Below, piece by piece: positions 1 through 64,000 of a stretch of 64,000 nt of DNA; the first letter of the stretch is position 1; each line of letters starts with the position of its first letter. The notes beneath the pieces are model-generated. The model was not told the DNA's origin, made no database searches, and was given only the letters and a program-made list of their open reading frames with translations. Where the stretch lies: positions 12,457,001 through 12,521,000 of the forward strand of contig JADLSH010000393.1 in the NCBI GenBank assembly GCA_016169945.1, in the 5' to 3' direction. Origin of the DNA: Trachythela sp. YZ-2020. Taxonomy: Eukaryota; Cnidaria; Anthozoa; Malacalcyonacea; Clavulariidae. The position numbers and the translations under genes are program-made.

Positions 1-764
1 GATCATCGCCAACACGATGAAGTTAGTCGGGAACTCCTCGTACGGAAAAACGATCACAAATAAAGAACGGCATCGCGAAGTAAAATTCTGCGACGATGAT
101 GACGTGTCTGTTTCCGTTCGCGAGCTCAGCCCAATTGATAAAGACACGTATGAAGTTATGGGCTCCAAGAAGAAAATCAAGTTGGATCTCCCGTTGCAAG
201 TAGGTTTCTTTGTGTATCAGTACGCAAAGTTGCGCATGTTAGAGTTCTACTACGACTGTCGCGATAAATATATCGACCGGTCTGATTTTGAATACTGCGA
301 GATGGATACAGACATTGCGTACATTGCAATAAGTGGAGAGATAGTGTTGATGCGATGTTAGACCAGAAATGGGGGAAGCATTTATTGAAGATAAATCTAA
401 TTGGTTTCCGCGTACGGACACCATAGAACATGCTCGTTATGATAAAAGGACGCCGGGTTTATTTAAAATAGAATGGGAGGGAGATGGAATTGTGAGCCTG
501 TGTAGTAAAACGTATTATTGTTTTGGGAGTGGTAAAGACAAATTTAGTTGTAAAGGTTTAAATAGGAATATTAATGTTATTAACAAGGAGAAGTATTTAG
601 ATGTAATTTTAACTAAACGTAGTGGATCAGGTGTAAATAGGGGCTTTAGGGTTTTAAACAATCAGATGTGTACTTATGTTCAAACGAAAAACGCTTTTAG
701 TTATTTCTATCCAAAACGTAAAGTGTTGGAGGACGGTGTTTCCACTATTCTATTAGATATTTAA
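1..764 (+). pseudogene. Polinton/Maverick-like protein-primed DNA polymerase B, C-terminal fragment
   Basis: The reading frame is open from the window edge and shows the family B motif KLVGNSSYGK (about 32-61) and a motif C core MDTD (about 301-312). These are the polymerase active-site landmarks of protein-primed (type B2) polymerases of Polintons and related viruses. The frame then breaks: it closes at 361 and a second frame, open from about 351 to the TAA at 762-764, continues the palm/thumb region with YDKRTPGLFK, KTYYC and a C-terminal KNAFSYFYPKRKVLEDGV. The copy therefore has at least one frameshift beside motif C and no 5' end in this window. The family would replicate the element from a protein primer. 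No integrase, protease or capsid gene is visible nearby, so this is a solitary, inactivated fragment. Polymerase family is confident; Polinton versus another type B2 element is inference. Confidence 0.85.
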
Positions 765-785
765 GTGTGTGTGTGTGTGTGTGTA
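765..785. repeat. (GT)n microsatellite
   Basis: About ten GT dinucleotides follow directly after the polymerase stop codon. Confidence 0.9.
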
Positions 786-943
786 AATAGTAAATACATA
801 ATTTTCAAAACCACATGTCTGTTGTCTTTGGCTGGGTGGGTGGATCCCATCAATCTAGCGTTTCGGGACTCCCGGGAAACTATTTGTCCTTGCGGGAAAT
901 TTCTTACTTTAATGGAGTTATTCAAAGGACAGTAAGGTCTACA

Positions 944-985
944 AAAGTCCCGCAGGGGTCATTTAAAGTCCCGCAGGGGTCATTT
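944..985. repeat. Two tandem copies of a 21-bp unit
   Basis: The unit AAAGTCCCGCAGGGGTCATT plus one T occurs twice in perfect tandem. Confidence 0.9.
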
Positions 986-1024
986 AAAATGTTATACATT
1001 TTCAAAAATGTTTCAGTGTACACC

Positions 1025-1115
1025 ATGCCTCGAACGCGTAAAGACTGTCCGATTTGCGGAAAGAAAAGTTTGTTAAAATTATAAAACCATTTGGCAGACA
1101 TTCCTGAACTGTCTT
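1025..1115 (+). pseudogene. Remnant of a small C2H2-like zinc-finger leader
   Basis: From the ATG at 1025 the frame reads MPRTRKDCPICGKKSLLKL and stops at 1082-1084. Past the stop the same frame continues NHLADIPELS, which resembles the conserved continuation of a short CPxCGKKxLLKLSNHLxxxH finger that I associate with mobile-element proteins in cnidarian genomes. The second metal-ligand pair is altered: the expected His is a Pro. The fragment lies about 260 bp downstream of the polymerase B tail, but nothing shows they belong to one element. Family assignment is from memory. Confidence 0.45.
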
Positions 1116-1905
1116 GTTAAGAAAGGCAACCTTTTCTGATTCGCGCTAAAGCTATATCTTTAGACCTAGAAGTTGTTTTGAATTAGTTGCATAGAATGGT
1201 CAGAAACACTAAGAAGCGGTCAAAATGGTATAAATAAGTTCGTACAAAATATTTTCATTTCATTCTCACGATGTAGCTATAGCATACAGCTAACACACCC
1301 TTTTGGCCTCCTTGTGTCCGGTGGGACAAAATCAGGCAAAACAACAAAAACCTTTTGGCTTACGTTGACATTATGATTGATTGATTGATAATAGTATTTA
1401 TTCAGGAAAACCAACATCACAAGTTGTGTTTTTCAGAAGGTCCCTGAGAAACTATAGAAATACAAAAGATTATACAACTAGTAGTTACTATCGCAAGGAA
1501 AGTGCTGCCTTGACGCCCAAACTGCATGCAAAATTCCTCGACCAAATAGTAATATTGAACGTATTTATATTGTTAATGGCACACTGTATGTATAGATTTA
1601 TTCTCTTGTCCAAACGATGAGATTACAACAGTGCGATTACAACACTGTGATTATTGTAAATAATAATATATTAGTACACATGCTAAACAAACATGTCACA
1701 ACAGTCTTTGTTCCCAATCTGTAGATATTTCATTTCATATTTATTTAGCATTTAGCTTCCATCAGTGTTCATCTGTACTGTCCAGTGAATTGTCAAAATA
1801 CATGATTATACAGCAAACCAACATAATAGTATATCTCTCCAAAACAACTGTGAGCAGGGATCCACATGACATATGTTGGAAATATTTAATTCTTTATATC
1901 GCAGA
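1116..1905. other. Intergenic, AT-rich
   Basis: I see no supportable gene. A short (GATT)n tract lies at about 1375-1390. Confidence 0.5.
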
Positions 1906-2108
1906 TTCCATCCCATTACAGATGATGTAATATATCCATATTATTTTGTAAGTATGCAACAACCATTTTTTTCAAGTAAATATAACATAATTTATCAACC
2001 AAATTTGGTTTTCATTTTCTGCCTCAACAGACAGTCAATGTTACTTTGTGCCACAACTGGCTCTGCCACAATGGGCAGATCAATAATATTTTGTGCCTCA
2101 ACACGCTC
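1906..2108 (+). repeat. Left arm of a 0.9-kb imperfect palindrome
   Basis: This arm is the imperfect reverse complement of 2596-2800. Shared landmarks include GATGATGTAATATATCCATA, CAACCAAATTTGGTTTTCAT and ATGGGCAGATCAATAATATT. The arms differ by substitutions and small indels. Confidence 0.85.
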
Positions 2109-2149
2109 CACAGGTTCTATCACAATGAGCTATTCCATTTAAAATCCGT

Positions 2150-2420
2150 AACCCCCCCCCCCTCTATCGAGGACAGGGGTTTTTCTATAACCCTGAAGAA
2201 TTCCTGACTTTCAACAGCCCACCTGAGGAATTTTGTATTTACAACACCTACCCCTGAAGAATTCCTGTCTTACAGCTATTACCCCTGAAGAATTTGACTG
2301 CAACCCCCTGAAGAATGCAATTTTTTTACTCAACCCCTGAAGAATTCCAAGCCTAAATAGTCACACCCCTGAAGAATTCCAAGGCAAAATGGCCCCTTAC
2401 CCCTGAAGAATTCCAGGGTC
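2150..2420 (+). repeat. Degenerate minisatellite with core ACCCCTGAAGAATTCC
   Basis: The core word occurs about eight times with a period of roughly 25-40 bp and variable filler. It sits in the spacer of the palindrome formed by 1906-2108 and 2596-2800. Spacers are irregular and not unique-length, so this is not a CRISPR array. Confidence 0.85.
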
Positions 2421-2595
2421 CTCAATGGGCTCTACCACAACAGGTAGATTGATATTTTGTGCTACGATCACAGGTACAGGCTCTATGACTACAGCTAGAT
2501 CACTATTTGTCACCGTCATAGATGGGGCACAGGCGATATATTAACTGTGTCGATCACAGACCGACATATGACATATCTTGTAAGAAAGCATGTTT

Positions 2596-2800
2596 GAGCC
2601 CGTTGAGGCACAAAATATTATTGATCTGCCCATTGTGGCAGGGCCAGTTGTGGACAAAGTAACATTCATCCGCCTGTTGAGGCAGAAAATGAAAACCAAA
2701 TTTGGTTGATAAATTATGGTATATTTACTTGTTATGGTTGTGACAAACTTACAAAAAATATGGATATATTACATCATCTTAAGGGCCTAATGAGATGGAA
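2596..2800 (-). repeat. Right arm of the 0.9-kb imperfect palindrome
   Basis: Reverse-complement partner of 1906-2108. The two arms are separated by 487 bp that include the ACCCCTGAAGAATTCC minisatellite. Confidence 0.85.
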
Positions 2801-3699
2801 TTATCATCGTACATGAATTAATTAACCTCCACGGGTAGATATTTAATATTATTTGTCATCGTACATGAATTATAAACACTAACTATGGTTGGTAAGTTAT
2901 CTATAGACAAATATTCTACACCATGCCAGGATCTAGGACTAATAAGCCATTACTCAGAGCTTTTAAATACATTTTGTCTCCTTGTATTAAGACATTATTA
3001 AATGTTGTTTTAGACCACGCGGACAATGGAATATTTCGTGCTGAAAGAAGCGCCAATCAAAACTCATAAAAGCACATTGCTTTCCTCTAGAATGGACACT
3101 AAACAGTTCATCGCCTTGATGAATATCGGCAGAAATAAATAAATCCATACTTACCTGTGTTTCTTCGGGAAATGTTTTTTTTTTTTTGCAGCTAGTCAGA
3201 TCCAGAAATCTTGAGAGTTCTGAACTTGCAGATCACATGGAACAAAACATGCGCGTGCAATACAATATTTTCTCGTCTCTCCCCCCATTTTAAAAATTCT
3301 CCTTGAGCTCGACTTTCTGCCCGGAATTCCGACAACTGACAGAGGCAAGATCGAGATCTCGACTATACATAGGTCGGCGTAAAAGACTGGGGCGAGTGAA
3401 CTCTGGAGAAACCTTGCCATGTCAAGAATAGTGTGCTGCCTTCGGCAGCAATAATAATATGCATGCAGGTTATACGATATATATATTGTAAAATATAAAG
3501 TATTAAATGCTTCATTAGAGACCTTTAGATTCAGGTTTACCGCAAACCTGTAACCGTCGTTTGACGTTAGCGGTTTGCCGTTTGCGGTTCGAACATTTTT
3601 CGACTTAGATTTGAAGTTCTTAGATGAAAATTTTTCGACTTAGATTTGAAGTCGACTCAGATGATGTTCTTCGAAGGATCTAAACGAGAGGTCGTTGCA
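2801..3699. other. Intergenic, AT-rich
   Basis: No recognisable gene. At 3595-3650 the words TTTTTCGACTTAGATTTGAAG occur as two near-identical copies about 40 bp apart. Confidence 0.45.
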
Positions 3700-4084
3700 A
3701 AAGTCACAACGATGGCTCCATTCCAAAAGATATCTCGAGGAGAAGTTTGCCATCGAGGTGAATTACTCAAGTGTACACTAGAACTATTATAGTGCTTGGC
3801 GGTATGTCACCAAAGAAGACAACAGTTATGAAGAGAGTGAGACGCACCCAGACCTTCGCAGCCATAACGAGCCGAAAACTACAAGGGCAAGTGTGACCAG
3901 GACGCAAACTGCCAAAAAACGCAACCAAACCGAGCAGGGCGGACGAAAAAAGCGATGTAAGAAAGAAAAGAAGAAGCGCTTGACGGCATTTGACGTGTCT
4001 GAAGTTATTCTAAAAATAAACATAACGACAGTGACGGAGCTACACGCATATGCCGAAAGCAATAGCGTTGTCTCACGTAGCTAA
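3700..4084 (+). pseudogene. N-terminal fragment of a Rep-like (HUH endonuclease type) replication protein
   Basis: One frame carries an aromatic-rich segment with a YVTKED word (the Y-x-x-K arrangement of HUH nucleases), then a Lys/Arg-rich linker, then KKRLTAFDVSEVILKIN and a TELHAYA segment, closing at 4084. A stop codon at about 3777 interrupts it. I relate it to Rep proteins in cnidarian genomes that join a HUH nuclease to a superfamily 3 helicase. The helicase half of the same family appears at 5719-6266 on the same strand, so the two look like pieces of one old element separated by about 1.6 kb. Whether its source was a parvovirus-like integrant or another Rep-encoding element cannot be decided here. 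Confidence 0.45.
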
Positions 4085-4233
4085 AAATAGATAAGGGAGC
4101 TAAGACCCCCCACGAGACTCAGACAAACAAACTACTATTTAATATAGAATTATACTAGCAGCGAACTATCATTGGCATATTTTTTTATTTTATCTGCACT
4201 AAAACTCATTCAAATTTACACCAAAGTTAGAAC

Positions 4234-4525
4234 ATGGTTAGTACTAAGCACTGTTGCTGGGGAACGTGTGCAAGTGATTCGAGATATCCAGAAAAATTGC
4301 CGAAATCGCTTCAGGAAATGAGGGCTTCTGGCCTTGTTCTGGGCAAAAGGTATTTATACCTTTTCCAAAACCGTCGCAAGGAATTGAAAAGTCTCGTCGC
4401 TGGGTTTCAGCATGTTCGCGGAAAAACTTTGATGTATCAATGATAAATAGGAACACATATATTTGTGCAGTTCATTGGCCAGGCGAGAAAGGGCCCACGG
4501 ATAAAGGGCCAAAGTGGTAAAGGGC
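4234..4525 (+). pseudogene. THAP-type zinc-finger domain, frameshifted
   Basis: The ATG at 4234 opens a frame with [18 protein letters not shown], giving the first Cys pair of a C2CH THAP finger. After about 60 bp of unmatched sequence, a second frame (about 4350-4520) supplies VFIPFPKP, the RRWVSACSR segment with the conserved Trp, and [15 protein letters not shown] with the closing Cys and His. All DNA-binding landmarks of a THAP domain are present but in two frames, so it is broken by a frameshift or insertion. THAP domains bind DNA and are common in P-element-type transposases and host factors. No transposase domain follows; instead a SAP fragment on the opposite strand overlaps the end. 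Confidence 0.75.
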
Positions 4526-4704
4526 CTTCGGCGTTTACCACTTTGCTTCAAGCCTCTACATTTTAACCACCGCTTGAGTTGATCGACAGTATAATCTGAT
4601 GGATCATGCTCAAAATATGAGCCGGGAACGCCGTCGTTTTCAGTGAGAGTTGTTAAATTTATCGGAGAAGCACTAGTTGTAGAATTCATTTTTAAACCAG
4701 ACAC
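4525..4704 (-). pseudogene. SAP-domain fragment
   Basis: The minus-strand frame starting near 4689 or 4704 contains DYTVDQLKRWLKCRGLKQSG, the helix-turn-helix pattern of SAP DNA-binding motifs (about residues 36-57). Beyond residue 60 it runs into antisense of the THAP remnant and loses similarity. In cnidarian mobile-element proteins SAP, THAP, SWIM and recombinase domains are often joined, so the two back-to-back remnants may come from one rearranged gene. The fragment has no visible partner domain. Confidence 0.6.
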
Positions 4705-5445
4705 AGTGCCAAAGGGCGGTTCTCTCTTTTACAGAACTGATATTTAAAAATACACTATTAAATCAATAAGTTAACCGGCTTGTGAAATATTTTTTCAACA
4801 TATTTTTTTATTGTCAAAGCAAAATAGTTTTACTTATCAACGCCAACGGAAGATTCCTCAGTGAAAAGAGTTTATATTTGAAATTATTTTACGTATAAGT
4901 GACAATTAATCTTTCATTTGAAATAAATCCGTATTTTAAATATAGAATATAGTCGATAGAATAGTAGACAATCCTAGACCTAGCTTCTTTTATAGTATTA
5001 AAACTAAAAGGTAAACAAAATAGACTATAAATAGTGGATACTATAAATACAGCGACAAAATAGTAAATGTTAAAAATAATGGGCACTATAAAAGCGAATA
5101 TAAAACACCAAAAGAGCAAAATAATGGGCACTAAATCGACAAAAAATGGTTTTTAAGGGTCCAAACTTAGTATAAACACGAAAGCAACAATATATTAAAA
5201 TAGACTATATAGGATAGTAGACCTATTTATAGCAGCGACAGAATAGTCCATACTGAAGCGATGAAATAGCCTATATTACAACTACCAAAGCAAAAATATC
5301 GACACTGGCACTTCGACTAAAGCAAAAAGTACAACGTGTGTATGATTCCGCACAAATAAACTTTAAACAAACTATCAAATTATCAAAATAACTCACAGCA
5401 AGCTCTCAATCATAATACAATTTATATTAAGAGTTGCCAATGTTT
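4705..5445. other. Very AT-rich spacer with degenerate short repeats
   Basis: Between about 4960 and 5290 related words such as AAAATAGACTATA, AGCGACAAAATAG and ATAATGGGCACTA recur irregularly. The open frame across it is an artefact of this composition. No gene is supported. Confidence 0.5.
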
Positions 5446-5454
5446 GTCTGAGTC

Positions 5455-5655
5455 ACAGTATAGAGACGACCAGTAGGGCCACTCATTTGAAATTTTGTGT
5501 GGCCGCTCATTACGCATTGGCAGCCAGTCAATTGCTTTTTCTGGCCAATAAGAACGCTGGACTAAGTTTCCTGGCCAGTAAACTGCATATTTTTGCATAA
5601 AAAGCCGGCTACATGTTGCATCGCCGAGTGGCCCTACTGGTCGTCTCTATACTGT
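5455..5655. mobile_element. 201-bp MITE with 9-bp target-site duplication
   Basis: The ends are near-perfect inverted repeats over about 30 bp, beginning ACAGTATAGAGACGACCAGT. The element is flanked by a perfect 9-bp direct repeat GTCTGAGTC at 5446-5454 and 5656-5664. A 9-bp duplication fits Mutator-like elements. It has no coding capacity. Confidence 0.85.
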
Positions 5656-5718
5656 GTCTGAGTCTTGGCAGGGGGTCGGAATTCGTGACGTCACGTCGAG
5701 ACAACGCTATTTCAAGAC

Positions 5719-6266
5719 TTGCTAGACACGACTTGGCGAATGAAAACAGCTAGACAAGTATTGGATAGGGCTAAGAAAAGCCGAACAGAATTACTTGTGG
5801 ATGCGTCAAAGCAAACATGCGACGCTGAATGTAAGGGTGTATGGCTTCAATGTGCAAACGACATACTGAACAAGAATGGCATTGACAAACAGAAATTTTC
5901 CTGGGTTGGCGTAGAAGAAGCTGAGTGCATTTTCTTAAATGATTTTCGGTGGAGTGCTACAGTGATACCATGGCATGATTTGCTATTGATGTTAGAGGGA
6001 GAAGTACAGTCGTTCATTTGCCTGCCCCAAAAACTCATTTCACTCGCGACATCGAGCTTGTGAAAGATACGCCGATATTCTGCACTAGTAAGAGGCCGTT
6101 AATATTTATTAAAAATGGCGTTGTAGACGATCGAGAAACAGAAATGATGGCCGTACGCTGGAACATTGTGTATTTTAACTACCAAATTCCGCAACATCAA
6201 CAACGGAATATTTCAGCCTGTCCTCGCTGCTTTACACAGCTATTATCAGAGAACACACAAGTGTAG
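5719..6266 (+). pseudogene. SF3-helicase-like fragment of a Rep protein
   Basis: Two overlapping frames (5719 to about 6020, then 6018-6266) encode a helicase-type ATPase fragment. ECIFLNDFRW (about 5932-5961) looks like a Walker B region, IPWHDLLLMLEGE follows, and after a frameshift come DTPIFCTSK (sensor-like Ser/Lys) and RWNIVYFNYQIP near the end. The first part has KQTCDAECKGVWLQCANDIL, a Cys-bearing linker of the same family. The Walker A (P-loop) segment expected between these parts is absent, so there is an internal deletion as well as the frameshift. It would have unwound DNA for rolling-circle or rolling-hairpin replication. It matches the 3700-4084 fragment in strand and order, and a MITE lies between them. 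It is inactive. Confidence 0.55.
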
Positions 6267-7084
6267 ATTGAGATCATATTTCATTACGTAATGAAGGCTA
6301 CGCAAGTTGCCGCTTCGCACGGTCTACAGTCCAATTTGAGTGCTCTTTTCGTGTTTTTAACACTCACGAAATGCATAAAAGATACTTAATTCTACATCAG
6401 TGTGTTCATCTTATCAAATTCTAATAGTTAAGGCAAAAATGGCCCAAATAAAGGCGTGTGTTTTATTTCCCCACGGTCTACACGGAAAACGCGTTTTTCT
6501 TGAATACTAATGAGATCTGGTTGTATTAGCCAACGCTATTTTTTATGTAGACCGTGGTAAAATGTTTAGTTTTTGGTCTTTCGCTTAGTAATTGCTTTAA
6601 GACATGGGTTTGAATGTTACCTACACTACAGATTGAAAATATTTTATCTATGTTATTGTCATGTATGATTTTTCCAGCCAAACATTTCCGTAGACCGTCG
6701 TACGCCACACGAAAATTGTCGCGCCGGACACTACAGCAATACTATACTATAGCCAAATGATTGATTTATGCGTTTTAGACAATATGACTTTAGCTATAGA
6801 CGTTCAAATTTTTCTAACGATATATTACCTTATATTCATCGATAACAATGAAGAGTTACTATAAACTTTATTATTGAAAACAAATACAGTTGGATTATAT
6901 TAATACTTGATCACATTGCATGTAAAATTATACGTTTTATACTTTTATATATGCGCAATGCAAGTCCATGTAAATATTTACAATTATTACTTATAGATAG
7001 TTGCTGTTGGATATACGTTAGTATGAATAAAGATCATTAAGGGTGATAGATATCTCATGAATCTTAGACAACTATTCATATTGT
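6267..7084. other. Intergenic, AT-rich
   Basis: No supportable gene. The word CACGGTCTAC or its complement recurs at about 6319, 6472, 6547 and 6692, which may mark an old MITE. Confidence 0.4.
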
Positions 7085-8080
7085 TTAATACTTGATTCGC
7101 CTTCCCTTTGAGGTTAATATTGCCTCAACGCGTTTAGGCATGCTCTCAATAGTACAAGCAAGAATGCTTACATCTAAATTGTAAAAACAACGCAAAACTC
7201 TATTCTTAAACTCTTCAAAACTTTCTTTCCTTATTTGTTTATCAATTGCTTCGTTTTCTAGACTCCTTTTAATAACATGAAATGCGTTCTCGATAGGGTT
7301 AAGATCGGGTGAGCGTGCTGGGATTTTACGAAATTCGCATTCGATTTCATTTAGGGCAGACATTGTCTTTTTACTCGTCTGAGATGGATCATTGTCCATT
7401 ACAAAAATGCGCTTTCTATAAGCTTTACGACCGGCCTTCGCGAAGCATAAATTAAAATGGCTCTTAATAAAGTTATAGAAGAAATGTCCGTCCATTTTTT
7501 CATATTGTTCTTTAAGTATGACACCTTTCCCATGTGCTGATTGCAACCACCAAATGAAGACGTCTCCCACCAGGTAAACTTTTGCTTCCCTTGGCTGTTA
7601 ATGTTAGTCCTTCGACTCTTGTTCTCCAAACACTTGTGAATGAAAGACACTGACCCCGTCAAGGTAAAACGCAACATGATTGGTAAAGAAATCTGGATTA
7701 TCGCGTAAAGTGTTTTTCATTTTTCGCGCGTACCCTTTTCGTGTTTTCAAATCCTTTTCATTCAGTAGACCTTTTTTTCTTGCCTGGCGCAATTTATAGC
7801 CATTCTTGTTTAAAAATCTTGATACAGTCCTTCTGCAATACTAGGTGGTGTCAAGTCCACTTTCTGCTATCAAATCCTTTACAGAAAAGCTCGGCGATTT
7901 ACGTCTTAGTTTATAAAATGTACGGAGCAGAATCCTCTCTGTCCTTTCAGTTAAAACCTTTGGGCGTCCTGCTTTTACTTTAACATATCCTGTATTCATT
8001 TTCCGATTGGAAACGTTGTAAGCCGTAGACTTTGAAACACCGTGCTTCCTAGAAAGATCTCTGTAACTTAAACTAACCAA
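7085..8080 (-). pseudogene. Tc1/mariner-family transposase, broken
   Basis: Read on the minus strand, an N-terminal helix-turn-helix region (YRDLSRKHGVSKSTAYNVSN) and an AGRPKVLTERTER linker are followed by the catalytic core: FYLDGVSVFH with the first Asp, VMDNDPSQTSKK with the second, and RSPDLNPIENAFHVIKRSLE with the Glu. There are 34 residues between the second Asp and the Glu (DD34E, as in Tc1). Lesions include an in-frame stop at about 7841, a frame break near 7620 and another near 7560, so no protein can be made. I did not find convincing terminal inverted repeats by eye. The family cuts and pastes into TA dinucleotides. Confidence 0.88.
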
Positions 8081-8400
8081 TTATCTGGTTAAGACAAGTA
8101 ATGCGCGTTTTTCGGCTGATATTTCTCGCACCATTTCCGCGTGCGTGTCTATTCTGATTGTTACGATAAGTAACAATTCATTATTATAAAAGACGTCACA
8201 GTTTTATGTAATTCCACTTAAACAATTCTAAATAGCATGTTATGAATTAAAATTAACCGGCTTCTCCTGTACCAATATGTACATAACAGGGTGAAAAACG
8301 AGTTTAAATTTTCTCACTCATTTTCAGACAATCAAGGCCAAAATCATGTGGACAATACACCTGATATGCACTCATAATGTATTTACAACTATAAATCATA
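8081..8400. other. Intergenic
   Basis: Nothing recognised, though any 5' end of the adjacent Tc1 copy should lie here. Confidence 0.4.
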
Positions 8401-8496
8401 CCCCCACTCCCCCAAATCAATGTTGATATCGTTTTCATAGCTCAGGTTTTCAATCCAATGTACAGGAATGCAACATTGAGAAAGGGGGAGTGGGGG
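8401..8496. repeat. GC-stem hairpin, about 96 bp
   Basis: CCCCCACTCCCCC at 8401-8413 is complementary to GGGGGAGTGGGGG at 8484-8496. The pairing continues inward through CAATGTTG and CAACATTG. Confidence 0.8.
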
Positions 8497-9194
8497 AAAC
8501 AAAAATTACTATAAAATTTCTCGAAATATTACAAAGATTGATAAATTTGAGCACTGTCCAAAAGGTTTTTGGCCTGGATTGTAGCTCCACATGATTTTTG
8601 GAGTTGTTAGCAAGTAACTCCAGGTTAAAATATCTAGCTCCACTGCCTGGCGTGTAACTCTGGAATTCTTTGTTCAACTAAATTTTGAAGCACACATTTT
8701 GAACTTGGAGTTAGCCCCTTAGGCTATGGACTAGGTAGCGTCGCTCCATTGCTCCCTAGAAGCAGCCATGGACCAAATGAATGATCTATCATCATTAAAC
8801 TTCAATATTTTCATTGTACGCCCTGGGGGGAGGGGGTTGAAAAAAGAGTACTCTCTGTATGCTTGTGAAAATGTTGATAATTATGGATGACCCCTAAGGA
8901 ATAATTCAGGGTAATTTGTCACTTACACCAATAATGTTTTCATGTGAAATTTCCTGCAGCAGTTTAATTTCTCTTAAAGCAGTTATATTAATACCTGATG
9001 GGCAAAGCAAAAGAAAATATATCAAGATCTTAAAAATATCCTTAAAATTGCAAATAATTCATTTAATAATTATTTTATATTTAATACTATCTTTGGCTTC
9101 ACTTCTTTTTCCAAGCTTGATCTTAATAAGAAAAAGAAATTCATCTTGTGGGATACACACATAAAAATGCTCAGATTGTAATAAAACTGCATCA
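8497..9194. other. Intergenic, AT-rich
   Basis: No supportable gene or structured repeat seen. Confidence 0.4.
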
Positions 9195-9520
9195 GACTTG
9201 TATTGCTTGTTCCCAGCTTGTTGACAAGTTTTTAACGGCATAGCTTGTTGATAACTCGCTACAAGGTTGTTAATTGAAGAGACTTGTTACAAGTTGCCCC
9301 AACAACTTGTGATCGTCCTGCAATTCAACAACTTGTTAACAAGTTGTGAATGACAGCCTTGCAGCAACTTGATAAAATAACAGCATTGTTACAACTTGTT
9401 AACAAGTTGTGAGTGGCAACCTTGCAGCAATTGTAACAGCATTGTTACAACTAAGTTACAACTTGTTGACAAGCTTGCTACAAGTATATTGCGAACACAT
9501 CTTGTTGACAAGATGTGAGA
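9195..9520. repeat. Interspersed repeat of palindromic AACTTGTTAACAAGTT words
   Basis: AACTTGTTGACAAG, ACTTGTTAACAAGTTG and GTTACAACTTGTT recur at least eight times with ACCTTGCAGCAA between them. Each word is itself a short palindrome. It looks like a satellite-like repeat and has no coding signal. Confidence 0.75.
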
Positions 9521-9624
9521 TTTATGTGTCTGTGTATATTTCAGACGGATCCTACAACTAGCTTACCCGTATGGTAGTGAATGCTACCAATATAGAATTT
9601 TGCATAACAATATTTTGGATTACC

Positions 9625-9661
<37 letters not shown>

Positions 9662-9770
9662 ACTAAAGCAGGGCGCATCCAGGCACATTGCCAGCTAATG
9701 GGTTAACAAGAGACAATGGCAGATAGTTTTGTTAACCCATTAACTGACAGTGCTCCACAGTGATAACGCG

Positions 9771-10529
9771 AACACCGCGGAAAAAAGTCTGCGCATGCGC
9801 ACGAACTAAGAAATGGCGAGAAACGGCGAGAAATGGCAAAAAATGGCGAGAAATTTCCAACTTTGAAAACAAAACATGACCATGTACACGTTCAAAATAA
9901 GTGAAACAAACAAAATAATAAGGCAGACGGATAGACCATACCTTAATTATTAGTCTTCTAACATCTATTGTATAAAAAGAAATAAAAATGAAATAAAAAG
10001 TCGTTTGTGTACTGGGATGTATCGAGCACTTCGTGCAAAATTAACAATTACACAAGTTTAAACCAAAAATATAAGCAAATTTCCAGGAATATAAGGTTCT
10101 TAATGTCCTTAATCTTTCGAGTCTATCATAAAGTTTAATTAAAGTTTACGCGAAATTAATTAAATTTTCATGCTACGCAAAAAAAGATATGGACGAAAAC
10201 GTGGTAAATGAACCTACGACAAATATTCTTGCACGGTTCCGTATGAGAATTTTTACACGATAAATTTATCGCCAGTCATCTTTGGTTCATTTTCTGTGCA
10301 TGATACTATTTCTTGAACTTATGAACTATAATTATTTCTAGTTTTTAAGTTGACACATTCATTATTTCGCTCACAATTTTATAGCAAAGACACACGAGTA
10401 AGTCGCTTATCCTTATGGCCATTTTGAGTCTTCGCCCCACCGGAATTCATCGGAATACTTGGAAATCAAGTTTTCGCCAAGTAAATTTCAGTCAAATTGG
10501 CGCATGCGCAGACGTTTTTCTGCGGTGTT
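9771..10529. mobile_element. 759-bp MITE with 9-bp target-site duplication
   Basis: The ends AACACCGCGGAAAAAAGTC and the complement of GACGTTTTTCTGCGGTGTT form an inverted repeat extending through GCGCATGCGC (about 30 bp with few mismatches). A perfect 9-bp direct repeat GATAACGCG flanks it at 9762-9770 and 10530-10538. The interior is AT-rich and non-coding. A second copy of its inner and right part, together with the same right flank, occurs at 36,893-39,937. The TSD length suggests mobilisation by a Mutator-like transposase. Confidence 0.85.
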
Positions 10530-10538
10530 GATAACGCG

Positions 10539-11823
10539 CTAATGTAGTACTGTTTGAGACAAAAACTGAGTCATTTCCAAGCCTGCACCACTTACGAGTT
10601 AACAACCATTAAAACGAGATTATAAATTTGTACAATATATAGAAATTTTAAAAAATCCTATAGAATAGCAGCCAAGAAATGAATTGTTTTAATTAGAAAT
10701 GAATTTTTTTAATAGATCGTTTCATTTCATTTCATTTGTATATCACATACTATACTATCCTGTGTTGCGTTAATAATGATTAGCGTAGTGGAGATAGAGT
10801 GTTGATACCAGAGTTAATAGTTGAATAGAACAGTTCAGTAAGTCAAACATATATATGAAACCATGAGAAAATTAACATGTCTTTCATAGCGAGTGCAGAG
10901 TTGCAAAACCTTTTCAACTCTCCTCCCGGTAGGATTTTTGGTTTCCCCAACCTTCCTCAAAATAGCTTGAATTTTTCATGCTATATGCCGACATGCAGGC
11001 TTTTGTCTGGGTAGGTTTGTCAGTTGGCCATTGCAGTATTGCTAGTCTGACTGAGCGCTGACTGTTGCTACTAATACGTGCCTGCATGACTAGTCTAATA
11101 CTCACTGCTTTGTAATGTTTTATTCCGTGTTTCACTTTCAACCTTCCTCAATACCAGTCAACGTTCCTCAAGGGTGGTACCCGCATACCCGCAGCTTTTG
11201 TCTAGCTCTGGTCGAGTGGGACCATTTTGGCAGTTCCAAAAATCGAGTTTGCATGCCATAATAATTTATATTGACCTGTCAAAAAGAAAACATTTTGCCA
11301 GGCCATATTTCGAGCACTGAATTGGTAATACTGCTTTGTGTCTTGTTTAAGTGTCTGTATTTAACATATATCTATTCTTTAAGGTTGTCAAAGACCTGTG
11401 GACATTCGTACAAGCCAACAAAAAGTAATCTGCTCACAACAGACGGTGAATGATGAATGAAATGACAGTACAACATAAGAAAAGGACTTGTAATGTACTT
11501 CGCATTCAAGCACAACTGCACAAGTATACTCAACCACCAATCTATGATTGTCAAGAACTTTAGCTTATTCAAGCTCGTACGTTACATATTATATATAACT
11601 GGTTAGCGTTCTGTTTTAATCTTTCTACCATGTAAATTGCATATTAATTTCTTTAAGTGTTTTAACGAGTGCTACGTAATGAGATTCAATAAAGATGGTT
11701 TTACTCGGTGATTTAATGTTACTTTTAATATAATAATAATAATAATAATACCACTGGCTTCATAAAAAATTGCTTGCCTTAAAAATAATTTACTTGCCCC
11801 GAGATCTTGCTCTGGATAGAGGG
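10539..11823. other. Intergenic
   Basis: AT-rich. A short (TAA)n tract lies at about 11728-11750. No gene supported. Confidence 0.4.
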
Positions 11824-12205
11824 TTTGCACCCTCGCGTGACTAAATTTTAAAATCTTTAACGTGCAACCTATAAAGCTGGCTGTTTAACAAGGTTTTTTT
11901 TCTATGTCATTATAACAAGTATTCAAAACAAAGCAGATGGATGCCATCCAACATGGCCGCCAAAAAAACAAATGCGTTAATTAGGTTTGAAAAAAACCGT
12001 AGTCTTTTACGGCATTTGAAAATAATGCTGACTTCAGCAATATGAATTATTCAAACATTCGTAACTCGCGAGGAAATAATTGTATCGACTTGAAATTTGT
12101 TATGAATACTTGTTATAATGACATACAAAACATGTTTAACAGCCAGCTTTATAGATTCTACGTTAAATATTTTAGTCACGTGATGGTGCAAAACCTCTTA
12201 TGTGT
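11824..12205. mobile_element. Inverted-repeat element (probable MITE)
   Basis: Positions 11826-11930 and about 12100-12202 are imperfect reverse complements sharing GGTTTGCACC, CTATAAAGCTGGCTGTT and ATGTCATTATAACAAGTATT. The loop is about 170 bp. I could not assign a target-site duplication. Confidence 0.65.
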
Positions 12206-13984
12206 TCGTGAACATGAAACTGGAATGTGGTCATCCTAAGACAAAAGAGTTACTCGTTCGTCGGAACGGGATGAATGGTGGGGTGATTTTAAAGTATCGA
12301 ATAAGTCGCACATTATTTCCCTGTTCAAGATCCTTTTCTCGCTAACTTTTGTTTATTTCTTATGACTTATATCATTCATCAAAATCATCGCGCCTTCAAT
12401 TCCGTCGCTGCAAAACGGGCAAACGGCCTTACTGGGCTGTCTCTACTCATCTGAAAAGTAGACTAGATAGCGAAACGCATTGTAACAGAGATTGCTGACT
12501 CGTAACACGTCGCTATATTGACAAATGCGCCAAAATTGAAAGAAAATTTGCCCGGTTGAGCAGCCATTTTGTATGATGGTGCCTCAAGTGACTCGATGAA
12601 CGAAACTTAATGGGAGCATTTGCTGGATAATCACAGCATTAATTTCACATTACCGTGGAGTGTATTCAATATAGAAGTGTTGTGGACGGGTTTTCTTTGG
12701 AATAACAAGCATTTGGCTGGTTTCAGTGAGCTCACGGATTGACGTTTTGCAATATTTCTGTCCTTTGGAGCAATGATGTCTAATAGAAAGTTGAACGAGT
12801 TATTCCTGGATAATTTTTAAACAAAATCAAGTGGATTCAGGGCGACAAACTTGTGTATTACGAGCTGGCGGCTTAAATATATGTGATTTCGCCGAACTTT
12901 ACAATAGATCACCATAAATCGAAGGTAATTTGTAATATTTTCCCTGTCAAATTTATGTTTTTATAAGTCCACAAGGGCAATAAATATATTAAAATAAGTA
13001 TCTTTTCGTTAACGTTGCTCAAAGTGACGTACGTTGACTAGGTCCCTTCATGTTTTGCCCGGTTCTGCCGCCATTTTGAATTCTTCATGTCGGCCGTGCC
13101 GTGACCTCGAGCCAGCAATCTATGCCTCCTATATCTATGGTTAAACATTGTTAGACAATAGCAATCCGCCATTACTAAGGGACCAGATATACAGGAAAAT
13201 TGTATCTATTTTTTTCAAAACGTCTTAAAACTTTAGAAATACCAGTTTACTGCATCATTTTAATATACGGAGCATCTCAACCAATAAATATGTGCCATAA
13301 TACGCTTTAAATGTTGACAGTTGGTTCCTTAGTAATGCCAGACTTCGGGCTTCATTTTCCAGATCAGTGGCTATCTCCAGTCCTGTATTTATTTCACGCA
13401 CGTGATTACGTATAAACGCCTCTAGTGGGGGTAGGGCTAGGGTTTTCTGTTCGCATACCTGCGTAGAAACAAATAACTTGAAACAAGCAATAAAATCTCT
13501 TTATCCATTCCAAATATATGCATGTGTACCGTGATTATTCCACTGATCTGAAAATATAGTACCTGGATCGAGCTTCTATACCTACGGAAATTGAAGCCAG
13601 TTTGGAATTTGACGGCCATATTGGAGTGACCACCAATGGCCACTAGTGGATTATTCTCGGAACTTGATGTTTCTGTCGCAATCGCAGCATGACGTCATTT
13701 GGCTGCTTAACTATGCAGCATAACTATGGAATAATAAACAACTTCAATGTCCAAAATAGCTTCAATGTCGGAAACACGTTGAACGATAACAATCATGAAT
13801 ATGGGTGGTAATATGACGCCATGTGTAGGGTTCGTATTGGTATTGCCTGATGTTGCGTACTAAAATAATTGCATTTGCCGTTTTCTCTGTTCTTCGAGAG
13901 GACTGCACAAACGAGCTACCAGTTTGATATTGCACTGTATATGGCAGCAACGAAAGTTACAGTTGAAATATCTTGAACGAAACA
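12206..13984. other. Non-coding region upstream of GPCR copy A
   Basis: No gene supported. From about 13,800 the sequence becomes homologous to the upstream spacer of the other GPCR units (GTGTAGGGTTC...GGTATTGCCTGAT...TAAAATAATTGCATTTGCC). Confidence 0.5.
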
Positions 13985-14846
13985 ATGGAGAAGACAACAT
14001 ATGATATCATCAGATATTCTTATATTTCAGTTGTTGTATTTGGAATTCTCGGTAGCATTTCGGTTATCATCTCCATATTAAGACAAAAAAAATTGTTGAA
14101 GAACAACTACAACTTTCTTGTTTTACACCTTACAATCTGTGATCTGGGATGTTTGTTTGTGAGATTCTTGAGATTTAGTAATTCCGTCATATATTGACTT
14201 GTCATGGGTATAGCTTACGTCTTTCTAGTGGCAGGAATATAAATGATGTTGATCATTGCCGTGCTTCGTTATCGCGCCACTGTACATCCCTTAAAACATG
14301 TCATCAGTCGACGGAAATTGACAGTCGTTTGTGGTTTGGGCTCAAAATTGTTGGTTTGATTGCAGGTTATGGAACATTTCTGCCGGCCTGTTTCACGCAG
14401 ATGAACGATGTCCGGGCTGTTTATGAGAAATTTCATTATTGTTACATGGTATCTTGCTTTTACTTTTTCCCAACAATATTTATGGCAGTAGTTTATTAAA
14501 TAGGTCGAGCACTCATCAAGCAAAACAAACACCTGAAGCGTGTATGTACAAACGCAGTAAGAAGCAGATATGTTCGAAATCGACGAACTTTTCTTGTTTG
14601 TCTCATTACCGTTCTTTGTTATGGAGTAAGTATTTGCCTAATTCTGTGACGTTAATATGGTACATCGTTGCTGAGCAACATCTACCAATAAAATAAGTTT
14701 GGATTGGATATTTTGGTTTTCTTCTGCGCCTTGCTGGATCAAATTTCAGTAAATCCTCTTATATATGGAATATTGGATAAAAAGTTGCCCACCTTTGCCT
14801 CAAGAGGAAACGAAGACCACAAGAAAATCAGGCAGTGCTTGTATAG
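13985..14846 (+). pseudogene. Class A GPCR copy A, decayed
   Basis: The ATG at 13985 begins MEKTTYD, as in the intact copies at 43,962-50,823. It keeps TM1 (VVVFGILGSI), TM2 (FLVLHLTICDLGC) and, in other frames, ISRRKLT, FFPTIFMAVVY and the TM7 signature NPLIYGILDKKL. An in-frame TGA after ...NSVIY (about 14195), several frame shifts and a small deletion in TM3 make it non-functional. The GN pair of TM1 is changed to GS. It is the most diverged member and keeps the longer C-terminal tail arrangement also found in copies D and G, so it probably represents an early duplicate. Confidence 0.85.
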
Positions 14847-14932
14847 CAAGATGGAAAAACGTGAAATCTTCATAGATTGTCCAACCAGGATGAGACTTGT
14901 ATCTTCATTATTTTGTACTACAGCCAGAAACA

Positions 14933-14969
14933 GGAAATAATGGAGTCATGTGGCAAAGCCATTATTTCC
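14933..14969. repeat. 3' hairpin of GPCR unit A
   Basis: GGAAATAATGG and CCATTATTTCC are complementary. It occupies the same position downstream of the GPCR as the larger hairpins of units C to G. Confidence 0.75.
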
Positions 14970-16857
14970 TTTTACTGACAAATGGAGGAATTTAGATTTG
15001 GCTTTGAAAAACATGACAGCAGGGCCTGGATGTGAGTGCCGGGATTTATCTTCATTTCTTGAGCGCTCCACCTCATTTTGAGTTCAATTGTTCCTGCATT
15101 AATTAAGAATATCCAATATAGCATGTTTAATAGAATGACATAGATCTTAAATTGTATACATAAGATATATTCAAATTTTGTAGCGTTTCACATTTGATAA
15201 CAAGTAAATATATGAATAGTCACTTCACTTTACTTTTTATATGCGGTATTTTCTTCCCCCAAAGTGTTAAATTGAATTCAAATATCTAACGTTTCCGCCA
15301 GGAGGTTGATGTTTTCACCTGGGTCTGTGTATTTGTGTTTTTGTTAACTTAGCACACACGATAACTAAAAATATCAAACGCTTGAAATTTGTCGAGAGCC
15401 ATAGGCCAAGGGAATGTCGATTGAGTTTTGGTTCAATTTGGATGAAAATTGGATGAGAAAATTTCCGGAGTGAAAAGAATTGAATGCCTAATTAGTAGAT
15501 GTATTATTTATGCGTGAATATACTCGACCTAATTTGCTTGCGGAGATTTGATGCAGTCTTTGAGTCATGTGTGTAGATTGTATTTTTGTGAAGGCAGCCA
15601 ATCTTCGAATAGAGCTAGACTACGCTGGCGCAGCCGTGGGGGTCTGGGGTCTATGAGATATCCTTTAAATTTCTATCACCCTGTCACTGAATTTGTAGTT
15701 AGCCCCTGAAACCATGCCGGTCGCTCCATGGCTCCCTAACTTCTGCAGCCTAACCTCGCGAAACATACATACAATACTGAAGGGAAGTTGATGTTAATAG
15801 CGTGGAATAGAACTATCTAAAGTTTTGACGGTTAGTTCATTTGGTAATATGCAATAAGCCTTTTACCATAAACGTGATACAGTTGTCTGATTGTAAAGGG
15901 GGTTTATTCCTCTGTGAGGGATGTTGATGGCAAAGTGGTTACTCCATGTGCGAACGGGGTTCGATTCCGGCAATATTTACAAGTTATTAATATCCAACAG
16001 ATTCAAGAGTATGGGTTGACAAACCGTCAAAACTCGAGGATATTGCTCGCAAATGAAAAACTTCTATAGTCTCCTCCGCAGGCATCTCTATAGGGGTGAC
16101 TGTGTCACGGTGATTTCGGTATGCTCAAACAAGATCCTTGCCCGAACCTTAATGATTCGTTTTTAGAAAATCCATGCACACTATAGTTCAATATGGTCAA
16201 AAGTGTGGTAGAAATTTTTAATGGTTAGGTCATCTTATAACATCTAACAAGAGTTTTAACGAACGTGGTACACATGTTTAGTTTGCAAAAATACACGTTA
16301 TTAATATTCAAAGACTATTCTAGAATACGAGCCAATGTTTGTTATCTCTAGATTAAGGGTGTTGTTATTCACAAAAGTAAATTTCTGTGCAATTTCGGTT
16401 AAAATAATATTTTAGATTATTCTCTTTTGCCTCTCTCTTGGCTTAGCTTCCCGAACGAAGATCAAAATAGGTTGTCCACGTTGCAAGTTCGCTATTAGAG
16501 ATTATTCTATATTCAGAAGGAATTATACAATAGTTTTTATAAGTTTAAAACAGATACAACCGTAACTTAATTTGATATCTTAATTCCTTCTTTTGTTTTC
16601 ATGCCAGACGGTCTGACGCTCTTCTTTGCCAATATTTCATACTTTTTTAATGTTTGCCAATGCTTATGACATTCTATCCATGGACACTTGTTATGTGTAG
16701 GGTTCTTATTGGCGGAATACATCTGGTATTGCCTGATATATCGTGCTAAAATAATTGCATTTGCCATTTGTTTTGTTTTCGAAGAGAGCTACCAGTTTGA
16801 TCTTCCATTTTATATAGCAGCAACGAAAGTCACAGTTCAAATTTCTTGAAAGAAACA
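14970..16857. repeat. Spacer of GPCR tandem unit A to B
   Basis: Non-coding sequence homologous to the spacers of the later array. Shared landmarks include GAGCTAGACTACGCTGGCGC, GCGAAACATACATACAATAC and AGGTCATCTTATAACATCTA. An antisense frame of about 66 codons (16,567-16,767) is shared with the other units. Confidence 0.8.
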
Positions 16858-16896
16858 ATGGAGAAGACAACATATGATGCTTACAGATATTCTTCA
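16858..16896 (+). pseudogene. GPCR copy B, 5' fragment cut by a LINE
   Basis: ATG plus the first 13 codons (MEKTTYDAYRYS) match the intact copies exactly in register, then the sequence switches at 16897 to the 5' end of a LINE. About 26 bp of the next GPCR sequence (TTTCAGTTCTTGCATTTGGA...) reappears at 36,851-36,876 on the far side of the insertion. The rest of this copy is missing. Confidence 0.85.
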
Positions 16897-16937
16897 TACC
16901 AGCTTTGAAGCCATCATACCAGCTTTGAAGCGGTAAG

Positions 16938-17946
16938 ATGTCGGTCGATCAAGACAGTCCTAGCTCTGTGGAATACTCTAAATTTAGTGTTCAAAACTTA
17001 AATTCTGGTGCCTTTCGACCTTACAATGATGACTGTAACCTTGCCTTCGACGGTAAGCGTCTAAAATGGAACAATAACTTTGACGAATTGCAGAAATTTT
17101 TGAAAAACATTGTTGGATTAAACGGCAAATGGTCTTCACCGTGTGGCAACTCAAAGAAGTTTAAGAGCAGCAATTCCGATCTGACAATGACTTGGTATTA
17201 CGGTAAGCAGAAAACTATTTTATTCCAGGGTAAAGAAGGATATCCGCTCAAGGATTTCTTGATAAATATTTGCGAAACGAAGGCTGTATCTGAGTGCCCT
17301 ACCGAAGTAAAATCGTCGCCCCGGCAAGTCAATATAGACAAGCGGCCGGGGCTTTAAAAATAAGATCGAATTGGAAATGGTAGATCTGCTGGATAAACTT
17401 TCCGAACAAGCTAAAATTATAAATACAAGTAAACAAGATTTATGCAGATTGAGTAGAGAGCACTCGATTTTAAAATCACGAATTTCTGAATTGGAGGGGA
17501 AAGTTTTTTCTATCGAAAAGCCTTACGGGAATAGAAACAAAAGCATAAATAGTGAAATGGTTAAAGAAAATCCAGTTAATTCAATTATAAACGATAGCAA
17601 ATCACTTCAGGAAGTCCATACTACACCGAAAAGTATTTTGTGTAGCGAATATAATGTTTGTGCTGACATTGAAATGCAAATGCTCGGCGATGACCAACGA
17701 AGCGGCTCATTAGCTATGAAAAGTAATAACAATGAGCTGTTGAATTCAGCAAATGATAATAAAGATAATGACGGAAAAGATAATTATGAAATCACTTCAC
17801 CTAGTATCAACAACAACTCAAGCATACATGAAATCTCAATTGTTCAAATAAATAAAGAAAGTTCCAAAGAAATTTATAAACCATGCGACCAATTGTTAGT
17901 AACAACCAACGCCATAATCAAAATAGCCTGCAACAAACAAATTTAA
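16938..17946 (+). pseudogene. LINE ORF1-like protein with coiled coil
   Basis: The first frame (16,938-17,357) encodes an acidic/basic leader with WNNNFDELQKFLKNIVG and TWYYGKQKTILFQGKEG. A one-base frame change near 17,350 joins it to 17,371-17,946, which begins with a heptad-like coiled coil (MVDLLDKLSEQAKI through SRISELEGKV) and then becomes Asn/Ser/Lys-rich low complexity. ORF1 proteins of CR1-type LINEs bind RNA and multimerise through coiled coils. No RRM, PHD or esterase domain is recognisable. It lies upstream of an endonuclease frame on the same strand. Confidence 0.6.
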
Positions 17947-18295
17947 CTGGCCCTCAGTGTATTGATCAAGTGGAACCAAACTGTAATAGCAATGCTCAAC
18001 AAACAGAATTCACAACATATGCAAATGACATTCTATCTAACTGTCTCGAGCAACGACAGATTCCATCATTAACAATAGCCGACCACGTTTTTTGTCATGC
18101 AATAAAACCGAATCCCATATCCCCAACACTTGTATCTAAGTTAAATCTGCCCCTCATCGAATTTCCAAAGTCGAACAACAATACAGAACAGAAAGATCAA
18201 TATAATATGCTACAACCCGCTTTTGGCAAGGCACCCTGTCCCATCCCACCCGTCACAGTGCCAAAGCATTCCATCCCACCCGAGTCAATTCCCCA

Positions 18296-20055
18296 GTGAG
18301 AAGAAAACGTATTGTGAACGAAACCCACCTGAGATCGAAAACCCACTATGAACGAATGGAAATCTCCCACCCGTCTCCGAGCCAGCCCCCAAGCGAGAAC
18401 AAAACGTTCTGTGAACGAAACCGACCCGAGATTGAAACCTACCATAAACGAATGGAAAAGATACCTAAGATATGTCCGCCAAACAATAGGGTAGTGACCA
18501 TCGCCGGACATCCATGTACACCTAACCCAATACCTACCCCAACTATAGGAGAACAGAACAAAATTCCGGTGCAAATGACACCTCGCATAGGCTATTATGT
18601 GGGGAGACAAAATTTTATAAATATCCCAATCGAGAAAGTGGGGAGACAAAATTTAATAAATATTCCAATTAAGAAAACCGTTGGCGTCGATTGTACGAAT
18701 ATCTCACCGAACTTACTGAAGACCCCAGCCACAAAACATCAAAGGAAGAAATCTAAGCTCAAAATTATCTACCTGAATGCAACTTGCCACATATCAAACA
18801 ATTATGCCAGGATGATAAACCGGATGTTTTAGCAGTTTCTGAAACATGGTTAAATCCGCAAATCACTAATGCTGAGGTTAAAATCGAAGGCTACGACTTG
18901 TATCGACTTGATCGCCCACACAAAGTCGGCGGAGGCGTTAGTGTTTACACTCGCCCAGATATAAAATGCCATCAAATTAAAAATCTCTCCAGTATTTCAG
19001 ACGACGGCCTCCATCAACTTTGGTTACGACTACAATATAAAAAACTAAAGTCATTTGTGATATGCGCAATATATAGACCCCCCGATTGTCCCTTAAGCTG
19101 TTTCGAATACTCGTTTAAACCTTCGTATACTGAGGCACTCTTATTGGGTCATCCGATTTTCGTGCTGGGAGATTTAAATTGTAACGTGTTGAACAACAGC
19201 CTTGAAGGCAGAACTTTAAAAAAACCCTGCCATGAATTGAATTTGTAGCAAATCATTAAATCGCCGACTAGGATAACGGATAGTTCTAGATCGCTTATAG
19301 ATGTTATCCTAGTGTCTTCACCTACACTCGTAAAAACCAGTGGGGTTATGGACAAGTTAATAAGCGACCATCTCCCAGTATTCATGATCTTAAAACTCAG
19401 GCTCCCAAAACCACAAAGTGTTTCTGTCATTGCTAGAAGCTACCGAAATTATAATTCGTCTACATATGCGGCTGACTTGGCACAATTAACCGATTACTTT
19501 TCGAATCTCCACAACATCTTTCCCGAAATAAATGACCACCTGGGTGCTTTTAATAATTCCCTTTCTTCTATTCTGAACAGTCATGCCCCCATAAAGGAAA
19601 TTAGAATAAGAAATCGTTCCACACCCTTTGTCAACGATGGGATAAAACAAGCCATGAAAAAGCGTGATCATCTGCATCGAATTTTTTGTGAAACCAGACG
19701 CCTCGATGATTGGTCACTTTTCAAGAATGCCAGAAATGCTACCAAATCCATGCTGAAAGAAGGTGAGAAATCCTACGCTCGCAATCAACTACAAAACTGC
19801 GAAGGAAAACCCGGGGCGATATGGAAGGTGATAAATCAATACTTGCCTTCAAGAGAAAGTCCAGATCATATTTTCTCTAAAGACACCGCTCAATTGGCAG
19901 AAGAGTTTAATTTGTATTTCTCTAAAGTTGGAGAATCCACTTCGCATGCAGTCAAACAATTGGCGCAGAAATACAATATACAACCGTATGCTGCCCACAG
20001 CGCCCTATTAACCATCACCTCAGATTTAATTTCCAACCAACTACAAGCGATATAG
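18296..20055 (+). pseudogene. LINE ORF2 N-terminal half: APE-type endonuclease and linker
   Basis: After a Pro-rich leader with a 39-bp in-frame tandem duplication (about 18,599-18,676, VGRQN..NIPI repeats), the endonuclease starts at KLKIIYLNA. It shows AVSETWLNP (catalytic Glu region), IYRPPD, VLGDLNCNV and ISDHLPVF, the conserved APE endonuclease blocks. The frame shifts near 18,810 and a stop lies at 19,246. The following linker (EGKPGAIWKVINQYLPSRE, LAEEFNLYFSKVGEST) is typical of the region before the RT. The protein ends at 20,055 with no RT; that part is found at 34,445-36,727. Confidence 0.8.
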
Positions 20056-20057
20056 TA

Positions 20058-21711
20058 ACTAGTGATCCAAGGATAGTGCAAAGTTTTAAAAGACAAACGC
20101 AATGTTACATGGTTTATAGTGCGTACGTAATTGTTGTGCATCCATGTTGTGTTGTGTTGATATTTCCATATTACGTATTTTATACACGAGCAATTTTTTA
20201 TTTGGCAATTATTACCTTTACTATTTTTAATTGCCCTTGAAAATTGATGAAATGTGACAAGCTTGTAACATTTCATCATTCGTAATTGTAAATTCGCGAT
20301 GAGTAATTTATGTTTTTGCCAATATATTATAGTAAGCAGATAAAATTGTCTTTTGTTTACGGTGCAATATTTGATTAGTTTTACTTTTATGTAATAGTTT
20401 AAACGATATGTTATAATAAAAAAAATATGTCAACTCAACCTCGATTATTTCAAATTTTATTTATTATTTCATCGTGTATATATAAAATTTCGAGAGTACG
20501 GTTGTACACAGACTACTAAAATAAAGGCTAAGCGAAACTAGAAAGTATATAGAATGCATCTTACATCATAGTTATATATATACAGAAGCATCCTCGCCAA
20601 AATGCCATCCGTATTTGTAAACAACTGCCCCGTCAACAACCGATATAAAACAACGAACAGGTATTATGAACAATTGACATTAGGTAAAAATTTAACATAT
20701 AAATTTATATTCTGAAAAATTCGTTATTGTAAGGGAGAAAAATTTATATTCTAAAAATAAATATATATTCATATATATGTGAGACAGTTTCTTGTGATTT
20801 ACATAGACTTTACTGTAAGTTTGAATTGTCATCGCAATTGCCCTGGCGAAGTTTGTTACAGAGCAGAATATTGCCTAAATATATATAAATACACAATCTC
20901 GCCTAGGTCTCGAGTTTGCATCATCTGATACAACACAGCCCCTCATTTAATAATATATAAAGTACTTCCACTTTTGATAATCTAGCAATGATGTTTTTAT
21001 TCCACCTGCCATTGATGGCGAGAAATGTGGAATATTAGCCACAAGCTAAAATTTAGCCCATATGTAAACAGTTTTATGTAGAATTGGCGTATTGCATATA
21101 TAAAATTGGCGTATTGCATATATATACTTTCTTTTCAAATTTTGCATGATATAAAACATCGAACTAGAAAATTTAAACAACGACACGGAAACTGACGAAA
21201 CCGCGTGATTGACAAACAATATTATATAAATGATATAAACTAATCCAGTAGAAATAAGGAAGTCCTGAGACTGAGTTGCTAGTGAATGTCAACTAGTGAA
21301 TTTTATGAAGTTATTTTTGCTAGTGAATTTTATGAAGTTATTCCCCATAAAGAGACTACTACCAGTCAAGTCGTGTGCGAATGTGCGTTTGTGACTAGTT
21401 TGATTCTAGTCTATAATCAATTCAAAATACCTTGATCGCCCCTTCCAAATCGCCATATTTATTTCCAAACATGAAAAGATTGAAAACGCATGTGTGATGC
21501 GTACATTTCAACGGAAATTGTGCCGCCATGAAGGATAGATCGTTTCTGCAGCATGTCATATTGATATTATAATAGAACTTATAACTGAACATAGTAATCT
21601 TAAACGTCAATTAAACTGACCAAGAAAAAACATAATTTGTGTGAAACGAGACTATAATATGCAAGCGTTAAAACATTGGAGAAAATCGGTGATAATGACT
21701 GTACATGCACT
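20058..21711. other. Unassigned AT-rich sequence inside the LINE gap
   Basis: No gene supported. Short tandem duplications occur at about 21,083-21,125 (ATTGGCGTATTGCATATAT, twice) and 21,290-21,345 (GCTAGTGAATTTTATGAAGT, twice). It is probably part of the first insertion that split the LINE. Confidence 0.4.
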
Positions 21712-21720
21712 CATCGCGTG
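21712..21720 (+). repeat. Left target-site duplication CATCGCGTG
   Basis: Identical 9 bp to 30,603-30,611, directly abutting the outer ends of the long inverted repeats. Confidence 0.9.
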
Positions 21721-22470
21721 GGGTAGGGATAAAGGGCGGATACGGATGCGGATGGCGGATGCGGATGGCGGATGCGGATGGCGGATGCGGATGGCGGATG
21801 CGGATGGCGGATGCGGATGGCGGATGCGGATGGCGGATACGGATGCGGATGAGAAAATACGGATGAGAAAATGCGGATGGGGGATAAAACGCGGATGGGA
21901 AAATGCGGATGGGGGATAAAACGCGGATGGGAAAATGCGGATGGGGGATAAAACGCGGATGGGAAAATGCGGATGGCGGATAAAACGCGGATGATAGCAT
22001 AAATGTCGCGATAATAATAATTTATAATTTTTTAATTTAATAATAAATTATAATTTAATAATTTCTATTATACTGACAATTATTTGCGAAATTAAAGGAC
22101 AATGTCACCATATTTGACTAAAAATGCATTTTATTTACAGTCTGAACTGCAATTCTGAAAATAAACATCGTAAATGGATTTATTTATGACATAAGAGTAA
22201 TATTAAACGACTTTGGGCTTCCACATCAACATGTAAGACGACGTTTTCATACAAATTGACCTAAACTTGAAAAAGTGTCTGCCAACAATTAATTAAGATG
22301 GTATTTACAATCCATTTCAATCCTCGCATAATCTTAACCATCCGTACTTCTGTACACGCTTTTTGTGTTTGTTATTGCTTTATTTTGTAATTACAGTCAT
22401 TCTTTCTCAGTTTTGTACAAGTTTTGAGAGAGTCAGAATTCCTCAAAAATCGGTGACATTGCCCCTTTAA
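21721..22470 (+). repeat. Left terminal inverted repeat of the Mutator-like element
   Basis: From the outside inward: GGGTAGGGATAAAGGGCGGA; then tandem GCGGATGGCGGAT units (about 21,735-21,850); then four copies of a 31-bp unit containing GATAAAACGCGGATGGGAAA; then an AT-rich stretch; then a TTAA-flanked MITE that forms the inner end. Relative to the right arm it has about 155 extra bp at 22,205-22,360 and more of the short tandem units. Confidence 0.9.
22096..22466. mobile_element. TTAA-flanked MITE in the left TIR
   Basis: Inverted ends AGGACAATGTCACC and GGTGACATTGCCCCT are flanked by TTAA at 22,092-22,095 and 22,467-22,470, the duplication of piggyBac-type (or some Kolobok-type) elements. 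A shorter copy occupies the equivalent place in the right TIR. Confidence 0.75.
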
Positions 22471-23148
22471 AATGGGATGAAACTTGAAACTCTGGCAAAA
22501 TATTCATTTCAGAAAGATCTTAATTTTATTAAGAAATTGGGAGTCAAAATTCGCAATAGTTTGCTTGGAAATGAAGGAAATGCAAATTTTGTCGCGGTTT
22601 TTTTTAAGAATCAAACCGTGAAACCGGGGCAAACTATATATCGTTTTAAAAAGGAAATAATAGACAAGGAATTTTATTAGAAAGGGTGGTAACACTTTCG
22701 CAAATTTATATTTTGAAATAAGGTTGCGCACCCCCGCCAAATGTAAAAAAAAAACCCGCCTTAGAGAAAGAATTCCCAAAATACAACTCCCGGCCAAACT
22801 GAATTATGATTCTGCTGCAAATAAATTTTGCATTTCAATTTTATTCACGTGGATTAAACACATGTACAACAAATTTATAGCAGGTCGATTCTTGAGACTT
22901 GTAAATCGTTCATACATTATCAAGTAGATATGTCATCAGTGCTACTTTTACATCATTATAATAGTACATAATGTAAAATATTTCTTGTACAGAAACGTTA
23001 AACGAACTAACAAGTGAATAAAAAATGAAAAAACCTCCATGCATAAGTACATATATGTCCGATATAACGTCAAAATGTACATTGTGTATGCACAACATCT
23101 TATGAACGACAACGAAAGTCAAATGAAAGAATTACAGTTAGTTAATAT
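22471..23148. other. Non-coding interior of the Mutator-like element
   Basis: AT-rich sequence between the left TIR and the 3' end of the transposase. It probably serves as 3' untranslated region. No gene seen. Confidence 0.4.
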
Positions 23149-26100
23149 TTAAACCAAATTGCCGTAAGATTTGTAAATGCTCTGGGCGTAGATATTGCAT
23201 AAGCCAATTTGGAAGTAAGTTATTTGCGGATCAAAGTAAGGTTGCTTCATCCCGACGCAATTTCGATTAAGATGAAAGTAAACATTCCCCTCCTTGTACA
23301 TTATTTCATTGCTTTGATTTGCGCGAAAACCTCTTTTCATTCTCGACACGATGACTAGATCATATGGTGGACGAGCGATGAGACCATCCGGTTTTAATGC
23401 CTGGGAGCATCCATGACAGGAACGTACCATAGGTGAGCAAAACTGCAAGAGATATAAAATAAATTCTCCTACCTTCGGTGTTGGTGGTCCAGGGAAAGCC
23501 ACGGAGGGTGGTAGTGTTTGAGCAGACGGCACCTGTGAAGGTCAGAGAAAGCCATGGAGGGTGATAGTGTTGGAGATGATGGAATCTGTGAAGGTCCAGG
23601 AAAGCCACGGGGGTGGTAGTGTTCGAGCAGACGGCACTTGTGAAGGTCAGGAAAGCCACGGGAGGTGGTAGAACTGGAGATGATGGAATCTGGGAGGCTG
23701 TTGAGACTGATAATCCATGGAAGACAAATTACCGGCATTCCTATAAAACGGCCGCTCACTAATGGGTGTGACCTCCGGTTGGTTAGCAGTTCGACCCCCC
23801 TTGCGTCGAGCTGTGGCTGCTTTACCTCCCTTTTTCCAGTACCACTGCTGCTGTCGAAAGTCATCATAGCGGTTACGTTCATTCTCGCAGGACCTTTTCG
23901 CGAAGCCACTTTAAGTACTTTGCAGTGACACCTACTTTCTCTGCAACAGCAATAGCATGTGAACAGATCTTGGACGCTTTCCAGGCTGGACACTCTTCGC
24001 AAGTCACTTTCCCGTTTTTGCATACATCCACATAGTGCGGTCTTTTCGATGTCTGGCTTTCCACAATATAGGCGATCTTATCGGACGTGCCTGGAGCACA
24101 AACAATTGAACCTTCGCAATTCAAGAGTTTTTCAGCCTTTTCGGTCATGGAGGTTAAGACAGCCGGTTGGACAGATCTGATACTTTCGTCTCCCAGATCG
24201 ACTGAAAGTTGGACCCGCTTCGCTGGAGGAGGTACGTCTGAACATGCGTCATCTGTGTTATCACGACCTGTTGAGGATGCAATCTATATTTGCTTCATTC
24301 GACATTCTTTTCGCATGAAATCTTTTTAGATGCGCTTCCCGTTGTTTTGTATTCATCTTAAACCAATCACTTTGTGACACTTCAAAGGAGGAAAAAGCAG
24401 GTGCCAAACGGTAAGGACCCTTATTAATAACTGCGGAATCCACATCCTCTTTTTGTCGAGAGTAAGATGCCCATCTCACGGCAAAAATCTGCAATTTCGT
24501 TTGTCGAAAATTAACACCGCGTTTTATAAGAGCGTTAGCGGACTCGGGAATGTTCGTATAATATGGAATAGGGGATCACCCAAACCAGCATTCCTGTGAG
24601 CTTCCTTCAACATACTCTCATTCATCATTTCCACCTATAAATATGTGGAAGGTAATGTTAGACACCATGAACTAAAAGTACATGCATATAAACAAGCAGC
24701 TTTGCTTGCTACTACTGATGCTTCCTGGATGCCATATTAATTACTTTCAAAAAAACTTAGAACTTAAAATATAAAGCCAACCTTTTCGTTTATGTATTCA
24801 TAAAATATGGGTGTTTTCCTCTGGAAGGTACTGTTGTTCGTTGGAGTTCCACTTCTTTTAAAGAGAGTAGTTTTGCTCGAAGGTCGTCCTCGTCATCGGC
24901 GTCGAGAAGTCCTTTGGCGAAAAGCGGTATGTTATGTTAATAGATTTGAATTTGAAAACCAGCTGTAAAATTTCTGATTTTCATATACTAGTGCGCAGAT
25001 TTTCACACAAAAGGTTTCTCGCTTAGCTACAATGAATGAACGTAAAAATGTAAAATATTACAAACCTTTCTCCCAAGTGTCTCCGATTTTTCGTCCAAAT
25101 ATGTCAGACAGAATTCTTTCTGCGCTTGATCGGGTACGTTGGACAATCTCAATTGCGTTTTGCAATTATCTCTAAAATGGCTGAAACACCGTAGATGAAC
25201 GGCATACGGAAGTTGTACTTCATCGCTTTGAACAGTTCTTCTTCGCCATCGGTTCCGAAAGCTAAAATTTCTCGAATATCCTTATTGAGACCAACAATCT
25301 TGCTAAAAAGATAGTTATATGAATCGAAGGATTTTGTCTGGCTTAGAAGAATGGGACCAATCATGGTTTGGATGGTTACCACCAACTCGGTTGACAACTT
25401 TTAAGTTTGCGAAAGACGTAACTGTTGCATTGAATTTACCCAGGTTGAATGTTGGATCTGCTCCAAACACCGAGAAACTAACCGGATCTGTACAAAATGT
25501 GGCGACGTCATGAAACTGCCAATCAAACCCTAAGACACATCGCATTTCGGGAGCTCCTATAACTTCCCGTATGAACGGCTGTTCATCACGTTGCAGCTGT
25601 TGTCTCTGCACTGTTCCAAAGAATTAGCAGTGAATCTACATTGTCGTAGCTCTTTGGATTTGTATGTCCGCGCCTGTAGTATTTCGCCTGTGCACGATTT
25701 CGGGGTAGATCACTGATTGAGGAAGCCTTCGTTACGCCACCTTGCTCCTCTTGAGCATCCTGATATGCGTTCTTTGGAGTTTGAGACAAGGATTTACTTT
25801 TCAACGTGCTTACTGTGCTCTCCTTGATTCTTACATAAGGAGTAGAGTGTTTTCTCTTGCAGTTTCCATGCACCATGGGTTCGATTGAATGCTCTTTCCC
25901 GTCAAAGAGATACTGAATGAAAATCCATCTGGGGAAACCTGCCAAAAAATGAGTAATATTTCTGAGATTTTTCATGTCATTGATTGCTCGCGATGGAAAG
26001 ACGCTATAACATACATTCTATGCAAATGACAGTTTTTGAAACACCTTTTTACAAAATTTAGCTATGGGCGAAGAAACTATGAATTAAAATCAAAGTATCG

Positions 26101-26840
26101 TCAATCGGCTTCAGGAGTGTTTCCAGAATTTCGGCTGGACATTTAATTGTCGTTGTCCACTCGTATACCGGGAGAGATTCGTCCCCATTATAATGCTGTC
26201 CTGGAAGTCTAAACGCCATCAAAGAATATGCAACTGTCGGATTGACATCGACATAAGCATCGAGAGAAGAGTTTAGCTGGGGTGGGGGGTGGGGGTGTTG
26301 TTATCAGACCGACCAATTGCTGATAGAGACTTCACTATGACATATATGGAAAAAAAGTGGTGTAACTTTTCGAAGTATGCACATTTGGGGGGGGGGGGGG
26401 TGTTTCTTCATGCAAATGGGGATCCTCCCCTCAGAAATGTTTTGTATTGTTGAGCGCCCTAGACTTAATTTTGTGCAATTTCAATCTGATTTTTGCTCTT
26501 TTTAAGACAAATATTTGGTTCATAATCAAATTCGCCATATGCAAGACAAGTGCAAATAAAATGTGAGCTGTGTACTTACAAGGTTGCTACATTAGAGTTT
26601 GCAGTTTCCAACAGTAGTTGAAGCCGACAGTCTCCAAACATATTTTGGTGGTCCCCTAGTTTTGTGTTTGTTGCATCAGGCGAATTAATCCTTATATACA
26701 TCAGATACATTATACCGAATAACATGCAAGATTTACCTGTCGCTTTGTGTTGGTTTGTCAAAAGCAGGTGGTAAACTGTCATTGCTAATATCCGAATCCG
26801 ATGTCTTAGAACTATCAGACTCCACATCATCTGCAACCAT
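23149..26840 (-). pseudogene. MULE-type transposase with SWIM zinc finger, multi-exon and frameshifted
   Basis: Read on the minus strand. A possible first exon (ATG at 26,840, Asp/Ser-rich, donor CAG|GTAAAT at 26,736) is followed by an exon near 26,100-26,270 and then the core. The core has GADPTFNLGKFNATVTSF with the first catalytic Asp (about 25,458), SQTKSFDSYNYLFSKIVGL, and FGTDGEEELFKAMKY with the second Asp (about 25,250). In another frame follow AVHLRCFSHFRDNC, the HxxCxxH-like end of the MULE domain, and DIFGRKIGDTWEKG. An intron with donor at about 25,067 and acceptor at about 24,917 joins to LLDADDEDDLRAKLLSLKEV. Then come NIPESANALIKR, a SWIM finger CEECPAWKASKICSH (about 24,000) and a Cys-rich C-terminus (VRSCHGCSQALKP; NVYFHLNRNCVGMKQPYF) ending at 23,149. 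Frames break near 25,600, 25,370, 25,190, 24,560 and 23,880. It would cut TIRs and reinsert the element, making 9-bp duplications. Confidence 0.82.
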
Positions 26841-27080
26841 TTTTCTTGAGAGTTAGAAAGAGATACAAGTCAAATCTATACGATCAAATCAATTTCCGAA
26901 TGGTACGAGTATACGTGCCCATTATAGGCAAGAACTAAGATTACATTCATTTTATTGTGCATGGGGGAGCATTGATATATTTCATGAAACAATTTTTAAA
27001 TCATGATTTGTATATTTATCCCTGCCGAAGGAAGAATTAAAATTAAAGTCTGATTGTGTACGTATAGCGTATACTTACTT

Positions 27081-27416
27081 TTTATTGAAATCATTCAAAT
27101 CACTTTGGCAAGTATCGCTGTCGTCAGGCGAGTCGTCAATCGTTATCTATGTCGAAAGGAAAATGTTAAAATAGTACAAAAATTTCTTTTAGTACAAAAC
27201 TGTTCGAGCTGTAAAACGATGGACAATAACAGTCTTCCAGATGAGCTATAAGATTTAGTCTTATACGATTTATATGAATCTATAATCAGTCTAAGATATA
27301 AAGCTATATAATACACCACCTGTTCAACTTGATTTTCATGTAGTATTTCGATATCATTATCATCATCGAACTCATCAGATGTGTCATGATGCGGCCTCTG
27401 CACTTTGAAAGATTCA
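27081..27416 (-). other. Two acidic exons between kinase and transposase
   Basis: Minus-strand exon 27,320-27,416 lies between an AG acceptor and CAG|GTGGTG and reads ESFKVQRPHHDTSDEFDDDN... Exon 27,081-27,150 lies between CATAG and AAAAA|GTAAGT and reads ITIDDSPDDSDTCQSDLND. Both are rich in Asp, Ser and Glu, like the exon starting at 26,840, and could be successive exons of one transcript. Exact exon limits are inferred by eye. Confidence 0.45.
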
Positions 27417-27479
27417 CTAGATTGCGCACAGAAAACATAGAACTTGTTGAACAGAATGTTAAACATAGAACAGAATGTT

Positions 27480-28584
27480 TAAATTGAGGTTTCCATTTCC
27501 AACCATAAATCTTTTGTTTTCACCATCAGAGGAATTTCCAAGGATTTTTTTTTATTTGGAGCAATTCCCCCTGACCCTATTTTATTCAGATTTATGTGGT
27601 AATTCAGAACTTTTTTTAGAAATCCCCCTCCCCCCCCCGCCCTCCTTCCCCACAAAATGAAATATTGAGGTGGCTCGATGTGTAGTAAAACATCGTTTTG
27701 AGCAATAATATCATGAAGTTTAAGTGTATTACTGACATTACTGGCTGTTAAACCGAGATAATTTTTCAGCGTTTTCAATGGTTGTATTTCCAAAACAAGA
27801 TATTTAACAGACGAAAAAGATATGAACGAAAACGAGACGAAGAAAAGTTATGAATATATAATTAGGTGTTATAGTTTCAAACGGCTATGAATCGCTTGTA
27901 TTATGTTCTATACTACAAAAATCTAGCTTATATTACTAGTATTTGCATGCTGATTCTGAGGCTGGTCTAGTTTGATCTTGATATAAAATACACTGAAATT
28001 AGTAACCGACAAAATCATAGTCTCTACTAGTACAGTAGTACTCTAGATTCGGCGTCGGCAAAAATTATATTTTGACACCTTAGCAACACAGTCGAAATTA
28101 CCAAAACTGCCGGTTCTCCTTGAATTTTGAAGTTATGGACCAGGAAATATATCTATGAAGAGAGATTTTGACGACGATTTCGATGGTGGTATTGCGAAAA
28201 CAAGACTTTTCACAAAAGAAAAGTTATCAACGAAATTATATATTTAATTTACTTTCACGCAGGTTATGAATCCCGCGTATTATGATTTATGTTGTCTACT
28301 AGTCTACAGTCTACAGAAATTTAGCTGACGACTGAGCTGATATAAACTAGAAAATTCGAACGGTTGTACGTTTATCTTGATAGCGTACACTGAACCGAAG
28401 TTAAGAGCTTTCAAACTTATAGAGCACACGGGGGTCAAAAGACTATACCACCTGCTGGCAAAAAGTTAAATTTTTTTGAACAAAAATACCGCGCAGACTC
28501 TGACTACCTCGGGAGTAATACTGTATAATTATATAGTTTAAACTATATAGTTAGTCCTAGAATATACTAATACAATGGCTACGT
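27480..28584. other. Probable intronic or intergenic sequence inside the transposon
   Basis: AT-rich with a C-rich tract at about 27,625-27,650. No conserved protein recognised. Confidence 0.35.
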
Positions 28585-29677
28585 ACCTGCTTATTTGCTC
28601 CGTTGGCGTTGTTTTCAACTGACTGAAATTGATTTTTCAAATTAACTTGTAGACTGTCAAAACGTCCTTAGCACTTGGCCTTAATGATGGCTCGAATTCT
28701 GTGCACGCTTCGTAGATTTCCGCAAGACGCTTCCATTCATTACTCTGCTTTAATACATATTTCTCCTGGGCTATTGGCTTTGTTTCGCCTTCAAGAAATC
28801 TTCCAGGGATTTTCCAGCCTGCTTCATCTTTATATTGATCTGAAAAGGATGCTTCAAACCAGGATTTATTAAATTGAACAACACCATTCCATACGCCCAT
28901 ATATCTGCTTTCTTTAAATCTTCAACTGACGCGGCAGGCAACTGAAAATCGTTTACTAAAAGTTCCGGAGCCATGAAAACCGGAGTTCCCTGTTAACTTG
29001 ATTTGTCTTGGAATAAAGAATAGTGTTGGTGCGAATATCTTGCGATCTGCTTTCTCCAAAATCTGTAAGTTTGCAAATCAAAGGTGTCTTACGGCTGATT
29101 TCTTCAATTTTGGCAGGGTCGGTTAGCTGACAATAATGCTGGTTTGAGACTAAAATATTGGCAGGCTTTAAATCTCTGTGAGTAATGCCACTTTCGTGTA
29201 GGTATTGTAGTCCAGACGCGACGTCGCTAGCTGCCCGATAAAACACTTGTTTGTCTATGTTTGCGCACGAGTTTTTGTCCAAGTTCAAGAGGAGATCCGC
29301 CAAACAGTTCACTTTAGCCCTTAGACCGAACGGCTTAAAATCAAAATATACATATTCTAGCAGTAGCGCGTACTCGTCGTCACAGATCCCTTTAAACTCT
29401 ACAATGTTACGATGAACAAGATTGTTCAAAAGTTTGGCCTCCTTTAACATTTTTCTTCGTGTTTCTTCTTCGTCTCCTGCGCCAAATAGCTTCTTAACAA
29501 CGACTTTTGGTGACACGACGGAATTTCAGCAGTAAAATTGTTGAAAAGCCCTTGTGCTATTTCATCTTTATTAATGAAATCAGCAAAATGGAAGCATGGT
29601 AGCCCTTCAACTTCAAGTGTCGGAGAAGTTGTTGAAAAATCATCAGTTTGAGAAACTAAGTTGCCAAATATCGACAT
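28585..29677 (-). pseudogene. Serine/threonine-type protein kinase carried by the Mutator-like element
   Basis: From the first in-frame ATG (29,677) the minus strand reads MSIFGNLVSQTDD and CFHFADFINKDEI. The nucleotide-binding Gly loop looks degenerate (AQGLFNNFTA). After a frame change near 29,520 come VVVKKL (ATP-anchoring Lys), EAKLLNNLVHRNIVEF, LLLEYVYFDF, GITHRDLKPANILVSN (catalytic loop HRDLKPAN) and LICKLTDFGESRS (DFG). A frame change near 28,994 leads into FMAPELL (APE motif) and DIWAYGMVLFNLINPG. A third near 28,795 gives the C-lobe end, YEACTEFEPSLRPSAKDVL. A short downstream exon ends in CAG|GTACGT at about 28,585. All catalytic motifs survive, but three frameshifts break the frame. 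It lies in the same orientation as the transposase and about 0.4 kb from the right TIR, which would have to hold its promoter. Confidence 0.85.
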
Positions 29678-30057
29678 CTTCCCAACTTTGAAATCACAGT
29701 CAGATCTTGATCTCCGTTGCAATTCCCATGCATTTACATATTGCCCAGACACGAGCAACACAATGTAGCAAATTTGTTACATTGAATGTCAGTTGTGACA
29801 TTGAATGTAGCTAATTAAGTTGTGACACGAATGTTGATATGTCTATTATTGTTGCATGCGTAAGTCCTGAGATGTGGTAAATTTATAGGTCTGGTGAGAA
29901 TTATTTGATCGACATTTGGCGCATAAAAGCGCTTGAATATATTTGGGGTTTGGAAATAATTGTAGGTAGAATTCATACAAAAGAAGTGGCAATCCTAGTT
30001 GAATTGATACTGCAGTACTAGTACTTGAAAAATCCTTAAATTGTTATTACAACCGAC

Positions 30058-30602
30058 TTAAAGGGCAATGTCACCGATTTTTGAGGAATTCTGACTCTCT
30101 CAAAACTTGTACAAAACTGAGAAAGAATGGCTGTAATTACAAAATAAAGCAATAACAAACACAAAAAGCGTATTACTCTTATGTCATACATAAATCCATT
30201 TACGATGTTTATTTTCAGAATTACAGTTCACACTGTAAATAAAATGCATTTTTAGTCAAATATGGGTGACATTGCCTCTTTAATTTCGCAAATAATTGTC
30301 AGTATAATAGAAATTATTAAATTATAATTTATTATTAAATTAAAAAATTATAAATTATTATTATCGCGACATTTATGCTATCATCCGCGTTTTATCCCCC
30401 ATCCGCATTTTCCCATCCGCGTTTTATCCCCCATCCGCATTTTCCCATCCGCGTTTTATCCCCCATCCGCCTTTTCCCATCCGCGTTTTATCCCCCATCC
30501 GCATTTTCTCATCCGTATTTTCTCATCCGCATCCGTATCCGCCATCCGCATCCGCCATCCGCATCCGCCATCCGCATCCGTATCCGCCCTTTATCCCTAC
30601 CC
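30058..30602 (-). repeat. Right terminal inverted repeat of the Mutator-like element
   Basis: Reverse complement of the left TIR. Its satellite part (about 30,378-30,600) has CATCCGCGTTTTATCCCCC units followed by GCATCCGCCATCC units ending in TTTATCCCTACCC. The AT-rich segment and TTAA-flanked MITE match the left arm closely except for the missing 155 bp. Similarity between the arms stops exactly at the inner TTAA. Confidence 0.9.
30062..30279. mobile_element. TTAA-flanked MITE in the right TIR (shorter copy)
   Basis: Ends AGGGCAATGTCACC and GGTGACATTGCCTCT lie between TTAA at 30,058-30,061 and 30,280-30,283. The sequence is nearly the same as the left copy apart from an internal deletion. 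Confidence 0.75.
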
Positions 30603-30611
30603 CATCGCGTG
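30603..30611 (+). repeat. Right target-site duplication CATCGCGTG
   Basis: Perfect 9-bp match to 21,712-21,720. Confidence 0.9.
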
Positions 30612-30635
30612 ACCCCCCGGAAAGTTTACACTATG

Positions 30636-31271
30636 CAGTCCTCGCAATTTTGATAAATCTTCGGCGGCAAAAAATTGCCGCCGATATTTCGAAGTTCGGC
30701 GGCAGTTCGGCGGCAATTTTTTTGTCTCTTATAAAATGACACTGACTTTGACAGAGAACTGAATTATTTTATAGTATTCTCTTGACTCTACTGATTAAAA
30801 GTGTTTGATATTCGAAGAAACGTTGTTTCACACACAATAACATTGAGACCAGCTATCAATCTTTTAGTTTTAACTTTGTTACACTACGGACGTTGTTCTA
30901 AAATTGTTGCACATGGACGAAACCAAACCCGTCGTTACACGTGGCCAGCGGTGTGTATGTTTGGTGGAACTTGAAGTTACATGAAGTATATCAGAACTAC
31001 TTTCGATGTATTTTAAAATAAGCCACAAAAATAAAAGTGTTCACAAAAGAATAGTTCACTTTCCCGAATTATTTTCTGTGAAGTGAACTACAAATAATTA
31101 AAATCATAATCATATGTTCATACTTGGAAGAATTAATCGAATTGAGAAGGCAGTGAAGCATCATCAGTGACACAAAAATTCGTCGGCGGCAAAAAATTGC
31201 CGCCGATAATTTAATCTTCGGCGGCATTATCGGCGGCAATTGCCTTTTGCCGCCGAAAATTGCGAGGACTG
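30636..31271. mobile_element. 636-bp MITE with CGGCGGC hairpin ends
   Basis: Inverted ends CAGTCCTCGCAATTTT are followed on both sides by clusters of TTCGGCGGCAAAA and its complement, so each end can fold on itself. ACTATG occurs directly on both sides (30,630-30,635 and 31,272-31,277), suggesting a 6-bp duplication. The superfamily is unclear. No coding capacity. Confidence 0.78.
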
Positions 31272-31434
31272 ACTATGATGCCTGATGCCCAGAGGAGGAA
31301 TGAGGGTCTTCCCGAAATGCAACGCGCGCCGGGGCGGTTTATCATATATACTCAATTTCTCGGCCTGCTCCGTCATTGTTCGATTGTTGCTCGCTGCGTT
31401 CACAACTCAGAGATTAAAAGTAAAATATTAAAAA

Positions 31435-32510
31435 ATGGCGAGTTTTCGCAGTATTACTGGAATGAAAGCTTCTGAATTAGATGGACATGAACTTCTTTAT
31501 GTTCATTGTGTGTCGAAAAACCCTGTGAATATGATCACAGATGGATTACCGTGCGTTCAACTAGAATGCTGCGAGGTTCATATAAGTTTTATGGATAGTT
31601 TGGACATTCGACGAACAGCATCAGTTGTTAAAGGCATAAAAGTCGAAGAAATGTTCGCTCATTGTAGTAGCCCTGCATTGATAGAAGTGCATACCAGTTG
31701 CGTTTTCAAGGTGAGATGATTTAAACGCATGCTTTTAATACTGTATATACATAATTTTGATTGAAATACATTTTGTATATTTCCAAAAAATAGAAACTTT
31801 AAAAACAGATAAGAAATACATACAATGTGTTTACAGTACATAAATATCTTTGAATAAGAAAGGATTTACTCAGTAAAAATGTAGTGAAAATTGATTATAA
31901 TATATAAATATATTTGATATAATTCAGGGCATAAAATATATTTATTGTTTTTTATATTAATATTAAACACGTCATTGTTAGACTGATATTTAAGTCCTTT
32001 ACCTTGACTTTGTTGTTATGTTCCTACTCAATGTGTTTCTTACTTCCATGTGTAGTTCCATGACCCCATTGAAATCAGGGATGGATGTGGCTGGCTATGT
32101 AATATTGTCATGTTGTGGGAGTTTGATATTTTACCATCACCAACATCCCAAGCAGTCCCTCCAGGTGACCTGGATATTTACAGAACGAAGACCTGTCTAG
32201 TGGTGCTAGTGTTGGTGAAACTGAGGCAGTGAATGTAAATGAAGTTGAGGAAATTCAACAATTGACAGAAATTTTGGATGTGGAAAATACTGCCTTTGGT
32301 GATGAGGACAATAGTTCGGATGTTATATCTATGTATTCTGAAAAGTTTGTTGTTGTTGGATCTTGGCAAGAGAACTGATACCAAGCGGCGCTCACAAGGT
32401 GCACGTGGAGAAGGTCATCAAACCTAGAGTTGACATTCAAAGCGGAACATGAACCAGACTCACAATGTTTGAGACACAAATGCATTGAAATTTTTAGTGT
32501 TTCACAATGA
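31435..32510 (+). pseudogene. Unrecognised multi-exon gene of the 3.1-kb element
   Basis: The first exon (ATG 31,435) reads MASFRSITGMKASELDGHEL and ends at a plausible donor TTCAAG|GTGAGA at about 31,711. A second exon after the AG at about 32,055 reads FHDPIEIRDGCGWLCNIVML. A frame change near 32,185 leads into an acidic segment (VEEIQQLTEILDVENTAF) and then WQEN with a stop. Weak similarity beyond it (FKAEHEPDSQC) reminds me of HIRAN-like domains, which bind DNA ends, but I cannot support that. It lies in head-to-head-like opposition to the SANT gene within the same element. Confidence 0.45.
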
Positions 32511-32570
32511 CAACTGGCATATAATTGGCTATTATATTATATTATATTATACTATTTTATATTATATTGG

Positions 32571-32755
32571 GTGGTATTCTTGGTGGTGGTGGGGGCGGTA
32601 TTCTTGGTGTTGGTAGGGATGCCGAGGGTGGTGGTGCCGAGGGTGGTGGTGGTGCCAAGGGTGGTGGTGGTGCCGTGGGTGGTGGGAGTGCTGAGGGTGG
32701 TGGTGGTGCCAAGGGTGGTAGTGATGGGGGTGCCGAGGGTGGTGGTGGCCTCTTA
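32571..32755 (+). repeat. GGTGGTGCCGAGGGTGGTGG minisatellite
   Basis: Purine-rich GGTGGT/GCC-AAGGGT units repeat about a dozen times inside the 3.1-kb element. The Gly-rich and Pro/His-rich frames across it are compositional. Confidence 0.85.
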
Positions 32756-33213
32756 TCAATTACTAGTTCTGCTAAACTGTCAGATAATGTCAAACCAAAA
32801 TGGATTTCAGCATCTTCCAATGTTGCAAACTTTTTCCTGTACACAACAGTTACTCGTGATCGCAGACGGCAATCTATATAAAAGGCATGAAAACAAGAAT
32901 GAAGTAACATCATATCTATGATTGAATAATATTTAAAAAACATCCTTGATCTTACTCTTTTTATACTAAGGGCTTTCAAAATAAGCCGGCAGTCGCTGGG
33001 TTACTTTGAGCTTTACCGCTGGGTTACTATGAGCTTTACCGCTGGCAACTGTGACCTGTTGGTCAAATTTTAGAACAATTTCAATAACAGACAACTTAAA
33101 ATCCACATTACCGCCTGCTAATTTATTATCACAACAGTCTATATTGAACTAATTCTGAAATCCCTGTATATTTATATTAATGAATTAGACATCTAACAGT
33201 AGCATTAACTTAC

Positions 33214-33790
33214 TTGATAAGAGAATGTTAGAAGAAGTACCACATTTAATATGTTTGGCACCATCGTCCCAGAAACTGTTCTTTTTACCAAATGCTGGCC
33301 ACTCTCCAACAGACATTTTTCCATATTTTGGATCTGTTTTGGCAATCACTATGAACTCAACAAATGCCTTGTCTTCCTCAAAGGTCCATTGATGAAATTT
33401 TACTGGGGACTTCTTTGTAGGAGTAAGTTTCCTCTTTTTGGATATCTTTCTACTAGGAAACTACAAATAAAACCGATTCTACATTCAATTATTAAATACG
33501 AAATAGCTTTCAGTTGAACAACAGTTGACACACTGTATTTATATTTATCTGTATATATATACAGCAAGTGCTATAAATGAAACCTTTGTATAATTTTTAC
33601 CTTTGGTGACATTCCAGGACTCTGAAACAAAGCTCGACTGGATGATGAATTCTCCGTACGTGCAACTCTTTGTGACTTGTTCACAGGTTTTCCCGGCGTA
33701 TCTCCTTTTAATAGAAATATATGCCCTCTTGGCAATATCATTTTCCTCATCAACAATGTCAATAATATTATAAACATTTTTTCCCGAATT
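33214..33790 (-). pseudogene. Myb/SANT-like DNA-binding protein of the 3.1-kb element
   Basis: On the minus strand an exon at 33,601-33,788 (after TTCTAG) reads NVYNIIDIVDEENDIAKRAY and then, in another frame, PVNKSQRVARTENSSSSRAL to SPGMSPK at a donor AAAG|GTAAAA. The next exon (33,214-33,460, between TTTGTAG and CAA|GTAAGT) joins in phase and carries a basic stretch, ISKKRKLTPTKKSP, and a SANT-like helix set, QWTFEEDKAFVEF to VGEWPAFGKKNSFWDDGAKH. The spaced Trp residues fit Myb/SANT-like domains that help transposases recognise TIRs in several DNA transposon families. One frameshift in the first exon indicates decay. Confidence 0.6.
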
Positions 33791-34739
33791 CTAGAATAAA
33801 ATAGAAAAATACAGTCAGTACAGTTAAATATATATTGCAGGTATTTAGGAGAATCAAAATATATAGCAACATATAAGCGTATGTTTCTAAATACAATAAA
33901 AAATAGTGCATCATACACAAGATTCCCTCGCGCCATAATGATCACAACGCGGTCTATTCCCGCCATCTGCGTTAGAATGCAGCAAAAATACCCCATTTTC
34001 AAACCGCGATTACTCCTCGATTTAGTGGAGCTATTTAAGGTTTTAAAGTACCAATATAAAGAACAAAGCTTGCTGAATATGATGACGTGATTTTTTCCCC
34101 GTTTCTGTTTAAAAAAGCTAATTAGCTCCAGCATTGTTTCAAGGTCACTTTTGTGGCGTGTCCTCTGACCCGGAACAAGCATAAATACAATGCGTAATTA
34201 ACATAACTAAAAAGAAATATCTATACCAAACAAGTCAAAAATAACTAAATTAGATACCTAAACAAAACAATTATTAAAACATACCTTCCAAAAAATCAGA
34301 TCTTTAGGGATAAAAATCGCAATATATTTCAACAATTTTTCACCTAACTTTGTTTAAAATCGCAAATGTGAATATTAATGAGATCATTGAGATGCAATGC
34401 ATTTCGGGAAGACCCTCATTCCTCCTCTGCCTGATGCCTGATGCGTGACTGATATGAATTTTCACCACTCATCACAATACTGCAAAGTGTCCAAGAAACT
34501 TTGCACTAAAAAGGATTATATTGTCCATGCCTACAAACAAATCTCCTGGGCCGGACATCGTCCACATGCGAGTGATAAAAGATTCACTACCAACTATCCT
34601 AATGCCATTATCTAATATTATCAATAAGTCCCTGATGTCTTCCACATACCCTGATGTTTGGAAACTTGCTGAAGTCATACCACTCTTAAAAGAAGGCGAC
34701 CGTGAAGTTGCATCCAATAACCGTCCACTCTCCATGTAA

Positions 34740-35468
34740 AGCCCGGCGCACACTAGTGCAAGTTGTACGCACAGATGTCATTCGTGACCAATTACGTGCG
34801 ACGAAAATCCTAGTGTGCGGGGAAAATATACAGGATTTTTGTCACTCGTGTCGTGAACAACAAATATCAAACGTGTTTGATATTTTCTGTCATTCGTGAC
34901 AAAAATTCCTCGCAGCAAAGAATGTATGTTTAGCATTATATATAGTGGTTTATTGCAATTGCATTCAGCGAGCTAGTCGGTGGCGTAGTGGTTTAGGGCG
35001 TGCGCTGGCTACAGTTTCTTAGAGCGGCTGTTCAAGCCCGGTCAATCCCGGCCAAAACTTTTTTCTCACTTAAATTATTTTTTCTTTCAAATAATTGTTT
35101 CCGACAAACCCCAAAATTCCTTTTCAGACATTTCTGGTTAGGGTTAGGTTAAGGGTTGGAGGTGGGAAAGGTTTATTTTATAAGTATTTGACTTAACTAT
35201 AGTCAGGCAAATGATTCCTATCGCTAGCTGCAAGTGTTTGTTCACTATCCGCCATGTTGTTTTGGGAAATAACACGCATGCGCACTTCTTTGCTGCGAGG
35301 AATTTTTGTCACGAATGACAGAAAATATCAAACACGTTTGATATTTGTTGTTCACGACACGAGTGACAAAAATCCTGTATATTTCCCCCGCACACTAGGA
35401 TTTTCGTCGCACGTAATTGGTCACGAATGACATCTGTGCGTACAACTTGCACTAGTGTGCGCCGGGCT
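34740..35468. mobile_element. 729-bp MITE with about 185-bp inverted arms, TAA duplicated
   Basis: The arms (34,740-34,925 and 35,283-35,468) are near-perfect reverse complements beginning AGCCCGGCGCACACTAGTG. TAA lies on both sides (34,737-34,739 and 35,469-35,471), the 3-bp TWA duplication of PIF/Harbinger elements. It interrupts the LINE reverse transcriptase. The loop holds a tRNA-like SINE. Confidence 0.82.
34972..35055 (+). mobile_element. tRNA-derived SINE head inside the MITE loop
   Basis: TGGCGTAGTGG at 34,981-34,991 fits a Pol III A box, and TGTTCAAGCCC at about 35,029-35,039 fits a B box. Spacing and the trailing GGTCAATCCCGGCCA resemble a tRNA 3' half. The anticodon region does not fold as a working tRNA by eye, so I call it a tRNA-like SINE head rather than a gene. 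Confidence 0.55.
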
Positions 35469-36850
35469 TAAGTGATCGCATCAAAAATATGCGAAAAGGT
35501 GGCATTAAACCAATTAACTGATTTTTTACAAAAAAACGAAAATCTTTCCACCCATCAAAGCGGTAATAAAAAGAGTCATTCATCATTGAACATTTTCATA
35601 ACTGACCAAATACTACAGGCAATGGATCAGAAAAAGGTGACGGCTTTGATTTTGATAGACATGTCTAAAGCTTTCGACAGTTTAAGTCACGAAGTTTTGT
35701 TAAGGAAATTGGCGGACATTGGTTTGTCCGAATCAGCCACAAAGTGGTTCCGCAGCTGTCTCACTGGTAGATCTCAATACGTGAAAATTGGCTCAAGCAA
35801 GTCGACGCCACTTCATATCACACACGGTGTCCCTCAAGGATCGATTCTTTCCCCCCTCCTCTTCAGCATTTATACAAATGACCTTCCAACCGCAGTGGTA
35901 AACAGTGGCCTCGAATCGTTCGTTGACGATAGCAAAATCTTTTTGTCCTTTTCAGTGCAGGATAAATCGGCAGCAAAGGCCAAACTAGAAGAATATCTAA
36001 CTAGAATAACAAGCTGGTGTTGTACGAACCCACTTTTAATAAATCCAGAAAAGACAAAATTCATGTTATTCGGATCACCAGCTTTGCTAAAATCATTTAC
36101 TGAAGAGTTCTCGCTGAGTTTTTTAGGCAAAACGCTATTCCCTGTTTTTTCTGCCAAAGACTTGGGAGTCTCGTTAGATGCATAAATTATATGAAATTCG
36201 ATGAACACACCAGCCTGTTGGTTTCTAAATGCATGGCCAAGTTATGTCAAATCCGTAGGATCCGTCATCTTCTGGATCAGGAAACGTTGTGTTCAGTGGT
36301 TCAAGCATTGGTCTTGACAAGGTTGTTTTATTGTTCGTCCGTATGGGCAAACACAACAGCAAAAAACGTAAAGAAACTCCAGCTGGTCCAAAATTTCGCA
36401 GCTCGTGTTATTTCGAATACACGAAAGTTTGACCACATCACACCTATCTTAAGAGAATTGAAATGGATGACGGTCGACCAAACACTTGTATACAAAGATA
36501 TTGTACAAACATACAAGTGCATGAACGGTTTTTCACCGCCTTACCTGAGTGAGAAATTCTATCTGCGAGATACTATCCACAATTATTCTACTAGGTCCAG
36601 CAAAGATCTAGCAATTCCAAAATCAAATACAAACTACGGCCAAAAAACGTTTCATTATCGCGCGACCAAACATTGGAACAGCCTGCCTGATTCAATTAAA
36701 TTATTGAGTAATATCAAACAGAAGTAAAGAAATACATTTTAAATAATTGAACAATCATGTATATAATAGCATATTTTAGTCTTTCTACTGTAATTGTATG
36801 CCGAAAAGCCCTTTTGGGAGCATGTAATTTTATAATAATAATAATAATAA

Positions 36851-36876
36851 TTTCAGTTCTTGCATTTGGAATTCTC
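36851..36876 (+). pseudogene. GPCR copy B, 26-bp continuation after the LINE
   Basis: TTTCAGTTCTTGCATTTGGA plus ATTCTC equals the TM1 coding sequence that follows the point where copy B is cut at 16,896. The similarity stops at 36,877. Confidence 0.7.
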
Positions 36877-37559
36877 TATGTACACGTTATATGACTATGT
36901 ACACGTTCAAAATAAGTGAAACGAACAAAAGGCAGACGGATAGACCAGGGGCCGGTTGTATAGAACTCTTAACTACTTTTTAACTACCAGTTTTCCAGTT
37001 AAATCGTCGTTAACTTTAATCACGTAGTTAAGTCGGTTGTATAAAAATGTAGTTGGCATAAACTGCTGTTAAAACGTAGTTAAAATGGTGTTTTTAGGTT
37101 ACTGTAAGATAATATTAAAAGCAACGCTTACCAAGGGTTTTCAATCGCCATCTTCCCTAGGAATGTTTCTCTGATCCTCGCTATTATTTTGGTCTTTTCG
37201 GCGAAAGCGGAATATTTTTTTGCATAGAAAGATTTATCGATGACGAGGGGCGCCATAACAAAGATAAACAATGATGTAATTTTAACCAAAGAGGCCCAGG
37301 TTTACTTTCATGGTAAATACGCCTTTTTCGTTGACTTTATCGGTCTTTATGTCTTGTTTTTTTGTATATTTTTCAATATTTTGAATAAAAATACCGCCAT
37401 TTTTGGTAAATAGGAGTCCGCAGTCGTGTTCAAATTGCTTGTCAGCGGTCGCTAATCAATGCTTACTTTATGTTATTTTATGTTTAATCACCCCACACGA
37501 ATGCACGCGCAGTTAACTGTGTGATTAGTTAACTACTCGACTAACTACGTTTTTTAAAT

Positions 37560-38575
37560 TTATTTACTTATTTATTTATTTAACTTCGCCAAACACGAAC
37601 ATGACACAAACACACAAACGTGACACCACAACCTACAAACAATAAAAAGCATATACACAATTGGCGGGGCCACCACAACAGCATAACCCAATTACTGCGG
37701 GCCCTTGTCAACATATATATCTAGAAGCTAACTAGCAGCAAGCTAACTAGCAGACAGTTCACTGTCTTGCACTTCCCTGGACGAAAACATATGTCATTTG
37801 TAGTTGATGATCTCGTAGCTCGTTGAGGAACCGATCGTTAGTTGAAGTAGCACGACTTCTGAGATAACAACAAGACCGTTAGTTGCCTTGAAAAAGAACA
37901 CAAGGTCCATATACTCAAGTCAATATGATATTGGCATCAGTTCCAACTTGATAAGTCTTTCACTGTAAGTCTCGGTACACAAGTAGGGAAGATTTATTAT
38001 AAACTTTGAAGATCTTCTCTGAATTCGTCCTGTTCGTTTTATGAGGTTAATCGACTGACGAGACCAAATTTGACTTGCGTAACCAAGCATGAGGCGAACA
38101 ATAGATGGGTATAGTGTGCGACGAGTCCTAGGGTTTGAAATGTGCACACCGCTTCACTTAATGAAACCAAGTAATTTGTTCGCTTTTGAACAACGATCCA
38201 GAACATGCTTGTTCCAAGTAAGATCACTGGCGATCCAGATACCCAGCTCCTTCTCGACTGATGTTGTAGCGAGGTCTTTGCCATTGATCTTGTATGGATA
38301 TGTAATTGGCTTGGTCTTACTAGTTATGCGCAGACATTTACAATTGAGTTCGTTGAATATAAGACCGCTTGAGGAGGACTAGTTGTCAAGGTTACTCAGC
38401 TCACTTTGGAGTAAAGCAGCATCTTCAATTGCATCAACGCATCGAAAGATCTAAGTGTCGTCAGCAAAACATGCGGGTGTTGAGTTCTTAACGACGCCAG
38501 GCTGGTCATTGACAAACAGGAGGAAAAAGATCGGATCTAATATACTTCCTTGCGGCACTCCGGAAGACACTGGTT
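37560..38575 (-). pseudogene. 5'-truncated LINE reverse transcriptase fragment
   Basis: The minus strand reads, in several frames, PEGVPQGSILDP-like sequence near 38,565, CFADDT (catalytic box, about 38,470), LGIWIASDLTWNKHVLDRCS, and LYPSIVRLMLGYASQIWSRQ to RRSSKFIINLPY. It ends in a TTTATTTATTTA-type tail in complement near 37,560. There are multiple stops and frameshifts. It is nested within the GGGGCCGG TIR element. It is CR1/RTE-like but too short to subclassify. Confidence 0.78.
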
Positions 38576-38604
38576 TTAGGGAGGAGGTGGCACTAAGGGT
38601 ATTA

Positions 38605-38988
38605 GAGACCTTACGATTTCAAGACGGTATCGTGACGACGACGGCTATAAGTACAATGAAATTTATAGTATTTTAGAATAGAAATGAATAATTAAAATCC
38701 CACGGGAGTTTTAGACGTCTCCTCGCTCTGTTTACAACGGTAAACTACAGATTTTTACGTCTTGTGTTCAACGTCTGCATTTCAAGACGCGAGAAGTGGT
38801 ACTCAGCAAATTGGCTCAGTACTGAAGTAGAAATCTTCTAAACCAAAAAGCGCTTATCTCAACTTCCACAAACTGAAGTGAATTCATACGATTGATAATA
38901 CACGACAAGTTTTATTTAATTGATTTATTTGAAGCAGTTTCTTTTGGCCGTCGTCGTTCGCGTTGCCGTCCTACATCGTAAGGTCTCT
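38605..38988. mobile_element. MITE with GAGACCTTACGAT ends
   Basis: GAGACCTTACGAT near 38,605 and ATCGTAAGGTCTC near 38,976 are inverted, with further complementarity in GACGACGACGG. TA or TTA is present at both ends. No coding capacity. Confidence 0.65.
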
Positions 38989-40973
38989 AGTAACGCGCTG
39001 TCGACGATAGGAGGACCACCAATCAAGAAGAGACCCACTTATGTTATAATTCCCGAGTTTATTAATATTAGTGCAGCGTGACTGACTTTATCGAATGCCT
39101 TAGACTGACATGTCCATGAAGATTAAGTCAGTTTGTTTGCCAGAATCTAACATCAAACCAATGTGGTCCAAAACCTCGAGTAGTTGAGTCGTTAATGATT
39201 TGAGTTATTTGTGCAACGTAGTTAAGTAATGTGGTTAACTAATTACAGTTAGGGATTTAACTACGGTACCTAGTTAACGCTAACTATAGTTAACTTTAAC
39301 TGCATTTTTATACAACCTGCCCCAGACCTTAATTATTAGTCCTCTAACATCAAATGTATAAAAAGAAATAAAAATGAAATAAAAAATCGTTTGTTTGTAC
39401 GGGGATGTATCGAGCACTTCGTGCAAAATTAACAATTGCACAAGTTTAAACCAAAAATATAAGCAAATTCCCAGGAATTTAATGTCCTTAATCTTTCGAG
39501 TATATCATAAAGTTTAATTAAAGTTTACGCAAAAAGTTTCATGATACGCAAAAAAAGATATCGTCAAAAATGTGGATCAATGAAGCTACGAAAAATATTC
39601 TTGCATGGTTCCGTATGATAATTTTTTACACGATAAATTTATCGCTAGTCACCTTTGGTTCATTTTCTTGCATGATACTATTTCTTGAACTTGTGAACTA
39701 TAATTATTTCTAGTTTTTAACTTGACACATTCATTATTTCGCTCACAATTTTATAGCAAAGACAAACGAGTAAGTCACTCCTTTTCATGGCCATTTTGAG
39801 TCTTCGCCCCACCGGAATTCACCGGAATACTTGGAAATCAAGTTTTCGCCAGGTAAATTTCAGTCAAATTGGCGCATGCGCAGACGTTTTTCTGCGGTGT
39901 TGATAACGCGCTAATATAGTACTGTTTGAGACAAAAATGTCGCGAAACATACATACAATACTGAAGGGAAGTTGATGTTAATAGTGTGGAATAAAACTAT
40001 CTAAAGTTTTGACGGTCAGTTCATTTGGTAATATGCAAGAAGCCATTTACAATGAACGTGATACACCTGCCTAGTTTACAGCTTACAAGTTATTAATATC
40101 CAACAAATTCAAGAGTATGGGTTGACAAACTGTCAAAACTCGAGGATATTGCTCACAAATGAAAAACTTCTATGGTGTCCTCCGCAGGCATCTCTACATG
40201 TATAGGGGTGACTGTGTCAGGGTAATTTCTACATGCTCAACCAAGATCCTTGCCCGAACATGAATGATTCGTTTTTAGAGAATCCATCTACACTATAGTT
40301 CAATATGGTCAAAAGTGTGGTAGAAATTTTTAATGGTTAGGTCATCTTATAACATCTAACAAGAGTTTAACGAACGTGGTACACCTGTTTAGTTTGCAAA
40401 AATACACGTTATTAATATTCAATGACTATTCTAGAATACGAGCCAATGTTTGTTATCTCTAGATTAAGGGTGTTGTTATTCACAAAAGTAAATTTCTGTC
40501 CCATTTCGGTTAAAATAATATTTTAGATTATTCTCTTTTGCCTCTCTCTTGGCTTGGTTTCCCGAACGAAGATCAAAATAGGTTGTCCACGTTGCAAGTT
40601 CGCTATTAGAGATTATTCTATATTCAGAAGGAATTATCAATAGTTTTTGTAAGTTTAAAACAGATACAACCGTAACTTAATTTGATATCTTAATTCCTTC
40701 TTTTGTTTTCATGCCAGACGGTCTGACGCTCTTCTTTGCCAATATTTCATACTTTTTTAACGTTTGCCAATGCTTATGACATTCTATCCATGGACACTTG
40801 TTATGTGTAGGGTTCTTATTGGCGAAATACATCTGGTATTGTCTGATATATCGTAGGCCTACTAAAATAAATACATTTGCCATTTGTTTTGTTCTCCAAG
40901 AGAGCTACCAGTTTGATCTTGCATTTTATATGGTAGGAACGAAAGTCACAGTTCAAATTTCTTGAAAGAAACA

Positions 40974-41824
40974 ATGTAGAAGACAACATATGATGCTTTC
41001 AGATATTCTTATATTTCAGTTGTTGCATTTGGAATTATCGGTAACATTTTGGTTATAATCTCCATTTTAAGCCAAAGGAAATTGTTGAAGAACAACTACT
41101 ACTTTCTTGTTTTACATCTTGCAATCTGTGATCTGGGATGTTTGCTTGTAATATGCTTGAACGTCATTGCCAAGCATTTCTGTTATTCCGCCATACCTTG
41201 TCCTGTCGTGCTTATAGATTCCTTCTTTGGAGTCGCAGGAGTATACATGATGTTGATCATTTCATTCCTTCGTTATCGCGCTGCTGTACATCCTTTAAAA
41301 CCTGCCATCAGTCGACGGAAATGGAAAGTCGTTTGTGGTACATTATTGGTTTGATTGCAGGTTATGGAACAATTATTCCGGCATGTTTCATGCAGACGAA
41401 CGATGTCTCGGCTGTTTACAGTAAATTTTATTTTCTCTACATAGTATCCTGCGGTTACTTTTTCCCAACAATATTTATGGCGGTAGCTTATTATAAGATA
41501 GGTCGAGCACTGGTCAAACAAAACGAACACATGAAGCGCATATGTTCAAATGCGGTAAGAAGCAAATATGTTAAAAATCGACGAACTTTTCTTGTTTGTC
41601 TCAGTACCGTTCTTTGTTACGGAATAAGTATTTTGCCTAATTCTGTGAGGTTTGCATGGTACATCGTTGCATATCCACCAATAAAATATGATTGGGTTTT
41701 CCATTTTGGAATCATTCTGCGAGCTGCTGGATCAAATTCAGTAAATCCTCTTATATATGGAATATTGGACAAAAAGTTGCTCACATTTTGGAAACTTTGC
41801 CTCACGAGGAAACGAAGACCATAA
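40974..41824 (+). pseudogene. Class A GPCR copy C
   Basis: The second codon is changed to a stop (ATG TAG where the others have ATG GAG), and a 7-bp deletion near 41,338 shifts the frame between TM3 and TM4. Otherwise the sequence is near-identical to copies D to F, with NPLIYGILDKKL and the short ...TRKRRP tail. It lacks the Glu-Gln pair before TYR-Pro-Pro in the third extracellular loop, as in copy F. A downstream ATG could start inside TM1 but would still meet the frameshift, so no full receptor can be made. Confidence 0.88.
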
Positions 41825-41936
41825 AGAAAATCAGGCAGTGCTTGAGTAGCAAGATGGAAAAAGATGACATCTAAATAGATTGTCCAACCAGGATGAGATT
41901 TGTATCCTCTTTATTTTGTAGAACAGCCAGAAACAG

Positions 41937-41982
41937 GAAATAATGGATATGCCACATGAGTATGTGGTATATCCATTATTTC
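41937..41982. repeat. 3' hairpin of GPCR unit C
   Basis: GAAATAATGGATATGCCACA pairs with the complementary TGTGG-TATATCCATTATTTC across a short loop, about 110 bp after the GPCR stop. Confidence 0.85.
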
Positions 41983-43961
41983 TTGTTACTGACAACTGGA
42001 GGAATTTAGATTTAGCTTTAAAAAACATGACAGTAGAAATGCTTACATTCTACTTTTGACCACTTGATTGATTTATTGATTGATTGATTGATCCATTGAC
42101 ACATTGATTTATCTATTGATTTTATTGATAATTATTTAAGATAATCTATTTGATTTAGAGAGGTCATACTATTGAAGTCAACATTATACCTGGAGTGCTT
42201 CTTTCATTAAAAGAGACCAATCCGAGCTTAATTCCAAGATCGAAATGCTTTAAAGCTTACTAAAATTGACGTATTGACAACTTAGTCTTTAAAGAAGTTT
42301 GGAATTTGTGCATTTTTGGTTGATCTCAGCTCATGACCGTGGCAACGGCAATCCGTTTCAGGGGGCTGGATATAAGTACCAGGGTTTATCTTCATATTTT
42401 GAGAGCTCCACGTTTTTCTGAGTTCAATTGTTCCTGCATTATTTTAAGATATTCAATATAGCATGTTTAATAGAATGACAGAGATCTTAAATTGTATACA
42501 TAAGATATATTCAAATTTTGTAGCGTTTCACATTTGATAACAAGTAAACATATGACTAGTCACTTCACTTTACTTTTTATATGCGGCATTTTCTTCCCCC
42601 TAGTTTTAAATTGAGTTTAAATATTTGCAAAAGTTTGTCTTGCTTTCACGGACTGAAAATAATTGAATGCCTAATTAGTAGATGTATTATTTATGCGTGA
42701 ATATACTCGAGCTAATTTGCTTGCGGAGGTTTGATGCAGTCTTTGAGTCATGTGTGTAGATTGTATTTTTGTGAAGGCAGCCAATTTTCGAATAGAGCTA
42801 GACTACGCTGGCGCAGCCGTGGGTGTCTGTGGTCTATGAGATATCCTTTAAATTTCTGTCACTCTGTCACTGAATTTGTAGTTAGCCCCTGAAACCATGC
42901 TGGTCGCTCCATGGCTCCCTAACTTCTGCAGCCTAACCTCGCGAAACATACATACAATACTGAATGGAAGTTGATGTTAATAGTGTGGAATAGAACTATC
43001 TAAAGTTTTGACGGTCAGTTCATTTGGTAATATGCAAGAAGCCTTTTACAATGAACGTGATACACCTGCCTAGTTTACAGCTTACAAGTTATTAATATCC
43101 AACAGATTCAAGAGTATGGGTTGACAAACCGTCAAAACTCGAGGATATTGCTCTCAAATGAAAAACTTCTATAGTCTCCTCCGCAGGCATCTCTATAGGG
43201 GTGACCTGTGTCAGGGTGATTTCGGTATGCTCAAACAAGATCCTTGCCCGAACATTAATGATTCGTTTTTAGAGAATCCATCTACACTATAGTTCAATAT
43301 GGTCAAAAGTGTGGTAGAAATTTTTAATGGTTAGGTCATCTTATAACATCTAACAAGAGTTTAGCGAACGTAGTACACCTGTTTAGTTTGCAAAAATACA
43401 CGTTATTAATATTCAAAGACTATTCTAGAATACGAGCCAATGTTTGTTATCTCTAGATTAAGGGTGTTGTTATTCACAAAAGTAAATTTCTGTGCAATTT
43501 CGGTTAAAATAATATTTAAATTATTCTCTTTTGCCTCTCTCTTGGCTTAGCTTCCCGAACGAAGATCAAAATAGGTTGTCCACGTTGCAAGTTCGCTATT
43601 AGAGATTATTCTATATTCAGAAGGAATTATACAATAGTTTTTGTAAGTTTAAAACAGATACAACCGTAACTTAATTTGATATCTTAATTCCTTCTTTTGT
43701 TTTCATGCCAGACGGTCTGACGCTCTTCTTTGCCAATATTTCATACTTTTTTAATGTTTGCCAATGCTTATGACATTCTATCCATGGACACTTGTTATGT
43801 GTAGGGTTCTTATTGGCGAAATACATCTGGTATTGCCTGATATATCGTACTAAAATAAATACATTTGCCATTTGTTTTGTTTTCCAAGAGAGCTACCAGT
43901 TTGATCTTGCATTTTATATAGTAGGAACGAAAGTCACAGTTCAAATTTCTTGAAAGAAACA

Positions 43962-44849
43962 ATGGAGAAGACAACATATGATGCTTTCAGATATTCTTAT
44001 ATTTCAGTTGTTGCATTTGGAATTCTCGGTAACATTTTGGTTATAATCTCCATTTCAAGCCAAAGGAAATTGTTGAAGAACAACTACTACTTTCTTGTTT
44101 TACATCTTGCAATCTGTGATCTGGGATGTTTGCTTGTAATATGCTTGAACGTCATTGCCAAGCATTTCCGTTATTCCGCCATACCTTGTCCTGTCGTGCT
44201 TATAGATTCCTTCTTTGGAGTCGCAGGAGTATACATGATGTTGATCATTTCATTCCTTCGTTATCGCGCTGCTGTACATCCTTTAAAACCTGCCATCAGT
44301 CGACGGAAATGGAGAGTCGTTTGTGGTTTGGGGTACATTATTGGTTTGATTGCAGGTTATGGAACAATTATTCCGGCATGTTTCATGCAGACGAACGATG
44401 TCTCGGCTGTTTACAGTAAATTTTATTTTGTCTACATAGTATCCTGCGGTTACTTTTTCCCAACAATATTTATGGCGGTAGCTTATTATAAGATAGGTCG
44501 AGCACTGGTCAAACAAAACGAACACATGAAGCGCATATGTTCAAATGCGGTAAGAAGCAAATATGTTAAAAATCGACGAACTTTTCTTGTTTGTCTCAGT
44601 ACCGTTCTTTGTTACGGAATAAGTATTTTGCCTAATTCTGTGAGGTTTGCATGGTACATCGTTGCTGAGCAATATCCACCAATAAAATATGATTGGGTTT
44701 TCCATTTTGGAATCATTCTGCGAGCTGCTGGATCAAATTCAGTAAATCCTCTTATATATGGAATATTGGACAAAAAGTTGCTCACATTTTGGAAACTTTG
44801 CCTCACGAGGAAACGAAGACCACAAGAAAATCAGGCAGTGCTTGAGTAG
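43962..44849 (+). CDS. Class A (rhodopsin-like) GPCR, copy D, intact
   Basis: 295 residues, single exon. I chose the ATG at 43,962 (MEKTTYD), conserved in all copies. Seven membrane segments are visible: TM1 about 12-33 with the GN pair (G23 N24); TM2 about 43-66 with Asp53 in LAICD; TM3 about 78-100 ending in LRY (Arg100), so the acidic residue of the DRY motif is Leu; TM4 about 118-140; TM5 about 154-178 with FFP; TM6 about 206-230 with CYGISILP in place of CWxP; TM7 with NPLIY (262-266). Cys76 and Cys140 could form the usual loop disulfide. N- and C-termini are short. It should be a plasma-membrane receptor coupling to G proteins; the ligand cannot be predicted. A TATA-like TTTTATATA lies about 45 bp upstream. 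Only D has the longer tail ending QENQAVLE. Confidence 0.92.
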   Translation: MEKTTYDAFRYSYISVVAFGILGNILVIISISSQRKLLKNNYYFLVLHLAICDLGCLLVICLNVIAKHFRYSAIPCPVVLIDSFFGVAGVYMMLIISFLRYRAAVHPLKPAISRRKWRVVCGLGYIIGLIAGYGTIIPACFMQTNDVSAVYSKFYFVYIVSCGYFFPTIFMAVAYYKIGRALVKQNEHMKRICSNAVRSKYVKNRRTFLVCLSTVLCYGISILPNSVRFAWYIVAEQYPPIKYDWVFHFGIILRAAGSNSVNPLIYGILDKKLLTFWKLCLTRKRRPQENQAVLE

Positions 44850-44936
44850 CAAGATGGAAAAAGATGACATCTAAATAGATTGTCCAACCAGGATGAGATT
44901 TGTATCCTCTTTATTTTGTAGAACAGCCAGAAACAG

Positions 44937-44983
44937 GAAATAATGGATATGCCACATGAGTCATGTGGTATATCCATTATTTC
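44937..44983. repeat. 3' hairpin of GPCR unit D
   Basis: Perfect or near-perfect 22-bp stem GAAATAATGGATATGCCACA.. with ..TGTGGTATATCCATTATTTC, about 90 bp after the stop codon. Confidence 0.88.
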
Positions 44984-46963
44984 TTGTTACTGACAACTGG
45001 AGGAATTTAGATTTAGCTTTAAAAAACATGACAGTAGAAATGCTTGCATTCTACTTTTGACCACTTGATTGATTTATTGATTGATTGATTGATCCATTGA
45101 CACATTGATTTATCTATTGATTTTATTGATAATTATTTAAGATAATCTATTTGATTTAGAGAGGTCATACTATTGAACTCAACATTATACCTGGAGTGCT
45201 TCTTTCATTAAAAGAGTCAAATCCGAGCTTAATTCCAAGATCGAAATGCTTTAAAGCTTACTAAAATTGACGTATTGACAACTTAGTCTTTAAAGAAGTT
45301 TGGAATTTGTGCATTTTTGGTTGATCTCAGCTCATGACCGTGGCAACGGCAATCCGTTTTAGGGGGCTGGATATAAGTACCAGGGTTTATCTTCATTTTT
45401 TGAGAGCTCCACGTCTTTTTGAGTTCAATTGTTCCTGCATTATTTTAAGAATATTCAATATAGCATGTTTAATAGAATGACAGAGATCTTAAATTGTATA
45501 CATAAGATATATTCAAATTTTGTAGCGTTTCACATTTGATAACAAGTAAACATATGACTAGTCACTTCACTTTACTTTTTATATGCGGCATTTTCTTCCC
45601 CCTAGTTTTAAATTGAGTTTAAATATTTGCAAAAGTTTGTCTTGCTTTCACGGACTGAAAATAATTGAATGCCTAATTAGTAGATGTATTATTTATGCGT
45701 GAATATACTCGAGCTAATTTGCTTGCGGAGGTTTGATGCAGTCTTTGAGTCATGTGTGTAGATTGTATTTTTGTGAAGGCAGCCAATTTTCGAATAGAGC
45801 TAGACTACGCTGGCGCAGCCGTGGGTGTCTGTGGTCTATGAGATATCCTTTAAATTTCTGTCACTCTGTCACTGAATTTGTAGTTAGCCCCTGAAACCAT
45901 GCTGGTCGCTCCATGGCTCCCTAACTTCTGCAGCCTAACCTCGCGAAACATACATACAATACTGAATGGAAGTTGATGTTAATAGTGTGGAATAGAACTA
46001 TCTAAAGTTTTGACGGTCAGTTCATTTGGTAATATGCAAGAAGCCTTTTACAATGAACGTGATACACCTGCCTAGTTTACAGCTTACAAGTTATTAATAT
46101 CCAACAAATTCAAGAGTATGGGTTGACAAACCGTCAAAACTCGAGGATATTGCTCTCAAATGAAAAACTTCTATAGTCTCCTCCGCAGGCATCTCTATAG
46201 GAGTGACCTGTGTCAGGATGATTTCGATATGCTCAATCAAGATCCTTGCCCGAACATGAATGATTCGTTTTTAGAAAATCCATCTACACTATAGTTCAAT
46301 ATGGTCAAAAGTGTGGTAGAAATTTTTAATGGTTAGGTCATCTTATAACATCTAACAAGAGTTTAACGAACGTGGTACACCTGTTTAGTTTGTAAAAATA
46401 CACGTTATTAATATTCAATGACTATTCTAGAATACGAGCCAATGTTTGTTATCTCTAGATTAAGGGTGTTGTTATTCACAAAAGTAAATTTCTGTGCAAT
46501 TTCGGTTAAAATAATATTTAAATTATTCTCTTTTGCCTCTCTCTTGGCTTAGCTTCCCGAACGAAGATCAAAATAGGTTGTCCACGTTGCAAGTTCGCTA
46601 TTAGAGATTATTCTATATTCAGAAGGAATTATACAATAGTTTTTGTAAGTTTAAAACAGATACAACCGTAACTTAATTTGATATCTTAATTCCTTCTTTT
46701 GTTTTCATGCCAGACGGTCTGACGCTCTTCTTTGCCAATATTTCATACTTTTTTAATGTTTGCCAATGCTTATGACATTCTATCCATGGACACTTGTTAT
46801 GTGTAGGGTTCTTATTGGCGAAATACATCTGGTATTGCCTGATATATCGTACTAAAATAAATACATTTGCCATTTGTTTTGTTTTCCAAGAGAGCTACCA
46901 GTTTGATCTTGCATTTTATATAGTAGGAACGAAAGTCACAGTTCAAATTTCTTGAAAGAAACA
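44984..46963. repeat. Spacer of unit D to E
   Basis: Non-coding apart from the conserved antisense frame at 46,673-46,873. Contains (GATT)n at about 45,065-45,110 and GAGCTAGACTACGCTGGCGC at about 45,797. Confidence 0.8.
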
Positions 46964-47827
46964 ATGGAGAAGACAACATATGATGCTTTCAGATATTCTT
47001 ATATTTCAGTTGTTGCATTTGGAATTCTCGGTAACATTTTGGTTATAATCTCCATTTCAAGCCAAAGGAAATTGTTGAAGAACAACTACTACTTTCTTGT
47101 TTTACATCTTGCAATCTGTGATCTGGGATGTTTGCTTGTAATATGCTTGAACGTCATTGCCAAGCATTTCCGTTATTCCGCCATACCTTGTCCTGTCGTG
47201 CTTATAGATTCCTTCTTTGGAGTCGCAGGAGTATACATGATGTTGATCATTTCATTCCTTCGTTATCGCGCTGCTGTACATCCTTTAAAACCTGCCATCA
47301 GTCGACGGAAATGGAGAGTCGTTTGTGGTTTGGGGTACATTATTGGTTTGATTGCAGGTTATGGAACAATTATTCCGGCATGTTTCATGCAGACGAACGA
47401 TGTCTCGGCTGTTTACAGTAAATTTTATTTTGTCTACATAGTATCCTGCGGTTACTTTTTCCCAACAATATTTATGGCGGTAGCTTATTATAAGATAGGT
47501 CGAGCACTGGTCAAACAAAACGAACACATGAAGCGCATATGTTCAAATGCGGTAAGAAGCAAATATGTTAAAAATCGACGAACTTTTCTTGTTTGTCTCA
47601 GTACCGTTCTTTGTTACGGAATAAGTATTTTGCCTAATTCTGTGAGGTTTGCATGGTACATCGTTGCTGAGCAATATCCACCAATAAAATATGATTGGGT
47701 TTTCCATTTTGGAATCATTCTGCGAGCTGCTGGATCAAATTCAGTAAATCCTCTTATATATGGAATATTGGACAAAAAGTTGCTCACATTTTGGAAACTT
47801 TGCCTCACGAGGAAACGAAGACCATAA
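46964..47827 (+). CDS. Class A GPCR, copy E, intact
   Basis: 287 residues. The protein is identical to copy D through residue 287, including the AEQYPP loop between TM6 and TM7. One extra base after the Arg-Pro codons (CCATAAAG versus CCACAAG) brings the stop forward, so the tail ends ...LTRKRRP without QENQAVLE. TM motifs are as in copy D (GN, LAICD, LRY, CYGISILP, NPLIY). The shorter tail removes eight residues after the basic stretch and may alter trafficking or arrestin contact. The DNA around it is also nearly the same as in D. Confidence 0.92.
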   Translation: MEKTTYDAFRYSYISVVAFGILGNILVIISISSQRKLLKNNYYFLVLHLAICDLGCLLVICLNVIAKHFRYSAIPCPVVLIDSFFGVAGVYMMLIISFLRYRAAVHPLKPAISRRKWRVVCGLGYIIGLIAGYGTIIPACFMQTNDVSAVYSKFYFVYIVSCGYFFPTIFMAVAYYKIGRALVKQNEHMKRICSNAVRSKYVKNRRTFLVCLSTVLCYGISILPNSVRFAWYIVAEQYPPIKYDWVFHFGIILRAAGSNSVNPLIYGILDKKLLTFWKLCLTRKRRP

Positions 47828-47940
47828 AGAAAATCAGGCAGTGCTTGAGTAGCAAGATGGAAAAAGATGACATCTAAATAGATTGTCCAACCAGGATGAG
47901 ATTTGTATCTTCTTTATTTTGTAGAACAGCCAAGAAACAG

Positions 47941-47987
47941 GAAATAATGGATATGCCACATGAGTCATGTGGTATATCCATTATTTC
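47941..47987. repeat. 3' hairpin of GPCR unit E
   Basis: Same GAAATAATGGATATGCCACA stem and complementary arm as in unit D. Confidence 0.88.
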
Positions 47988-49965
47988 TTGTTACTGACAA
48001 CTGGAGGAATTTAGATTTAGCTTTAAAAAACATGACAGTAGAAATGCTTACATTCTACTTTTGACCACTTGATTGATTTATTGATTGATTGATTGATCCA
48101 TTGACACATTGATTTATCTATTGATTTTATTGATAATTATTTAAGATAATCTATTTGATTTAGAGAGGTCATACTATTGAAGTCAACATTATACCTGGAG
48201 TGCTTCTTTCATTAAAAGAGACCAATCCGAGCTTAATTCCAAGATCGAAATGCTTTAAAGCTTACTAAAATTGACGTATTGACAACTTAGTCTTTAAAGA
48301 AGTTTGGAATTTGTGCATTTTTGGTTGATCTCAGCTCATGACCGTGGCAACGACAATCCGTTTCAGGGGGCTGGATATAAGTACCAGGGTTTATCTTCAT
48401 ATTTTGAGAGCTCCACGTCTTTCTGAGTTCAATTGTTCCTGCATTATTTTAAGATATTCAATATAGCATGTTTAATAGAATGACAGAGATCTTACATTGT
48501 ATACATAAGATATATTCAAATTTTGTAGCGTTTCACATTTGATAACAAGTAAACATATGACTAGTCACTTCACTTTACTTTTTATATGCGGCATTTTCTT
48601 CCCCCTAGTTTTAAATTGAGTTCAAATATTTGCAAAAGTTTGTCTTGCTTTCACGGACTGAAAATAATTGAATGCCTAATTAGTAGATGTATTATTTATG
48701 CGTGAATATACTCGAGCTAATTTGCTTGCGGAGGTTTGATGCAGTCTTTGAGTCATGTGTGTAGATTGTATTTTTGTGAAGGCAGCCAATTTTCGAATAG
48801 AGCTAGACTACGCTGGCGCAGCCGTGGGTGTCTGTGGTCTATGAGATATCCTTTAAATTTCGGTCACTCTGTCACTGAATTTGTAGTTAGCCCCTGAAAC
48901 CATGCTGGTCGCTCCATGGCTCCCTAACCTCTGCAGCCTAACCTCGCGAAACATACATACAATACTGAATGGAAGTTGATGTTAATAGTGTGGAATAGAA
49001 CTATCTAAAGTTTTGACGGTCAGTTCATTTGGTAATATGCAAGAAGCCTTTTACAATGAACGTGATACACCTGCCTAGTTTACAGCTTACAAGTTATTAA
49101 TATCCAACAGATTCAAGAGTATGGGTTGACAAACCGTCAAAACTCGAGGATATTGCTCTCAAATGAAAAACTTCTATAGTCTCCTCCGCAGGCATCTCTA
49201 TAGGTGACCTGTGTCAGGGTGATTTCGGTATGCTCAAACAAGATCCTTGCCCGAACATTAATGATTCGTTTTTAGAGAATCCATCTACACTATAGTTCAA
49301 TATGGTCAAAAGTGTGGTAGAAATTTTTAATGGTTAGGTCATCTTATAACATCTAACAAGAGTTTAGCGAACGTAGTACACCTGTTTAGTTTGCAAAAAT
49401 ACACGTTATTAATATTCAAAGACTATTCTAGAATACGAGCCAATGTTTGTTATCTCTAGATTAAGGGTGTTGTTATTCACAAAAATAAATTTCTGTGCAA
49501 TTTCGGTTAAAATAATATTTTAGATTATTCTCTTTTGCCTCTCTCTTGGCTTAGCTTCCCGAACGAAGATCAAAATAGGTTGTCCACGTTGCAAGTTCGC
49601 TATTAGAGATTATTCTATATTCAGAAGGAATTATACAATAGTTTTTGTAAGTTTAAAACAGATACAACCGTAACTTAATTTGATATCTTAATTCCTTCTT
49701 TTGTTTTCATGCCAGACGGTCTGACGCTCTTCTTTGCCAATATTTCATACTTTTTTAATGTTTGCCAATGCTTATGACATTCTATCCATGGACACTTGTT
49801 ATGTGTAGGGTTCTTATTGGCGAAATACATCTGGTATTGCCTGATATATCGTACTAAAATAAATACATTTGCCATTTGTTTTGTTTTCCAAGAGAGCTAC
49901 CAGTTTGATCTTGCATTTTATATAGTAGGAACGAAAGTCACAGTTCAAATTTCTTGAAAGAAACA

Positions 49966-50823
49966 ATGGAGAAGACAACATATGATGCTTTCAGATATTC
50001 TTATATTTCAGTTGTTGCATTTGGAATTCTCGGTAACATTTTGGTTATAATCTCCATTTCAAGCCAAAGGAAATTGTTGAAGAACAACTACTACTTTCTT
50101 GTTTTACATCTTGCAATCTGTGATCTGGGATGTTTGCTTGTAATATGCTTGAACGTCATTGCCAAGCATTTCCGTTATTCCGCCATACCTTGTCCTGTCG
50201 TGCTTATAGATTCCTTCTTTGGAGTCGCAGGAGTATACATGATGTTGATCATTTCATTCCTTCGTTATCGCGCTGCTGTACATCCTTTAAAACCTGCCAT
50301 CAGTCGACGGAAATGGAGAGTCGTTTGTGGTTTGGGGTACATTATTGGTTTGATTGCAGGTTATGGAACAATTATTCCGGCATGTTTCATGCAGACGAAC
50401 GATGTCTCGGCTGTTTACAGTAAATTTTATTTTGTCTACATAGTATCCTGCGGTTACTTTTTCCCAACAATATTTATGGCGGTAGCTTATTATAAGATAG
50501 GTCGAGCACTGGTCAAACAAAACGAACACATGAAGCGCATATGTTCAAATGCGGTAAGAAGCAAATATGTTAAAAATCGACGAACTTTTCTTGTTTGTCT
50601 CAGTACCGTTCTTTGTTACGGAATAAGTATTTTGCCTAATTCTGTGAGGTTTGCATGGTACATCGTTGCATATCCACCAATAAAATATGATTGGGTTTTC
50701 CATTTTGGAATCATTCTGCGAGCTGCTGGATCAAATTCAGTAAATCCTCTTATATATGGAATATTGGACAAAAAGTTGCTCACATTTTGGAAACTTTGTC
50801 TCACGAGGAAACGAAGACCATAA
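49966..50823 (+). CDS. Class A GPCR, copy F, intact
   Basis: 285 residues. Same receptor as copies D and E, with a 6-bp in-frame deletion that removes Glu-Gln from the third extracellular loop (VAYPPIK rather than VAEQYPPIK) and the short ...KRRP tail. Both features are shared with pseudogene C, about 9 kb upstream. All seven membrane segments and the GN, LAICD, LRY and NPLIY landmarks are kept. Because the third extracellular loop often contacts ligand, this is the one difference between the intact copies likely to matter at the binding face, though that is inference. Confidence 0.92.
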   Translation: MEKTTYDAFRYSYISVVAFGILGNILVIISISSQRKLLKNNYYFLVLHLAICDLGCLLVICLNVIAKHFRYSAIPCPVVLIDSFFGVAGVYMMLIISFLRYRAAVHPLKPAISRRKWRVVCGLGYIIGLIAGYGTIIPACFMQTNDVSAVYSKFYFVYIVSCGYFFPTIFMAVAYYKIGRALVKQNEHMKRICSNAVRSKYVKNRRTFLVCLSTVLCYGISILPNSVRFAWYIVAYPPIKYDWVFHFGIILRAAGSNSVNPLIYGILDKKLLTFWKLCLTRKRRP

Positions 50824-50935
50824 AGAAAATCAGGCAGTGCTTGAGTAGCAAGATGGAAAAAGATGACATCTAAATAGATTGTCCAACCAGGATGAGATTT
50901 GTATCTTCTTTATTTTGTAGAACAGCCAGAAACAG

Positions 50936-50982
50936 GAAATAATGGATATGCCACATGAGTCATGTGGTATATCCATTATTTC
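50936..50982. repeat. 3' hairpin of GPCR unit F
   Basis: Same stem sequence and position as in units D and E. Confidence 0.88.
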
Positions 50983-52961
50983 TTGTTACTGACAACTGGA
51001 GGAATTTAGATTTAGCTTTAAAAAACATGACAGTAGAAATGCTTACATTCTACTTTTGACCACTTGATTGATTTATTGATTGATTGATTGATCCATTGAC
51101 ACATTGATTTATCTATTGATTTTATTGATAATTATTTAAGATAATCTATTTGATTTAGAGAGGTCATACTATTGAAGTCAACATTATACCTGGAGTGCTT
51201 CTTTCATTAAAAGAGACCAATCCGAGCTTAATTCCAAGATCGAAATGCTTTAAAGCTTACTAAAATTGACGTATTGACAACTTAGTCTTTAAAGAAGTTT
51301 GGAATTTGTGCATTTTTGGTTGATCTCAGCTCATGACCGTGGCAACGGCAATCCGTTTCAGGGGGCTGGATATAAGTACCAGGGTTTATCTTCATATTTT
51401 GAGAGCTCCACGTTTTTCTGAGTTCAATTGTTCCTGCATTATTTTAAGATATTCAATATAGCATGTTTAATAGAATGACAGAGATCTTAAATTGTATACA
51501 TAAGATATATTCAAATTTTGTAGCGTTTCACATTTGATAACAAGTAAACATATGACTAGTCACTTCACTTTACTTTTTATATGCGGCATTTTCTTCCCCC
51601 TAGTTTTAAATTGAGTTTAAATATTTGCAAAAGTTTGTCTTGCTTTCACGGACTGAAAATAATTGAATGCCTAATTAGTAGATGTATTATTTATGCGTGA
51701 ATATACTCGAGCTAATTTGCTTGCGGAGGTTTGATGCAGTCTTTGAGTCATGTGTGTAGATTGTATTTTTGTGAAGGCAGCCAATTTTCGAATAGAGCTA
51801 GACTACGCTGGCGCAGCCGTGGGTGTCTGTGGTCTATGAGATATCCTTTAAATTTCTGTCACTCTGTCACTGAATTTGTAGTTAGCCCCTGAAACCATGC
51901 TGGTCGCTCCATGGCTCCCTAACTTCTGCAGCCTAACCTCGTGAAACATACATACAATACTGAATGGAAGTTGATGTTAATAGTGTGGAATAGAACTATC
52001 TAAAGTTTTGACGGTCAGTTCATTTGGTAATATGCAAGAAGCCTTTTACAATGAACGTGATACACCTGCCTAGTTTACAGCTTACAAGTTATTAATATCC
52101 AACAGATTCAAGAGTATGGGTTGACAAACCGTCAAAACTCGAGGATATTGCTCTCAAATGAAAAACTTCTATAGTCTCCTCCGCAGGCATCTCTATAGGG
52201 GTGACCTGTGTCAGGGTGATTTCGGTATGCTCAAACAAGATCCTTGCCCGAACATTAATGATTCGTTTTTAGAGAATCCATCTACACTATAGTTCAATAT
52301 GGTCAAAAGTGTGGTAGAAATTTTTAATGGTTAGGTCATCTTATAACATCTAACAAGAGTTTAGCGAACGTAGTACACCTGTTTAGTTTGCAAAAATACA
52401 CGTTATTAATATTCAAAGACTATTCTAGAATACGAGCCAATGTTTGTTATCTCTAGATTAAGGGTGTTGTTATTCACAAAAGTAAATTTCTGTGCAATTT
52501 CGGTTAAAATAATATTTAAATTATTCTCTTTTGCCTCTCTCTTGGCTTAGCTTCCCGAACGAAGATCAAAATAGGTTGTCCACGTTGCAAGTTCGCTATT
52601 AGAGATTATTCTATATTCAGAAGGAATTATACAATAGTTTTTGTAAGTTTAAAACAGATACAACCGTAACTTAATTTGATATCTTAATTCCTTCTTTTGT
52701 TTTCATGCCAGACGGTCTGACGCTCTTCTTTGCCAATATTTCATACTTTTTTAATGTTTGCCAATGCTTATGACATTCTATCCATGGACACTTGTTATGT
52801 GTAGGGTTCTTATTGGCGAAATACATCTGGTATTGCCTGATATATCGTACTAAAATAAATACATTTGCCATTTGTTTTGTTTTCCAAGAGAGCTACCAGT
52901 TTGATCTTGCATTTTATATAGTAGGAACGAAAGTCACAGTTCAAATTTCTTGAAAGAAACA

Positions 52962-53845
52962 ATGGAGAAGACAACATATGATGCTTTCAGATATTCTTAT
53001 ATTTCAGTTGTTGCATTTGGAATTCTCTGTAACATTTTGGTTATAATCTCCATTTCAAGCCAAAGGAAATTGTTGAAGAACAACTACTACTTTCTTGTTT
53101 TACATCTTGCAATCTGTGATCTGGGATGTTTGCTTGTAATATGCTTGAACGTCATTGCCAAGCATTTCCGTTATTCCGCCATACCTTGTCCTGTCGTGCT
53201 TATAGATTCCTTCTTTGGAGTCGCAGGAGTATACATGATGTTGATCATTTCATTGCTTCGTTATCGCGCTGCTGTACATCCTTTAAAACCTGCCATCAGT
53301 CGACGGAAATGGAGAGTCGTTTGTGGTTTGGGGTACATTATTGGTTTGATTGCAGGTTATGGAACAATTATTCCGGCATGTTTCATGCAGACGAACGATG
53401 TCTCGGCTGTTTACAGTAAATTTTATTTTGTCTACATAGTATCCTGCGTTACTTTTTCCCAACAATATTTATGGCGGTAGCTTATTATAAGATAGGTCGA
53501 GCACTGGTCAAACAAAACGAACACATGAAGCGCATATGTTCAAATGCGGTAAGAAGCAAATATGTTAAAATCGACGAACTTTTCTTGTTTGTCTCAGTAC
53601 CGTTCTTTGTTACGGAATAAGTATTTTGCCTAATTGTGTGTGGTATATATGGTATATCGTTGCTGAGCAAATCCACCAATAAAATATTATTGGTTTTCCA
53701 TTTTGGAGTCATTCTGCGAGCTGCTGGATCAAATTCAGTAAATCCTCTTATATATGGAATATTAGACAAAAAGTTGCTCACATTTTGGAAACTTTGCTTC
53801 AAGAGGAAACGAAGACTACAAGTTAATCAGGCAGTGCTTGAATAG
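52962..53845 (+). pseudogene. Class A GPCR copy G, frameshifted mosaic
   Basis: The first 160 codons match copy D apart from GILGN to GILCN and SFLRY to SLLRY. A single-base deletion at about 53,449 (TGCGTTAC versus TGCGGTTAC) then truncates it at 53,480 within TM5. A second base is missing near 53,568 (AAAATCGACG). From about 53,630 the sequence is clearly more diverged than between the other copies, and the tail (LQVNQAVLE) follows the ancestral long form. The 5' part therefore seems homogenised with its neighbours while the 3' part was not. The following hairpin (about 53,932-53,973) is shortened. Confidence 0.88.
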
Positions 53846-54902
53846 CAAGATGGAAAAAGGTGACATCTAAATAGATTGTCCAACCAGGATGAGACTTGTA
53901 TCTTCTTTACTTTGTAGAACAGCCAGAAACAGGAAATAATGGATATGCCATATGAGTCATATACATTATTTCCTGTTACTGACAACTGGAGGAATTTAGA
54001 TTTAGCTTTAAAAAACATGACAGTAGAAATGCTTGCATTCCACATTTGACCATTTGATTGATTTATATGATTGATTGATCAATTGACACATTGATTTATC
54101 CACTGATCTTATTGATAATCTATTTGATTTAGAGTGGTCATACCATTGAACTCAACATTATACCTGGAGTGCTTCTTTCATTAAGAGATTCAAATCCGAG
54201 CTTAATTCCAAGATCGAAATGCTTTAAAGCTTACTAAAATTGACGTATTGACAACTTATTAAAGAAGTTTGGAATTTGTGCATTTTTTGTTGATCTCAGC
54301 TCGTGACCGTGGCAACGGCAATCCGTTTTAGGGGGCTGGGTATAAGTACCAGGGTTTATCTTCATTTGTTGAGAGCTCCACGTCATTTTGAGTTCAATTG
54401 TTCCTGCATTAATTAAGAATATTCAATATAACATGTTTAATATAATGACACAGATCTTAAATTGTATACATAAGATATATTCAAATTTTATAGCGTTTGA
54501 CATTTGATAGCAAGTAAACATATGACTAGTCACTTCACTTTACTTTTTATATGCCGGGTATTTTCTTCCCACAAAGTGTTAAATTGAATTCAAATATCTA
54601 ACGTTTCCGCCAGGAGGTTGATGTTTTCACCTGGGTCTGTGTGCTTGTGTTTTTGTTAACTTGGCACGATAACTAAAAATATCAGACAGATAACGGCCAT
54701 AGGCCGAGGAAGAAGCGGTTAAATTTTGGTTCAATTTGGATGAAAATTGGACGAGAAATTTGCAAACGTTTGTCTTGTTTTCCCGATTGAAAAGAATTGA
54801 ATGCCTAATTAGTAGATGCATTATTTATGCGTGAATATTCGATATAATTTGCTTGCGGAGGTTTGATGCAGTCTTTGAGTGATGTGTGTAGATTGTATTT
54901 TT

Positions 54903-56620
54903 ATGGATACGACATTGTAAGAAAGGATAGAAATCGGCATGGTGGGGGAGTTGCAATTTACCTACGCAATTCTTTAAACTATACAGTGAGGGACGATCTC
55001 ACCGATGAAAGTCTTGAGACATTAACACTTGAAATTACGAAGCCGAAAGCCAGACCATTTATACTTAATAGTTGGTATAGACCACCGAATAGCTCGCAAG
55101 AATGCCTAAATACCTACGAGAATTTAATTACCCAAATGGACTCCGAAAATAAGGAAGTTATTTTAATTGGTGATTTCAACTGCGATTGGTCTCTTCTGGC
55201 TAATAATGAAGCCAATGCTCACACAAACATACTTGCCGAAATTATGAATACCCTTCAATTTGAGCAATTAATTAAAGAGCCAACTCGAGTTACGGCAACA
55301 ACTAAGACACTAATCGATTTAGCCTTTACAAACAAACCTGAATTAATTAATGGCTCAGGAGTCATTCATTTAGGAATCAGCGACCATAGTATGATTTATA
55401 TCCAAAGAAGTATTTCCATTCCCCGTGGGGAACCTAAGATTGTCAAAACTAGGCAATTTAAGCAATATAATGCCAATAATTTTAAGGCAGATATTTTTAC
55501 ATATTTAAACGATGAAATATTTTTGAACAGTACGCTTGATCCGAACGTAATGTGGGAAAAATGGAAAACAAGATTTTTAACTGTCGCTGATTTTCATGCT
55601 CCTCCGATTACTAAAAGAGTAAGAAGCCAATATGCTCCGTGGATAACAAACAACATTAGACAAGTCATGCGCCAAATAGATTACTTAAAGAAAAAGGCTG
55701 TTAAAACAGGTCGAAACAATTTCATGATGCGTATAGGAGAACTCGAAACAATTTAAATAGGTTAATTAAGAACACAAAAGCTGAATATTTTATGAATACC
55801 TTGAACGAATGCGAGAATAATCCAAAAGAAATGTGGAAAGCGGTTAATAAACTTACTAACAAAAGCTCAAAAACTACCGTAATCTCTGAAATCCATCAAG
55901 GTAATCAAGTTATAACTGATAAGTCTGAAATTGCAAATGCTTTAAACACATATTTTAGTGAAGTCGGGCCAAAACTAGCTAATGAAATACCGAACAGTGG
56001 TAGGACGCCGGAATCCTATTTAACTTATACAAGCACAGAATTCTCAATACAAAATGTTTCTCAAATAGAAGTTTACAAATTACTTTCCATAATGAAAACA
56101 TCAAAATCAACAGGACACGATAGAATTCCGCCAAAACTTCTCAAAGATGCGGCTGAAGAAATAGCTCCCTCATTAGCAGCGATATTTAATGCTTCAATAA
56201 ACTTGGGCATTTTTCCTGACGACTTTAAGATTGCTATAATCTCGCCAATTCATAAATCTGACAGCAAATTAATCTGTGATAATTATAGACCAATTTCAGT
56301 TTTATCATGTGTTGCAAAAATATTTGAGAAATTAATTTCAGAGCAGCTTAATACGTATTTAGAGTCTAACGGTTTACTCATAGAACAACAAGCAGGTTTT
56401 CGGAGGAAACACTCCACTCAAACATCTCTCCTTCGTTCAACAAATCAATGGCTGCTAAATATGGATAGGGGGGTGTTTGAATGGAGTTATTTTCCTTGAC
56501 CTTAAAAAGACGTTTGACTGTGTAGATCATAATATACTTACAACAAAAATGGATTATTATGGAATAAGAGGTCGTGATCTAGCTTGGTTTGAGTCCTATC
56601 TTACTAATCGGATACAAGAG
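54903..56620 (+). pseudogene. LINE endonuclease and RT N-terminal part
   Basis: Endonuclease blocks: GYDIVRKDRN, WYRPPNSSQ, VILIGDFNCDW and LGISDHSMIY (catalytic Asp/Asn and SDH). A stop near 55,756 and a frame change separate it from the RT (55,792 on), which has NPKEMWKAVNKL, MKTSKSTGHDRIPPKLL, CDNYRPISVLSCVAKIFEK, and QAGFRRKHSTQTSLL. After a frame change at about 56,480 come FLDLKKTFDCVDHNIL and WFESYLTNRIQ. At 56,621 it is cut by the Penelope-like element; the catalytic FADD segment is missing. Confidence 0.85.
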
Positions 56621-56948
56621 GGCAGGCTTCGGCCCGATTATAGCACTTACCAAAGCGCTATAAATGTCGTACAAGGGAAGGGAAGAGGGGATATAGAGGA
56701 AAGTATATAAGAAGTATTTAAGAGAAAAGAATGAGCTAGATGAAGGAGAGGCGCTCATTGATACCATCAGGCTGAATGGTGCCAAGTTTAAAAATGAGAC
56801 GCTTTTCTTGCTTCCGACGGGTATCATTGCCACCAATAATGGGATGAATGGCGCATATTTTCATATCAGAAAAGGAGTGGTTGGCACTGTTGAAGTGCCT
56901 AGCAACCGGTTTGTTGTGCACATTGTTCTTAACATCATGCAAGTGCTC
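56621..56948 (-). repeat. Inverted partial copy of the Penelope-like 3' end
   Basis: Reverse complement of 58,359-58,713, including the C-terminal coding sequence ...QPDGINERLSFI read on the minus strand. It lacks about 25 bp near the outer end (ACGCCTGTGCGCAGGCCTTC region). Confidence 0.88.
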
Positions 56949-56954
56949 GTCACC

Positions 56955-58571
56955 TCCAAAAGGTCACCTTGAGGTCATCACCCCCAAAAAATCCACCTGG
57001 TCTCCTCCGGAAGGCCAATTTGGGTCCCTTGATCTATTCATTCGACAATGTCGACATGACATAGATCAGCTCCCCTGTTTCAGGCCTAAAAGGCCCTCTG
57101 ATCTTAGTTTAGCCGAATTTAGTGCTCTAAGGTCTTTGCGTACCCGGAATGACATTATGATCAAGCCTGCTGACAAGGGGGGGTGCCCTAGTCGTCTGGA
57201 GGGCCGACTTGTACCGTCAAGAGGCTCACAGACAACTGGGTGACACCTCGTTTTATAGCAGGGTTGATACTGATTTGACATCCAAACACAACACCATAAT
57301 CCTTTCCACCATCAACCATCTCATCACGACTGGGGAATTACCTGCAACGGCAGGCAATCTCCTAGTCACCACTCCACGCACACCAGTCATGTATTTCCTA
57401 CCCAAAATTCATAAACCCGACAACCCAGGTAGACCAATCGTGTCAGCTTCTGGTTGCCCCACTGAACTCCTCTCTGTCTGGTCCCTCACCTGACTTCTAT
57501 CACCGGTTCATTGATGATTGCTTAGGCACTGCATCATGCTCGCGTGCTGATCTGAATTGCTTCATTAACTTTGTTAATGATTTCCATCCAGCACTTCAGT
57601 TCACATGGGAGATCAGTGAGACCAGTGTATCATTCCTAGACATTCTCATTTCTATCAATGGTAATAGGCTGAGCACATCTGTCTTTTACAAGCCTACTGA
57701 CTCCCACAGCTATCTTCTCTTCTCATCCTGTCATCCTAAGCACACTAAAACTGCTATCCCTTACTCTCAATTCTTACGTCTTCGTCGCCTCTGCAGTGAA
57801 GACAACGACTTCGATGCCAAATGTTCAGAAATGAGAAGCTTTTTTGTGAATCGTGGTTATCCTTCCCACCTTTTAGATACTGCCCTTAACAAGGCCTCCC
57901 TTATACCCCGTTCAGACACCTTAAGAGAACCTTCGGTTGCAATTTCTAATCAAAAAGTACCTTTAGTTTTAACCTTTCATCCCTTCAATTTTAAAGTAAG
58001 GGACATCATTTGCCGGAATTTTAATCTACTTAAAAATAACCCTGCAACGTCTTCCATTTTCTCCGAGACCCCACTAGTCTCTTTTCGACACAGTAAAAAC
58101 ATCCGGGAAACCCTAGTGCACAGCTCACTGCGACAGGACTCTGTGTCACCAGCTGGCACTGTTTCCTGTGGTCGTGCTAAGTGCTACACTTGTAAGCATT
58201 TAAACCTCGCCACCTGTATTTCGGCTCCAAAATCTCAGTTTGTCATCAAGCACAGTTTCACGTGCATCTCCTCCAACCTCGTTTACTGCATCTCTTGCAG
58301 CAAATGTGGCTTGCTCTACATCGGAGAGACTGGAAGACGTTTAGGCGATAGGTTTGCTGAGCACTTGCGTGATGTTAAGAACAATGTGCACAACAAACCG
58401 GTTGCTAGGCACTTCAACAGTGCCAACCACTCCTTTTCTGATATGAAAATATGCGCCATTCATCCCATTATTGGTGGCAATGATACCCGTCGGAAGCAAG
58501 AAAAGCGTCTCATTTTTAAACTTGGCACCATTCAGCCTGATGGTATCAATGAGCGCCTCTCCTTCATCTAG
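56955..58571 (+). pseudogene. Penelope-like RT and GIY-YIG endonuclease, internally deleted
   Basis: Successive frames read DLSLAEFSALRSLR, DIMIKPADKGG (56,955-57,240), then VMYFLPKIHKPDNPGRPIVS (about 57,389-57,450), an RT block characteristic of Penelope-like elements. The sequence then jumps to FYHRFIDDC (catalytic box, about 57,500), so the palm segment between is lost. QFTWEISETSVSFLDILI and RSFFVNRGYPSHLLDTAL follow. The C-terminal part (57,831-58,571) has CKHLNLATCI, a Cys cluster YCISCSKCGLLYIGETGRRL with the GIY-YIG core as LLYIGETG, and HLRDV and PVARHFN. The endonuclease would nick the target for primed reverse transcription. Confidence 0.85.
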
Positions 58572-58713
58572 CTCATTCTTTTCTCTTAAATACTTCTTAT
58601 ATACTTTCCTCTATATCCCCTCTTCCCTTCCCTTGTACGACATTTATAGCGCTTTGGTAAGTGTAACGCCTGTGCGCAGGCCTTCGACCCTATAATCGGG
58701 CCGAAGCCTGCAC
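58359..58713 (+). repeat. Right inverted arm of the Penelope-like element
   Basis: Covers the end of the GIY-YIG coding region and 3' sequence to CGGGCCGAAGCCTGCACGCA. It pairs with 56,621-56,948. Confidence 0.88.
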
Positions 58714-58800
58714 GCAGGCTATATCTTTACATATTAATTATATTTTGTTATGATTGTTATGACTACTTTATTTTCTTTGGTTAATATTTTGTTCACGTGA

Positions 58801-58829
58801 CAGCTTTTATAGCGTTGCTATAAAAGCTG
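58801..58829. repeat. Perfect 13-bp stem, 3-base loop
   Basis: CAGCTTTTATAGC GTT GCTATAAAAGCTG, in the terminal segment of the Penelope-like element. Confidence 0.9.
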
Positions 58830-58860
58830 ATGTAATGTGTTTATCTGTCTATTAATTTCT

Positions 58861-58895
58861 CCTGACGAAGGGCTTTAGCTCGAAACGTCGAGATT
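58861..58895 (+). ncRNA. Possible hammerhead-ribozyme-like core
   Basis: CTGACGA, then GGGCT-TT-AGCTC (a 5-bp stem with one wobble pair), then CGAAAC and GTC match the core order of a hammerhead ribozyme. Penelope-like elements are known to carry hammerhead motifs in their terminal repeats. An unpaired A before the stem and the lack of an obvious complete stem I and III make it uncertain. Confidence 0.35.
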
Positions 58896-58934
58896 TTGTT
58901 TATATCTTTTAAGCATACGCGAAGCAACCCTCAA

Positions 58935-59627
58935 TTTGTTGAATACATGATTGTTGGCTCACGACAACGCATTTCAAACATTTTAACAGATCCTATAGTC
59001 AAACTTGGTGACTCAACAATAAAGCGAGTCAATAAATCTAAAACTTTGGGGGTCATTGTTGATGAACACCTCTCGTGGAACGACCAAATACAAAGTATTG
59101 TTTCAAAATCTTCAAAAGTTATAGGAATGATTCGGAGAATAAAGAAATTTGTTCCCCAATCGACTTTGTTAAAAATATACAATGCTATTGTGCTGTCACA
59201 TTTTGATTACTGCAGTCTTGTTTGGGATAATTGTTCTGATTATCTGCTAAACAAACTGCAAAAATTACAAAATAGGGCTGCGAGAGTGATTACGGGCAGA
59301 ACATATGAAACCAGATCTAAAGATGTTTTAAAAGAGCTGAATTGGCAGCCCTTAAGTGAACGACTAAAGAGAAACAAATGTATTTTTATGCACAAAATAA
59401 AAAATAACGTCATGCCACAATCAGTAATAGAAATGTTTAAAATCAAAGAGAACCAAGTGTATCAATTGCGTAGTAACAATATAAACTTCTCCCTTGGAAA
59501 GCCAGTAACAAATTTTATGAAAAAGAGTATTAGTTACTCGGCTGCGTCCTTATGGAACAGCTTACCAAGTTTAGCTAAGGAACAAAACAGCCTTAGTGAA
59601 TTTAAATCTATTCTTGACCGCAGCTGA
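58935..59627 (+). pseudogene. LINE RT C-terminal domain (3' of the Penelope insertion)
   Basis: Resumes in the RT thumb with EYMIVGSRQR, KSKTLGVIVDEHLSWN and LLKIYNAIVLSHFDYCSLVW. It continues through LQKLQNRAARVITGRTYETR, VLKELNWQPLSERL and ASLWNSLPSLAKEQNSLSEF to a stop at 59,625-59,627. The frame is uninterrupted. The layout equals the C-terminus of the minus-strand LINE at 60,532-61,029. Confidence 0.88.
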
Positions 59628-59834
59628 TGTATTCTTGACATCTTGTAATTAGTAATTAGTAATCTATACAATTAGTAATATAGGTATTGTAATAGTTGTA
59701 AATTAATTTATATTTGTATTGTTAATTTTAGTAGTTTGCAAACGGCTCCTTGAAAAGCAGGTGCCTATGTGCCCTGAAGGACTACCGTTTTTAAATATTT
59801 TTAAATAATAATAAAATAATAATAATAATAATAA

Positions 59835-59930
59835 TTTTTGTGAAGGCAGCCGGTCTTCGAATAGAGCTAGACTGCGCTGGCGCAGCCATGGGGGTCTGCG
59901 GTCTATGAGATACCTTTAAAATTCTTTTAC
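59835..59930 (+). repeat. End of GPCR unit G after the LINE
   Basis: TTGTGAAGGCAGCC, TAGAGCTAGACTGCGCTGGC and GGTCTATGAGATA match the spacer of other units. Similarity ends near 59,930, which marks the end of the array. Confidence 0.85.
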
Positions 59931-60300
59931 TCTGAAAATGTCCTTTTCATAGGCAAATCTCCTCAAGATTAATGACAAGTTTTGGAGTTAGCTAGTAAAT
60001 CTTCGAAGTTTAGATAACTGTCTGAAAATAGGGCGTGTGTCAAAAGCAAGAAATACTACAAAAAAACTGGCTAAAATATGTATATATTGTGTTTGCAGTA
60101 AATAAATAAGATTTCAAGAAATTTGAATAAGATTTTTCGTAAAGCAGGCGTAGCCGGAAACACATAATATGTAAAGGTGGAGTCAATAGTCAATGAACAT
60201 GTCAAGTGGTATTAAGCGCACTTACGCAATTGGTTGAAGTTGTGATTGGCTATTTATAGGAAGCGATTTATATCCGGCTACTATTTTAAATTAGTTTATA
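59931..60300. other. Intergenic between the array and the last LINE
   Basis: AT-rich. Nothing recognised. Confidence 0.4.
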
Positions 60301-60531
60301 GATAGATAGATAGATAGATTTTATTTATACACGCTAATAACATCAACAAAAGCTGGTTTCCATGAAAGGCGTGTACATCAATAAAGAGAAGTATTAAATA
60401 TAAACTAGTACAAGTAGAAATAATCTTTCAAGCCGTCTAAAAAAGTATAAAGTATCAACTAAGGTATTAATATACCAATAATCCAATAAGAATAAAGTTA
60501 CGGTATTTTACAAATTATTTACAACTGGTTA

Positions 60532-63496
60532 TTAGCAGTTGTGAGTAGCGATTTTGTGTTCAAAGATTTGCAGTGATTTGCTTTCTCTTATTTCCTTTGG
60601 CAAAGAGTTCCATATGAATGCCCCATCAAACATGAAACTCTTTTTCATGTTGTTTGTACGAGGTTGTGGCAAACAAACGGCCGATGAAACGTTCCGAAGA
60701 TTGTAACTTGTCGTTTCGTTTTTGTTAGTAAAAAGGTTTGTGAGACTCTTTGGTCCCATGTTATTTAAAATTTTAAACATAACCTTAGCCTTTGCTTTTA
60801 TTCGTTGCATTTTAAGTGGTTGCCATCCTAATTCGTTTAACACGATATCATGATGAACTTCATTGCTCGAATATGTAATTATGCGAGCTGCTCTATTATG
60901 CAGTTTTTGTAGTCTTGTTGACTGGGTTTCACCAAACACATTCCATACTTCACAACAATAACTGAAGTATGGTTGCACTATTGCATTGTAAACAGAGAGA
61001 AGCGAGTCTCTGTCAACAAATTCCCTCAAACGACGAAGGGCACCGAGTCCTGAATTTATTTTCTTACATACAGTTTCAGTATTTTTTTTCCAGGAGAGAT
61101 GTTGATCAACAGTTACTCCTAATGTCTTGCACTTGTTTAATTGGTGTTTTGTCTATATTAACTTTATTCTGATGATTCGAGACACTATTTATCATTGGTT
61201 TTGATCCAATTAGCATGAATTCAGTTTTTGCAACATTGAGACTAAGCTTGTTTGCTATTAACCATTTTCTAAGGTTCTCTAAGTCTGTGTTCATAGCAAC
61301 TTCAACATCATCTATAGTATCACCCGTGGCTGTTAAATTTGTGTCATCAGCAAATAATCGGGACCTAGTTTCATTTAAGCATTGTGGTAAATCATTTATG
61401 TATAGCAGAAAGAACAAAGGCCCCAATATTGAGCCTTGAGGAACACCACATTTAATCTTGCGCTCAGATGAAACAAATCCATTCACTCTACATTTTTGAT
61501 TTCGGTTAAAAAGATATGATTTCAATAGTAAATATGCATTCCCTTTGATTCCGCAAAGTTCTAGTTTTTTAAGTAGAATTTGGTGATCCACAGTATCAAA
61601 TGCTTTTTAGATCAATGAATACTACCAAACTGAATTGCTTTCTATCCATGTTCACATACCAACTGTTTGTGCAATCTAGTAATGCAGTAGCAGTGGAATG
61701 GAATTTTCTGAAGCCAAATTGATTTTCGGAAAGCAGTTCATTTTGGGTTAAGTAATCATACAATTGATTGTAGAGAATCCTTTCCATAATTTTGCTTATG
61801 GCGGGTAAAACTGAAATAGGTCTGTAGTTTCCTGGTAAATTTCGTTGACCACTTTTATACAGTGGTGTGACCCTTGCTACTTTCCATTCACTTGGGAAAG
61901 AGCATAAGGTCATGGTTTGATTAAATATATAAGTTAATGAGCTAGAAATAATAGGTGATGCTATTTTAATAATTTTACTGGAGATGTTGTCTATACCAGT
62001 TGCTTTGAAACTTGAAAGGCCTCGGAGGAGATGATATATGTTGTCTACAGTTACAGCTTTGAAATTAGTGAATTCAGATTCAGATGTTTTAATGTATTGT
62101 AGACTCCGAAATTACTTTCAGAGTTATTAATTTCACTTGCTAAAATTGGACCAATGTCTGAGAAGAATTTATTAAAGCCTTCAGCAATTTCCTCAGGACT
62201 TTGTAAAGTTTCCTCACAAATATTTAACTCATTTACCTGAGTAGGTCTATTTTTACGGCCTAACAAAGAATTTATTGTTTTCCATGCCTCCTTTGGACAT
62301 TGTTTTTGATTTGCAATCCTACTAGAATAGTATTCTGTTTTGGCATTTTTTAGTTCTATGTTTACTTTGTTTCTTGCTTTTTTAAAGTTTTGCCAGTCTG
62401 ATTCAAGTTTTGTGATAATAGCCTTTCTTTTAAGCTTGTCTCTCTCATTTATTAACTTTTTAATATTTTTGTAATCCATGGAATTCTACTTGACTTTATT
62501 TTTACATTGCAAAGGTGCATGTTTATTCAAAACTTCAAGAAATAATTGCTTCCAAATGTCCCACATGCTATCAGGATCATCAGCAAAAAGTAAATATATT
62601 CCCATGGTTGATTTCCTAGATCTTTAAGAAATTTTCTTGTTGAAAATGTTTCATGTTTCTAATCTCAACAATGTTTCTTTGATGTTTCTTAGCCATGTTA
62701 ATTTTCTAATTGCAAATATAAGACTGTGATCACTAATTCCTGTGTGAATTACCCCAGAATTACAGATATTTTCTGGTTTATTGGTAACAAAGTGATCAAG
62801 AAGACTGGAAGTTGTCATAGTTACCCGAGTAGATTCTTCAATCAACTGCGATAGTTGATACATTTCATATATTGCTTTAAGTGACTTAGTTGCTTGATCC
62901 GAATTTATCTTAAGTAGGTCACAATTTAGATCCCCAAGAATAACAACTTCTTTGTTTTCATCATCAATTGCTTGAATAAAGCTTTCAAGATGAGTAAAAA
63001 ATTCAGTTTCTGCACTAGGAGGTCTATACACAGAAATAACAAAAAATGGCTGACTGTGTGGTTTTATAATTTCAATGCATACAGCCTCTAGCTCAGGTGG
63101 TACTAGATCATTTCTGATATGGTAATTAATCGAGCTACGTAGGTAAATACAAACACCACCCCCTCTTCTTGATCTGTCTCTTCTAACAATATCATAGCCA
63201 TCAATGTGAACCATGCTATCAGTAATTGTTGAATCAAGCCTGGTTTCATTAAATGCTATAACATCAAGTTTTTTGTTTGACATTGAAAAGTTGATTTCAT
63301 CAAAATGCTTTGGTAGGCTAACAATATTCAAAAAGGCCATTTTAAAACCTCTTTGATTGGGAATAGAACTCAAATCTTTGCAAAAATCGCTACTCGCAAC
63401 TGTACGATTACTACTTACTTTCGTGTCATACGAGCTACATACATTAGGTGTTTCGACCATTCCTCCTTTTGATTGGAGGGGGTCGGACGTAACCAT
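60532..63496 (-). pseudogene. CR1-like LINE ORF2 (endonuclease and reverse transcriptase)
   Basis: Minus strand. The endonuclease (63,496-62,651) has MAFLNIVSLPKH, AFNETRLDS, GYDIVRRDRSRRGGG, VYRPPS, VILGDLNCDLL and GISDHSLIF. After frame breaks near 62,650 and 62,500 comes the linker (CPKEAWKTINSLLGRKN). The RT begins TGIDNISSKI near 62,010, with GNYRPISVLPAISKIMER, a break at about 61,603 inside FIDLKKAFDT, then CGVPQGSILGPLFFLLYIN and SRLFADDTNLT (catalytic FADD). A break near 61,110 precedes the C-terminal domain (PYFSYCCEVWN, NRAARIITYSS, AFIWNSLPKEI) ending at 60,532. Four or so single-base lesions make it inactive as read. Confidence 0.9.
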
Positions 63497-63605
63497 AAAA
63501 AATGCTCATTGTGAGCAGCATTGAGTCGAATTGAACTCAAATAATTACAAAAGGCTTTACCTAACACACTATCTCCATTTCTGTTTAGATGTAAGTTTGC
63601 GCCAT

Positions 63606-63988
63606 TTAATAGGATTTGTCAATGTTGTCATTGTCAATGAATGTTAGTTTTTCTTTCTTACTTAAGTTTTTCAAATACTCATTGAAAGTAGTGATTCGAC
63701 TAGGGGGTACCTGGTTATCATACCTTTTCGTTACTCCTGACACAGCAACATTCTTTGCATGGTTTTGGACTTCTTTCACAAGACTTTCCATTTTGAGGCA
63801 ACAACTTCCGGTTCATCATGAGCCAAATCGTTTGTTCCCACATGTAATATGATGGTATCATAATTTGAATTTCCATCAGCTCCACACCATTCTTCTTTGA
63901 ACTTTTTATGCACTTGCTTTATTGTTGCTCCACGATATGAGCGACAGTGACTGGCACCTCTAGTAGCCCTTGAGATTTTTGTTTTCAA
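63606..63988 (-). pseudogene. LINE ORF1 with SGNH hydrolase (esterase) domain, partial
   Basis: The minus strand reads GASHCRSYRGATIKQVHKKF and DTIILHVGTNDLAHDEPEVV (63,776-63,988). GTND is the block III motif of SGNH hydrolases. After a frame change near 63,790 come ESLVKEVQNHAKNVAVSGVT, RYDNQVPPSRITTFNEYL and KLTFIDNDN. Downstream text in another frame (NLHLNRNGD) could supply the catalytic His block. Esterase-type ORF1 is known from CR1-like elements. The start lies outside the window. Confidence 0.8.
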
Positions 63989-64000
63989 TGTTTTTTATCA

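Follow-up and report, generated by a model that had tools for sequence, protein, structure and literature searches.

A Mutator-like transposon family in Trachythela with a protein kinase alongside its transposase

The window, a stretch of 64,000 nucleotides of Trachythela sp. DNA, contains a Mutator-like element of about 8.9 kb (21,721-30,602), in which a protein kinase exon is followed by the segments of a MULE/SWIM transposase, all on the minus strand. This copy has lost internal sequence; it belongs to a young family with many copies, whose full-length members usually measure about 10.2 kb. Very probably the family belongs to an old lineage of Mutator-like elements encoding a kinase-transposase, in which the kinase serves transposition; this role is proposed on the basis of the active-kinase residues and of the co-occurrence of kinase and transposase in diverged relatives.

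On this proposal, a full-length member would give rise to one spliced protein comprising, in order, a TKL-like kinase, an acidic linker, a DNA-binding region, a DDE MULE core, a SWIM finger and a cysteine-rich C-terminus. Its transposase end would bind the subterminal units that are repeated within the long arms, and its cutting and insertion would follow a 9-bp stagger. Substrates of the kinase would be either the transposase or host proteins present at the transposition complex, with repair, cell-cycle or silencing factors as candidate host targets.

Structure of the window element

The features of the element are as follows.

21712-21720, no strand: left target-site duplication, CATCGCGTG, the same as 30603-30611
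21721-22467, plus: left terminal inverted arm, 747 bp, with 13-bp and 32-bp subterminal repeats
23149-23465, minus: C-terminal cysteine-rich stretch, FCSPMVRSCHGC..., matching C55 (48%), C101 (56%) and P0122 (29%)
23957-24001, minus: SWIM-type zinc finger, CEECPAWKASKICSH, with its Cys and His residues present
24261-24575, minus: transposase segment with the presumed catalytic E, TNIPESANALIK, E at 24545-24543
25027-25980, minus: MULE transposase core in several frames, with presumed catalytic D at 25458-25456 (DPTFN) and D at 25250-25248 (TDGEE)
26087/26088, no strand: break point, found by comparison with long copies
26088-26276, minus: start of the open stretch that leads into the DNA-binding region in other copies, the remainder being missing here
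26737-26844, minus: predicted acidic linker exon 3 (phase-compatible GT-AG pairs)
27079-27146, minus: predicted acidic linker exon 2 (phase-compatible GT-AG pairs)
27320-27416, minus: predicted acidic linker exon 1 (phase-compatible GT-AG pairs)
28587-29677, minus: protein kinase exon (VVVKK, HRDLKPAN, DFG, APE), from the Pkinase match and motifs, with a predicted donor at 28587
30060-30602, minus: right terminal inverted arm, 543 bp
30603-30611, no strand: right target-site duplication, CATCGCGTG, a perfect 9-bp match to the left one

An earlier note on this DNA had described a perfect 9-bp duplication, matching outer ends and long inverted arms, and all three are borne out. The 15-bp end is present at both termini of the element and at no other site in the window with up to three mismatches. 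Compared with the right arm, the left has about 154 bp extra together with some additional 13-bp subterminal units. Scanning the window against Rfam and for tRNA genes gave no match. The claim of an 8.9-kb Mutator-like transposon stands as to the boundaries and not as to full size: about 1.4 kb of the other long copies, the DNA-binding region included, is missing at the break point, so the window copy is a shortened form and 8.9 kb is ruled out as the length of the full element.

The joined kinase pieces of the window match the Pkinase profile at 2e-33, in the same orientation as the transposase, as had been claimed. The motifs expected of an active kinase (VAIK-type lysine, HRD, DFG and APE) are all present, although the frame contains several one-base breaks in the present assembly. 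When the related protein P0001 was compared with the PDB, RIPK1 was the best match (2.6e-14), followed by chains of the NT-3 growth factor receptor, MAPK6, ULK1 and IRAK4, among the best 60 of 1600 matches. From the sequence, three introns with phase-compatible GT-AG pairs (28,587|27,416; 27,320|27,146; 27,079|26,844) are predicted to lead from the kinase into the linker, the first of them corresponding to the splice from 28,585 to 27,416 that the earlier note had put forward. The window copy has a stop upstream of the linker in the linker's frame; at C267c the kinase end and the donor lie in one common frame.

Downstream, the frames of the window transposase are broken by several one-base breaks and one segment is missing. 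The MULE profile PF10551 matches the joined pieces over positions 4-98 of 99 with E=0.0036, and its 18.1 bits fall under the Pfam cutoff of 27.6. The best MULE match among the relatives (2e-5) is likewise under the cutoff, and P0122 and P0123 have no MULE match in Pfam. The SWIM profile PF04434 gives E 0.05 with the joined pieces and 0.0066 with a single piece, at 16.4 bits also under its cutoff (19.6), which is exceeded by P0148 with 29.5 bits. The presumed D, D, E and CxxH positions of the window transposase align with those of the relatives; the earlier identification of a SWIM finger is upheld by this alignment, and that of a MULE core by the alignment together with coverage of the full PF10551 profile.

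Copies of the family in the source genome

The exact 15-bp end occurs 77 times in the source genome (578 Mb), compared with five occurrences of a reversed control pattern, so that further copies with the same ends exist, the lack of which would, according to the earlier note, have weakened the element model, and a single odd insertion artefact is ruled out. Twenty-eight copies were read, of which 16 are long; kinase, MULE and SWIM segments follow one another in constant order in all 16. In 15 of these the kinase lies between two exact ends, and in the remaining one, the second copy at C267, there is one exact end. The 12 short copies are internal deletions, all of which retain kinase sequence; eight lack the transposase core (six with part of the kinase and two with most of it). 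The earlier note had named a full-length copy without the kinase, or ends bracketing only the transposase, as evidence that would speak against its proposal. Neither was found in any of the 28 copies, and in none was there transposase without kinase sequence.

By raw count, duplications of 9-10 bp with at most one mismatch flank 21 of the 27 two-ended copies, 17 of them perfect, and are absent at the other six. Measured against one reference copy, thirteen long copies show 2.3-8.4 substitutions per kb, with 12 of the thirteen in the range 2.3-4.7, and this near-identity suggests recent movement, which leaves the system open to experiment. These results bear on whether the kinase is in host use, with domesticated kinase-transposase genes as the functional form and the copies as their remnants. 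Long open stretches at C101 (887 codons) and C55 (817 codons, with no stop before the limit of the sequence read), and database names that label some diverged relatives as host kinases, would fit such a reading, but the copies of the window family are recent and repetitive, and most two-ended ones are flanked by duplications, so we regard host use as most improbable.

A kinase search of the genome gave at least 106 matches, from which 56 kinase loci were taken, one match per locus. Every one of the 31 loci with at least 57% identity (C19 and C346 being set apart) lies within 11 kb of an exact end, compared with none of the remaining 25, which include C19 and C346 (61-62% identity). An uninterrupted kinase frame is found in none of the 16 long copies in the present assembly, and comparison of the 28 copies with P0001 gave 46 one-base losses, six gains and three stops. 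Runs of three or more identical bases make up 24% of the sequence and hold 312 of 391 one-base gaps, from which we infer that many of the frame breaks are assembly errors.

Diverged relatives and the origin of the kinase

Six diverged kinase loci of the source genome were tested, and at five of them (C19, C346, C55, C101 and C62:132602, with kinases of 40-62% identity to the query) the kinase is followed downstream, on the same strand, by a MULE core. SWIM is present at the last three, and the sequence read at C19 and C346 gave no SWIM match; the sixth locus, C130, showed no MULE in the 4.5 kb read. Twenty proteins were hand-picked for a domain test from 73 related proteins, and 12 of the 20 have kinase and MULE on a single chain. 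Such chains include a partial 774-aa protein of Paramuricea clavata, and a protein of the sea cucumber Holothuria leucospilota combines Pkinase, MULE (under the cutoff) and SWIM. P0129, P0143 and P0146 (1,045-1,324 aa) also hold both parts; they lie on short contigs and are therefore probably unspliced.

Kinase and transposase trees, whose comparison had been recommended, agree in one main split: in both unrooted trees nine fused proteins are separated from the window family, C19, P0122 and P0123, with support of 100/100 in the MULE tree and 99/95 in the kinase tree. P0124 joins the nine fused proteins in the kinase tree, and the MULE-only chains P0158-P0162, which may be single exons, lie on the same side of the MULE tree as the window family. 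Between the window family and C19, a single sequence pair with saturated pS, pN is 0.235 against a pS of 0.887 for the kinase, and 0.200 against 0.817 for the MULE core. In the 139 listed proteins of at least 300 aa, HRD is found in 133, DFG in 137, APE in 136 and V-x-x-K in 115.

The kinase might have been captured by chance from the host, in a Pack-MULE-like event, and have been amplified as a passenger. Mutator-like elements are known to take up host gene fragments, according to the part of PMC6446971 consulted, and the kinase family in this genome is a large one. Set against this are the joint presence of kinase and MULE core in diverged families and on single chains in other animals, the split common to both trees, and the similar constraint on the two parts, which together make chance capture very unlikely. 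Further copies and diverged relatives show the same pairing, so that the kinase would seem to be a functional component of the element and not something carried along by chance.

The two parts could still be separate genes of one element, each with its own promoter. Both at C55 and in the window family, some 4-5 kb separate the open stretch of the kinase from that of the MULE core; P0001 and many other relatives of about 600 aa stop before any transposase, and the join between linker and transposase was not found in the window family. The predicted introns connecting kinase to linker, and the three long chains that hold both parts, argue in the other direction, and we judge two genes to be improbable. 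Among the three origins offered earlier for the kinase, these introns and chains thus favour the N-terminal part of one product over a captured host gene or a second gene of the element.

Most relatives have an additional third domain, putatively a papain-like peptidase, which the window family lacks. When six copies, the window's included, were searched with four relatives, all matches were confined to the kinase with one exception, P0071 against the window, which at 25% identity runs past the kinase. In an alignment of 42 rows C91 is invariant, and Q49, D219, T220 and H221 are conserved at 90% or more; a structural model (pLDDT 90.3) places C91 where a helix begins and H221 following a strand. 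We take this pattern, with the Gln as presumed oxyanion residue, to resemble that of papain. Searches with the third domain gave one chance-level match and nothing better in Pfam (five proteins), nothing above chance in PHROGs (three proteins), and no sequence match better than E 0.7 in the PDB by profile. Among the known cysteine peptidases are the Ovarian Tumour (OTU) proteins. We lean slightly towards a broader reading, an old lineage of animal MULEs with a multi-enzyme chain in which an RIPK/IRAK-like kinase is followed by a new cysteine peptidase of papain-like type, which the window family would have lost, and then by a DDE/SWIM transposase. Phosphorylation, probably joined in most members by proteolysis or deubiquitination, would there control transposition or blunt host repair and silencing. 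If this were true, transposon genes would account for much of the expanded kinase repertoire of corals and their relatives.

Relation to known Mutator-like elements

With the MULE superfamily, as grouped by Dupeyron et al. 2019, the window family has in common 9-bp duplications, inverted arms, a MULE core and a SWIM finger; the superfamily's features (MULE DDE core, duplications of 8-11 bp, terminal inverted repeats and SWIM) are all found in it. The MULE table consulted in PMC6446971 gives as extras OTU, SET, PHD, FAR1, FLYWCH, CCHC, PMD and unknown ORFs and does not list a kinase, and a text find for the word kinase in the main text of that paper gave no occurrence. In the same paper, MuDR-6_HM (group 14) is a cnidarian MULE with an added OTU domain, and Phantom elements are likewise animal MULEs, with duplications of 8-10 bp and FLYWCH or SWIM in some; a kinase is listed for neither. 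Pack-MULEs likewise have gene-like sequence between Mutator-like arms, and the portion of PMC6446971 consulted describes them as having lost the transposase and carrying gene fragments. The window family differs in having both kinase and transposase core in 16 of the 28 copies, its transposase-less forms being deletions of the same element, and in a kinase association that recurs in diverged relatives; it is not a Pack-MULE.

In the literature searched by title and abstract start, a coverage that excludes most subscription journals, preprints and Repbase, no description of a kinase-bearing Mutator-like element was found. A DNA transposon with its own signalling enzyme would offer a direct route to study how movement is coupled to the state of the host cell. 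Genome annotation is affected as well: transposase segments lie inside P0148, a sea cucumber protein named TAO1, and P0150, an octocoral protein named SPK-1, and the same may hold for further kinases annotated in cnidarian genomes.

Structure of the window element and its copies

The window element (21,721-30,602) is flanked on both sides by a perfect 9-bp duplication, carries an identical 15-bp end at both termini, and has inverted arms that are near-identical in reverse complement, except that the left one contains additional satellite units and about 154 bp more; the duplication, outer ends and arms described in an earlier note on this DNA were thus confirmed. The coding order, on the minus strand, is kinase exon, predicted acidic exons, transposase segments, SWIM finger and cysteine-rich end.

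Kinase and linker exons of the window element
29,677 to 28,587, minus strand: kinase exon
27,416-27,320, 27,146-27,079 and 26,844-26,737, minus strand: three short acidic exons (predicted)

The joined window pieces matched Pkinase at 2e-33. The MULE core and SWIM finger also noticed earlier gave only weak matches, both below the Pfam cutoff. In an alignment with relatives the D, D, E and CxxH residues fall at matching positions. Kinase and transposase do share the minus strand, as had been proposed, but the 8.9 kb is the size of a shortened form and was rejected as the full element: missing from the window copy is a segment of about 1.4 kb that elsewhere in the family encodes the DNA-binding region, and the long form is usually about 10.2 kb. 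Four 52-53 bp repeats (23486-23695) lie within a proline-rich linker in the transposase C-terminus. Directly to the right of the element, a palindromic stretch around TCGGCGGCAAAAAATTGCCGCCGA is repeated (30655-30704 and 31177-31257).

A search of the source genome assembly (578 Mb, 396 contigs) for further copies with the same ends, as the earlier note had suggested, found 77 exact 15-bp ends (39 forward, 38 reverse; a reversed control pattern gave 5 and 0). In all, 28 copies were read, including the window's own; C138, C237, C248:85,994-117,024, C334:5,765,321, C334:7,030,575, C357, C382, C384 and C390 bear ends and lie outside this full reading. Two exact ends were present in 27 copies, of which 21 have a 9-10 bp duplication with at most one mismatch (perfect in 17), and none was seen in the other six. 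Kinase, MULE and SWIM segments occur in the same order and orientation in 16 of the 28, fifteen with two exact ends and one with a single exact end. Shorter copies retain the first part of the kinase (six) or most of it (two) without transposase, or the kinase start together with the transposase end (four). The full-length copies lacking the kinase that would mark it as a chance passenger were not encountered: all 16 long copies carry it, and transposase without kinase sequence was found in none of the 28. A genome-wide kinase search gave at least 106 matches; 56 loci were listed, one match per locus. C19 and C346 set apart, all 31 loci with at least 57% identity lie less than 11 kb from an exact end, and none of the other 25 listed loci, including C19 and C346 (61-62%), lies within 11 kb of one. 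At C189:1622495-1642126 and C267:3839278-3858920 (L017-L022), kinase-MULE copies are paired side by side in opposite orientation; no target-site duplication was seen for the three copies in these pairs that have two ends.

Measured against a single reference copy, thirteen long copies carry 2.3-8.4 substitutions per kb, 12 of the thirteen staying within 2.3-4.7; the 114,207 aligned bases contain 324 substitutions, 391 one-base gaps and 229 longer gaps. Of the one-base gaps, 312 lie in runs of at least three identical bases, which account for 24% of the reference. Six pairings among four receptor-gene repeats within the window gave 258 substitutions over 16,892 bases, together with 21 longer gaps and 27 one-base gaps, 7 of the latter in such runs. 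None of the 16 long copies has a kinase free of frame breaks and stops; P0001, a relative from the database with 93% identity to the query, has an open frame across 399 aa. Because one-base gaps concentrate in identical-base runs, unlike those of the receptor-gene repeats, we infer that many frame breaks in the family may be consensus errors in near-identical repeats.

Association of kinase and transposase

The predicted donor at 28,587 can join in phase to the three predicted acidic exons, which would give one open acidic stretch; in the window copy a stop lies just ahead of it in the same frame, while copy C267c has kinase end and donor in one frame. These predicted joins were traced in the window family from the kinase through the acidic linker. 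Exact splice-site strings were counted in the 16 long copies for the first, third and fourth donors (16, 13 and 16 copies) and the first, second and third acceptors (16, 15 and 14).

With the C19 relative as query, 73 proteins came from scoring the 8,000 candidates that had the most words in common with it; of these, 20 were hand-picked and tested module by module. Twelve join kinase and MULE in a single chain, eleven of 1,045-1,670 aa and P0150 of 774 aa; five have MULE without kinase, and three (P0124, P0140, P0155) have kinase without a MULE match, P0124 stopping just past a DPTFN motif. The fused chains P0129, P0143 and P0146 are probably unspliced, to judge from the short contigs that they come from (4.7, 5.3 and 3.9 kb). 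P0148, from Holothuria leucospilota, matches Pkinase and SWIM, with MULE below cutoff. The closest named relative is P0150, from the octocoral Paramuricea clavata, its kinase being 83% identical over 191 columns, which makes an octocoral or another cnidarian the probable host.

A MULE core lies downstream of the kinase at five of six diverged loci tested. C19 (kinase 61% identical) preserves the order kinase, further domain, acidic stretch, DNA-binding region and MULE core, the last 57-77% identical to that of the window, with no SWIM match within the 10 kb read. At C55 an 817-codon frame, open up to the stretch end, matches MULE, SWIM and the C-terminus. Reading at the other four was confined to about 4.5-5 kb on the downstream side of the kinase: the C346 and C19 MULE cores share 96.5% identity, C101 has an 887-codon frame matching MULE, SWIM and C-terminus, C62:132,602 has MULE and SWIM segments nearest to P0122, and at C130 no MULE was found in this stretch. 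At C346:950000-955000 (L059) the DNA-binding region and the MULE start occur again about 3.6 kb further on, so that element is partly duplicated in tandem.

The comparison of kinase and transposase trees proposed earlier gave one common split: in both unrooted trees the same nine fused proteins separate from the window family, C19, P0122 and P0123, with inner branches poorly resolved. P0124 joins the nine in the kinase tree; in the MULE tree the five MULE-only chains (P0158-P0162) are on the same side of the split as the window family. One window-family copy compared with C19 gave pN/pS of 0.235/0.887 in the kinase and 0.200/0.817 in the MULE core; since synonymous change is saturated, this single pair of sequences suggests strong constraint on both and nothing finer.

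A stretch of about 220 aa with the pattern Q...NDGTNAC...DTH follows the kinase in C19, in C55 and in all fused chains except P0150 (11 of 12), and 84 of 139 listed proteins of at least 300 aa have a DGTNAC-type pattern. Across 42 aligned rows N89, C91, F93 and R256 never vary, and at least 90% of the rows have Q49, D219, T220 and H221. Comparison with Pfam and PDB sequences gave nothing better than chance. In a predicted model (pLDDT 90.3, pTM 0.84) C91 opens a helix and H221 directly follows a strand, a placement that we take to resemble papain-like peptidases. This domain was not found in the window family.

Classification and proposed mechanism

The features tested place the window element in the MULE superfamily, with the qualification that its MULE and SWIM matches stay below the Pfam cutoff. 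What is new is the kinase and, in most relatives, also the putative peptidase-like domain. A 2019 survey of MULE diversity gives extra domains per group, the kinase not among them, and its main text has no occurrence of the word "kinase" (PMC6446971). No description of a kinase-bearing Mutator-like element was found in a literature search whose coverage excluded Repbase and the original Phantom description; an unremarked repeat-library entry is possible.

The copies show a structure of the cut-and-paste type, 9-bp duplications, deletion derivatives, near-identity among copies and a kinase tied to the transposase. The window element is an internally deleted member of a Mutator-like family whose full-length form probably encodes one spliced kinase-linker-transposase protein, the kinase presumably serving transposition. 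Confidence is somewhat tempered because the in-phase joins were followed as far as the linker, and because the MULE-only chains share the window family's part of the tree. In such a mechanism the transposase would recognise repeated subterminal units, and the kinase would phosphorylate either the transposase itself or host proteins at the transposition complex. The closest structural relatives of the kinase by sequence, among the best 60 of 1600 matches, are RIPK1 chains, with several other kinases close behind.

Other features of the window

Units of about 3 kb, each carrying a receptor-like gene, are repeated in tandem across 41132-53480; the unit at 43905 matches 7tm_1 at 2.6e-22, and pairwise comparison of four units showed 14-76 substitutions per 2.6-3.0 kb. 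A transposase fragment at 7088-7597 on the minus strand (DDE_3, 1e-12) is presumably Tc1/mariner. The 401-aa open frame at 57366-58568 matches GIY-YIG weakly (E 0.0005, below cutoff) and may be a Penelope-like element. Retrotransposon fragments lie at 54848-55753 (endonuclease, 9e-14) and 61599-62111 (reverse transcriptase, 2e-10), with further frames of apparently similar type nearby.
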